Virus record (IMG/VR): IMGVR_UViG_3300021142_000091
Location: 1 to 36,171 of that record
Origin: a virus
Length of the DNA stretch: 36,171 nt
Reading direction: 5' to 3' (one strand)
Under the pieces are notes generated by a model. That model was not told where the DNA came from and did no database searches. It saw only the letters and a program-made list of their open reading frames with translations. A program made the translations under genes and the position numbers. Positions 1 to 36,171 of this stretch are shown one piece after another. Within the stretch, counting starts at the first letter, position 1. Each line of letters starts with the position of its first letter.

Positions 1-1386
1 ATCAAACGATACACCTGTTGATATACTTGGTGATATTAAAACAGTTGGATCATCTGAATCAAAATGCTTTTTTAACATTTCTGTTTTATTAGCAGAATCA
101 TGAAACAATAATCTTTTGTTTTTTATATCATTTTTAATCCATGTTGATAATTCAAAAGAATTAGTATGTATAATACCTTTACTATCTTTATACTTATTAA
201 GTATTTTATCTAAATAACTTTTGTAATTAACAAAAGTTTCTTCTTTTTTAGCATATGACATCTTACCTAATGGCATATAAAATATTTTCCTATTTTCAAT
301 AGGAAATGGAGAAGGTATAGAATAATATACACATTTTTTTAAATCCAATCCATTCAATTCTGAAAAGATTTTTTTGCTTAAAATAGTACCTGACATTAAT
401 ATAACAGTATCATAATTATCCCATACATATTTATTCAAATATTTATATGACCATATTGGCTCTAATGATAATTCATATTGTTTTGTTTTTTCGTTATAAC
501 TTTTCTCTAAAACCCAATTATCTCTATCATCATTATATTCCTTTAAGAAAACATCTATTTTAGTTTCATATTGTTTTAAATCTGCCATAACTTGTATAGA
601 TTTAACATCGTCATTAACATAATCTAAAATTTTAGATAACTTTAAATCTCTTTTAGTATTTTTAGCAGTTGATGGTGTACTAATCATATTATTAGTAGTT
701 TTCGCTATTGTTAGTATAAGCTCTCCTTTAAAATATTCTAAAAATTGAATATAATCATCAATAGTAGCAACATATTTTAACTTACTTATTATTTCATCTT
801 CATTATCAAATCTTAATTTTTTAATTACTGTATCAGTAATTTTTATTGAAATAAAATCTGACATAACTTCATCTAACAAATGACATTCATCCACAATTAA
901 TAATCTAGAATCTCTATTCTCTAATAACTTAGGAGTATATAAAGAATGTATCAAATACAAATGAAAATTAGTTAATGAAACTCTACCACCGATATACGCT
1001 TCTTTAGCAGAATCATATGGACAAAAATCACAGACGGTTTTATTTAACTTATTAAACTCTTTACCTTGAGCACAAGAACAATTATAACTTGAACAATTAT
1101 AATTATCTTTCCCTTTTAAGTTAGTAATTGATTCATATTCATCATCATATTGATCTTGAAGTATTTTACCAGGTGTAATTATATCTACTTTTGAATCAGG
1201 ACTTACTATATTTAGAAACCATTGACTTATCATAAGTGCTAAATGGCTTTTACCTGTTCCTACAGGCAAATTCATTAGATAAAATTTATTATCAGGTTTA
1301 TTAGCATGAATTTTCTTAACAAATTCTAATGCTTCATCTTGTTCTTTTCTTGGTGTGTATCTATTTAAATCCTCTCTTAATCCCAT
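1..1386 (-). CDS. XPD/DinG-like superfamily 2 DNA helicase with Fe-S cysteine cluster (3' end outside window)
   Basis: The frame is open from an ATG at 1384-1386 down to base 1, so 462 codons are visible and the C-terminus lies outside the window. A Walker A motif (NLPVGTGKSHLA) is near residue 43, followed by four closely grouped cysteines plus neighbours (NCSSYNCSC then CDFC, about residues 100-130). That cluster is the Fe-S arrangement of the XPD/Rad3/DinG family. A DECH box (IVDECHLL) follows, and later come MSGTIL (motif III/IV region), KGIIHTNS and LISPSISTGVSFD (motif V). Motif VI is off the edge. The family unwinds DNA 5' to 3' using ATP. It is the last gene seen in the minus-strand replication block with the polymerase and a homing endonuclease. 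The helicase class is secure; the role in the phage (replication, repair or transcription) is inference. Confidence 0.88.
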   Translation of the reverse strand, partial: MGLREDLNRYTPRKEQDEALEFVKKIHANKPDNKFYLMNLPVGTGKSHLALMISQWFLNIVSPDSKVDIITPGKILQDQYDDEYESITNLKGKDNYNCSSYNCSCAQGKEFNKLNKTVCDFCPYDSAKEAYIGGRVSLTNFHLYLIHSLYTPKLLENRDSRLLIVDECHLLDEVMSDFISIKITDTVIKKLRFDNEDEIISKLKYVATIDDYIQFLEYFKGELILTIAKTTNNMISTPSTAKNTKRDLKLSKILDYVNDDVKSIQVMADLKQYETKIDVFLKEYNDDRDNWVLEKSYNEKTKQYELSLEPIWSYKYLNKYVWDNYDTVILMSGTILSKKIFSELNGLDLKKCVYYSIPSPFPIENRKIFYMPLGKMSYAKKEETFVNYKSYLDKILNKYKDSKGIIHTNSFELSTWIKNDIKNKRLLFHDSANKTEMLKKHFDSDDPTVLISPSISTGVSFD

Positions 1387-1395
1387 TATTTATTT

Positions 1396-1602
1396 TTATT
1401 TTGTTTTCATAAATTCTTTCATTTCATCTATTGAGTAGTCTTTATCATCCGGATACATCAAATATTTTCTTTCTCCTTCTTTTTTAGGTTCCATACAAGA
1501 TAAATGATTAATTACTAATTCTTTCTCTTCATCATTTTTAAAAATGATCATTATTGGTTCATTATTTGAATCAAAAATATTATTTCCAATTTTTACTTTC
1601 AT
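1396..1602 (-). CDS. Small hypothetical protein, 68 aa
   Basis: ATG at 1600-1602, with the stop 9 bases before the helicase start, so the two are probably co-transcribed. The protein is charged and lysine/glutamate-rich, with no membrane segment and no recognised motif. I cannot assign a function. It lies between the GIY-YIG endonuclease and the helicase. The missing C-terminal half of the polymerase is not here: there is no KxxxNSxYG and no DTDS. Confidence 0.6.
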   Translation of the reverse strand: MKVKIGNNIFDSNNEPIMIIFKNDEEKELVINHLSCMEPKKEGERKYLMYPDDKDYSIDEMKEFMKTK

Positions 1603-1614
1603 ATCTTTACTTTT

Positions 1615-2613
1615 TTAATTTTCTAACTTTATTTTATCCCATAAAAATAAACAATCATCTTTTTTTATTGATATAGTTTCTTTATCTTCAATAAAAAAAC
1701 AACTTTTTTTATTTCTTTTATGAAGAATTAAATCTTTTCCATTTATATTTATACTATCTCCTATTTTATATATAAACGAATTTCTTAATACTTTATCTTT
1801 TTCTTCCTTAAACTTAAATATAAATTTAGAAGGTATTTTAACTAAATTTCTACATCTTCTTCCAATTGAAGATTCAGTCATATTTAATTCATTTGAGGCT
1901 TCTTTAATAGAATTAAATTCTTTAATAAAATTTCCTTCTAAATCACACTGAATAATTTTTTTACTATTAACCTCTTTTGAAATTTCATTCATCTTTTCTT
2001 GAAAACCTTCTTTATTTCTACTAACTTTAATTTTTTCAATTGTTTCATCTGAATGTTTTTTACCAAACATGGGATGATTTATACCATTAACTCTATCAGA
2101 TTGTTCTTGTTTAACTTTTTCTGTATGATGTTTGCCAAAAAAAGGATTTTTTTCACCTAAATTTATATCACGAGAATGTTTTTTTTGTTCCTCTGTTATT
2201 GGATTATTTTCATAATATTTTTTAAGTGAATCAGAAAGTTTTTTTCTTGAAAATATTGATAAAGGAATGTAATGACCACCTCCTTCACCGCCATTATTTC
2301 TATTAACTAAAGGTCCATTTTTATTTTCTCTTCTTCCTATTTTTTTAATAGTAATTTTTTCTAAATCATATGCTTTTTTTTCGTCTTCTATATCATTAAA
2401 AAGTAATAATGTTTTAATCTCAATATTATTACTTTTTAATTTATTGATTTTATTAGATTTAAAACTATTTCCTTTTAAATACTTAGAATTTAAATATCTT
2501 TTTCCACTTCCTTTTCCTACATAAAAAGGCTCAAAGTCAAATTCTAAATCATCATAAATAAATTTACCTGATTTAGAAGAATCTAAATAAACATAAATGT
2601 AGTATTTTTTCAT
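1615..2613 (-). CDS. GIY-YIG homing endonuclease with NUMOD3 repeats
   Basis: 332 aa. The N-terminus reads YYIYVYLD and later FYVGKGSGKRY, the GIY-YIG core seen in seg-type phage endonucleases; Arg and Glu of the core follow. The middle carries two NUMOD3-type units, GEKNPFFGKHHTEK and GINHPMFGKKHSDET, which are DNA-binding elements of homing endonucleases. A NUMOD1/HTH-like segment (IQCDLEGNFIKEFNSIKEA, about residue 220) follows and reads like a site-specific DNA-binding arm. The gene lies directly downstream of a DNA polymerase gene that stops between motifs A and B. This matches the way homing endonucleases split polymerase genes in some T4-like phages. The TTTAATATATA element lies 16 nt upstream. 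Family call is strong; that this gene caused the split is inference. Confidence 0.88.
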   Translation of the reverse strand: MKKYYIYVYLDSSKSGKFIYDDLEFDFEPFYVGKGSGKRYLNSKYLKGNSFKSNKINKLKSNNIEIKTLLLFNDIEDEKKAYDLEKITIKKIGRRENKNGPLVNRNNGGEGGGHYIPLSIFSRKKLSDSLKKYYENNPITEEQKKHSRDINLGEKNPFFGKHHTEKVKQEQSDRVNGINHPMFGKKHSDETIEKIKVSRNKEGFQEKMNEISKEVNSKKIIQCDLEGNFIKEFNSIKEASNELNMTESSIGRRCRNLVKIPSKFIFKFKEEKDKVLRNSFIYKIGDSININGKDLILHKRNKKSCFFIEDKETISIKKDDCLFLWDKIKLEN

Positions 2614-2658
2614 ATAATTATTTTTCTTTTATATATTAAATAATTTTACTTCCCTATA

Positions 2659-4200
2659 TCAATCATCTTCTAATTCTGACTCTAATTGTTTAATCTCATT
2701 GAGTATTTGTTTAAGTTCTTCTTTCTTTTTCATCATTATCCCTTTATTCTTTTTTCTATCTGTATAAACATCAATTAACATATTTATTGTTGGTGATATA
2801 TTTTTAAAAAAGACACATCCATTATTACATATAACCACATTATCAAAATCAATTTCAGTTCCATTTGAGCAAAAGTTTTTATTATTTGGATCTTGAATTC
2901 CTACAAAATTTTCGGGGGAAATGTAAAATTGAATCTGTGTTCTTGGATATAGAGAAGCAAAGTCGTAGCAAACACACCATTTGTTCATTCCAACAATTGG
3001 GTCTTTAACAAATCCACCTTCTATTGTCCCTTCATCACTACCCTCTTTTTCATCATCTTTAAATATGATAGCGTTCATTTGATCTTTAAATCTATGTCTT
3101 AAAACTCCTTCCGTAATAGCTAATGTACCTAAATTATTTTTAGCTTTAGATAATACATCAGTAATTTTTATTCTTGATAAAGAACTTATCGCATAAATAA
3201 TAGAGATATAGTTTTTGGCATCATGTATTTTTTGAACTAACACGGAATCCACCGCATTATAATACATGAAAGTTTCAAAATCATCTTCATATAATTTTTG
3301 TAAAGAACCATTATATTTAATTTTCTCTAAACCAATTAATTTATTAGATACAAATTCTAATTTAGAAGATTCTTTAATCTTAATTGTAGTATCACAGATT
3401 TCATATAACTGCATATAGTCAAAAATCATTTTATGTGCAGGCATTTCATAATCTTTCAACCAAATTTTATTCATTTTTTTGGTTGGAGATGCTACAGCAG
3501 GATCAATAGTTATTTCTTTACCATTGATTTTCTTTTTTAATTTTCTTGACCTATTAACTAAATAAATCCAGTCATAGTTAACGAAGTTCCATCCTGTCAT
3601 AACAGACATTTTTGGAACCATCGTATTAAAAAAGTTATACATCATATCAAATTCTGAATCGTATTTAACATACTTAAACTTATATGTTGTTCCTAACTTT
3701 TTAAAGTATTTATTAGTATTATCTAATATACGTGTTTGTGTTTCACTTGATAAGTCTTTTAATCCTAAAAGGATTATTTTATCTTCATAAACAATAGATA
3801 TAGAAAGAACTTTTGTAGCTGCTCCTTCTTTAATTACATTTCCTGCTTCATCTTTTATATCAGCTGCTTCGGGAAATCCATCTACTATTTCAGTTTCAAT
3901 ATCTATAAAATAGATATTGGGTAAATTAAATTCAAAGATTTCTTCTCTTTCATTTTCTGGAAGAGTGTCTAAAAACTCATAAATAGAATATCTATTTGGG
4001 TATGGAGAATCTACTAATTTAATAGATTTACCATCCCATGATTTATATTTTTGATCTTTTTCAGGGTCTTCATCGTCACAAACTACGTATTTTTTGGGAT
4101 TTGGCCATTTATAGTATTTTAGTTTAATATTTCCTGACTTATCTACATAGGAAACTACTAAATTTTTTGTACTTGGTAGGTATTGAGTATCAACTAGCAT
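2659..4200 (-). CDS. 43: Family B DNA polymerase, N-terminal half (exonuclease plus motif A); split gene
   Basis: 513 aa, against about 900 for T4 gp43. Exo I is FIDIETE (D100, E102), Exo II is GWNFVNYDW (about 203-211) and Exo III is YNAVDSVL (D318), so the 3'-5' proofreading domain looks intact. Palm motif A is CYDFASLYPR (D413 to R420), followed by the T4-like continuation with ISPENF. The protein then ends in a Lys/Glu-rich helix (about 483-513). Motif B (KxxxNSxYG) and motif C (DTDS) are absent, so this product cannot polymerise alone. The other half must be encoded elsewhere, or the polymerase is non-functional. Downstream sits a GIY-YIG endonuclease. Split gp43 is known in some T4-like phages such as Aeromonas phage 25. 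The start ATG at 4198-4200 gives the usual MLVDTQYLP-type beginning. Confidence 0.9.
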   Translation of the reverse strand: MLVDTQYLPSTKNLVVSYVDKSGNIKLKYYKWPNPKKYVVCDDEDPEKDQKYKSWDGKSIKLVDSPYPNRYSIYEFLDTLPENEREEIFEFNLPNIYFIDIETEIVDGFPEAADIKDEAGNVIKEGAATKVLSISIVYEDKIILLGLKDLSSETQTRILDNTNKYFKKLGTTYKFKYVKYDSEFDMMYNFFNTMVPKMSVMTGWNFVNYDWIYLVNRSRKLKKKINGKEITIDPAVASPTKKMNKIWLKDYEMPAHKMIFDYMQLYEICDTTIKIKESSKLEFVSNKLIGLEKIKYNGSLQKLYEDDFETFMYYNAVDSVLVQKIHDAKNYISIIYAISSLSRIKITDVLSKAKNNLGTLAITEGVLRHRFKDQMNAIIFKDDEKEGSDEGTIEGGFVKDPIVGMNKWCVCYDFASLYPRTQIQFYISPENFVGIQDPNNKNFCSNGTEIDFDNVVICNNGCVFFKNISPTINMLIDVYTDRKKNKGIMMKKKEELKQILNEIKQLESELEDD

Positions 4201-4281
4201 ATGTTTTATTATTTTATAATGTTATATCTAAAAAATAATAAAAAGTTTTTTTTCAAAATAGATAAAAATCCACTTTTAACA

Positions 4282-4292
4282 TTTAATATATA
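4282..4292 (+). promoter_or_regulatory. TTTAATATATA element, candidate phage promoter
   Basis: Exact TTTAATATATA, 20 nt before the ATG of the 106-aa structural-looking gene. The same 11-mer precedes the capsid and portal genes at 23-24 nt, which is why I read it as a promoter box. This is inference from recurrence and spacing only. Confidence 0.45.
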
Positions 4293-4312
4293 ATTAAAAA
4301 TAAAAACAAAAA

Positions 4313-4633
4313 ATGGCAAGACCTTACATTAACACATTAAATGCAGTTTATTCTAATCCTACATTCTCTATAGATTTACAATACTTCCACGTTAGAGGTG
4401 GTGGAACTTTTACCGTATACGGTATTTCAAGTAGCCCAATTTCAGCATTTGCTGCAACTACAAGTACTTATTATTCAACAGGAACTACTTATTCTTTTAA
4501 CTTAGGAACTTTAGCAACAGCTTCTATCGGAGGTGTACTTATAGCAGGAAGTAGCCCAAGTAAATATTTTTACACAGGTACTGTTAGTTACCCATTCCAA
4601 AATGGTTTTGATAGTTTTACTTTCTCTGCTTAA
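4313..4633 (+). CDS. Small Ser/Thr/Gly-rich protein, likely virion component
   Basis: 106 aa, almost without charged residues and rich in Ser, Thr, Gly, Tyr and Phe. This looks like a beta-strand protein such as a head decoration or fibre-type component. Codon choice is relatively GC-rich (GGA, GGT, GCA, AAC), like the major capsid gene and unlike the neighbouring endonucleases, suggesting high expression. It stands alone on the plus strand just upstream of ThyA, with its own TTTAATATATA element 20 nt before the ATG. There is no signal peptide or membrane helix. I do not recognise a family; the structural assignment rests on composition and promoter type. Confidence 0.65.
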   Translation: MARPYINTLNAVYSNPTFSIDLQYFHVRGGGTFTVYGISSSPISAFAATTSTYYSTGTTYSFNLGTLATASIGGVLIAGSSPSKYFYTGTVSYPFQNGFDSFTFSA

Positions 4634-4854
4634 TTAGATAAAGGAAATTTTATTGTGGGAGAAGATTTATAATCAATTATTTGAATATCTTCGTATTTAA
4701 TGTCGTCAAAAGAATTATTATTAAGTATTAACTTAGGAAGCGTATAAGTTTCCTGAGTTAATTGCTTTTTAAGTATATCATAAACAAATAATTTATTTTT
4801 TATATAACTTAAAAATAAATTATTATGAATAAAGCTGATTTTTATTATAAACAA
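4630..4854 (-). CDS. Weak open frame, 74 aa, no ATG start; possibly a gene remnant
   Basis: The frame is open but the only usual start is a TTG at 4852-4854, which lies inside the ThyA coding region on the other strand. The product is Ile/Leu/Asn-rich with alternating hydrophobic residues. Its opening (IKISFIHNN) faintly recalls the small proteins at 6420-7053 (MYYFKIKIINN). It could be a 5'-truncated relative cut off when ThyA was placed here, or not a gene at all. It covers the 190-base spacer between the structural gene and ThyA. Confidence 0.25.
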   Translation of the reverse strand: MFIIKISFIHNNLFLSYIKNKLFVYDILKKQLTQETYTLPKLILNNNSFDDIKYEDIQIIDYKSSPTIKFPLSN

Positions 4855-5655
4855 AACATAAAAAAAATATTGGATGAAAAAAATATTGATGAAAATCCTC
4901 GTCCTAAATATAAGGATGGTACTTCGGCAAATTGTTATTTTATAAATGGTATTTTTGAAGAATATGATATATCAAAAAATGAATTTCCTATACCAACATT
5001 AAGAAACACAGCAATAAAAACAGGAATTAACGAAATTTTATGGATATATCAAGATCAAACATCTAAATTAGATAAAGCTCATGAAAGAGGTATAAATTGG
5101 TGGGATGAGTGGGATATAGGAGATGGAACAATAGGCAATAGGTATGGTTATACTGTGAAAAAATATGATTTATTAAATAAATTACTTTTTTCATTAAAAA
5201 ATGATCCATTCTCTAGGAGACATATAATGAATTTATATCAAGAGCAAGATTTATTAGAAACTAAAGGATTATATCCATGTGCATATGAAACTATATGGAG
5301 TGTTAATAAAAAAAATAATGAATATGTTTTAGATATGACATTAATACAACGTTCAAATGATTATATAATGGCTGGTTATATAAATAAGATACAATATGTA
5401 TCATTACAAATGATGGTAGCTAGTCATTTAGGATACAAAGTTGGTAAATTTTTTCATTTTGTTCAAAATCTACATATATATGATAGACATTTAGAGGCAG
5501 CTAATGAAATTTTACAAATAGAATCTCTAAATATACAGCCTTATCTGGAATTATCTAATAAAAATAATTTCTATGATTTTAATATTAATGATTTTACAAT
5601 CATTAATATTAAAGGAATTAAAAAAATAAAATCTAATTTAGATATAGCAATTTAG
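4825..5655 (+). CDS. thyA: Thymidylate synthase (ThyA type)
   Basis: 276 aa, the usual ThyA length. The enzyme converts dUMP to dTMP with methylenetetrahydrofolate. The phosphate-binding arginines are in FSRRHIM (R131, R132). The catalytic cysteine is C152 in LYPCAYETIW. QRSNDYIMAGYINKIQY (from Q175) corresponds to the family's QRSxDxxLGxPFN, with unusual residues after the Asp. NLHIYDRH (from N215) is the usual C-terminal motif. The C-terminus ends in IAI, like the family's short hydrophobic end, so the gene is complete and not interrupted. T4 td carries the I-TevI intron; here an I-TevI-like endonuclease follows 2 bases after the stop. Function call is firm; it probably supplies dTMP for an AT-rich genome. 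Confidence 0.95.
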   Translation: MNKADFYYKQNIKKILDEKNIDENPRPKYKDGTSANCYFINGIFEEYDISKNEFPIPTLRNTAIKTGINEILWIYQDQTSKLDKAHERGINWWDEWDIGDGTIGNRYGYTVKKYDLLNKLLFSLKNDPFSRRHIMNLYQEQDLLETKGLYPCAYETIWSVNKKNNEYVLDMTLIQRSNDYIMAGYINKIQYVSLQMMVASHLGYKVGKFFHFVQNLHIYDRHLEAANEILQIESLNIQPYLELSNKNNFYDFNINDFTIINIKGIKKIKSNLDIAI

Positions 5656-5657
5656 TT

Positions 5658-6416
5658 ATGATAGGAATATATAAAATAGAAAATGTAGTTGATGGTAAAA
5701 AATATATAGGTTCATCAGTAAATATCGAAAAAAGATTTATAAGACATAAATGTGATTTAAATAGAGGTAAACATCATAATATCTTTTTACAAAGATCTTA
5801 TAATTTACATGGTAAAAATAATTTTATTTTTGAAATTATTGAAGAATGTACTTTAGAAGAACTGAAAATATTAGAACAAAAATATCTGGATAATATTTTT
5901 GTTAATGAAAATTGTAATGATAAATATTATAATTTATCAAAAGGATCTTCTGGTGGAGATAATTTATCTAATAACCCAAATAAAGATGAAATTATCGAAA
6001 AAATTAGAAAAACTAATATAAATAGATTTAATAATGAGACAGAAGAAAATAAATCAAAAAGAATAGAAAATTCTAAAGGAGATAAAAATCCAAATTGGAA
6101 GGGAGGAATTTCTAAATCTAATTGTAAATCATGTAAAAAAATAATTGGAAGTGGGTATATATATTGCTCAAAATGTGTTCCAAAAAGTGGTGAAAACAAC
6201 CCATTCTTTGGAAAGAAACATACACAAGAAACTAAAAATATTATAGCTGAAAAACACAAAGGATCAAAACCACCAAATATGACCCCTGTTATCATAGATA
6301 ATATATTATATGAAAGTTTAAATAATGCTTCAAGAAAATTAAATATACAAGTTGCTACAATAAGACATAGAGTAATTAGTAAAAATCCTAAATTTGAAAA
6401 ATACCATTATCCATAA
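5658..6416 (+). CDS. GIY-YIG homing endonuclease, I-TevI-like
   Basis: 252 aa. The N-terminus (MIGIYKIENVVDGKKYIGSS) is a canonical GIY-YIG core, with Arg27 (EKRFIRH) and a downstream Glu. NUMOD3-like GDKNPNWKGG precedes a four-cysteine zinc finger (CKSCKK, then YCSKC, about 156-173), as in the I-TevI linker. A second NUMOD3 unit (GENNPFFGKKHTQET) and a C-terminal helix-turn-helix-like segment (about 215-245) follow. It starts 2 bases after the ThyA stop. I-TevI lives in the T4 thymidylate synthase intron; here the same pairing appears as a free-standing neighbour. Confidence 0.92.
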   Translation: MIGIYKIENVVDGKKYIGSSVNIEKRFIRHKCDLNRGKHHNIFLQRSYNLHGKNNFIFEIIEECTLEELKILEQKYLDNIFVNENCNDKYYNLSKGSSGGDNLSNNPNKDEIIEKIRKTNINRFNNETEENKSKRIENSKGDKNPNWKGGISKSNCKSCKKIIGSGYIYCSKCVPKSGENNPFFGKKHTQETKNIIAEKHKGSKPPNMTPVIIDNILYESLNNASRKLNIQVATIRHRVISKNPKFEKYHYP

Positions 6417-6419
6417 TTT

Positions 6420-6710
6420 CTATTCTAAAAGTTTAGAAATTTTTTTATCTCTTAAAAATATTTTCACTATATGAATTAGAAAATCATTATATGATAACTT
6501 ACTTAAAGTAAAATCAAAGATATTTTCAGTATAAAAATCTACTTTATTAGAATACTCTTTTATATGAGTATATTGTTTATTTGTATAAAATAAATCATCT
6601 AATGTCATTTCGTAAAAATCTGAATATGTTCTCTGAGTATATAATATATTGTTTTCTATGCTATAGAAGTTATATTTATTATTAATTATTTTTATTTTAA
6701 AATAATACAT
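6420..6710 (-). CDS. Small hypothetical protein, 96 aa, with shared C-terminal tail
   Basis: Begins MYYFKIKIINN, like the next upstream gene (MYYFTIKNI), and overlaps its end by 14 bases, so the two are paralogues in one unit. The body is Tyr/Asn/Phe-rich and looks like mixed alpha-beta. It ends FLRDKKISKLLE, which fits the tail pattern R-[DNE]-x-x-[IL]-x-x-[IL]-L seen at the ends of the tiny proteins at 15122-18278. Function unknown. Start is the ATG at 6708-6710. Confidence 0.65.
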   Translation of the reverse strand: MYYFKIKIINNKYNFYSIENNILYTQRTYSDFYEMTLDDLFYTNKQYTHIKEYSNKVDFYTENIFDFTLSKLSYNDFLIHIVKIFLRDKKISKLLE

Positions 6711-7053
6711 CTAATATTTTATCTATTTTTTTATTTCTTATTTCTATAAGAATATTTCCTATTACATTTTTCAAAAAAAGCGTATGATTTCCATTTTCAA
6801 TATAATCCCAATCAATTATAATATTTTTACATTTATTAAAACTAATAATATCTCTACATACAGTCCACGTTAATTTATTACTATTAAGATCATATTCTAA
6901 TATATCATTTATATAAGCTTTGTTTATAACAAAATATTCATCACTTTTAACAAAAAGTGTATTATTTTCAATATCTAACACATAATAATTATTAATTATA
7001 TAATGTGTATAATAATCATTTTTAGTTATGTTTTTTATAGTAAAGTAATACAT
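6697..7053 (-). CDS. Small hypothetical protein, 118 aa, with shared C-terminal tail
   Basis: A paralogue of the following 96-aa gene, with the same MYYFxIK start. It is rich in Asn, Ile and Tyr and has no recognised domain. The C-terminus IRNKKIDKILDVLF contains RNKKID, identical to the tail of the 35-aa protein at 18020-18127. That links this pair to the tailed mini-protein family on the plus strand. The stop overlaps the start of the next gene, suggesting coupled translation. Function unknown. Confidence 0.65.
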   Translation of the reverse strand: MYYFTIKNITKNDYYTHYIINNYYVLDIENNTLFVKSDEYFVINKAYINDILEYDLNSNKLTWTVCRDIISFNKCKNIIIDWDYIENGNHTLFLKNVIGNILIEIRNKKIDKILDVLF

Positions 7054-7065
7054 AATTTATTTTAT

Positions 7066-7845
7066 TTATTTTCTAAAACTTTCCCATTTTGGATCATACC
7101 AAAATGTTCTATTATCTGAATCTTTTAGATGATTACCTTTTTGATAAAAAACCCATTTTAAAAAATCATCTGAATTAGAATCATTTGGATTTTTCCAATC
7201 TTTTAATTGACCTCCATTTAATCTATATGAAGTAATTTGTATATCTCTACACATATCAATTATTTCAGGTCTTTTAATGATAATATCTTTTGCTTTTTGA
7301 AAAGGATTTTCATCTAAATAATAGATTAATGTTGATCTACAATAGTTACCAATTCCACTAAAATACTCTTGATTTAATAGAGCTTCATAAATAGGTAATT
7401 GAAATACTTTTTTATCTAAATTATTAACTATATTTAACTTAAATTTATCAAATTCTTTAGTTGGGTCAGGACCTCTTTTAGTATCAAATCCACCTATTTT
7501 ATATTTAGGACCTAAATAACCACCATATAAAACTAAACTCATATCATCCTCAGAATCAATTCGGAAACGAGTGAATTTTACATGGTTCCATTCATCAGTT
7601 GGAACCCAACACCAATTACCACTCATCCCCATGAAAAAATCAATATCAATATGATTATTATCATTAAAGAATGATAGGGTTAATAGCTTACCGCTAGATT
7701 GTGGGTATACATAAAAATCTGTAATTATAGGATTTTCGTATTCTGTATTTTCTTTGTGAACATCAAACATTTTTTTAAATAGTTTGTGTTCAGTATTTTT
7801 TTTAATAAAGTCAGACATTATTCTGACTTCTGGACCTTCGGGCAT
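7066..7845 (-). CDS. Fpg/Nei family DNA glycosylase-lyase with zincless finger
   Basis: 259 aa. MPEGPEV at the N-terminus supplies the catalytic Pro2 and Glu3, and the conserved Lys is in SSGKLLTL (K53). The helix-two-turn-helix, LLNQEYFSGIGNYCRS (about 156-171), is typical and binds DNA around the lesion. The C-terminal finger (WVFYQKGN through FWYDPKW, about 231-259) has no cysteines, so it is zincless, as in NEIL1 and some viral or plant members. The reaction is removal of oxidised bases followed by strand incision. It follows no obvious partner gene. Family is certain; substrate preference (8-oxoguanine or pyrimidine lesions) cannot be told. Confidence 0.93.
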   Translation of the reverse strand: MPEGPEVRIMSDFIKKNTEHKLFKKMFDVHKENTEYENPIITDFYVYPQSSGKLLTLSFFNDNNHIDIDFFMGMSGNWCWVPTDEWNHVKFTRFRIDSEDDMSLVLYGGYLGPKYKIGGFDTKRGPDPTKEFDKFKLNIVNNLDKKVFQLPIYEALLNQEYFSGIGNYCRSTLIYYLDENPFQKAKDIIIKRPEIIDMCRDIQITSYRLNGGQLKDWKNPNDSNSDDFLKWVFYQKGNHLKDSDNRTFWYDPKWESFRK

Positions 7846-7878
7846 AATATGTTTTTATATATAGAAATAAAATTGTAT

Positions 7879-8055
7879 ATGGAAAAAATAATCAAAGCAA
7901 CACCATTAACACAAGAAGAAATAACACTTCTTAGAGAGCAATATGTAATAGAATATGCTAAGAAAAAAGGATGGGATTCAAATAAACTTTCAACTACACA
8001 ACTTTTAGAAATTGTAGAATCAAAAGGTTATAAGCATCCCATGATTTTAGGTTAA
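7879..8055 (+). CDS. Small hypothetical protein, 58 aa
   Basis: I use the ATG at 7879 (MEKIIKATPLT). The longer upstream reading would run into the glycosylase gene on the other strand. It is helical and charged, with segments TQEEITLLREQ and TTQLLEIVES. Its stop overlaps the end of the convergent peptidase gene. No family recognised; possibly a small regulatory protein, but nothing shows this. Confidence 0.55.
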   Translation: MEKIIKATPLTQEEITLLREQYVIEYAKKKGWDSNKLSTTQLLEIVESKGYKHPMILG

Positions 8056-9161
8056 AATGGTAAAATTTCATCAGTTAAATGTTCATATGGTATGGTAGAT
8101 AATTGAGATATATAAGGTATAAAATAGCTACGATTTCCTACGAATTCATAAGCTTCTTCTGTTCTTATATAACAATCTCTACCATCCCATACGACACTAA
8201 CAAAGTTAGTTCCCCAATTTTCTAATTCTTTAGCTAATAGAGATTTTTCTTTTTCTATCCAAGTATCAGAAATATACATTTTTTTACGAACTCCATTTTC
8301 TTTAATATAAGTATAATTTAAATCAAAGAACTCAGAATATGTATTATCATAACCTGCAAAAGCTTCAAAAACATCTTCATCATTTCTACTAGAGTAGTAA
8401 TTACTATATGAACTAGTTGCTTTTGTATTATCTCTAGTTATTTTTAATGATTCCCAATCAATTCTTACAACAGCTTTACATAATTTGTATAAATAATCTA
8501 TATCTTGTCTTTCACAAGTTTTGTGTTCATCATAATAACCAACAGATATATTTGTACATTCAGGTATATCCCACATAAACTGTGCAGAGTCAGTTAAAAC
8601 ACCTGTATCATCAGGTTTCATTTCTAATCCATTAGCATTTAATAAAGAGCATAATTGATTAACAAATTGAGATGAACAACAATCGCTATATAATTGACTT
8701 GTAATTACGGAAGTTGTTCCTTTTCTATCAAAAGAAATTACTTTATTAATATTATATAATTCTATCGGTATTTCTTCAGATCGATTAGCTAAGGCTGAAG
8801 AAACTTTGGAAGAACCTATACATCCAACTTCTTCACTTAAGAAAAAATAGTATAAACCAGGGATGTTTTTTTCTATCATATATAACATAACAGTCATACC
8901 TGCTTTATCATCAGCACCTAAAATTGTAGTACCATCAGTTTTAATAATATTTTTTTCAAACCGATGTTTTACTTTTTTAAATTCACTACATGCTGTATCT
9001 AAGTGGCATGTAAACATAGTTGTTGATTCTCCTATCATTAGGTAATAGTTGCCATAAATATCTTTTTTATAGCAAGTTGGTAAATATTTTTCCAACATAA
9101 ATTCAAAACCTGACGGGTAGGTAAAGCTTGTTAACTCAAGAAATGTTTTTCTTACTTTCAT
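8052..9161 (-). CDS. PepT-like (M20/M28/M42-type) dinuclear zinc aminopeptidase, copy 1
   Basis: 369 aa. The metal ligands can be read in order: FTCHLDTA (His, Asp), TILGADDKAG (bridging Asp), SEEVG (Glu-Glu base and ligand), SFDRKG (Asp) and YYDEHKT (last His). TDGTTILGADDKAG is very close to the tripeptidase T signature. The family removes N-terminal residues from peptides in the cytoplasm. About 60 residues near the C-terminus (about 300-369) do not belong to the peptidase core. A second copy lies at 13594-14862, with the same motifs and similar spacing, so this is a duplication within the phage. A TTTG-N20-TATATTTG promoter lies just upstream. Phage peptidases of this type are unusual; the substrate is unknown. 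Confidence 0.88.
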   Translation of the reverse strand: MKVRKTFLELTSFTYPSGFEFMLEKYLPTCYKKDIYGNYYLMIGESTTMFTCHLDTACSEFKKVKHRFEKNIIKTDGTTILGADDKAGMTVMLYMIEKNIPGLYYFFLSEEVGCIGSSKVSSALANRSEEIPIELYNINKVISFDRKGTTSVITSQLYSDCCSSQFVNQLCSLLNANGLEMKPDDTGVLTDSAQFMWDIPECTNISVGYYDEHKTCERQDIDYLYKLCKAVVRIDWESLKITRDNTKATSSYSNYYSSRNDEDVFEAFAGYDNTYSEFFDLNYTYIKENGVRKKMYISDTWIEKEKSLLAKELENWGTNFVSVVWDGRDCYIRTEEAYEFVGNRSYFIPYISQLSTIPYEHLTDEILPF

Positions 9162-9182
9162 TTATAATTATTTTTATTTTTA

Positions 9183-9214
9183 CAAATATAATTATTTTTT
9201 TTCATATAAACAAA
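9183..9214 (-). promoter_or_regulatory. Bacteroidota-type promoter for PepT-like copy 1
   Basis: On the minus strand TTTG (9211-9214), a 20-nt spacer, then TATATTTG (9183-9190) match the Bacteroidota sigma-A consensus TTTG-N19-20-TAnnTTTG. The box lies 21 nt before the ATG at 9161. This is the best host-type promoter I see in the window, and it supports expression by host RNA polymerase. Confidence 0.6.
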
Positions 9215-9255
9215 TTTATATAAATTGTTATAATATAAAAAATAAACAAAAACAT

Positions 9256-9963
9256 ATGATAGATTATTTAATACCATATAGACACTCTGGTAAAAATCTT
9301 AATAACTTAAGGAAAGTAATAGATTGGATCAAAGGATTTAATACAATTAGAACAACTGTAATTGAAGTTGGAAAAGTTTCTCAATTAAAATATCTAAACT
9401 TAGAATGTAATTATCTTTTCTTAGAAACTAAAGAAAAAATGACATGGAATAGATCATGGGCTTATAATCATGGATTATCCAGAACTAATAACCCTATTGT
9501 TATATTTGGCGATGTTAATATATTAGCAAATCCTGATACTTTAATTAGTTCTTTTAATGAATTAAATATGTATGATTGTATTTTACCTTATGATTCTATA
9601 TTACAATTAGATTTTATGACTTCTAACTCAAGTCTTCAACAAATAATTAGTTTAGATACTACAGGAAAAACATCTACAGGTTTAGATAATATTTCTATAT
9701 TTAAAAGAGATGCTATTAATAAAATTGGTGGATGGAGTGAAATGTTAAATGATGGAGATGAAAATATTTTTCAAGCTCATAAAATGGGAAAAATGTTAAA
9801 TTTTAAGCAAAAAAATAACACATCATTCTGTTTTGATAAAGATGATTTTCCCAAACAAAATAATCCTGAATTATTAAAGAAATTAACAAGTTTAGGTAAT
9901 TTAGAAATTGAAAGATATATAAGTGCCGAACAAAGAGGACTTTCTAATAAATTTTTATATTAA
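9256..9963 (+). CDS. GT-A fold glycosyltransferase (family 2/7-like)
   Basis: 235 aa. The N-terminus IDYLIPYRHSG is the nucleotide-sugar-binding start of GT-A enzymes. IVIFGDVNIL holds the DxD-like metal site (D86, N88), and INKIGGWSEMLNDGDEN (about 155-170) matches the GGW-to-GDED acceptor segment of galactosyltransferase-type enzymes. No membrane segment, so it is cytoplasmic. It is a single plus-strand gene closed by a strong terminator. In T4-like phages glycosyltransferases modify DNA or virion proteins; which applies here cannot be told. Confidence 0.8.
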   Translation: MIDYLIPYRHSGKNLNNLRKVIDWIKGFNTIRTTVIEVGKVSQLKYLNLECNYLFLETKEKMTWNRSWAYNHGLSRTNNPIVIFGDVNILANPDTLISSFNELNMYDCILPYDSILQLDFMTSNSSLQQIISLDTTGKTSTGLDNISIFKRDAINKIGGWSEMLNDGDENIFQAHKMGKMLNFKQKNNTSFCFDKDDFPKQNNPELLKKLTSLGNLEIERYISAEQRGLSNKFLY

Positions 9964-9993
9964 AAAAAGCGGAACATTTGTTCCGCTTTTTTT
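9962..9993. terminator. Bidirectional rho-independent terminator
   Basis: Perfect 13-bp stem (9962-9974 with 9981-9993), core GCGGAA/TTCCGC, 6-base loop, A-run on the left and T-run on the right. It serves the glycosyltransferase gene (plus) and the convergent 131-aa gene (minus). Confidence 0.9.
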
Positions 9994-10387
9994 ATACTTT
10001 CTTTAAAGGTTTTTTAACTGTATCTTTTTTATCAGATTTTTTTACAGGTGTAATAGGAGCTTTTTTAACTACTTCTTTTTTAGGTGCTTTTTTAACTGTT
10101 TCAATAACTTCTTCTTTTACTTCAACAATTTCTTCTTTTACTTCAACAACTTCTTCTAAAGTAATAGTTTTTTCTTGGGAATCAATCTCAACTTCGATAA
10201 TTTTTTCTTCATTATTTATCTCAACTTCAATTTCAATAGTATCAGTTGTATTAACTAAATTTTCTTCAATAAGCTCTTCAACTATTTCATCAATTTTTTC
10301 CTCAGAAATTTCATAAGGTAAATCATTATATACATTAAGATCTTTATATAAATGAGGATGCCTTTCTTTTCTTCTTTCGTGATTCAT
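9992..10387 (-). CDS. Acidic-then-basic low-complexity protein, 131 aa
   Basis: The N-terminal 25 residues are basic and mixed (MNHERRKERHPHLYK). Residues about 27-90 are extremely rich in Glu, Ile and Val in short repeats such as EEIVEVKEEVIE, probably a long helix. The last 35 residues are a Lys/Pro/Ala/Val tail (KKAPKKEVVKKAP) like histone-H1-type or nucleoid-binding tails. It could be an internal head protein, a DNA mimic with a cationic tail, or a linker; no family recognised. The promoter-like element (one mismatch) lies 19 nt upstream of the ATG. Confidence 0.7.
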   Translation of the reverse strand: MNHERRKERHPHLYKDLNVYNDLPYEISEEKIDEIVEELIEENLVNTTDTIEIEVEINNEEKIIEVEIDSQEKTITLEEVVEVKEEIVEVKEEVIETVKKAPKKEVVKKAPITPVKKSDKKDTVKKPLKKV

Positions 10388-10412
10388 ATTGTTATTATAT
10401 TTTTATTATATA

Positions 10413-10988
10413 TTAAGAATATGAAACTCTCATCTTTTGATATTTCATCAGTAATTTATACATCTTCTCGTATTCTAAATCGACATTATTAATTGTTTTT
10501 GGAATCCATCTATCTTCGTTTAAATATTCAACAAGCATTCCTTTTTTAATATCTTCTTTTTTAGACGGAAAGAAATATCTTTTTTTCTTTTCAAATGAAA
10601 AAGACATACTATTAAATACATAAAGTTTTTGATTTTCGTTTAAGTCAGGATATAATTTAATATTTAATAAAAATTCTTCACCTGTTTTTTCAATTAACTT
10701 ATATTCAATATCATTTTTATATTTAACAATAACATTGTCTTGTCCAAATTTATCCATTAAAAATATAGAATCTTTTCTTAATGTATTATTATCGTCAGGA
10801 CACATTGCTAATATTGAATTCTCACGAATATTTTTAGAAAAAGAATAAATAGGAAATATAGTATAATTTTTAGGATATAAAACAGAACAAATCCTTTCTA
10901 AAACTATTTTGTTCTCGTGCTGAGTTAAATAATTTGTAAAAGGATTTATTATTATATAAGAACTATTTTCGTCTAATAAATTTAACAT
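10413..10988 (-). CDS. Hypothetical protein, 191 aa
   Basis: Soluble, mixed composition. The N-terminal region (YIIINPFTNYLTQHENKIVLERI) could be an alpha-beta start, and the C-terminal part is helical (NVDLEYEKMYKLLMKY). No motif recognised. An exact TTTAATATATA lies only 4 nt before the ATG at 10986-10988, so either transcription starts nearly at the start codon or the true start is further in. Confidence 0.65.
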   Translation of the reverse strand: MLNLLDENSSYIIINPFTNYLTQHENKIVLERICSVLYPKNYTIFPIYSFSKNIRENSILAMCPDDNNTLRKDSIFLMDKFGQDNVIVKYKNDIEYKLIEKTGEEFLLNIKLYPDLNENQKLYVFNSMSFSFEKKKRYFFPSKKEDIKKGMLVEYLNEDRWIPKTINNVDLEYEKMYKLLMKYQKMRVSYS

Positions 10989-11004
10989 AAAGTATATATT
11001 AAAA

Positions 11005-12198
11005 TTAATTCATATTAAATTGCTGTTTTAGTTTTTCTTCAAAAATTAATTCAACAATTTGAGAATATTTTTTTGCACAAATTATACTATCATGAACTGT
11101 TATCAATTTTATATCAGGGTTATATTCCATAATAGATTTTATAATTTTATTAAAAATTAAATTTGATTCTGCTAATTGTAAAGCATGTGATAAACTTCTA
11201 TAATCTCCTTTTCTTTTTTTATATTCGATAATAAACTTATATACTTCTGGAAATAAATTCTCAAAGTTTTCATCATGTACATTTTTTCTATTTTGTCCAA
11301 AAAATACTTTATACACCATTTCTTTTACTAACTTTTTCTCTGTATATATAGGACATTTATCCATTATAAATTGATACAATTTACCACTATAAGTTAAATA
11401 CCTATAAAATTGAACACCTTCATCATGATAATAATTTTCATTTTGCATTAAGATATTTAAAAATAAAGGTTGAGAATTACTTATATCTACTTCATATGTT
11501 TCTTCACCATCTAATAAAAGACAGTTTTTTCTAATAAAAGATTTTAATACAGTAAAATTAGTATGCATTCTACCAAATGCATCAAAATGATAAAATATCT
11601 GATTTTGTTCAATACAATCAACACTATATTTATTTCTATTATAGATAGAATCATCATTAAATGTATTATCTAAATAAAATATAGATTTAGCATAATCTAC
11701 TTTAGCACTAAATAAATCTAATACTAATTTTTTCTTTATTTCAGTAGGTATAACAGTTTCTTTTGCTTTACTAATAAAGTTATTAATATTAAACTTCATG
11801 TTATATCTTTTTAAGATAATTTTATCATTATTAATATATCTTAAAATTTTACCTCTACATACTTTAGTATTAAACTCATAAACTCTACAGTTATGACCTT
11901 TTCTATAGTTTAGAAGAAGTTTTAATACATCTGTTTCAACTAAGTATTTGATATAATAGTTATATAAATAACCATACCTTTCTTTTAAGATCTCAGCGGA
12001 TAAACTGATTTTATTATTTTTCTTATTAAAGTATTTTGCGATTAAAGAATGAACTAAATCAATTAGAAAAGCGGACTTTAATTTTTTATTTTCATATATA
12101 AAGAAAGGCTCACGAGCAATTTCTAAAAAATCACTCGGTAAATATTGTAGGATATATTTTTTATACATTATGTAATTAAATAGTATTTTTTTTACCAT
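11005..12198 (-). CDS. PolA/T7-RNAP superfamily palm polymerase, TV-Pol-like
   Basis: 397 aa. Three palm motifs can be read. Motif A-like is TYEVDISNSQPLFL (D238, S240, Q243). Motif B-like is KEMVYKVFFG (K292 to G301), matching the K...(Y/F)G O-helix pattern. Motif C-like is LITVHDSII (H369, D370), matching HDE/HDS of PolA and T7 RNA polymerase. An upstream motif GRMHTNFTVLKSFIRK (from G209) precedes motif A. The set fits the TV-Pol family described from transposons and polydnaviruses, related to superfamily A DNA polymerases and T7-like RNA polymerases. There is no exonuclease domain. An alternative start is the ATG at 12168, 8 nt after the previous stop. Superfamily call good; template and product type unknown. 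Confidence 0.7.
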   Translation of the reverse strand: MVKKILFNYIMYKKYILQYLPSDFLEIAREPFFIYENKKLKSAFLIDLVHSLIAKYFNKKNNKISLSAEILKERYGYLYNYYIKYLVETDVLKLLLNYRKGHNCRVYEFNTKVCRGKILRYINNDKIILKRYNMKFNINNFISKAKETVIPTEIKKKLVLDLFSAKVDYAKSIFYLDNTFNDDSIYNRNKYSVDCIEQNQIFYHFDAFGRMHTNFTVLKSFIRKNCLLLDGEETYEVDISNSQPLFLNILMQNENYYHDEGVQFYRYLTYSGKLYQFIMDKCPIYTEKKLVKEMVYKVFFGQNRKNVHDENFENLFPEVYKFIIEYKKRKGDYRSLSHALQLAESNLIFNKIIKSIMEYNPDIKLITVHDSIICAKKYSQIVELIFEEKLKQQFNMN

Positions 12199-13498
12199 TT
12201 TCTGGTATATTACCTATATCCTTTTTATTTTTTTTAGTTTTATTTTCGCCTGGCTTTTCTATCTCTGAATAAACATCAGGATAAACATCTCCTGTAAAAT
12301 CTTTATCATATTGAATATCAAAATATTGACCAAAATCTAAAAGACCTTTCTTACCCAATTCTACTTCTGTTTTCTTTTTTAAGAAGAAGTCTATTCTAGA
12401 GTTTATTTCATCAATAAATTTATTAAATACATTTAATGTTTGATTAGTAAATATACCTATTACTTTATTTCTTTTCTTATTAAAAGAACCTAAAATAACT
12501 TTAAAAATATATTCTAAACGTTTATCTTGTTCAATATATTGTTTAGTTAATTTATTATTTAATAATTCTGTATTAATTCTAAATTTATCCTTATCAAAGA
12601 ATTTAGGAACTACAAAATCAAATTTTAATATATCATCCTTAACTTCTGTAATATACATATTATATAACTTACTTATAAGATTTATATAAGAATCATCTTT
12701 TCTACTTCCCGAAAATTTAACATTGTTAAGATTAACACTTTGACAAAAGTTTAAGAAATTAACCAATATTAATGTATATACCTCAACAAATTCTGTTGAG
12801 TTTGTTTCACTTATTTTCTTATATAAAGGATTTAATATCTGAAATGATAATTGTTCATCATCTGTTTTTATTATCAACTTTTCTAAATTCTTTTGATAGT
12901 CCCCATCCATTAAAAATGATGATTCTAAATTAGGATTTAATATCTTGTAAAAGAAAAAACAAAAAGACTTTTCTCCAAAAACATATTCCAAATCATCTGG
13001 ACTTGTATTTAAGAAATACTTAATAGCTTCTATCATTTGTTGATTTAAACGTCCGCTAAATATAATTGGTAACATATCACAATCAAATAATCTAGCATAT
13101 TCCTCTAATTCTTCTATATTAGAAGAGTATTTACCATTCTTATTTATTGATATAAGAACTAAATCATTCTTAGGGGTTCTACTATATTCTATATTAGCAG
13201 GTTGGTTATCAGGAAAATATTCAAAACAAAACCACCAATTTTTATTTAATAATCCCTTAACTCTATCACTTAAACCATTAAAATAATTTAAGGCTTTATT
13301 GTAAAAATTTTGCATAGCCAAATCAATTATATTGATAGGTTCAGAACTAAGAGTTTTTAACTTTATATTAAATTCTCCGTCATAATTTACCCATATTTGG
13401 CTGCCTTGAACATCTTCGTATACTATTATATCTTTATTGAATAAATCATTTAATAATGAATCATCCTCTAAGTTATTTATTGTTATTAATTTTCCCAT
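12176..13498 (-). CDS. Hypothetical protein, 440 aa, possibly a degenerate ligase/nucleotidyltransferase fold
   Basis: The N-terminal part has IVYEDVQGSQIWVNYDGE (about 25-42), which looks like motif I of ATP-dependent RNA/DNA ligases (KxxG) but with Asp or Val where the Lys should be. Then comes WWFCFEYFPDN with IEYSRTPKNDLVL (about 88-118), like the Phe-Glu-Tyr strand (motif III) of that fold. If so, the catalytic Lys is missing and it would not ligate. The C-terminal 250 residues are helical and end in a Lys/Asn-rich tail. It overlaps the TV-Pol-like gene by 23 bases, so the two are probably functionally tied. The fold call is tentative. Confidence 0.6.
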   Translation of the reverse strand: MGKLITINNLEDDSLLNDLFNKDIIVYEDVQGSQIWVNYDGEFNIKLKTLSSEPINIIDLAMQNFYNKALNYFNGLSDRVKGLLNKNWWFCFEYFPDNQPANIEYSRTPKNDLVLISINKNGKYSSNIEELEEYARLFDCDMLPIIFSGRLNQQMIEAIKYFLNTSPDDLEYVFGEKSFCFFFYKILNPNLESSFLMDGDYQKNLEKLIIKTDDEQLSFQILNPLYKKISETNSTEFVEVYTLILVNFLNFCQSVNLNNVKFSGSRKDDSYINLISKLYNMYITEVKDDILKFDFVVPKFFDKDKFRINTELLNNKLTKQYIEQDKRLEYIFKVILGSFNKKRNKVIGIFTNQTLNVFNKFIDEINSRIDFFLKKKTEVELGKKGLLDFGQYFDIQYDKDFTGDVYPDVYSEIEKPGENKTKKNKKDIGNIPENGKKNTI

Positions 13499-13549
13499 AA
13501 TTAATATATATTATTTATATAATATTGTTTTTAAAAATTTTTTTTTGTT

Positions 13550-13582
13550 GAAAAATTTTTATATATTTGTATAAATAAAACA
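13550..13582 (+). promoter_or_regulatory. TATATTTG promoter box of PepT-like copy 2; repeated at 16381-16413
   Basis: TATATTTG (13562-13569) matches the TAnnTTTG box, 24 nt before the ATG at 13594. The only TTTG upstream is 14 nt away (13544-13547), shorter than the usual 19-20. The 33-base stretch is nearly identical to 16381-16413, so it has been copied within the region. Confidence 0.45.
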
Positions 13583-13593
13583 AAAAGCAAAAA

Positions 13594-14862
13594 ATGATAA
13601 TAGAGAAAAATTTAGTGGAAATAATTCAAAACATTGATAGTCCTTTAAGTAAAACTTTTCTAAAATTAGAAAAGTTAAATCTTAATTCTATAGTACAACT
13701 ATCAAGCAAAGATTGGCATTTCCAAGTAGTAAACGGTAAGAAAAAAGAAACCGTAAAAATGTTTAAATTTATCAATACTTATTTCCCAAATAAGTTTGAA
13801 AAAGATGAAGTTATTAGTTTTTGTGAAAAAATTATAACTAATTCTAAACCTAAACAAGTTACTTCTAAAATAGAGCCAAGACCTTTTAAATATGAACCTC
13901 TTAATGTAAGAGATACATTTATTTCATTAGTTACAGAAACTTATCCTCATGGATTTGAAGATGAAGTTTTGGCTTATCTTCCACAAGATCTAGAAATAGA
14001 TGATTTTGGTAATTACTATAAAGTAATTGGTAATTCTGAAACAGTTTTCACGAGTCATTTAGATACTGCTTTAAGAGAAAAATCTGGTATTAATTTATAT
14101 TCGTTCTTTGTTAAAGAACAAGAGTTTATTAAAACAGATGAAACAACTATATTAGGTGCTGATGATAAAGCAGGAGTTACTATCATGTTATATATGATAG
14201 CTAATAATGTTCCTGGTTTATACTATTTCTTCTTAGGTGAGGAAAGAGGTGGTATTGGGTCTAAAAAAGTTGCTAATGATTTTATAGATAATCCACTTTT
14301 AAAGGGTAAAAAAAGGATGGTATCTTTTGATAGAAAGAATTATTATTCTATCATAACATCTCAATTAGGAGAAGCTTGTTGTTCAAATGAGTTTGCAGAT
14401 GGATTATGTAATGAATTAAATAAAAGTGGTTTACATATGAAACCTGATGATACAGGTATCTTTACTGACTCTGCTAATTTTGTGGATTACATTCCTGAAT
14501 GTACTAATATTTCTATTGGTTATTTCAACGAGCACACTCATAAAGAGATTCAAAATATTTCTTATTTAGAAATATTGGCTAAGTGTTTAGTTGATGTAGA
14601 TTGGGAAAACTTACCAACTGCTAGAAAAGCGGGTATTAGTGAACAATCTATAATTAAACATGGTGACAAAATTAAGAAGTTAAGAAAGTTAGGTATTAAA
14701 AATACACTTCATATTAAGGAGTTAAAGGGTAATTTATATACTATTTTAGAGGTAGATAATAAAAATCCTATGGGAATATATGAAGATTTATCTCTTTTAA
14801 GAGAAACTTTAGGAAGTATAGATTTAAGATTTTACAATTCAAATATTTTAATAAAATTATAA
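13594..14862 (+). CDS. PepT-like (M20/M28/M42-type) dinuclear zinc aminopeptidase, copy 2
   Basis: 422 aa. The peptidase core starts around residue 105 and has FTSHLDTAL, TILGADDKAG, GEERGGIGS, SFDRKN and YFNEHTHKE, the full ligand and base set of the family. The first ~100 residues are an extra domain not present in copy 1 at 8052-9161. Over the core the two copies share long identical runs (ILGADDKAG, MLYMIA/E, PGLYYFFL). It heads the plus-strand group that runs through the tiny tailed genes; its stop shares a base with the next start (TAATG). It may process peptides in the phage-infected cell; substrates unknown. Confidence 0.87.
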   Translation: MIIEKNLVEIIQNIDSPLSKTFLKLEKLNLNSIVQLSSKDWHFQVVNGKKKETVKMFKFINTYFPNKFEKDEVISFCEKIITNSKPKQVTSKIEPRPFKYEPLNVRDTFISLVTETYPHGFEDEVLAYLPQDLEIDDFGNYYKVIGNSETVFTSHLDTALREKSGINLYSFFVKEQEFIKTDETTILGADDKAGVTIMLYMIANNVPGLYYFFLGEERGGIGSKKVANDFIDNPLLKGKKRMVSFDRKNYYSIITSQLGEACCSNEFADGLCNELNKSGLHMKPDDTGIFTDSANFVDYIPECTNISIGYFNEHTHKEIQNISYLEILAKCLVDVDWENLPTARKAGISEQSIIKHGDKIKKLRKLGIKNTLHIKELKGNLYTILEVDNKNPMGIYEDLSLLRETLGSIDLRFYNSNILIKL

Positions 14863-15119
14863 TGCAAGAAACAGTAGATAAAATGGTAGATTACTTAAAT
14901 GAAAATTTTTCAGAGGAGTTCTACGTAGATTTTGAAGAAGATGAAAAGAAAAAAGTAGTCTTTATTCAGTTTTTGATGGATAAAGTTATTAACATTGATA
15001 ATGCTATAGATTTTTTTAGCAGAATCAATGATAGTAAAACTTTGTGTAAAAAACAAGAGTTTGAGTTGTGGAAAACAAAGGAAGAAGAGCCTATTATTCA
15101 GATAAGTTATATAATGTAA
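14862..15119 (+). CDS. Small acidic hypothetical protein, 85 aa
   Basis: Starts in the TAATG overlap with the peptidase stop, so translation is probably coupled. It is rich in Glu, Asp and Lys (DFEEDEKKKVVF), ends ISYIM and lacks the R-[DN] tail of the genes that follow. I see no similarity to phage core proteins. It stands between the peptidase and the tailed array, so it may belong to the same unit. Function unknown. Confidence 0.6.
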   Translation: MQETVDKMVDYLNENFSEEFYVDFEEDEKKKVVFIQFLMDKVINIDNAIDFFSRINDSKTLCKKQEFELWKTKEEEPIIQISYIM

Positions 15120-15121
15120 TT

Positions 15122-15337
15122 ATGAATACAATTAATGTAAAAATACAAACATATAGAATTATTGGCGGTCTTAGAGATTGTATTAAATTATTTTTACAAG
15201 AAACTAAAGAACAAGTATTAACTTTAGAAGTTTTAGAAAAATATAATTTTGAAGAAAAAGATTTATATGATATGAAACTAACTAAATCAAAAATAAGAGA
15301 TTTTAAAATTAATAAAATATTAAAATTATGCCCGTAG
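15122..15337 (+). CDS. Tailed mini-protein 1, 71 aa
   Basis: I choose the ATG at 15122, 2 bases after the previous stop; the longer GTG start at 15068 would overlap that gene. The N-terminus MNTINVKIQTYRIIGG is of unknown origin. From about residue 35 it has the module common to the array: a helix with VLEKYNFEEKDLYDM, then SKIRDFKINKILKLCP. The tail Arg lies 13 residues from the end, one more than in the others. Stop and next start overlap by 10 bases. Member of the shared-tail family; function unknown. Confidence 0.7.
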   Translation: MNTINVKIQTYRIIGGLRDCIKLFLQETKEQVLTLEVLEKYNFEEKDLYDMKLTKSKIRDFKINKILKLCP

Positions 15338-15567
15338 TTTCATTGGATTTCGCAAGTTTATATCCTAGACCAATGGGTGATTTTTCTATGGGAGATGATT
15401 TTGATAAATCTACTAAGTATCTATTAGATAGAAATAAAGATCATGATTATGTAGATCTTTTATTACTTGAAAAGTATGGGTTGGTAACAAGTAGTTTATT
15501 TGATTTTCCTTTTGTTCAAACAAAGGTAAGGGATTATGAGATAAATAAAATATTAGATAGTATATGA
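15328..15567 (+). CDS. Tailed mini-protein 2: family-B polymerase motif A fused to shared tail
   Basis: 79 aa. Residues 3-15 read VVSLDFASLYPRP, the family-B DNA polymerase motif A. The eight residues DFASLYPR are identical to D413-R420 of this phage's own polymerase, but six of eight codons differ, so this is not a recent copy of that gene. The rest, from about residue 25, is the array module (KYLLDRN, LLLEKYGL) ending VQTKVRDYEINKILDSI. Nothing else of the polymerase is present, so it has no enzyme activity. It overlaps the next gene by 4 bases (ATGA). Confidence 0.8.
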   Translation: MPVVSLDFASLYPRPMGDFSMGDDFDKSTKYLLDRNKDHDYVDLLLLEKYGLVTSSLFDFPFVQTKVRDYEINKILDSI

Positions 15568-15806
15568 GTGATATAATCAGGCAAGAACTTAAAAAAGTAA
15601 TAAATAGTTTTTATGGAAGAAATCCCGATATAGAAACTAATTTTACTAAATCTATAAAGTTTTTGTTATCTAAATTGGATGTTAAGTTTATAACATACGA
15701 ATTTGTAGAAAAGATAAAAGAGAAATATGATATAGTATATACGGATTTGTCTGATTTTTCATTAGTTCAGACAAAGGTAAGGGATTATGAAATAAATAAT
15801 ATATTA
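15514..15806 (+). repeat. Two copies of a 42-bp tail-coding repeat
   Basis: 15514-15555 and 15765-15806 encode the tails VQTKVRDYEINKIL and VQTKVRDYEINNIL and differ at 3 of 42 bases. The N-terminal parts of the same two genes are unrelated to each other. The constant ends are therefore young duplicates while the variable ends are not. Confidence 0.85.
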
Positions 15807-15818
15807 AATAAAATATAA
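15564..15818 (+). CDS. Tailed mini-protein 3: family-B polymerase motif B fused to shared tail
   Basis: 84 aa. Residues 8-18 read ELKKVINSFYG, matching family-B motif B KxxxNSxYG, the fingers helix that holds the incoming nucleotide (INSLYG in T4 and RB69). This is the motif missing from the truncated polymerase at 2659-4200. From about residue 28 the array module follows (KSIKFLLSKL, EKIKEKYDI) and ends VQTKVRDYEINNILNKI. No motif C, so no polymerase activity. It comes directly after the motif A protein, in the order the motifs have in the polymerase. Confidence 0.8.
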   Translation: MSDIIRQELKKVINSFYGRNPDIETNFTKSIKFLLSKLDVKFITYEFVEKIKEKYDIVYTDLSDFSLVQTKVRDYEINNILNKI

Positions 15819-15820
15819 AA

Positions 15821-16042
15821 ATGCCTAATATGCCATTACCACATTATGGATATACTTTACCTGGTTTAGAATATATACGTAGTTTAAACATACTTGAATC
15901 CCATGAAGGACCTATTACTTTAGGTTTAGTATTAAAACAATTATCTCTCTATAAAATAGACGAATCTGATTTACATTCTGTTTTTGCATGTAAAACAAAA
16001 ATAAGAAATTATAATTTAGAAAAAATCTTAGAAAGTATCTAA
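15821..16042 (+). CDS. Tailed mini-protein 4, 73 aa
   Basis: Starts 2 bases after the previous stop. The N-terminus MPNMPLPHYGYTLPGLEYI is Pro/Tyr-rich and resembles nothing else in the window; by analogy it may copy a core protein encoded elsewhere. The module follows (LGLVLKQLSLYKIDESDLHS) and ends TKIRNYNLEKILESI, with Arg 12 residues from the end. Function unknown. Confidence 0.7.
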   Translation: MPNMPLPHYGYTLPGLEYIRSLNILESHEGPITLGLVLKQLSLYKIDESDLHSVFACKTKIRNYNLEKILESI

Positions 16043-16073
16043 ACAAAAAAAAAATATTTTTTTATCACTTTAT

Positions 16074-16373
16074 ATGAAAAGTAAAAGTGATTTAAAAATA
16101 AAATATGGTGATAATATTATAGACGAGATAGAAAATAAATTAGCAAAAGAAATATCTAATAGTATTAATAAGAATATTGTAAATACTATTTTTGAAATGA
16201 TACCGGGTAGAGTATATCTACTTTCTTTAGTTGAAAATTCTGATAATAAAGAAGGTGAATTATTTATACTAATGGAAAAATATGGCATTATAGAAGATGA
16301 TTTATATAGTCTTGAAATTGTTAAATCAAAAATAAGAGAATATAATATAGATTTAATCTTAAAAAATAATTAA
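16074..16373 (+). CDS. Tailed mini-protein 5: capsid spine-helix fragment fused to shared tail
   Basis: 99 aa. Residues 14-42 align without gaps with residues 378-406 of the major capsid protein encoded at 22332-24140. There are 11 identities in 29 (I15, E20, L23, E26, S28, I31, K33, I35 and the closing FEM) and most other positions are conservative. In T4 gp23 the corresponding stretch is the long helix after the Asp/Glu-rich segment. From about residue 45 the array module follows (VYLLSLVEN, LMEKYGIIEDDLYSL) and ends SKIREYNIDLILKNN. Start is the ATG at 16074, 31 bases after the previous stop. Confidence 0.75.
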   Translation: MKSKSDLKIKYGDNIIDEIENKLAKEISNSINKNIVNTIFEMIPGRVYLLSLVENSDNKEGELFILMEKYGIIEDDLYSLEIVKSKIREYNIDLILKNN

Positions 16374-16380
16374 CTTTTTC

Positions 16381-16413
16381 GAAAATTTTTAATATATTTG
16401 TATGAATAAAACA
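16381..16413 (+). repeat. Copy of the peptidase promoter region at a gene start
   Basis: Nearly identical to 13550-13582 (GAAAA, T-run, ATATATTTGTAT, AATAAAACA). The TATATTTG box (16393-16400) sits one base before the ATG at 16402. If it works as a promoter, transcripts start inside that gene or are leaderless; it could also feed the tmRNA downstream. Confidence 0.55.
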
Positions 16414-16767
16414 TTAATAATTAATAATCAATATTACAATATATCTTCAAATAATTTTGATATATCTCAAATTGATAATGGATATAGGTACTACGGAAGT
16501 TATAGTAATATAAATAATTTGAATTCATATTCTGATTATTTAACAAATCAATTGAATTCAAATATTCAATACTCTCAGTATACTTATGAACCAATATATG
16601 GAGATGAAATTGAAAGTAAAAAATATTTATTATTATTACATAAAGATAAAAATTTATCAGATATAATGGAAATATATGATTTATCTGAAAAAGATCTTCA
16701 AAAATTGAGTATAGTTAAGTTAAAAGTAAGAGATTATAAAATAAATTTTTTACTAAAACAAGATTAA
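16402..16767 (+). CDS. Tailed mini-protein 6: scaffold-repeat-like segment fused to shared tail
   Basis: 121 aa. Residues 42-63 (SYSDYLTNQLNSNIQYSQY and on) match about 1.5 units of the 14-residue repeat (SYSEYIAENLDKNI) of the protease-scaffold protein at 24222-26432, with the same 14-residue spacing between YS(D/Q)Y units and about 12 of 22 identities. The N-terminal 40 residues are Asn/Ser/Tyr-rich. The array module follows (KKYLLLLHKDKNL, IMEIYDLSEKDLQKL) and ends LKVRDYKINFLLKQD. Last gene before the tmRNA, 29 bases upstream of it. Confidence 0.75.
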   Translation: MNKTLIINNQYYNISSNNFDISQIDNGYRYYGSYSNINNLNSYSDYLTNQLNSNIQYSQYTYEPIYGDEIESKKYLLLLHKDKNLSDIMEIYDLSEKDLQKLSIVKLKVRDYKINFLLKQD

Positions 16768-16796
16768 AAAATATAATATATACATTACAAATACAT

Positions 16797-17158
16797 GGGG
16801 ATGAAATGATTTAGATTCATGGAATTAATGGTAGAGATGCAAACATCGGATAATCCTAACCCGATTAATAAATTGGATTAAAGTCTAAACGACAAAACAA
16901 ACACAGTAGCAAGCCGTGAAGAATTAGTAGCCGCTCTACAAAACAACATCTTAAAGGTAAACGAAGTAGCTTTTGCTTAATTGACAAAGTCAGAAAGGTT
17001 TCCAAATAGTTAAAAATCTATTCAAAAATTTTCGGATTTGTTAGGGGGTCGTTAAAAACTAAATTAGTTTGTTATTTTATAAAAAAATAACTACGTTTGT
17101 AAATGAGTTTCTATGATTAACCAGAGAAGACCCGAATTCGCCTTCGGCATCTCCACTA
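16797..17158 (+). ncRNA. ssrA: tmRNA (transfer-messenger RNA)
   Basis: About 362 nt. The 5' end GGGGATG pairs with CATCTCC (17148-17154) in a 7-bp acceptor stem with a G3-U pair, the alanine identity element, and discriminator A at 17155. After it comes CTA, not CCA, so CCA must be added or repaired. A T-arm stem CCGAA/TTCGG closes a loop TTCGCC. The start region (GATTTAGATTCATGG, then ATGCAAACATCGG) is like bacterial tmRNA. The tag frame ends NEVAFA then TAA (16978-16980). If it resumes at GCA (16909), as CAGTA-GCA suggests, the tag has 23 residues, longer than the usual 8-15. tmRNA rescues stalled ribosomes and tags the peptide for proteolysis. No SmpB gene is in the window. Confidence 0.9.
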
Positions 17159-17186
17159 AAAAATACCCCTTAATTGGGGTATTTTT
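17159..17186 (+). terminator. Terminator of the tmRNA
   Basis: Stem AAAAATACCCC/GGGGTATTTTT (17159-17169 with 17176-17186), 6-base loop, right after the tmRNA 3' end. Confidence 0.9.
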
Positions 17187-17198
17187 AATTAACCTAAT

Positions 17199-17618
17199 AT
17201 GAATGATGATAACTTTGATAAATACCTAAAAATTAGTAATTTATCTTTAATAATTAAAAAAATAGGAGATAGAATAGATTTTATTGATAAAAATAAAATC
17301 TATGAAAATATAGATGGATGTATTAGAGAATCTAATATAGATTTTATATTAGATCAACAAAAAGATTTTTATTTTCTTGATGTAGAATACTTCAGAGGAA
17401 GAAACCCATTAAATAATAATTATTATCCTATAAATTATAAATTAATAGAAAGTGATATGATTAAAATAAAAAATTTTAATCAATTATCAAAATCTAAAAT
17501 AATTATTGTAGGACATTTTACTATACAAAAATTATATCAGTTAGCAGATTTTATTATAGAATACATTGATTCTAAACCAAAAATTATTAAAAATAGATAT
17601 TTTCCAATTTATGATTAA
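17199..17618 (+). CDS. Hypothetical protein, 139 aa
   Basis: Begins right after the tmRNA terminator. Soluble, Ile/Asn/Lys/Asp-rich. A segment KSKIIIVGHFTIQKLYQLADF (about 98-118) looks like a hydrophobic strand then a helix. No motif known to me and no tail of the mini-protein type. It overlaps the Fe-S carrier gene by 8 bases, so they are probably translated together, and it may help that protein. Confidence 0.65.
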   Translation: MNDDNFDKYLKISNLSLIIKKIGDRIDFIDKNKIYENIDGCIRESNIDFILDQQKDFYFLDVEYFRGRNPLNNNYYPINYKLIESDMIKIKNFNQLSKSKIIIVGHFTIQKLYQLADFIIEYIDSKPKIIKNRYFPIYD

Positions 17619-17937
17619 AGTAAGTTTAACCGCAAAAGAACAAATAATTAAATTAAAAAGTGAAGAACCTAATACAGGACAATACCTTAGAGTAGGTGTA
17701 AAGGGTGGAGGGTGTAGTGGATTATCATATATCTTAGAATTTGATGATATATATGATGAAAAACTTGATGAACTTTTTGAAGATAATGATATAAAAGTTA
17801 TATGTGATAAAAGAAGTCTTCTTTATATATTTGGAACCGAACTAGTATTTTCGGGTGGTTTAAATGGTAAAGGATTCGAGTTTATTAATCCCAATGCAAG
17901 TAGAACTTGCTCTTGTGGAGAAAGTTTTTCAGTTTAA
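17611..17937 (+). CDS. A-type iron-sulfur cluster carrier (IscA/SufA/ErpA family)
   Basis: I use the ATG at 17611 (MIKVSLTAKEQI), which gives 108 aa, the normal family length. The three cysteines are C35 in GGGCSGLSY and C100, C102 in TCSCGESF, the family's C-x(64)-C-G-C pattern with Ser for Gly between the last two. The fold binds and passes on 2Fe-2S or 4Fe-4S clusters. In this phage the helicase at 1-1386 has an Fe-S cysteine cluster and could be a client; that is inference. IscA-like genes in phages are uncommon but known from marine phages. Confidence 0.92.
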   Translation: MIKVSLTAKEQIIKLKSEEPNTGQYLRVGVKGGGCSGLSYILEFDDIYDEKLDELFEDNDIKVICDKRSLLYIFGTELVFSGGLNGKGFEFINPNASRTCSCGESFSV

Positions 17938-17950
17938 AAAAAATAATAAT

Positions 17951-18013
17951 ATGAACAAAGATAAAATAGATTTATACAATTTTTTAGTAGATACCCCTTA
18001 CTTTTCTAAGTAA
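17951..18013 (+). CDS. Possible 20-aa peptide gene
   Basis: MNKDKIDLYNFLVDTPYFSK then TAA, 13 bases after the Fe-S carrier stop and 6 before the next tiny gene. It lacks the tail. It may be a real peptide, a leader, or an accident of AT-rich sequence; support is position only. Confidence 0.3.
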   Translation: MNKDKIDLYNFLVDTPYFSK

Positions 18014-18019
18014 TATGTT

Positions 18020-18127
18020 ATGGGAAAGATATTTAATTTTTCTTTTTCTGATATACAATATATCAATAATTTAGAACTAATGGAAAAAAGAAATAAAAAA
18101 ATAGATGATTTATTAAATGAAGATTAG
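18020..18127 (+). CDS. Tailed mini-protein 7, 35 aa
   Basis: ATG at 18020. The N-terminus MGKIFNFSFSDIQYINN is of unknown source. The end LMEKRNKKIDDLLNED has Arg 12 residues from the C-terminus, as in the array upstream, but the helix module before the tail is absent. RNKKID is identical to the tail of the 118-aa protein at 6697-7053. It overlaps the next gene by 11 bases. Too short for standard gene finders; the tail is the evidence. Confidence 0.6.
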   Translation: MGKIFNFSFSDIQYINNLELMEKRNKKIDDLLNED

Positions 18128-18278
18128 TATTGATGAAATAATAACCTATGATATAGTTGCATCTCCAGCACTTACAAACGCCAAACTAGTATATGATGAT
18201 GAACTTAAACAAAAGAAAATATTAGAGGATATGGAGAGAAGAAATAGGATTTTAGATGAGTTATTAAAAGAGGATTAA
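18117..18278 (+). CDS. Tailed mini-protein 8: prohead-protease strand fused to shared tail
   Basis: 53 aa, ATG at 18117 inside the previous gene. Residues 10-17 read TYDIVASP; the phage protease at 24222-26432 has TYDIVADP at 148-155. The DNA shares a 14-base identical run there. Then NAKLVYDDE leads to the end LEDMERRNRILDELLKED, with Arg 12 residues from the end. The stop codon lies inside the hairpin terminator that follows. No catalytic residues of the protease are present. Confidence 0.65.
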   Translation: MKISIDEIITYDIVASPALTNAKLVYDDELKQKKILEDMERRNRILDELLKED

Positions 18279-18297
18279 ATTAATTTAATCCTCTTTT
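18266..18297. terminator. Bidirectional terminator overlapping a stop codon
   Basis: 16 bases (18266-18281) are the exact reverse complement of 18282-18297, core AGAGGATTAA, with T-run to the right and A-run to the left. It closes the tiny-gene group (plus) and the 101-aa gene (minus). Confidence 0.85.
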
Positions 18298-18302
18298 TTA
18301 TT

Positions 18303-18608
18303 TTAATATTCTTTTAAATCTGAACTTTCTAAATCATCTAATACAGATATTGCTTTATCTAAGCCACTTTTCCAATTAGGCCATTTTCTTCTATGCATTT
18401 CGACTGCTTCTTCTAATTCATGATATAAGTCATCATTTCCAACTAAGTTATAGTATTTATTTTTAAGTTTAGAAACTAATTGATATAAAACAGCATTATC
18501 AGTTTCATTTTTTAATGCTTCAATTTCGGCTTTAAGTTCAGGAATAAACTCTTTTTTTAATTGCCAATTTCCTTCAAATAAATGAAGATATTTTAATTTC
18601 TTTTCCAT
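18303..18608 (-). CDS. Helical hypothetical protein, 101 aa
   Basis: Glu/Lys/Leu-rich, helical throughout (KKEFIPELKAEIEALKNE). KYLHLFEGNW near the start and HRRKWPNWKSGLDKAISV in the C-terminal half are the recognisable aromatic patches. No family recognised. The gene starts 2 bases after the previous stop in a three-gene minus-strand unit with a nucleotidyltransferase. Confidence 0.65.
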   Translation of the reverse strand: MEKKLKYLHLFEGNWQLKKEFIPELKAEIEALKNETDNAVLYQLVSKLKNKYYNLVGNDDLYHELEEAVEMHRRKWPNWKSGLDKAISVLDDLESSDLKEY

Positions 18609-18610
18609 GT

Positions 18611-19279
18611 TTATTTTAATTTTTTATCAAGGATTTTAACTAATCCTTCACCTATTGTAAAATGTATATTTTTTAATACATCGCTTTTTATATTTAAAAA
18701 ATCTTCTAAAAAAGTAAAGTTAAAATCATATTCATATTCTTCATCTATTTTTACTTTTTTAATACTAAGTTTTACTTCATAAGAATCATTTACACTAATA
18801 ACAAAATCAAATTGTAAATCTTCACATTTTGTAATCTTAAACTTAGGTTCGTATATAACATCAAATATAGTATAATCAGTTCTATTAACTGTTTTAAGAT
18901 AATGATTTAAAAGTAATGCTGGAGTTTCAACAAAATCTGATAATAATTGTAAATCTTTTCCAAAATTATTTGATTTTATAATCTTCTTTAATTTATATTC
19001 TAATTCATTTATATCTTTAAATAATTCTTTATGATAAACACAATTTATATTATATAAGTAAGTAAAATAATTTTCTGTTATTTCAGTTCTTTCTAAGTTT
19101 GTTTTAAATATAAATTTAGTATGTAAAACAAATGTTTCTTCTAATAATAAACTGTGAATAGATATAACTAAATTATAATAATCGTCATGCTTTTCATATA
19201 CATTTTTATATGTTAAAAAACGACCTTCTGTAAAAACATTTTTAAATAGTTCCTCTATTTCAGATATTTTAATTGCCAT
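18611..19279 (-). CDS. Hypothetical protein, 222 aa
   Basis: I prefer the ATG at 19277-19279 (MAIKISEIEELF), just downstream of the preceding stop; an ATG at 19300 would overlap it by 20 bases. The protein is rich in Phe, Tyr, Asn, Glu and Lys, with alternating hydrophobic strands, and seems soluble. No motif recognised. It may work with the nucleotidyltransferase upstream, since the genes abut. Confidence 0.6.
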   Translation of the reverse strand: MAIKISEIEELFKNVFTEGRFLTYKNVYEKHDDYYNLVISIHSLLLEETFVLHTKFIFKTNLERTEITENYFTYLYNINCVYHKELFKDINELEYKLKKIIKSNNFGKDLQLLSDFVETPALLLNHYLKTVNRTDYTIFDVIYEPKFKITKCEDLQFDFVISVNDSYEVKLSIKKVKIDEEYEYDFNFTFLEDFLNIKSDVLKNIHFTIGEGLVKILDKKLK

Positions 19280-19280
19280 A

Positions 19281-20033
19281 TTATTTAAATTGTTTATCAT
19301 AAGTTTTCTTTCTTAGATTAATAAGTTTTTCTATATATTTATTTCTTCTCAATAGCTTAAATACTAAGTTTTCTAATGAATACTCACCATCCTTTTCTAT
19401 ACCAGATTTTCTACCATCTTTAATTTTTTTCCAAATTTTCTTCCATTTAAACTGAAAATTCTCATAGTTAGCAACATTACCTGATTCTATTTCTAAATCA
19501 TCTATACTATCCATTATATCTTCTGCTTTAAGTTTAATTAAATGGTAATCAATTTCGAAATTCTTTCTATCTGGTTTTTGTACCCAATAGTTGTATAGTA
19601 CAGAATAGACTCCGCTATTTTTTCTTATTTTTTCTATATCTGTTTGGCAATTAAGTTCTAATTCATATCCTGCTATCATTATATCATGATCTTCATTCCA
19701 TAATTTAGAATATGTTTTAAGATAGTTTTGAACTAAGTTTTCATCATCATTAATTTCTGTAAAATCTAAAACTATATGTAAATCTATATCTGACCATTCT
19801 GACCAATTATAATTGGCTAATGAACCTGTGAATATAATATCTTTAACTTTAAAATCTATTTTTAAATCATCTTTTATTTCATCAATAAAATCATTTCCTA
19901 TTTGGAGTAATTCTTCTTTTACTTCATGACTTAATTTAAATTTATGCCATATTTTCGTATTTAAATAATCTTTTAACTTAAATGATTTTAAGGGAGTTAA
20001 ATCCTTTTCATGATCATTATATTTTTTTATCAT
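19281..20033 (-). CDS. Nucleotidyltransferase (Pol beta/MNT superfamily)
   Basis: I choose the ATG at 20033 (MIKKYNDHEKDL) over a GTG at 20129, because the promoter-like element at 20060-20070 would otherwise lie inside the gene. 250 aa. The signature is IIFTGSLANYNWSEWSDIDLHIVLDF: GS, then D-x-D, the metal-binding pair of the superfamily. The rest is helical and ends in a basic region (RRNKYIEKLINLRKK). These enzymes transfer a nucleotide to RNA, protein or a small molecule; the acceptor cannot be told. Genes of this type occur in many T4-like phages. Confidence 0.82.
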   Translation of the reverse strand: MIKKYNDHEKDLTPLKSFKLKDYLNTKIWHKFKLSHEVKEELLQIGNDFIDEIKDDLKIDFKVKDIIFTGSLANYNWSEWSDIDLHIVLDFTEINDDENLVQNYLKTYSKLWNEDHDIMIAGYELELNCQTDIEKIRKNSGVYSVLYNYWVQKPDRKNFEIDYHLIKLKAEDIMDSIDDLEIESGNVANYENFQFKWKKIWKKIKDGRKSGIEKDGEYSLENLVFKLLRRNKYIEKLINLRKKTYDKQFK

Positions 20034-20059
20034 AACTAAAACTTTTTTGTGTATAAGTA

Positions 20060-20070
20060 TATATATTAAA
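20060..20070 (-). promoter_or_regulatory. TTTAATATATA element before the nucleotidyltransferase
   Basis: Exact 11-mer on the minus strand, 26 nt before the ATG at 20033. It supports that start. Candidate phage promoter by recurrence. Confidence 0.4.
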
Positions 20071-20085
20071 AAATAATACTTAATT

Positions 20086-20610
20086 ATGTTAGATGAAAAG
20101 TTTCCTGATAGGAAAGAAATTAAATACACTTATCAAAAAAGTTTAATTGAATCTATTAAATCTATAGATCTTACCGACTATGATTATAATAAAGCAAATG
20201 ATGAGGAATTTGCACCAAGAACTAAGATAACTCAAAAACAAAAAATTTATTTTTGGATTAGACTTTATTTAAATGAAGAAATAGAGATTGAGCCAAATGA
20301 TGTAGTTAATATAGTTTATACTCCATTAAATGAAGTATTAGAAACTACTTTTGTTTGTTATTCAAAACCTTATTCATCAAAAGTTGATGTTGATAACTTA
20401 ACTGAGTATAATCCTGAAGATGATAAAAAAGTTTTATGTTTAATGGTAGATCAATCGCGTATAAATGAAAATTCGGATGATATACCTTTTATCAGATCTT
20501 TATTTAAAATAAGTAAATATTATGAAGATAGAGTTATGAGAAAAGGAGAATTAAAATTTATTCTTGAGAAGAATGATACAGATTTAGAATATTTTAGTAT
20601 TGGATTTTAA
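20086..20610 (+). CDS. Hypothetical protein, 174 aa
   Basis: Acidic, soluble. Segments TQKQKIYFWIRLYLNEEIEI and NVVNIVYTPLNEVL-type strands suggest an alpha-beta fold, but I do not recognise a family. It is divergent from the nucleotidyltransferase, sharing the spacer, and closed by the terminator at 20613-20641. Confidence 0.65.
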   Translation: MLDEKFPDRKEIKYTYQKSLIESIKSIDLTDYDYNKANDEEFAPRTKITQKQKIYFWIRLYLNEEIEIEPNDVVNIVYTPLNEVLETTFVCYSKPYSSKVDVDNLTEYNPEDDKKVLCLMVDQSRINENSDDIPFIRSLFKISKYYEDRVMRKGELKFILEKNDTDLEYFSIGF

Positions 20611-20612
20611 TT

Positions 20613-20641
20613 AAAAAGAGGACCTATTTAGTCCTCTTTTT
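20613..20641. terminator. Bidirectional terminator
   Basis: Stem AAAAAGAGGAC/GTCCTCTTTTT, 7-base loop, followed by four more T. It lies between the 174-aa gene (plus) and the capsid-fragment gene (minus). Confidence 0.9.
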
Positions 20642-21121
20642 TTTACCTGTTTTATTTATTGGAGGTATATAATTTGTTGATGTAGATGGGGTAGATGGTG
20701 TAGCGTAAGCATAATCTAAATAAAATAAATTAGGTCTAGAACCTGTTTTATATAACTCATGTTCTTCTTCTTTAAATTCCTCAAATTCTTTGTTTTCTAA
20801 AATAGAATCTAATTTTCTATCACGATTAATGATAGCAACTTCTCGTTTAATTCTTTCTTTTTCCTCTTCTGAATTACCAAAACCTTTCATAGGGTTAACA
20901 GTAACTAAATCTAACCCTATTGTTTGAGCTGCTATTTTTTTAGCAATTGGTAATAAACTAGGAAAAGATTCATTTGATTGTGTACCTACTAATGTAGTAT
21001 CCATATTTATTTCATTTTTTAAATGAAGATTAGCATATTCTGTCATCCAGTTATTTACTACAGATTGTGTAGATGATAAATGATCTAAATCTTTCATATC
21101 AAATTTGAAATTTTCATACAT
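20624..21121 (-). CDS. Partial copy of the major capsid protein (N-terminal region), 165 aa
   Basis: Residues about 18-80 follow the capsid protein at 22332-24140: WMTEYANLHL matches WMAEYAEYHA, and LLPIAKKIAAQTIGLDLVTV matches LLPVAMKIAAQTIGLDLVAV at 91-110. Near the end LFYLDYAYA matches LVYVDFQYD. It then stops in a Thr/Pro/Ser linker and a basic end KKKRTK, so the HK97-fold core is absent. A Glu/Arg-rich insert lies in between. It has its own ATG and open frame. It sits beyond an endonuclease gene that separates it from the true capsid gene. A decoy, a head accessory, or a decaying duplicate are all possible. Confidence 0.8.
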   Translation of the reverse strand: MYENFKFDMKDLDHLSSTQSVVNNWMTEYANLHLKNEINMDTTLVGTQSNESFPSLLPIAKKIAAQTIGLDLVTVNPMKGFGNSEEEKERIKREVAIINRDRKLDSILENKEFEEFKEEEHELYKTGSRPNLFYLDYAYATPSTPSTSTNYIPPINKTGKKKRTK

Positions 21122-21128
21122 AATTTTA

Positions 21129-22232
21129 TTATATTATTTTTTCTTCTAAGATTATTTCTATATTTTGTTCATAAGAAATTTTTAATAATTCTTTTTTATT
21201 TTCCAAAACCCAATTATCTTTTAATAAGTCATTTCTTTTTACAACCTCAAATTGCTCTTCGCCACCAAAAAATTCTCTTGGCTCATAATGTTGAATACCA
21301 TTAAACTCTATAAATAACTCCTTTTTAGGTAAATAAAAATCAAATCTATATGTAGAATTACCTATTTTTTGTTTATATTCTTTAATGTATTCTATACCTT
21401 TTATATCTAACCAATTCTTTATTTGACGTTCTCCTTTTGATGAAGAACAATTAGGACAACCACATTTATGATGTATAATATAATTAGGTTTAGCACTCCA
21501 AATATAATCACATACTTTACATTTATGTTTTAAATAAAAAAGAGACCCTATATATTTTTCACCATCTACTAATTCTATATCATTTGGAAGAAGAGATAAA
21601 TATTTTGTATGAGAAAATTTTCTACCAGAACAAGATGAACACCCTAATACTATATTAGCTATATTTTTAGGCGTAGTGTTAAATTTCTCACCACATTTTA
21701 AACATTCAAAATCATGATTTTCTCTAAAATTAGTGTAATTTCCTATTAAATTTATATTCCTTTCTATTAATAATTCATTAAATTTATTAATATAGTTATA
21801 TGATTTTTTGCTTAATAAATTTTTATCCTTTTTACATTCACAAATATATTTTGTGATTTGTTTAGGTGTTTTATTTATTATTTCATTACATATTTTACAT
21901 TCAAAATTTATATACGTATTAGTGTTAATATAATTATCTACTCTAATAAAATCTAAATCTTTTATTCTTAAATCAAATTCTTCATTTGTTATTTTTCTAC
22001 CTAATGAAGAAAAACTATCGTTTGTTTCTTTTTTACATTCACATAATGTTCGATTATATAATTTAGGCTTTTTCATACTTTTTTTACCACATAGCTTACA
22101 TTCAAATTCTATTGGTGTTTCTGCATTAATATAATTACCTATTCTTACATAGTCAGAATCTTTAATTTTTAAATCAAAATCATTATTAGTATATGCTTTT
22201 GGACCTGACTTTTCATTCTTTTTTATATACAT
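21129..22232 (-). CDS. Zinc-ribbon repeat protein with Vsr/PD-(D/E)XK-like endonuclease domain
   Basis: 367 aa. About five zinc-ribbon-like units carry paired cysteines (FECKLCGKK, FECKICNE, FECLKCGEK, HKCKVCDY, CPNCSS) linked by DFDLRIKD-type segments, a modular DNA-binding array. The C-terminal 100 residues begin GERQIKNWLDIKGIEYIKEYK and contain RFDFYLPKKELFIEFNG (Asp, then Glu), followed by IQHYEP, like the Vsr/EDxHD fold. Homing endonucleases of this kind are frequent in phages. It stands immediately downstream of the capsid gene. Confidence 0.82.
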   Translation of the reverse strand: MYIKKNEKSGPKAYTNNDFDLKIKDSDYVRIGNYINAETPIEFECKLCGKKSMKKPKLYNRTLCECKKETNDSFSSLGRKITNEEFDLRIKDLDFIRVDNYINTNTYINFECKICNEIINKTPKQITKYICECKKDKNLLSKKSYNYINKFNELLIERNINLIGNYTNFRENHDFECLKCGEKFNTTPKNIANIVLGCSSCSGRKFSHTKYLSLLPNDIELVDGEKYIGSLFYLKHKCKVCDYIWSAKPNYIIHHKCGCPNCSSSKGERQIKNWLDIKGIEYIKEYKQKIGNSTYRFDFYLPKKELFIEFNGIQHYEPREFFGGEEQFEVVKRNDLLKDNWVLENKKELLKISYEQNIEIILEEKII

Positions 22233-22283
22233 AATTTATATATTTTCTTATTATATTTTTATTTCATGAATAGTTCATGAAAT

Positions 22284-22313
22284 AAAAAAACCTCCCTTGA
22301 GGGGAGGTTTTTT
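22284..22313. terminator. Terminator downstream of the major capsid gene
   Basis: Stem of A-run plus CCTCCC with GGGAGG plus T-run around a short loop (TTGAG), in the 99-base spacer between the capsid and endonuclease genes. It is strong on the minus strand and probably limits read-through into the endonuclease. Confidence 0.85.
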
Positions 22314-22331
22314 GTATTCTAATTTATTATA

Positions 22332-24140
22332 TTAGTTAAGGTAGCCATTAGCATCGTTAACGTAGATAGTCATAAATTGTTTTTGTGGGAAGAAACCTAA
22401 TTCAGCCACAGCATATCTTGATCTTAAAATCATTCTTGGAGCAAATGTTGCTTCTGACATGATTGAGATAGATTGTGCCATGAGGAATGGCACGAAACAG
22501 ATACCTGGTTGATCAGGATTGTTTTTACGTCCGATTAAGATTCTGTTGTCATTGTATTTCATGTAAGGATCTACGTAGATAGTGATATCACCGATTTGAC
22601 CTACAGGGTACATTTGACCGTTTGTGTTTAATTTAGATTTAAGTGGGTTAATTGTGTAACCTGCAACATCCATTAAAGCTGCTGCTAAACCACCATTTGT
22701 TACCGCGTATTGTGCTGGTCCAACACGTCCTTCAGTTGCGATGTAGTTAGAAGCATGTACCATTTTAGTGATAAGCTTTCTTTGTACAGCGTGTGTAGTT
22801 TCACCACCTGGTCCTGCTTGAACATAAGTTGTATCTAAGTCAAATATAGTTTGACCAGAAATGTTTCCACTTGCTAAAGCTGATGATGAAATAAGTGGAG
22901 CAGAAGATCTGTTTGTATTACCCATTTCAAATACTTTAGCAATAATTTGCTTAGAGATAGTTTGAGAAAGTTCGTTTACAAGGATTGATTCCATTTTTTG
23001 AACGATATCCATACCAGTATTAGCTTTAATATCTTCAATTTCTGTTCTACGTAATGCAGAACTTACTTCTACTGTACCAACTGTAATTGATTTAGAAGAA
23101 ATTTTTGGTCCAATTGTACCTGCATAATTGTTTTCTTCTTCTTGACGAGCCATTGGATATTGTCCACCATTTCCTAAGAAGTTTGTAACATATCCTGGTA
23201 ATTGATCTTCAAGAGCAGATACTAATGAAATACCAGTAACAGATACAGTATATCCAAATAAATTTGTTATAGAAGTTAACATTGAACCCGAAGCGGTACC
23301 TGCATTTGAAACATCAAATGAATTATTTGCTTGGTTTAAACCGTAAAATTGTCCACCACCATATGCACCACCTGCAGCGTTTGTTTCTCTAAAAGCTCTA
23401 AAAATAGGTTGACCATCAATACGAGAGAAACCTAAAAATTCAAGAACTTGATATTTGTTACTAGGGTCTGTTAAACCAGTAGAACTTCCTTGAGAATTAT
23501 TAAGCCCAGCTAATGTAGTTGTTGCCCAAATACCATTAGATTGTGTAACCCCAGCTATCAAATAACCACCTGTTCCAAAAGCAGTAAAAACTCTTGCCCC
23601 TAATGCTAATCCACCTTGTACTTGTTGAATACCAGCTGTTGTTAAAGCTGTAGATATAGCAGTATTAAATGATTGACTTAATCCATTACCAGTTGAAGAA
23701 CCGAATTGAATTTTGAATACTTGTGGTTTTGTATTAAATTGATTAAGATTTAAATCGTCATATTGAAAATCAACATAAACTAAATCAATCTTTGGACCTG
23801 GAGTTGGCTTTACAGCTACTAAATCAAGACCAATTGTTTGTGCAGCAATTTTCATAGCTACTGGTAATAAGTTTTGTCCTAAATCACCTGAACCTATGTT
23901 TGATGAACCATAGTTTGCACCAATTGTTGTACCTGGATAAGTACCAACTTGTGGAGCTAAAACAGCACCCATACCATTTGTAGAAGCGTTAAGGTAAGCG
24001 TTTTCGTTTATTGCATGGTATTCAGCATATTCTGCCATCCATGAATATTTTTCTCTGTCCTCTTTGTTAACACCAATGTTCTCTAAAATTGGAGTCCATT
24101 TGTTAAGAGCTTTTTGTAAGTCAATTCTAACTTGTGACAT
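22332..24140 (-). CDS. 23: Major capsid protein, T4 gp23-like
   Basis: 602 aa, somewhat longer than T4 gp23 (521). The N-terminal ~110 residues contain WMAEYAEYHA and LLPVAMKIAAQTIGLDLVAV, the gp23-type N-terminal segment that is normally cut by the prohead protease; the match IGLDLVAVKP is where mature capsid usually begins to fold. The spine helix region (378-406, ending FEM) follows RRTEIEDIKANTGMD. The C-terminal part has ITIYVDPYM and LRSRYAVAELGFFP, typical of the family. Codon use is more GC-rich than in neighbours, in line with high expression. The protease-scaffold gene lies upstream, as in T4. Confidence 0.93.
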   Translation of the reverse strand: MSQVRIDLQKALNKWTPILENIGVNKEDREKYSWMAEYAEYHAINENAYLNASTNGMGAVLAPQVGTYPGTTIGANYGSSNIGSGDLGQNLLPVAMKIAAQTIGLDLVAVKPTPGPKIDLVYVDFQYDDLNLNQFNTKPQVFKIQFGSSTGNGLSQSFNTAISTALTTAGIQQVQGGLALGARVFTAFGTGGYLIAGVTQSNGIWATTTLAGLNNSQGSSTGLTDPSNKYQVLEFLGFSRIDGQPIFRAFRETNAAGGAYGGGQFYGLNQANNSFDVSNAGTASGSMLTSITNLFGYTVSVTGISLVSALEDQLPGYVTNFLGNGGQYPMARQEEENNYAGTIGPKISSKSITVGTVEVSSALRRTEIEDIKANTGMDIVQKMESILVNELSQTISKQIIAKVFEMGNTNRSSAPLISSSALASGNISGQTIFDLDTTYVQAGPGGETTHAVQRKLITKMVHASNYIATEGRVGPAQYAVTNGGLAAALMDVAGYTINPLKSKLNTNGQMYPVGQIGDITIYVDPYMKYNDNRILIGRKNNPDQPGICFVPFLMAQSISIMSEATFAPRMILRSRYAVAELGFFPQKQFMTIYVNDANGYLN

Positions 24141-24164
24141 ATTTTTTAATTTTTTTTATTAATC

Positions 24165-24175
24165 TATATATTAAA
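24165..24175 (-). promoter_or_regulatory. TTTAATATATA element before the capsid gene
   Basis: Exact 11-mer, 24 nt before the capsid ATG at 24140. The portal gene has the same element at 23 nt. Candidate late promoter by recurrence and spacing. Confidence 0.5.
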
Positions 24176-24221
24176 TGCTAAAAGTCTCTTTTTGCTATTT
24201 TTATAGATTTGTTTGTTTTTT

Positions 24222-26432
24222 TTAAATGTTTTTGAATCTTTCTAATATTGATTTGAAATCTGAATCAGATAATTTATCTTCTTGTATTAAACTATCATGA
24301 GAAATCATTTTTTTAGTTGATTCATTCTTTTTTAAGTTTCTAGTTAACCAAAAATGTTCAACTTTAGCTTCTGAATCCAATTCAGGATACAATTTAGCTT
24401 GTGAAAGAATTGATTTTTTAGAACTTTCGTTTGTTACTTCCCAAATTGATTTTATATTTTCTGGCATCAATCTGATTAGTCTTTCTTCTAATGATTCATT
24501 TTTAATAGAAAGTGCTTCTTGTATTAATTTTATAACTTCTGAACTTGTGAAATAACTCTTTTCGTTTATGTAAAGTTTTACTTGTTCTTGCTCTTCGTTT
24601 GTTAAGCTATAGTAGCTATCAACTTGAGACTTGTTTAAAAATTTTAAGAAATGTAGATCGTTTGTTTCAGAAACTTTACGTTTTCTAGCTTCTTCGATTA
24701 ATAAATCTATTTTTTTACTTAAATCTGAATCTGTATTTTTATTTTCGTGTGTTAAATATTCTTCATCTGCTTTAGGTACTTCTGGTAAATCTTCTAATTT
24801 TACTTCTTTACCTAATTCTTCATCTTCAATATCTGCTACGTTTGGAACATCAGTATCAACTTTTTGTTCTTCTGGTAATTCAACTTCTGTTAATTCTGTA
24901 TAATCTAAAGAAACTGGAGTTGCTTCATTATCTTCACCTGCTTTTTCAACACCATCTTCACCATGAAGTTCATCTTCACCACCTTCTAAATAGTTATCTG
25001 ATTTATTTTCAATGTCATTTTCACCAAAACCATATTCTTCTAATGTAGGAATAAGATTTGATTCATTACTTTCAAATAATTTAGTACCATTAACTTTTTC
25101 AGAAATTAAACCTGTATAAGATACAGCTTTATCTAAGTTTTCAGCAATGTATTGAGAATAAGAAATGTTATCATCAAGGTGTTCTGCTATATATTCAGAA
25201 TATTTAATATTACCTTCTAAGTTTTCAGCGATGTACTCAGAATAAGCAATATTACCATCTAAGTTTTCTGCTAAATATTCAGCATAAGAAATGTTTCTGT
25301 CTAAGTTTTCAGCTAAGTATTCTGCATAAGAAATATTTTTATCAACGTTCTCAGCAATATATTCAGAATAAGAAATGTTTTTGTCTAAGTTTTCAGCGAT
25401 GTATTCAGAGTAAGAAATGTTTCTATCTAAATTTTCAGCGATGTATTCAGAATAAGAAATATTCTTATCTAAGTTTTCAGCGATATATTCTGCGTAAGCG
25501 ATATTTTTGTCTAAGTTTTCAGCAACATATTCAGAATATTTAATTGATTTGTTTAAGTTTTCAACTAAATAATCGTTATGTTCGATTAATCTATCAGTTG
25601 TATCTTTAAGAGATTTGTTCTCAGAAACAACAACTTGAATTTTTTCTGCTAAATAATCTAAGTATTTAACAACTTGAGAATTAGTTTTATTTAATTCTTC
25701 ATAGTAGTTTAAAAGTTTTTCTAATTTAGCTGGTTCTAAATTACCAGATTTAAGAGCACTTTTAACTTCTTTTTTAGTTGCAGCAATTTCATTAACTATA
25801 TATTTTGAATAGTCTGACAATTGATCTTTCGTTACGAATTCATTTTTGTTCATGTTAAATAATTCATTTATTTTTGATTCATTTGATACTTCATATATTC
25901 TGAAGTTAGCCTCATTTGAATAATTTAAAGACTCATTTATAGAAGACATTCTCGCAGAAGCAAATCCCGGATCCGCAACTATATCATAAGTAAATAATTT
26001 TTTTAGTGATACTGTACCATCAGCTTCTGTAATACCAGCAGCTCTTGAAGATACAAATATAGGGCAACCATCATCAACTAAAGCCTTAGCTTCTTTTCCC
26101 CAATAGGTATTTAATAATTTAATTTGTCCTTCAACTACATTTTTTTCTTTAACATAATATGCAGTTTTAATTAAATGTGATGCACGGGATAGTGAAGTAT
26201 CGAAAACGTCGGGGTGATCAAACTCACCATATACTACTCCCATAGTTGTAATTCTAGTGTTAAGTTCTTCTAAACAAGGTAAAAATCTTTCAGGAGTATA
26301 AACTCTTTCGTTTCTATTCTTAACCATAAATTCAGTAAAAGTACCGCCTAAAAGATAATCTTTTCTAGCATCTACCCCTTCATTCATCCTTAGAGGATTT
26401 GTATTATTTTCAATGATTAATACTGGCTTCAT
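24222..26432 (-). CDS. 21: Prohead protease (gp21-like) fused to a repeat-rich scaffold-like region
   Basis: 736 aa; T4 gp21 has only about 212. The protease is residues 1-165: VYGEFDHPD holds the catalytic His (H73), PIFVSSRAAG the Ser (S128 or S129), and TYDIVADPGFASA (148-160) is the conserved strand. From about 180 the protein is helical. Residues about 297-437 are ten or so tandem 14-residue units (SYSEYIAENLDKNI), then an acidic segment (450-570) and a helical C-terminus with ESKKSILSQAKLYPE. T4 keeps protease and scaffold (gp22) in separate genes; here both seem joined. The gene directly precedes the capsid gene. Confidence 0.9.
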   Translation of the reverse strand: MKPVLIIENNTNPLRMNEGVDARKDYLLGGTFTEFMVKNRNERVYTPERFLPCLEELNTRITTMGVVYGEFDHPDVFDTSLSRASHLIKTAYYVKEKNVVEGQIKLLNTYWGKEAKALVDDGCPIFVSSRAAGITEADGTVSLKKLFTYDIVADPGFASARMSSINESLNYSNEANFRIYEVSNESKINELFNMNKNEFVTKDQLSDYSKYIVNEIAATKKEVKSALKSGNLEPAKLEKLLNYYEELNKTNSQVVKYLDYLAEKIQVVVSENKSLKDTTDRLIEHNDYLVENLNKSIKYSEYVAENLDKNIAYAEYIAENLDKNISYSEYIAENLDRNISYSEYIAENLDKNISYSEYIAENVDKNISYAEYLAENLDRNISYAEYLAENLDGNIAYSEYIAENLEGNIKYSEYIAEHLDDNISYSQYIAENLDKAVSYTGLISEKVNGTKLFESNESNLIPTLEEYGFGENDIENKSDNYLEGGEDELHGEDGVEKAGEDNEATPVSLDYTELTEVELPEEQKVDTDVPNVADIEDEELGKEVKLEDLPEVPKADEEYLTHENKNTDSDLSKKIDLLIEEARKRKVSETNDLHFLKFLNKSQVDSYYSLTNEEQEQVKLYINEKSYFTSSEVIKLIQEALSIKNESLEERLIRLMPENIKSIWEVTNESSKKSILSQAKLYPELDSEAKVEHFWLTRNLKKNESTKKMISHDSLIQEDKLSDSDFKSILERFKNI
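25122..25544 (-). repeat. Tandem 42-bp repeats inside the protease-scaffold gene
   Basis: About ten consecutive 42-bp units encode the 14-residue motif (S/A)Y(S/A)EY(I/L)AENLD(K/R)NI. Synonymous differences and a few residue changes show the units are maintained at protein level. A 14-residue period fits four helical turns, so a long coiled coil is likely. Confidence 0.92.
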
Positions 26433-26457
26433 TAATTTTTAAGTTATTTTGTAGTAT

Positions 26458-26468
26458 TATATATAAAA
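26458..26468 (-). promoter_or_regulatory. TTTAATATATA-like element (one mismatch) before the protease-scaffold gene
   Basis: TTTTATATATA on the minus strand, 25 nt before the ATG at 26432, the same spacing as for capsid and portal. Confidence 0.35.
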
Positions 26469-26558
26469 TAATAATACCTCCTTTTTTCTAAAAAATCAAT
26501 TATTTTTTACGACCTGGATTTTTTATAGAACTTTTTTAATTTATTAAATATATACTAT

Positions 26559-28376
26559 ATGATTATATCAAAAACTACAAAAATCAAAGTAAATGCGGCT
26601 AATTTCAAACATTATAAACAATTTTATGATCTAATAAAGTGTAATCAAATTATAGAAGTTAAAATAAATGAATTAACTAAAACAAGTAATGCTTTAGTAA
26701 AATTAAAGTGTGATAATTGTGATGTTGAAAAAGAAATAACTTATAAAAATTATACAAGTTATGGTTATATTAATGGGGAATATTTATGTAGAAAATGTAA
26801 ATTAGAAAATAATAATTTAGAAAAATATGGTGTTAAAAATGTTTTTCAAATTAAGGAGGTTAAAAAAAAAATTAAAGAAACTAATTTAGAAAAATATGGT
26901 GTTGAGTTTATATCAAAAAATAAAGAAATACAAAATAAAATTAAGGAAACTAATTTAGATAAATATGGGGTTGAATATTTTCTACAAAATAAAGAAGTTC
27001 ATAATAGAATTAAAGAAACTAATTTCAAAAAATATGGAGTAGAAAATGTTTCCAAATTAGATTTGGTAAAAAATAAGAAAAAAGAAACAACTTTAGAAAA
27101 TTATGGTGTTGAATATAATTCTCAAAGTGATCTTATTAAAAAAAATATAAAACAAACTAATTTAAAAAAATATGGTGTTGAGTCTAATTTACAAAACAAA
27201 GATGTTAAAGAAAAAATAAAGAAAACTAATTTAGATAAATATGGAGTTGATAACTATGCTAAAAGTGAAGAATATTTATTAAAATGTAAAGAAACTAATT
27301 TAGATAAATATGGGGTTGATAATTATAATAAGTCAGAAATCAGTAAAATAAATACTATAATAGGTCAACATCCTAATTATATTAAATATATTGACAATTC
27401 TATATCTTTATTTAAATGTGATTTAAATGAAAATCATGAATTTAAAATTCATGTTGATAATTTTCATAATAGATTAAAAAATAATATACCTTTATGTACT
27501 ATTTGTTATCCCATAGGAGATAACAAATCTATAAAAGAAAAAATTTTATTAGAATATATTCAAAGTATTTATTCAGGAGAGGTTATCTCAGGATATAGAG
27601 ATGGTATAGAAATAGATATTTTCTTACCTGAATTAAACATTGGTATAGAATTTAATGGATTATATTGGCATTCAAATAAGTTTAAAGAGCCAAATTATCA
27701 TATTAATAAACAAATATATTTCAAAGATAAAGGAATTGATATGAAGATGATTTATGAAGATGATTTTGATAAAAATTTTGATATATTAAAGTCTCAAATT
27801 AATAATTGGTTAAGTTTAACTCCAAATAAAATTTATGCTCGTAAAACTGAAGTTAGACAAATTTTAAATATTGAAGAATATAGAAATTTTCTAAATAATA
27901 ATCATATTCAAGGATTCGTAGCGTCTAAATTGATATATGGACTTTATCATCAAGATAATTTAGTTAGTTTAATGTGTTTTGATAAAAAAGAAGGACGTTT
28001 AAATATGCCTGAAAATGAATGGAATTTAAATAGATTTTGTAATTTATTGAATCATCAAGTAGTAGGTGGTGCTTCTAAATTATTAAATCATTTTATAAAA
28101 GAAAATTATCCTTCAAGAATAATTAGTTATGCTGATAAAGATTGGTCTAATGGAAATTTATATTTTTCTTTAGGGTTCAATTTAGTATCAGAGTCTAAAC
28201 CTGACTATAAATATATTATCAATGGGCTTAGAGTTCATAAACAAAACTTTAATAAACTTAAATTAGGTAAAATGGGTCATGATATATTGAATTTATCAGA
28301 ATCTCAAATTATGGAAAATTTAGGTATTGATAAAATATATGATTGTGGAAAAATAAAATTTGAAAAGTATGTATAA
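26559..28376 (+). CDS. Homing endonuclease with KYGV repeats and EFNGLYWHS-type nuclease domain
   Basis: 605 aa. A treble-clef zinc finger (CDNCDVEK, then CRKC, about 50-85) is followed by eight repeats of about 25 residues, each with KETNLDKYGVE or similar, a DNA-reading array. The nuclease has EIDIFLPELNIGIEFNGLYWHS (Asp, then Glu), of the Vsr/EDxHD group. The C-terminal part (GGASKLLNHFI, SYADKDWSNGNLY) is common to these proteins. A sister gene lies at 33792-35480 and a broken one at 28757-29095. It stands between the true protease gene and a dead copy of it. Confidence 0.88.
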   Translation: MIISKTTKIKVNAANFKHYKQFYDLIKCNQIIEVKINELTKTSNALVKLKCDNCDVEKEITYKNYTSYGYINGEYLCRKCKLENNNLEKYGVKNVFQIKEVKKKIKETNLEKYGVEFISKNKEIQNKIKETNLDKYGVEYFLQNKEVHNRIKETNFKKYGVENVSKLDLVKNKKKETTLENYGVEYNSQSDLIKKNIKQTNLKKYGVESNLQNKDVKEKIKKTNLDKYGVDNYAKSEEYLLKCKETNLDKYGVDNYNKSEISKINTIIGQHPNYIKYIDNSISLFKCDLNENHEFKIHVDNFHNRLKNNIPLCTICYPIGDNKSIKEKILLEYIQSIYSGEVISGYRDGIEIDIFLPELNIGIEFNGLYWHSNKFKEPNYHINKQIYFKDKGIDMKMIYEDDFDKNFDILKSQINNWLSLTPNKIYARKTEVRQILNIEEYRNFLNNNHIQGFVASKLIYGLYHQDNLVSLMCFDKKEGRLNMPENEWNLNRFCNLLNHQVVGGASKLLNHFIKENYPSRIISYADKDWSNGNLYFSLGFNLVSESKPDYKYIINGLRVHKQNFNKLKLGKMGHDILNLSESQIMENLGIDKIYDCGKIKFEKYV

Positions 28377-28770
28377 AATTAATTTTGATGATGAAGAAAT
28401 ACTTATTAATTACTTAAATTCGTTTGATAATAAATGGATAAAAAGACGAAAAATCTTAAATGAAATTTTAGAAATTGATGAAGATGATAATTTAAATTAT
28501 TGGGATTTATCTGATAGTGCAACATATGGAGAACTTTTTCATAAAAAATATGATTCTTCCACTAGTTTAAATAGGGTTTCTCATATTGTTAAAAACGTGC
28601 AAAAAATAAATGAGGAATATTTTGCTGAAATTAAAGTATTGAATACTTATTGTGGGAATGAAGCTAAAGGTTTAATTAATGAGGGATTTAGTCTAAAATT
28701 AGAATGTGTTTATCACGAATATAATTCAAAAAAAATAATTAGAATAGATATAAATTATGATAATAAGTAG
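28369..28770 (+). CDS. Partial, serine-less copy of the prohead protease, 133 aa
   Basis: ATG at 28369 (MYKINFDDEE); an upstream TTG is less likely. The sequence follows the protease at 24222-26432: YGELFHKKYDSSTSLNRVSHIVK corresponds to YGEFDHPDVFDTSLSRASHLIK, and IKVLNTYCGNEAKGLINEG to IKLLNTYWGKEAKALVDDG. The His is kept (GELFH), but where PIFVSSRAAG should be it reads FSLKLECVY, so the catalytic Ser is gone. The protein then ends. It overlaps the endonuclease stop by 8 bases. A dominant-negative decoy or decaying duplicate are the options; the frame is intact. Confidence 0.8.
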   Translation: MYKINFDDEEILINYLNSFDNKWIKRRKILNEILEIDEDDNLNYWDLSDSATYGELFHKKYDSSTSLNRVSHIVKNVQKINEEYFAEIKVLNTYCGNEAKGLINEGFSLKLECVYHEYNSKKIIRIDINYDNK

Positions 28771-29095
28771 AGAAATAGAAATAAAAGTAAATAACACAAA
28801 TATAGGTTATTTACATAATTTAGGTTATGAAGTTAAGAGAGGAGAATTATTATCAATTCCAATTGAATTACTTAGTCCTGGTAGTCATTACAAAATAAGT
28901 TGTAAATGCGATAAGTGTGGAATTATTAAAGATATTTTATTTAAAAATTATATTAAATATGGAAATAAATGGGGAGAATATTTTTGTAGAAAATGTAGTG
29001 AAGATAAAAGAAAAAAATCTTTACAATTAAGTCATGGAGTAGATTACCCTATCCAAAATAAAGAAATACGAGATAAAATAAAGTTTAAAAACTAA
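28757..29095 (+). pseudogene. Truncated homing endonuclease (zinc finger plus part of one repeat)
   Basis: 112 aa, starting MIISREIEIKVNN like the 605-aa gene (MIISKTTKIKVNA). It holds the zinc finger (CKCDKCG, CRKC) and the start of one repeat (LSHGVDYPIQNKEIRDKI), then stops. The nuclease domain is missing, so it is a remnant. It may still bind DNA. It converges on the exonuclease gene. Confidence 0.75.
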
Positions 29096-29873
29096 CTTGT
29101 ATTCTTTCAAGTTGATATTTTCTTATATCTATATTTTTATTAGATTTTAAAAAATCAACAATTTTTTCTAATAAAGTAATTGTGATTCTACAATCACTTA
29201 AAGCATCATGATAATTAGACATATTTATATTTAAAGCAGGACCAATTTTAGATAAACTTGAAGATATAAGTCCATTATCTCTAATAGAAGTACCAATTTT
29301 ATTTATTAATTGTAAATATTCTAAATTCTCTTCTGATAATTTTTGAATACAAGGTATATAATATAATTGTATTAAATCTTTAGTATCTAAAACTTCATTA
29401 TTAAATGTTTTTATTCCACTTCTAACATTTAACATCCTCATATCAAATTTTGCATTTTGTATTATAAAAATTGAATTTTTATATTGATTAGACCAATTCA
29501 AAAAATCATTTAATACTAAATTTTCATCTTCATATTTATTTTTATTTTGCCCATAATGGTTAAATCTTAATACTTGTTTAATCCTAGAGTTTGAATTATT
29601 TTTGATTATATATTTAGTTTTATCTGTTAATTTAATTTTTTTATTAAATGAATCATTTTCTTTGAATTTATTCAAATTAAAATCATATGTGCATGAAACA
29701 GCACTGATTTGTGTAAGTTGTATATCATAAGGATCAGATTGAAATAATCCTGTAGTTTCAGTATCTAAAAATAAAAAATTATTATTTGATCTTTTTTCTA
29801 ACCAATTTAGAAAATCTTCTATACTTTTATAGAATAATTTATTTTCATTTAATTCAAAAAACCTATTTACCAT
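29085..29873 (-). CDS. dexA: DnaQ-like 3'-5' exonuclease (DEDDh), T4 DexA-like
   Basis: 262 aa. The catalytic set is FLDTETTG (D37, E39), QNAKFDMRML (D144) and YHDALSDCR (H222, D227). The family degrades DNA from 3' ends. T4 DexA (227 aa) has the same layout. It lies just downstream of the portal gene, behind a terminator. An exact TTTAATATATA is only 4 nt before the ATG. Family firm; identity with T4 dexA likely but not proven. Confidence 0.85.
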   Translation of the reverse strand: MVNRFFELNENKLFYKSIEDFLNWLEKRSNNNFLFLDTETTGLFQSDPYDIQLTQISAVSCTYDFNLNKFKENDSFNKKIKLTDKTKYIIKNNSNSRIKQVLRFNHYGQNKNKYEDENLVLNDFLNWSNQYKNSIFIIQNAKFDMRMLNVRSGIKTFNNEVLDTKDLIQLYYIPCIQKLSEENLEYLQLINKIGTSIRDNGLISSSLSKIGPALNINMSNYHDALSDCRITITLLEKIVDFLKSNKNIDIRKYQLERIQVSF

Positions 29874-29891
29874 ACATTATATATTAAAATA

Positions 29892-29918
29892 AAAAAATCC
29901 TCTTAAAGAGGATTTTTT
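29892..29918. terminator. Terminator after the portal gene
   Basis: Stem AAAAAATCCTCT/AGAGGATTTTTT around a 3-base loop, a perfect 12-bp inverted repeat, 7 bases from the portal stop. Confidence 0.88.
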
Positions 29919-29925
29919 AGTTATA

Positions 29926-31662
29926 TTAAAATTCAAACTCACCACCGCCAGCTTCACCACCGCCAGCTTCAGGTGCAGGAGGAGTTTCACCGCCAGCTTC
30001 AGGTGCAGGAGCAGCTTCACCACCTTCAGGAGGAGTTTCAGCCCCCGCTTCAGGAACAGGAGCTTCAGGAGAAGGACCTGCTTCTCCACCACCTCCACCA
30101 CCTTCTGGCATTCCACCTCCAGCAGCAGTTGATGATCCAACACCTTTTGATTTAATCCAATAAGCTTTATTTTCTTCAACTTCTTCGGGAGTTAATTTCA
30201 TAATTTTATCAACAAGGAAATCAACATGGAAATAAGGTTGTTCACCATTCATAATTCCTAATAAAGTAGTCATGATATTAGCTCTAGCTTCCATATTTGC
30301 TAATTTTTTCCATTCTTCAAAAATCTGATTTGTATTGAAAATAACATCAACTTGGTTAAGGAATACTTCATCATGTCTTAATTCAGGAAATTCCATACAC
30401 ATTTGAAGTTTAATTGGTTTAACAATTAGTTCTTTAATAATTGAACGTAAACGGCTAATAAAATTACCAAAAGTTATTTCATCTCTTGTCATTTCATTAG
30501 CAGCAGTCACTAACTGACCACCTCCATTTTCTTTCTCAAATCTTTGGAAAGGTATCTTACTTGCTCTTTTCAAACAATTCATAAACCAATTTAACATATT
30601 ATCTTCATTAAGATTATGCCCTTGTGGAGAAATTAGTTCCATATTTGGCGTACCTTGATCACCTTCTGGAAACCATATTTGTTTATTATATGGTAAATGT
30701 TTACTACCACTAATAGTTAATGTTCCTAATGAATCATCAAACTCTACATCCTCAGAATAGTCTGCTATTAATTGAGCAATTTGTTCCTCTGCTCTTTGTT
30801 TTGGTAAACCTTTAATAGGTATTGTAAACTTTTGATAAACCATCGCATTAACTACGTTAAACATAATTCTTGTTTGTTCCATAATCTTTAACTGATTATA
30901 TGGTTTAATAAGTCCTTCTACATAAGAAGTTTCAGAATAATCATGTTGAGTAGAATATGATATAAATACTATTTGTGAATCTAAGAAAATTCTTCTTAAA
31001 GCAGGATCTTCTGGGTATTGTATCCAAATATTTCCTATACTTGGTTCATAAGCGGGAACAAGAGTTTCAGGTCTCATTCTATTAAAACTAATAATATTCT
31101 TTTTAGTATCATCCCATATAATTTCAACTGCGGCATAACCATCAATTAAAAAATCTTTAGTCATATTCCATGCAGTAATACCATCAGAAAAACCAAAACG
31201 ATTATATATTTTTTCAAAAAATTCTTGATATTTATCTTGTATATCTTGTGAATAACTATTATTCAAAGGACTTGGAGAACAGAAATCTTTATCTTCATCA
31301 TATACAATAATTTCATCTGCTAATACAGATACAAATTCACGTATTTCATCCTTAATAGAATATTCTCTTAATATTCTCCTTTTATCTGAATACGCTTTAT
31401 CTAAATAAGGAATTGATTTTTTGTTTAAAACTTGAGCGACTGCTCTTTGAGAAAAGAAAGCATACATAGAATCCGCTCTTTGAGCAAGAGGGTCTTCATT
31501 CATACCCACCGAAATTGTGTTCCTAAGGATCATGTCTTCGTATTTAAGTCCTAATCCTGAAAGGGATCTAAGAAGACGATTAAATATACCTTTGTTTTCA
31601 ACAGCGGAAGGTATAATATTTGGATTTGTATTGTTATTTATTGGATTATATGATCCTGGCAT
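29926..31662 (-). CDS. 20: Portal vertex protein, T4 gp20-like
   Basis: 578 aa; T4 gp20 has 524. Family features include KYEDMILRNTISVG, QRADSMYAFFSQRA, SVLADEIIVYDEDKDFC, GYAAVEIIWDD and FMNCLKRASKIPFQRFE (DNA-channel and clip segments). The last ~55 residues are a Gly/Pro/Glu/Ala low-complexity tail (SPEAPVPEAG, PEGGEAAPAP) absent from T4, encoded by locally repetitive, GC-richer DNA (29938-30130). The portal is the dodecameric DNA gate at one head vertex. The promoter-like element is 23 nt upstream. Confidence 0.93.
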   Translation of the reverse strand: MPGSYNPINNNTNPNIIPSAVENKGIFNRLLRSLSGLGLKYEDMILRNTISVGMNEDPLAQRADSMYAFFSQRAVAQVLNKKSIPYLDKAYSDKRRILREYSIKDEIREFVSVLADEIIVYDEDKDFCSPSPLNNSYSQDIQDKYQEFFEKIYNRFGFSDGITAWNMTKDFLIDGYAAVEIIWDDTKKNIISFNRMRPETLVPAYEPSIGNIWIQYPEDPALRRIFLDSQIVFISYSTQHDYSETSYVEGLIKPYNQLKIMEQTRIMFNVVNAMVYQKFTIPIKGLPKQRAEEQIAQLIADYSEDVEFDDSLGTLTISGSKHLPYNKQIWFPEGDQGTPNMELISPQGHNLNEDNMLNWFMNCLKRASKIPFQRFEKENGGGQLVTAANEMTRDEITFGNFISRLRSIIKELIVKPIKLQMCMEFPELRHDEVFLNQVDVIFNTNQIFEEWKKLANMEARANIMTTLLGIMNGEQPYFHVDFLVDKIMKLTPEEVEENKAYWIKSKGVGSSTAAGGGMPEGGGGGGEAGPSPEAPVPEAGAETPPEGGEAAPAPEAGGETPPAPEAGGGEAGGGEFEF

Positions 31663-31685
31663 AAATATATATTTTTTTTATTGAA

Positions 31686-31696
31686 TATATATTAAA
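31686..31696 (-). promoter_or_regulatory. TTTAATATATA element before the portal gene
   Basis: Exact 11-mer on the minus strand, 23 nt before the ATG at 31662. Confidence 0.5.
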
Positions 31697-31698
31697 TA

Positions 31699-32250
31699 TT
31701 ATGCCTTTTCTAGTATTTCTGAAAAGTAAGGCTGTATGAAGTTTAATAATTTATTTTTATTTCCATCATAAGATGATATTAAAAAATCAAATAACTCTTG
31801 ACTTTTTATTAAATATTTATTACTTAATTTATTTAATTCTTTTTTTCTTAATAAATTATCTATACGATCACATATTTTAATTTCTATAATATCATTTTTT
31901 GTTTTTGTATCTATATCCTTAAATCTTTCTTTTAAGATATCTAATGATTTATTTTTAGATAACTTTACATCATTATCATAATATGTTAAAAACTCAACTA
32001 ATTTAATTGAATATGAACTAACCATATTTTTTAATACATCAATAGACCCACCTCTTTCTAAGAAATCATGATATAAAGCTGCATTATGAACATCTTGAGA
32101 TACTGTTAATAACTTAATTAAATTAGCAACTCTTTTTGAGTGTTTAACTTTTTGTAAAGGCATACTCTTTTTAAGAGTTTTTATGTCTGTTTTAGTTGCT
32201 TCAAAAATAAATTCTTTGAATTTCATTGTATAAATATTTTTATTTTCCAT
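31699..32250 (-). CDS. HD-domain phosphohydrolase, SpoT/MESH1-like
   Basis: 183 aa. HSKRVANLI (H37), AALYHDFLERGG (H61, D62) and KICDRIDNLL (D128) form the H...HD...D set of the RelA/SpoT hydrolase and small alarmone hydrolase group (family pattern H, AALLHD, KLADRLHN). A likely reaction is hydrolysis of (p)ppGpp or a related nucleotide. A second ATG at 32226 would start MKFKEFIFEATK, very like the capsid-targeting start of T4 internal head proteins (MKTYQEFIAEA). With that start it could be packaged in the head; this is inference. The first ATG overlaps the upstream gene by 11 bases. Confidence 0.75.
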   Translation of the reverse strand: MENKNIYTMKFKEFIFEATKTDIKTLKKSMPLQKVKHSKRVANLIKLLTVSQDVHNAALYHDFLERGGSIDVLKNMVSSYSIKLVEFLTYYDNDVKLSKNKSLDILKERFKDIDTKTKNDIIEIKICDRIDNLLRKKELNKLSNKYLIKSQELFDFLISSYDGNKNKLLNFIQPYFSEILEKA

Positions 32251-32932
32251 ACTTACTATAACTTTTTTGTATTCTATTAATATGGTCTTTTAATTCTGTG
32301 AAATTTTTATCAATATCTGATGATATATCAAACATATCTTTAACTAATAATTTAGATAACTCAGCATGTCTTTTATCTCTTGTTTCTAATTTAGTTTTCC
32401 AAATTTCATATAATTTTTTTGGATCATATTTATTTATTGGATGCCCTGAATATAAAAATCTAGGAATTAATTCCATATTAATTTCATGGACTAAAACTAT
32501 TTGAGCCATATTGTATTCTACGATAGCCCATTCATATCCATATTTTAATAATTCATTATAACATCCTTCATAATTAACTGCTAATCCTATATTATTATCA
32601 AAGTTTTTATCTATAAAAAATTTATCAAAAATAGATACTCTTATTTCAATTGGAATAAAATTAAAATTAACTCCATATATAATAATTAAGTTATCAAACT
32701 TTTTGAAATCAATAGTAAATATAGGAGAATATTTAATCCAATTAGAATCATCTTTATAATCAAGATGATAAAAATATCCTAACTTCATGTTACCAGGACT
32801 TACATTTAAGACACTTTTATCTGACTTTCCATATTTTTCATAAAAAAATAAAGAGTTTTGTTTAAAAACATCGGGTATATCTTTTCCATATACTAAATTA
32901 GATAATTTAACTCTTTCCAACAACTCTGACAT
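32240..32932 (-). CDS. Hypothetical protein, 230 aa, head-module neighbour
   Basis: Conserved-looking soluble protein with SPGNMKLGYFYHLDYKD and FDNLIIIYGVNFNFIPIEIR, a likely beta-barrel N-terminal part, and a helical Lys-rich C-terminus. T4-like phages often have such a protein by the portal, but I cannot name it. It is divergent from the gp4-like gene, sharing a palindromic TTTAATATATATTAAA spacer. Confidence 0.65.
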   Translation of the reverse strand: MSELLERVKLSNLVYGKDIPDVFKQNSLFFYEKYGKSDKSVLNVSPGNMKLGYFYHLDYKDDSNWIKYSPIFTIDFKKFDNLIIIYGVNFNFIPIEIRVSIFDKFFIDKNFDNNIGLAVNYEGCYNELLKYGYEWAIVEYNMAQIVLVHEINMELIPRFLYSGHPINKYDPKKLYEIWKTKLETRDKRHAELSKLLVKDMFDISSDIDKNFTELKDHINRIQKSYSKYGK

Positions 32933-32947
32933 TTAATATATATTAAA
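32932..32947. promoter_or_regulatory. Palindromic TTTAATATATATTAAA between divergent genes
   Basis: Contains the 11-mer on both strands. For the gp4-like gene (plus) it is 21 nt from the ATG, as usual. For the 230-aa gene (minus) it is only 4 nt away. Candidate shared promoter. Confidence 0.45.
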
Positions 32948-32963
32948 AAAATAATATTTTAAT

Positions 32964-33470
32964 ATGCTTAATTCAAAACCAAATAATAGTAATTATCATC
33001 AAGGTTTATATATTCCAAAAAACAAAGACAAAGTTTTAAAATTAAATAATCAAGGTGGATTATATTATCGTTCAGGATTAGAGAAAAAAGCTATGATATT
33101 TTTTGATTATAGTGAAAAAGTTATTAGATGGTCTGCTGAAAATTTTAAAGTAGAATACGTTAAAACTGATTGGGATAATGGAACACAAGGTTTAATTAGT
33201 TCTAAACATAGTTACTATCCAGATTTTTATTATGAAATGAAAAAACCTGATGGTAGTATTGCAAAAATTATAGCAGAAGTTAAACCACATAGTGAAACTG
33301 TAGCACCAGTCTTAAAAGAAAATGCTACAGTTAAACAACTTAAAAATTTTGAATATTCCCTAAAAATGTGGAATAAAAATTTAAGTAAATGGAAATACAT
33401 GATTGAGTTTTGTGAGAAAAAAGGTTTTGAGTTTATTATAATAACTGATAAATTCTTATCTAAACTATAA
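32964..33470 (+). CDS. 4: Head-completion nuclease, T4 gp4-like
   Basis: 168 aa (T4 gp4: 150). YIPKNKDKVLKLNNQGGLYYRSGLE-type start, then EKVIRWSAENFKVEYV, HSYYPDFYYEM and AKIIAEVKPHSET match the gp4 order. The Asp (YYPDF) and Glu-x-Lys (AEVKP) are the PD-(D/E)XK metal site. gp4 trims or stabilises packaged DNA at the finished head before tail joining. It is on the plus strand, opposite to the portal. Confidence 0.87.
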   Translation: MLNSKPNNSNYHQGLYIPKNKDKVLKLNNQGGLYYRSGLEKKAMIFFDYSEKVIRWSAENFKVEYVKTDWDNGTQGLISSKHSYYPDFYYEMKKPDGSIAKIIAEVKPHSETVAPVLKENATVKQLKNFEYSLKMWNKNLSKWKYMIEFCEKKGFEFIIITDKFLSKL

Positions 33471-33753
33471 TTATATCTTCTAATTTAATAAGATTATTAT
33501 AATTATAACTTCGTATTTTAAGATTCAAATTCTTTTTTACTAACTTAAAAAGTTTTTCAGTTATCTCAACTAATATAGGTTCTCCGACAATACGAGAATA
33601 TTTACTTGGAACTTTTTTTCCTACTCGTTTTTTATAAAATTGATTTATATAATTTTTACAATCATTGATTGTAAGATGTAATGATACTCCGTCATTTTTA
33701 ACTTCTTGATTAATTTCTGATAATTCCCAAAATTGTAGATATACTTTATTCAT
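33460..33753 (-). CDS. Hypothetical protein, 97 aa
   Basis: Basic, with a helical middle (NDCKNYINQFYKKRVGKK) and a C-terminal strand-rich part (LNLKIRSYNYN). Its end overlaps the gp4-like gene by 11 bases tail to tail. No family recognised. Confidence 0.6.
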   Translation of the reverse strand: MNKVYLQFWELSEINQEVKNDGVSLHLTINDCKNYINQFYKKRVGKKVPSKYSRIVGEPILVEITEKLFKLVKKNLNLKIRSYNYNNLIKLEDIIIV

Positions 33754-33791
33754 AATAAATATTTTTTATATTATAAATATATGAAAATTTT

Positions 33792-35480
33792 TTATAATAA
33801 AAAAATCCACTTTTTATTGCCGCCATTATATACTCTATAATATCCTAATTCTAGCATAATTTCTTCTTCAGTTTTATTTATATCATAACCCATTTTGACT
33901 AACTTAGATTTTCTCCAATTAAACCTATGTTCTCTTTTTTTATCAATTACATACCAATATCCAGGTTTAGATGTATGTAAATAAGTAAAACCCAATTTTT
34001 CATACATATTTCCATTAGAAATTAAATTATCTGAATAAGTTTCTATTCTAATTGGAATCCATTTATCAATAAAATATTTTAATAATTTGGAAGCTCCGCC
34101 AATTATATTAGTGTTTATTATATTACAATATCGGGTTAACTCATAAACATGTTCTTGATTTTTTCCACCTAAAGGAAGTCTTAATTTAGAAAATGTCATT
34201 AGATTAACTAATTCATTATTATAATATAACCCAATTCTTATTGATGATTTACAATCACCTTGAAAATGATTCCTATCTAAAAAATTTTTAGAAGTTGTAT
34301 AATCAACTTCTTTAATTACACATTTACGTGCTCCTATTTTAGATGTTAAGTTTAACTTATTTAGAATATATGATTTACAGATTTCTTTTTTAATAACCCA
34401 ATCATCTTCCCATATAGTAAATAAATTAATATTATTTTTTTCTGCTAATTGTTTTTTTATTAAATGATATTCTTCTTTTTTAAATTTCTCACTATGCCAA
34501 TATAGCCCATTAAATTCAAACCCTAATTTTAATTCTGGTAAATAAATATCAATTTCATACGGATTAATATAATCTTTAGTATTTACTATAATTTCTCCAT
34601 TATAATTTTCTTTAATAAAATTATAAATATCAATTTGTTTAATACTTGAACTTTCTGATATAGGAAAGCAATTAGTACATATACTAGTATTATTAGTGAC
34701 TCTATAATAAAATTGATAAGTTAATATCTCAAAATTAGTATTACATTTTTTACAAAAAAATTTTAAATATGTAGTTATATTTTTATTAAAACCATTAAAT
34801 TCATAATCATTTTGATTAATTTTATCTATTATTCTTTTTTTATAATCAGAATAAAAAACATCAATTGATTTATCATGTATTTCTTTTATCATCCAATGAT
34901 GTTCAACTCCATATTTTTCAATGGATGTTTTTTTAAAATTTTCTTTAAAATCACTTATTTTAAAACTTTCTATTCTTTTTTTATTTAATTCTTCTGATTT
35001 ATTAGGGTTATCTACACCCCAATTTTTTAATAAAGTTTGTTTAGATTTTTCTTGAGTTTTTTCTAAACACATAGCAGAATTAACCCCATATTTTTCTAAA
35101 TTTGTTTTTATAATTTTTTGTTTTATTTCTAATGATTCAGCAGGGGTTTTAGTTCCATATTTAACAATAGATTTTTCTTGTTTAGATTTTTTTATATTTT
35201 CATCTGAACTTATACATTTATTAGAGCAATAAGTTAAATATCCTATTGTTGAATTTTTATACTTTACTTTATTACTACAATTATTATTTTTACATTTAGG
35301 AACTTCTTTTAAATTATTGACAGAAATAAAAACTTTTTCTTTAAAAGGTAAATCTTCTAATTCATTATTTATACAATAATCAATAATATATTCATATTCC
35401 TTTGGATATGTTTTTAACAAAGATTTTTCTTTACACATACTTCCAGAAGGATCACTTTTTTTAAAAATTTCTAAATCCAT
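33792..35480 (-). CDS. Homing endonuclease with KYGV repeats and EFNGLYWHS-type nuclease domain, copy 2
   Basis: 562 aa. An N-terminal CxxxxC pair (KCKNNNCSN, CSNKC) and about four KYGV/NWGV repeats (NLEKYGVNSAM, LLKNWGVDNPN) precede a zinc finger (CKKCN, CTNCF) and the nuclease EIDIYLPELKLGFEFNGLYWHS. The C-terminal GGASKLLKYFI, SNGNMYEKLGF and KPGYWYVID correspond to the 605-aa gene. The two are paralogues with different repeat numbers, so they likely read different targets. It sits just downstream of the tail sheath gene, behind a terminator. Confidence 0.87.
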   Translation of the reverse strand: MDLEIFKKSDPSGSMCKEKSLLKTYPKEYEYIIDYCINNELEDLPFKEKVFISVNNLKEVPKCKNNNCSNKVKYKNSTIGYLTYCSNKCISSDENIKKSKQEKSIVKYGTKTPAESLEIKQKIIKTNLEKYGVNSAMCLEKTQEKSKQTLLKNWGVDNPNKSEELNKKRIESFKISDFKENFKKTSIEKYGVEHHWMIKEIHDKSIDVFYSDYKKRIIDKINQNDYEFNGFNKNITTYLKFFCKKCNTNFEILTYQFYYRVTNNTSICTNCFPISESSSIKQIDIYNFIKENYNGEIIVNTKDYINPYEIDIYLPELKLGFEFNGLYWHSEKFKKEEYHLIKKQLAEKNNINLFTIWEDDWVIKKEICKSYILNKLNLTSKIGARKCVIKEVDYTTSKNFLDRNHFQGDCKSSIRIGLYYNNELVNLMTFSKLRLPLGGKNQEHVYELTRYCNIINTNIIGGASKLLKYFIDKWIPIRIETYSDNLISNGNMYEKLGFTYLHTSKPGYWYVIDKKREHRFNWRKSKLVKMGYDINKTEEEIMLELGYYRVYNGGNKKWIFLL

Positions 35481-35497
35481 AACATTTTGTTTTTACA

Positions 35498-35508
35498 TAT
35501 ATATTAAA
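35498..35508 (-). promoter_or_regulatory. TTTAATATATA element before homing endonuclease copy 2
   Basis: Exact 11-mer, 17 nt before the ATG at 35480. Confidence 0.4.
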
Positions 35509-35528
35509 AACTCCTAATTATGTTTAAT

Positions 35529-35559
35529 AAAAAATCCGTTCTTTTGGAACGGATTTTTT
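35529..35559. terminator. Terminator after the tail sheath gene
   Basis: Stem AAAAAATCCGTTC/GAACGGATTTTTT around 5 bases, a perfect 13-bp inverted repeat, 18 bases past the sheath stop. Confidence 0.9.
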
Positions 35560-35576
35560 ATTATTTTTATTAATTA

Positions 35577-36171
35577 TTATTGGAAACCACCTGAAGCAAT
35601 TGCTCCTGTCTTAAGGATTGTTATATTATTAACAATTACTCCCATACCCTTAATAATTTCTACATAAGTATCTAATACACCGATTTGATTATCTATGATA
35701 ATTTGAGTATTATTTTCTTGGTCACACTTGTTAAAGTAGTTATATAAACCATTTTTACTTACATATGTGCTACAAATAGCATCAGCTCTTTGTTTGATTT
35801 CTGCTCTTGTTTGTGTTGTGTTATATTTCCATTGGAAATCTAATAACATTGCACTTAAATCTCTTTCTAATTCAATCAACACTTCTCTACAGTGAATGTA
35901 TGATAATGATGATTTATAATCAGTTTGACCTGTATTTTCAGTCTCAATAACATAACCTCTATTCTTTTTATATACAATAGGGTTCATTTGAGCCATATTA
36001 AGATTAGAAATGTCTTGTGGTGTAAAGTCAATTTCAGTTTTACCAAAACCACTTATTTTACCATTTGTTATACCTGCAGCTATAGTCCAAGGAGTTATAG
36101 AAGATGAGTTTGCATTTATTTTCTTCATATAAGTTGTAGCTACAAACATTGCTGGAGGAACATTAAATGGT
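35577..36171 (-). CDS. 18: Tail sheath protein, C-terminal part, T4 gp18-like (5' end outside window)
   Basis: The frame stays open to base 36171 (codons before the first visible Met encode PFNVPPA), so the gene enters from the right. About 198 residues are seen. SSITPWTIAAGITNGKISG, ISNLNMAQMNPIVYKKNRGYVI, TDYKSSLSYIHCREVLIELERDL and the end NNITILKTGAIASGG are in the order of contractile sheath C-terminal domains, where the last strand hooks to the next subunit. The family's usual GQKT is here ETENTGQTD. A terminator follows. Confidence 0.87.
   Translation of the reverse strand, partial: PFNVPPAMFVATTYMKKINANSSSITPWTIAAGITNGKISGFGKTEIDFTPQDISNLNMAQMNPIVYKKNRGYVIETENTGQTDYKSSLSYIHCREVLIELERDLSAMLLDFQWKYNTTQTRAEIKQRADAICSTYVSKNGLYNYFNKCDQENNTQIIIDNQIGVLDTYVEIIKGMGVIVNNITILKTGAIASGGFQ

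Follow-up and report, generated by a model that had tools for sequence, protein, structure and literature searches.

The eight-gene array and its tail

The window that we analysed is a 36,171-nucleotide stretch of viral DNA (IMG/VR record IMGVR_UViG_3300021142_000091) that belongs to the 'Mahaphage' group of huge phages (PMC7162821). All eight small open reading frames that a sequence-only reading had placed between positions 15,122 and 18,278 are present.

15122..15337, + strand: g1, 71 aa; tail KIRDFKINKILKLCP; shared C-terminal domain at 15230-15334
15328..15567, + strand: g2, 79 aa; tail KVRDYEINKILDSI; front VVSLDFASLYPR
15564..15818, + strand: g3, 84 aa; tail KVRDYEINNILNKI; front contains LKKVINSFYG
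15821..16042, + strand: g4, 73 aa; tail KIRNYNLEKILESI
16074..16373, + strand: g5, 99 aa; tail KIREYNIDLILKNN; front is the major capsid protein (MCP) segment DIKANTGMDIVQKMESILVNELSQTISKQIIAKVFEM
16402..16767, + strand: g6, 121 aa; tail KVRDYKINFLLKQD
16797..17158, + strand: phage tmRNA between g1-g6 and g7/g8, a neighbour with no established link
18020..18127, + strand: g7, 35 aa as annotated; tail EKRNKKIDDLLNED
18117..18278, + strand: g8, 53 aa; tail ERRNRILDELLKED; front ITYDIVASPALTNAKL, corresponding to FTYDIVADPGFASARM of the protease

The tmRNA was found by cmscan with a full-length model on a 551-base stretch (25.1 bits, E 2.8e-8, below the Rfam gathering score). The eight proteins end in R-[DNE]-x-x-[IL]-[NDE]-x-[IL]-L, and the arginine lies 12 residues before the end in seven of them and 13 in g1, as had been described. 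The sequence-only reading had named two observations that would speak against a real signal, an equal frequency in random AT-rich frames and a dN/dS near 1, and we saw neither, since the motif gives 0.01 C-terminal matches per Markov-shuffled genome (maximum 1 in 100 shuffled genomes) as compared to the eight array genes, and pN/pS of the array against a near-identical sister phage is 0.39 overall (g2 0.08, g3 0.40, g5 0.20 and g8 0.24, computed from few substitutions per gene).

The helix said to be common to the first six genes is a helical C-terminal domain of 34 residues, to which homology among g1-g6 is confined; g7 and g8 have the tail alone in common, again as claimed. In the predicted structure of g5, a confidently modelled mini-domain (residues 60-99, pLDDT about 90-97) ends with the tail as its final helix, and a fold search with this model gave nothing significant. 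No curated Pfam or PHROG family matches any of the eight proteins as a whole; the hits obtained are partial and fall in core-protein families. We found no strong nucleotide repeat in the array apart from the paralogous domain. The array differs between the sister phages in gene content and in fronts: g4 is absent from the sister, and the front of its g6, which differs from that in the window, consists of 14-residue repeats of the protease/scaffold type. Apart from the sister records, phages with the same IscA-like neighbour lack the array.

Fronts made from pieces of core proteins

The fronts had been described as completely different, which holds among themselves; however, several are recognisably parts of core proteins of the phage itself: the capsid protein, the head protease, the portal protein or, with weak matches, DNA polymerase. 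The core genes used for comparison and the other tagged genes of the window are as follows.

2659..4200, - strand: N-terminal half of DNA polymerase with motif A, compared with g2 (phrog_262, E 3e-58, and sequence)
6420..6710, - strand: 96-aa protein ending FLRDKKISKLLE, found by a looser motif pattern
6697..7053, - strand: 118-aa protein ending IEIRNKKIDKILDVLF, found by the strict motif pattern
20624..21121, - strand: P0005, 165 aa, N-terminal MCP piece (E 3e-8 to the MCP family)
22332..24140, - strand: full-length MCP (phrog_28442, E 2.7e-50; phrog_138, E 8e-25)
24222..26432, - strand: head maturation protease/scaffold with NISYSEYIAENLDK repeats (phrog_207, E 5e-29, and sequence)
28369..28770, + strand: P0006, relative of the head-protease catalytic domain (E 2e-8 to the protease family)
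29926..31662, - strand: portal protein, compared with g7 (phrog_213, E 2.6e-54)

The g5 and P0005 pieces derive from the full-length capsid protein, and the g6, g8 and P0006 pieces from the protease/scaffold. The front of g5 matches phrog_138 (E 0.0025), Pfam Gp23 (E 0.0016) and an HMM of the clade's capsid proteins (18.5 bits, reached by 0 of 300 shuffles). Against the protease HMM, the front of g6 scores 10.5 bits in the window and 42.7 bits in the sister phage, while g8 scores 10.1 bits (0/300 shuffles) and has a head maturation protease as its sole PHROG match (E 0.13). The gene at 18020 is a tail gene as claimed, but it is longer in two relatives (58 aa in L003, an 88-aa frame in L020); in the window, a front piece at 17951-18013 is severed by a TAA at 18011-18013. 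The intact version in L003 resembles the portal C-terminus (6.8 bits, 1/300 shuffles) and has the portal family phrog_213 as its only PHROG match (E 0.01).

Matches of tagged small proteins to polymerase are weak: the front of g2 is similar to motif A of family-B DNA polymerases (E 0.001 by blastp against the phage's own polymerase, 0/300 shuffles), and its sole PHROG match is the DNA polymerase phrog_262 at E 0.17. By eye only, LKKVINSFYG in g3 resembles polymerase motif B. HMM searches gave no support for this, and the pattern that we used occurs only in tiny open reading frames (g3 and its sister copy, G010, G006 and W03), plus a 12-residue chance frame in G013. That g3 might be the missing middle of a split polymerase was rejected because the real motif B, LALKLVLNGSYG, lies in or just upstream of the C-terminal half of the polymerase. 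The front of g1 has no core-protein match.

Where fronts do match, they match conserved segments: a capsid helix, the YDIVADPGF segment of the protease and polymerase motif A. Across small genes, the motif is present on 10 of 12 with a partial MCP, protease or portal match and on 67 of 876 others (p 8e-10); leaving out the window and its sister, the counts are 5/7 and 54/839 (p 3e-5). Recent DNA copying from the core genes was rejected because nucleotide identity is only 46-67% and the codons differ. Most tagged bodies have no core-protein match.

A protein-level label across huge phages, replaced in one of them

A search of 17 related contigs (2.6 Mb), restricted to protein C-termini as had been proposed, turned up 96 genes with the motif at a distance of 9-16 residues from the C-terminus, as compared to 1.2 expected, and these genes fall into 63 unrelated body clusters, so that the claim of a real signal on unrelated proteins stands. 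The arginine is 10-12 residues before the end in 76 of the 96, and 0-7 variable residues follow the motif. As a caveat, motif patterns were relaxed after the sequences had been inspected. Positions left free by the pattern have preferences of their own (e.g. lysine at position 4 in 51 of 93), and an unbiased search for C-terminal patterns placed R...I..IL at or among the top in several of these phages. At the fixed residues, synonymous codons vary, in phages that span 24-34% G+C; therefore the tag is a protein-level one, and we reject that it reflects a signal in the DNA, such as a promoter, a ribosome-binding site or a mobile repeat.

The label belongs to small proteins; none of 856 genes of 300 aa or more has it at the C-terminus. 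Tested for an N-terminal sequence like the capsid targeting sequence of T4, tagged genes are not enriched in starts of the MKxF..F type (8/96, as compared to 332 of 2981 genes). Most copies are terminal, and a few lie elsewhere: in P0005, a motif-bearing insert, NRDRKLDSILENKE, sits between two capsid stretches, and in P0006, which has relatives in G001, G010 and G016, the motif KRRKILNEILE is close to the N-terminus. The tag is therefore not purely a free C-terminus signal. LR745206 has 17 such tails where 0.18 are expected, and its tagged proteins include one protease piece and some capsid-like pieces; LR756502 has 11 tails, one of them on a capsid piece. In the same clade, the partial sequences of G004, G008, G019 and Lak-A2 are without such tails or nearly so. 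Searches of single short fronts against cultured phages by tblastn gave nothing useful, and literature searches of open-access full text found no report of such a motif.

LR756501 (735 kb), which we take to be the largest known phage, has no R-motif tails; several of its core-piece proteins carry a different tag, DPYGEExW. Altogether 86 genes contain this peptide, in 40 cases within 15 aa of the protein's end; it also occurs inside large enzymes, and its 100 copies are encoded by 79 distinct 24-mers. We found no small protein with an orthologous body and a swapped tag between the two types of phage; when searched in LR756501, the R-tagged bodies match only the full-length capsid protein and the protease/scaffold. 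By eye only, members of the LR756501 array are terminase- and fibre-like. Their neighbour 553796 matches a 17-member clade family (45 bits, as compared to 13.9 for the best shuffle), which we read as tail sheath. The tail is thus a real label, mostly C-terminal, on unrelated bodies, and a different label takes its place in the 735-kb phage.

What the label may do

We give a probability of about 0.5 to the reading that the tail is a lineage-specific, short helical docking label for one shared partner. The binding of the tail to a partner, the use of one partner by all tagged proteins and the targets of the fronts are what we infer from the sequences. In this picture, a phage makes many small accessory proteins that change fast and end in the same label; one common partner, made by or specific to the phage lineage, would collect them while each front supplies its own target. 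Where the front matches the phage's capsid protein, head protease, portal or perhaps polymerase, it would carry the labelled protein to what deals with this core protein, be it assembly sites, competing phages or host sensors of phage proteins. Speaking against docking are the copies of the label inside or at the start of some proteins, the clade members with few such tails or none, and the search of LR756501 that found no small protein with a swapped tag. Poxvirus ankyrin-repeat/PRANC (F-box-like) proteins likewise combine variable target-binding fronts with a common C-terminal recruitment module on many viral proteins; their sequences are unrelated, and theirs is a eukaryotic system with a known partner.

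Another possibility, which we consider rather improbable, is that the tail would mark proteins for loading into the prohead and delivery to the next host, as for T4 internal proteins. The T4 capsid targeting sequence is N-terminal and cleaved, and its carriers enter the head and are cut by a protease of the gp21 type, whereas the tag described here is mostly C-terminal, lineage-specific and found also on core-protein pieces. Packaging would fit the T4-type capsid, protease and portal of these phages, the many fronts made of their pieces, and the position of some tag genes only kilobases away from that for the capsid; however, in a 464-kb relative most tag genes are at 428-442 kb and the capsid gene at 246 kb, and in LR756501 the other tag is also inside large enzymes. 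The T4 proteins IPI, IPII, IPIII and Alt are diverse, fast-evolving small proteins with one short terminal targeting sequence in common (PMC3012670), a likeness to the otherwise unrelated bodies found here.

Somewhat less probable still, the core pieces may be decoys or dominant-negative fragments that occupy host sensors or poison the assembly of competing phages, with the tag recruiting an effector. This would be a specific form of the docking model. It is consistent with the conserved segments that the fronts match, with gene gain and front changes between sister phages, and with the known host sensors of phage capsid and other phage proteins (PMC9712102, PMC11578894); however, the majority of tagged bodies have no core-protein match, and such fragments could equally harm assembly of the phage that makes them. 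Fv1 and enJSRV Gag offer a parallel in that parts or copies of viral structural genes persist there as genes of their own; these restriction factors, derived from capsid or env, are host genes that act against viruses, whereas the core pieces described here are in the phage itself and are tagged.

We regard as unlikely a selfish or passively spread coding element, inserted in frame in many genes and without function. As with Rickettsia palindromic elements, the peptide recurs in unrelated proteins and at varied places (C-terminus, N-terminus, inside a capsid piece), and LR756501 has its many copies of another peptide. However, Rickettsia elements are mobile DNA repeats, while here the DNA varies, as seen in the codons of the tag and in the 24-mers that encode DPYGEExW, the peptide is kept, its distance to the stop codon is near-fixed, the array holds no strong repeat beyond its paralogous domain and its pN/pS is below 1. 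Slightly more doubtful again is a degradation or processing signal, which would put short-lived regulators on a common turnover route. The extreme C-terminal place, the small carriers and the adjoining tmRNA suit this idea; the motif does not resemble the ALAA-type ssrA tail, and the internal versions and the variable residues after the motif also speak against it. A last alternative, very improbable, is that one small gene was duplicated in tandem and its N-termini evolved fast, the wider likeness being an AT-rich coincidence. It would account for the paralogy of g1-g6 and is refuted as a full explanation by the 63 body clusters of 96 genes in phages of differing G+C and codons.

Returning to the docking reading, we tentatively propose a broader form, which is less probable than docking itself: huge phages would use lineage-specific address labels, by which one hub collects dozens of small effector-like proteins, including capsid, protease, portal and polymerase pieces, and RDKKIxKIL or DPYGEExW, depending on the phage, would serve as an identity code against other phages or host sensors. 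This looks like an undescribed address-tag system, and capsid and protease pieces tagged under two different labels suggest that assembly control, phage-phage conflict or immune evasion has a layer not described so far. To our knowledge, the majority of the small proteins in huge phages lack known relatives as well as a known function. With a common label, dozens of them can be treated as one group, and finding the one partner of that label would give a common role to a large set of genes without known function.

Tails and fronts of the array

All eight small open reading frames claimed by the sequence-only reading (g1 to g8, starting at 15122, 15328, 15564, 15821, 16074, 16402, 18020 and 18117) were found in the window, and the tail motif, R[DNE]xx[IL][NDE]x[IL]L, begins 12 residues before the end in seven of them and 13 in the gene at 15122, as had been described. 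When we applied the comparison with chance that the same reading had proposed, 0.01 occurrences were expected per Markov-shuffled genome. The common C-terminal stretch of g1 to g6 is likewise real (90 nucleotides, 60-72% identical, encoding the last 30-34 residues), and the common part of g7 and g8 is limited to the tail. In AlphaFold2 modelling of g5 with nine relatives, g5 residues 59-99 are confidently predicted as a helical mini-domain with the tail as its last helix; a fold search with the g5 model gave no significant match.

A resemblance of the variable N-terminal fronts to phage core proteins was first spotted by eye and tested afterwards against 38,880 PHROGs and against HMMs built from related phages (77-80 sequences each for major capsid protein (MCP), protease and portal; 13 for polymerase). 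The likeness lies at the protein level. We named resemblances for g2, g3, g5, g6, g7 and g8, with g1 and g4 left without assignment, and single-front matches are weak except for g5, g6 and g8. Front g5 matches a major head protein in PHROGs (E 0.0025), Gp23 in Pfam and the MCP HMM at 18.5 bits, exceeding all 300 shuffles. Against the protease HMM, g6 scores 10.5 bits and g8 10.1 bits, each exceeding all 300 shuffles, and head protease is the only PHROG match of g8 (E 0.13). The only PHROG match of intact g7 is portal (E 0.01; HMM 6.8 bits, 1/300 shuffles), that of g2 is DNA polymerase at motif A (E 0.17; HMM 4.9 bits, equalled by 0/300 shuffles), and g3 resembles polymerase motif B by visual match only.

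A sister phage (L003/G001, an 82.8-kb contig) is about 96% identical to the window across most of the common region. It is missing g4, and its g6 keeps the tail while the front is replaced by protease/scaffold repeats (42.7 bits against the protease HMM, exceeding all 300 shuffles). The sister g7 is a 58-aa protein, and in the window a TAA severs the front (17951-18013 / 18020-18127); two relatives keep a single reading frame. Between window and sister, with few counts per gene, pN/pS is 0.08-0.40 for g2, g3, g5 and g8; over the array as a whole it is 0.39, as compared to 0.06 in neighbours.

The motif and a second label in related huge phages

The capsid protein encoded in the window shares 60% identity with its counterpart in LR745206 (634 kb) and is also related to those of 636, 642 and 735-kb huge phages, which belong to the Mahaphage group with predicted Bacteroidetes hosts (PMC7162821). 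Across 17 related contigs including the window, which are partial and non-independent samples with genes called by a simple longest-ORF scheme, a motif pattern loosened once sequences had been inspected lies 9-16 residues before the end in 96 genes, as compared to about 1.2 after shuffling of the last 20 residues, and occurs 51 times at other positions. The 464-kb phage by itself has 19 C-terminal and 2 internal occurrences. Carriers are 35-290 aa long and form 63 body clusters, and codons vary in the motif. In an unbiased search for C-terminal patterns, the top-ranking pattern of the 464-kb phage is R...I..IL, and in LR745206 the leading patterns are R-type. LR756502 has the R tag, one carrier being a capsid C-terminal piece, and LR756504 has a variant, R..KI..L.

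The loose motif is present in 10/12 small genes (<130 aa) partly matching MCP, protease or portal, as compared to 67/876 other small genes (p 8e-10), and in 5/7 versus 54/839 when window and sister are left out (p 3e-5). The strict pattern of the sequence-only reading gives weaker numbers (7/12, and 2/7 without window and sister), and the other 82 large families gave partial matches without motif enrichment. Two motif-bearing core pieces of the window lie outside the array:

20624..21121 (-), P0005, N-terminal part of the capsid protein, holding a motif insert
28369..28770 (+), P0006, relative of the protease domain

Overall, the data establish that the tag is a protein-level, lineage-specific and mostly C-terminal feature of many unrelated small proteins, and that it is over-represented where a protein contains a piece of a core protein of the phage itself.

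In LR756501 (735 kb), we found zero R-motif tails. About 20 of its small genes carry MCP, protease or portal pieces, several of them ending in DPYGEE[DN]W, and at 552-562 kb there is an array whose capsid-like and protease-like fronts compare with those of the window. The DPYGEExW peptide is present in 100 copies (79 distinct 24-mers) in 86 genes, with 40 copies at most 15 residues from the C-terminus; it is also found within large enzymes, a deaminase/CCA-adding enzyme protein holding four copies, and it was absent from the other genomes scanned. Neither peptide was found in the sampled stretches of Lak-A2. Compared with LR756501, the R-tag bodies match full-length capsid and protease only, with no small-protein relative, which makes the DPYGEExW label a parallel to the R tag rather than a case of demonstrated orthology.

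Neighbouring genes and other loci

A divergent phage tmRNA (16797-17158, +) adjoins the array; ARAGORN missed it, it scores under the Rfam gathering score, and in our reading the tag frame ends in ..VNEVAFA-stop. Other window genes are as follows.

17566-17937 (+), IscA/HesB-type iron-sulfur carrier protein
8052-9161 and 13594-14862, two peptidase paralogues (phrog_4191)
1615-2613, 5658-6416, 21129-22232, 26559-28376 and 33792-35480, homing endonuclease genes

Relatives of the IscA/HesB-type protein are found in other huge phages, where the array is absent except in sister records. The peptidase family is abundant in the clade, the sequences sampled containing 103 members, and the homing endonuclease genes adjoin or neighbour polymerase, thymidylate synthase, capsid, protease and portal genes. 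The DNA polymerase is split downstream of motif A in the window (2659-4200) and in relatives G002, G006 and G015; in some relatives the second half seems broken within motif B (between NGSY and GAFA), pointing to an intron or intein there.

The f40 family (G005 1140-1901, L047, L066-L069, L077, L089, L106) consists of capsid-like proteins about 250 aa long; its members have the R-tail motif in 9/9 cases, and at these loci the capsid gene is no more than about 10 kb away. In G004, a large tandem expansion (~61-69 kb and 183-192 kb) comprises >15 paralogous genes, MKHIKPYKIFES...IKKHYKIIE, with start and end both conserved. In LR756501, DPYGEExW is also positioned after MIKKFxxFxE-type starts.

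A candidate docking label

The strongest rival reading is that tagged proteins are packaged into virions; here the T4 capsid targeting sequence is the best-known precedent (PMC3012670). We propose that the tag would instead be a label by which its carriers dock to a single common partner. A docking label accounts for the fixed peptide, the unrelated bodies and the change of label between lineages, and core-protein pieces that carry it may possibly have a decoy or competitor-poison role.

Follow-up and report, generated by a model that had tools for sequence, protein, structure and literature searches.

Polymerase motifs A and B on two mini-genes of a T4-like megaphage: possible cassettes of a protein-mimicry system

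Results

The six-gene array and its surroundings

The DNA analysed here (the window) is the entire IMG/VR record IMGVR_UViG_3300021142_000091, a 36 kb (36,171 nt) piece of a T4-like megaphage. Its major capsid protein (MCP), encoded at 22332-24140 (-), is approximately 60% identical to the MCPs of LR745206 and LR756502, phages of 635-642 kb that are kin of Mar_Mega_1 (PMC9723777). These two genomes and contigs of several relatives formed the comparison set, together with a sister strain (G001, 82.8 kb, L006; G and L numbers are our handles) that is near-identical to the window phage; a search of a phage collection with the window at the DNA level gave no match. The genomes come from uncultured phages, and ORFs were called mechanically.

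Six tandem genes occupy positions 15122-16767 (starts at 15122, 15328, 15564, 15821, 16074 and 16402), and all of them end in one common C-terminal domain of about 50 residues, ...LEKYGxxxxDLxxxxxVKxKVRDYxINxIL. A query with one cassette matched four others in the same record, and a profile of the tail raised the total to six. The first gene (15122-15337, +; 71 aa) joins the front MNTINVKIQTYRIIGGL to the tail domain (tail HMM E=7e-24), and the fourth (15821-16042, +; 73 aa) does so with the front MPNMPLPHYGYTLPGLEYI. The front of the fifth gene (16074-16373, +; 99 aa) imitates the spine helix of MCP (DLKIKYGDNIIDEIENKLAKEISNSINKNIVNTIFEM; MCP HMM positions 342-379, E=2e-4; Pfam Gp23 E=0.0056, below the cut-off), and that of the sixth (16402-16767, +; 121 aa) weakly resembles the scaffold repeats. 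Fold searches with the tail domain in PDB and BFVD returned nothing significant (E>2), nor did a profile search of PDB, and in IMG/VR neither a single cassette nor the tail profile found anything but the sister strain. The domain is also found stand-alone, in one copy each in LR745206 and LR756502.

One of two paralogous phage peptidases of the window (8052-9161, -; 13594-14862, +, the second being PHROG 4191) is placed directly upstream of the array. Directly downstream lies a divergent tmRNA-like RNA (16797-17158, +), whose candidate tag ends ...NEVAFA. It matches the Rfam tmRNA model over its full length (1-374) with 25.1 bits (E=2.8e-8), below the gathering score, and was not called by ARAGORN. 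We regard this RNA as a neighbour of the array and do not claim its membership in the mini-gene system.

The two polymerase-motif mini-genes

The second and third genes of the array, 15328-15567 (+; 79 aa) and 15564-15818 (+; 84 aa), were singled out in an earlier, sequence-only reading as consecutive mini-genes carrying motif A and motif B of a family-B polymerase, and both indeed exist as ORFs with the respective motif. The former starts with the motif A peptide MPVVSLDFASLYPRP, followed by the helical tail domain; the latter begins with MSDIIRQELKKVINSFYG and bears the motif B peptide ELKKVINSFYG ahead of its tail, the part KKVINSFYG fitting the family-B consensus. The near-identity of the two tails (gttcaaacaaag... 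and gttcagacaaag..., 3 of 42 bases differing) was confirmed, as was the codon divergence of motif A: the eight residues DFASLYPR equal those of the phage's own polymerase, with different codons at six of the eight positions. Judged by motif (DxxSLYP or KxxxNSxYG), each mini-gene carries one signature of a family-B polymerase; neither unites an exonuclease domain, a palm domain and all of motifs A, B and C in one chain, as the full enzyme does, and Pfam and PHROG gave no polymerase match in either. They resemble the 43A/43B polymerase of the same phage family in the motif A octapeptide and the motif B consensus, but are proteins of 79-84 aa with neither an exonuclease nor a palm domain.

The phage's own polymerase is split. 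Its N-terminal half, 43A (2659-4200, -; motif A VCYDFASLYPRT), contains a family-B exonuclease domain (Pfam E=5e-8) and matches the PHROG DNA polymerase (E=3e-58); it is followed by a GIY-YIG-like ORF (1615-2613, -). The C-terminal half, 43B, is located elsewhere in relatives and lies outside this contig in the window phage.

The earlier argument against a chance resemblance was borne out, as DFASLYPR is the one case in the window in which a small ORF shares a seven-residue identity with a large protein. In pattern scans of the open frames in about 2.9 Mb of DNA from related phages, motif A was found in real polymerases, in the mini-genes of the window and the sister strain, once in an independent mini-gene and once in a 222-codon frame of LR745206, and once antisense. 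The motif-B pattern K...N[SG]xYG (x = F, L, I, A, T, M or V) occurred only in the 15564 gene and its sister-strain copy. The motif-B match is the weaker evidence of the two, since motif B of the relatives reads LKLVLNGSYGAFA and the 43B half of this phage is not on the contig. A candidate motif B in LR745206 ('NNSYYG' at 255010) turned out to be an MCP stretch.

In three relatives, motif B of polymerase 43B is itself interrupted by inserts of 36-41 nt (G003 45700-45860, G027 near 133941 and G028 near 366514, all on the - strand). Each consists of a codon, a stop codon and a GC-rich hairpin (-20 to -24 kcal/mol, z -3.6 to -4.2), placed at LVLNGSY^GAFA, a site that is uninterrupted in LR745206 and LR756502. 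This layout resembles the translational bypass of T4 gene 60, with imperfect landing codons in two of the three cases.

AlphaFold2, run on a shallow alignment of 11 sequences, modelled the 15328 protein with a disordered motif-A peptide (residues 1-19, pLDDT about 44) and a helical mini-domain predicted with confidence (residues 20-79, pLDDT 84-96). In this 79-aa protein, motif A is predicted to lie in a disordered, exposed segment attached to a folded domain.

Fragments of other core proteins and their turnover

The description of the locus as two polymerase mini-genes was correct as to the motifs and too narrow in scope, both genes being members of an array that copies more than the polymerase. 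Among the source types of the fragments are, besides MCP, the prohead protease/scaffold with YSEYIAENLDKNI repeats (24222-26432, -; named from its sequence character) and a portal-like protein (29926-31662, -; named from sequence and position), which serves as a source in relatives and in the sister strain. Outside the main array, protease and MCP pieces are carried on a tail other than that of the six genes. A second small array comprises 17951-18127 (+; tail LEL..MEKRNKKIDDLLNED), interrupted here by a stop codon and intact in the sister strain (58 aa), and 18117-18278 (+; 53 aa), in which a prohead-protease stretch IITYDIVASPALTNAKLV (protease HMM 141-163, E=0.008 at Z=1000, and 0.003 for the sister-strain copy) is joined to the tail MERRNRILDELLKED. 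The gene at 20624-21121 (-) is an N-terminal MCP fragment (propeptide and N-arm) with an inserted NRDRKLDSILENKEF module, and has orthologues in LR745206, LR756502 and L023. A further gene (28360-28770, +) corresponds to residues 63-125 of the prohead protease/scaffold (E=2e-8). Adjoining it, 28757-29095 (+) encodes a stand-alone N-terminal domain of the homing-endonuclease-like family represented at 26559-28376; this ORF has homologues in most relatives and is under strong purifying selection (dN/dS 0.07).

The sister strain has no 15821 cassette, and its last cassette, at the place of the 16402 gene, clearly reproduces the scaffold repeats YSEYIAENLDKNI (E=6.5e-12), the window gene having a different front only weakly similar to them. 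Loss of a cassette and replacement of a front between near-identical strains indicate that cassettes come, go and swap fronts.

Selection at the protein level

Comparison of the window with the sister strain gave dN/dS values of 0.08 (15328), 0.38 (15564), 0.23 (16074), 0.21 (18117) and 0.36 (20624), that of the 15564 gene coming mostly from its tail; the 15122 gene, with zero synonymous changes, allows no verdict. In the pooled fronts of the 15328, 15564 and 16074 genes, changes had occurred at 12 of 56.5 synonymous and 11 of 258.5 nonsynonymous sites. Where a fragment and its own source have identical residues, the same codon is used in 95 of 197 cases (0.48, compared with 0.61 expected from codon usage; ten comparisons in the window and the sister strain, the portal fragment left out). 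Since this fraction is no higher than codon usage predicts, the similarity is maintained at the protein level.

Purifying selection on the fronts, together with codons unrelated to those of the source genes, indicates that the mini-genes act as proteins and are neither remnants of decay nor decoys at the DNA level. Decay of polymerase or capsid genes was rejected, as dN/dS is below 0.4 in the 15328, 15564, 16074, 18117 and 20624 genes and the codons of the parent are not recognisable. The sequence-only reading had considered that the mini-genes would be mere remnants if longer homologues were full polymerases, or if homologues in relatives lacked the motifs. No longer homologue proved to be a polymerase; motif A is retained in the sister strain, where the initial 30 codons show zero amino-acid changes, and a separate motif-A mini-gene exists in LR745206 (83154-83393, ...GGINMDFASLYPSTQRMHFP...RRKKKIQKVF). 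A role at the DNA level, which the same reading had allowed for, does not agree with the codon and selection data. Its specific forms (homing-site decoy, recombination template, or an artefact of translation initiation or of the promoter of the gene downstream) were discarded because codon usage in fragments and tags is ordinary and, for 36 of the 191 tagged ORFs, the gene that they face runs in the opposite direction. Intron-end read-through was also dismissed, the cassettes overlapping in translation and each having its own start.

Recurrence in other megaphages

The same design is present in megaphages of 630-735 kb, where stretches of MCP, prohead protease/scaffold, portal and polymerase motif A are combined with a lineage-specific short tag: basic tags RKxKIxxIF or RDxKIxxIL, and DPYGEExW in the 735 kb phage LR756501. 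With the basic tag defined as R[KRSNH]x[KR][IL]xx[ILV][FLI] at the end, and fragments as those of MCP, protease/scaffold, portal or polymerase 43A, core-protein fragments were found in 8 of 25 tagged small ORFs and in 13 of 1254 untagged ones (reversed control, 0 of 25); the Fisher p of 1e-9 is partly post hoc, as the idea came from LR745206 and LR756502 and the motif definitions were tuned on the data. Contigs read later yielded further tagged fragments (G027 21341 and 69875, G009 6789) and additional cases at a syntenic locus (G032, G023, G009).

At this locus, a mini-gene made of the C-terminal region of MCP stands beside one conserved gene in 6 of the 12 phages in which that gene was found. 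It is clear by profile in G009, G027 and both complete genomes (LR745206 and LR756502); in G032 and G023 the profile match is weak (E=0.3-0.4), and the assignment rests on synteny and mutual similarity. The basic tag is C-terminal in LR745206, LR756502 and G009, and lies inside a loop in G032, G023 and G027, so that its behaviour is that of a linear motif not tied to one position. Other stretches are reused as well: protease 141-168 in LR745206, L056 and the window, and portal 257-345 in the sister strain, LR756502 and LR756501 with differing tag positions, and in two weaker, partial versions in LR745206.

The MCP pieces of LR756501 bear DPYGEExW in place of the basic tag. This motif occurs in 103 copies in that genome (reversed control, 0) and is absent from seven other phages of the group; it often directly follows a CTS-like N-terminus (MIKKFKLFE...) or is C-terminal. 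In L375, every one of nine tandem genes ends in DPYGEExWE; six contain MCP pieces (one weak, E=0.13), one of these six also a protease piece, with E-values down to 2e-18. Portal pieces in permuted order or with an inserted KNKWWQFWKKD were seen at LR745206 291877, LR756502 316849 and LR756501 near 48367 (L309), and LR745206 599388 ends in a similar NKKWWQFWK. By eye only, resemblances to RNR (front of 83154) and to the TerL Walker-A (308370) were noticed in LR745206.

The tags are not confined to fragment genes. A C-terminal motif of the R-x-x-[KR]-[IL]-x-x-[IVL]-[LIF] type is found at the end of 93 of 976 ORFs in LR745206 and of 88 of 1002 in LR756502 (about 9-11%), its frequency in internal windows being about 0.1-0.2%; a variant of the RDxKIxxIL tag in these phages ends in ...LGI. 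None was found in 50 kb each of T4, PAU and pT24. Codons and the orientation of neighbouring genes show the basic tag to be selected as protein. A Pfam search of 50 tagged proteins identified riboflavin kinase and DUF6011 as the sole matches, most having no known family, and a literature search for such tags or for tagged capsid fragments yielded no relevant description. Whatever their function, lineage-specific tags (more than 100 DPYGEExW in one genome, RDxKIxxIL in others) represent an unexplained genome-wide protein code.

Discussion

The explanation that we favour, at a rough probability of somewhat more than one in three, is that the two genes are cassettes of a megaphage protein-mimicry system whose products act as decoys or competitors docked via their tag. 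It builds on the observed architecture, which comes back with other tags in distant megaphages, and on conservation in place, turnover, and selection at the protein level; the cassettes show sequence mimicry of other proteins, selected at that level, as would be expected of phage decoys. The recurrence of mini-genes with other tails in distant giant phages likewise suggests a hitherto unknown system of this kind. Beside a common tag or tail domain, each small protein would display a short piece taken from one conserved phage protein (polymerase motif A or B, the MCP N-arm, spine helix or C-terminal region, protease, scaffold repeats or portal). The displayed stretch may bind the normal recogniser of that part of the core protein, which could be a host defence sensor or a protein of a satellite or parasite, and the tag might then dock the resulting complex to a common partner. 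The initial proposal of polymerase decoys or dominant-negative inhibitors belongs to the best class of explanation, the motifs being real and selection acting on protein, but is too narrow if restricted to the polymerase: as MCP, scaffold/protease and portal are also copied, a partner of polymerase cannot be the general answer.

The MCP N-arm stretch IAAQTIGLDLVAVKP, which by alignment with T4 gp23 is presumably the equivalent of Gol, recurs in several cassettes. MCP is a known trigger of CapRel and, via the short Gol peptide, of Lit (PMC9712102). The copied set overlaps with known defence triggers, which we count in favour of decoys. On the other hand, MCP/Gol pieces could trigger a sensor instead of blocking it. 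It also counts against decoys that the fronts of the 15122 and 15821 genes, two of the six cassettes, match nothing, that motif B of the 15564 gene is not closest to the motif B of this phage family, and that the tag is found on many proteins with no detected mimicry and thus need not belong to a decoy function. A broader version of the preferred explanation seems possible, if doubtful: megaphages may carry a protein-level 'self-fragment library', arrays of mini-genes that show pieces of hallmark proteins on lineage-specific tags and serve to decoy host immune sensors or phage parasites. The tag, present on about 10% of the proteins of the phage, would then be a docking code valid across the lineage. 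If so, mimicry in the largest known phages would draw on parts of the phages' own core proteins, and the cassettes would name the exact surfaces by which host defences or parasites recognise phages.

Dominant-negative action on rivals and targeting to the virion are serious competitors of the decoy explanation. Core-protein stretches (MCP propeptide, scaffold repeats, portal piece) might address tagged proteins to the prohead or another phage structure, much like the capsid targeting sequence (CTS) of T4, with the tag as payload or sticker. MCP, scaffold/protease and portal are all prohead parts, and in LR745206 and LR756502 an N-terminal signal MK(Y/H)LK(S/T)(F/Y)NE, which we take to resemble the CTS of T4, and the C-terminal tag avoid each other, the tag of LR756501 often following a CTS-like start. 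However, polymerase motifs A and B are not parts of the prohead, motif A spans only about 14 residues, and nothing known makes the C-terminal piece of MCP an addressing region; we consider targeting unlikely. We think it rather unlikely, too, that the pieces of MCP, scaffold, portal and polymerase enter the protein folding or assembly of co-infecting relatives and poison them. The turnover of cassettes between strains would fit such a poison, as would the derivation of fragments from core proteins that assemble or fold, with many positions unlike the phage's own copy; but the carrier would be hit too, the motif-A residues are here the catalytic-motif consensus common to self and rivals, and the genome-wide tag would be left unexplained.

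The possibility that the fragments are debris of homing endonucleases or recombination, left at conserved sites struck by mobile elements and kept by chance, appears very improbable. This phage family does have several homing-endonuclease-like genes, and the stop-and-hairpin insertions of three relatives fall exactly at polymerase motif B. Against it stand purifying selection, the lack of codon relatedness, syntenic conservation across phages and shared tags, and the cassettes have no endonuclease domains in Pfam or PHROG. Remnants of homing endonucleases proper were rejected on similar grounds, there being no GIY-YIG, HNH, LAGLIDADG or EDxHD domain and no DNA relatedness to the target gene. 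Short motif matches arising by chance in AT-rich small ORFs are an even poorer account. Motif B alone comprises nine residues, five of them fixed, and many weak fragment matches are noise; the single motif-B cassette could be fortuitous. For the family, chance is refuted by the independent motif-A mini-gene of LR745206, E-values of other fragments reaching 1e-18, the motif-pattern scan, the seven-residue identity test and the counts of fragments in tagged and untagged ORFs.

Several known systems share some of these features. The Srd/Srh proteins of T4, annotated as postulated sigma-factor decoys, are likewise small and are supposed to work through their likeness to a different protein; they are postulated to imitate host sigma factors, whereas the cassettes imitate the phage's own core proteins, stand in arrays and share a tag. 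The internal head proteins of T4 are diverse and small, carry one short terminal signal (the capsid targeting sequence, CTS), and are clustered and variable between strains. The cassettes are so too, but their signal is different and C-terminal or internal, their variable parts are pieces of MCP, portal, protease and polymerase, and no CTS-type N-terminal signal (MKxYxEFIxE-like) is present at the starts of the array proteins. Dominant-negative protein fragments are a laboratory phenomenon, and a literature search found no natural phage system of them; the cassettes are similarly short pieces that could interfere with the parent protein. Finally, the Gol peptide of T4 gp23, the trigger of Lit (PMC9712102), is also a short MCP stretch recognised on its own, but it is part of the full capsid protein, whereas the cassettes are separate, tagged genes.
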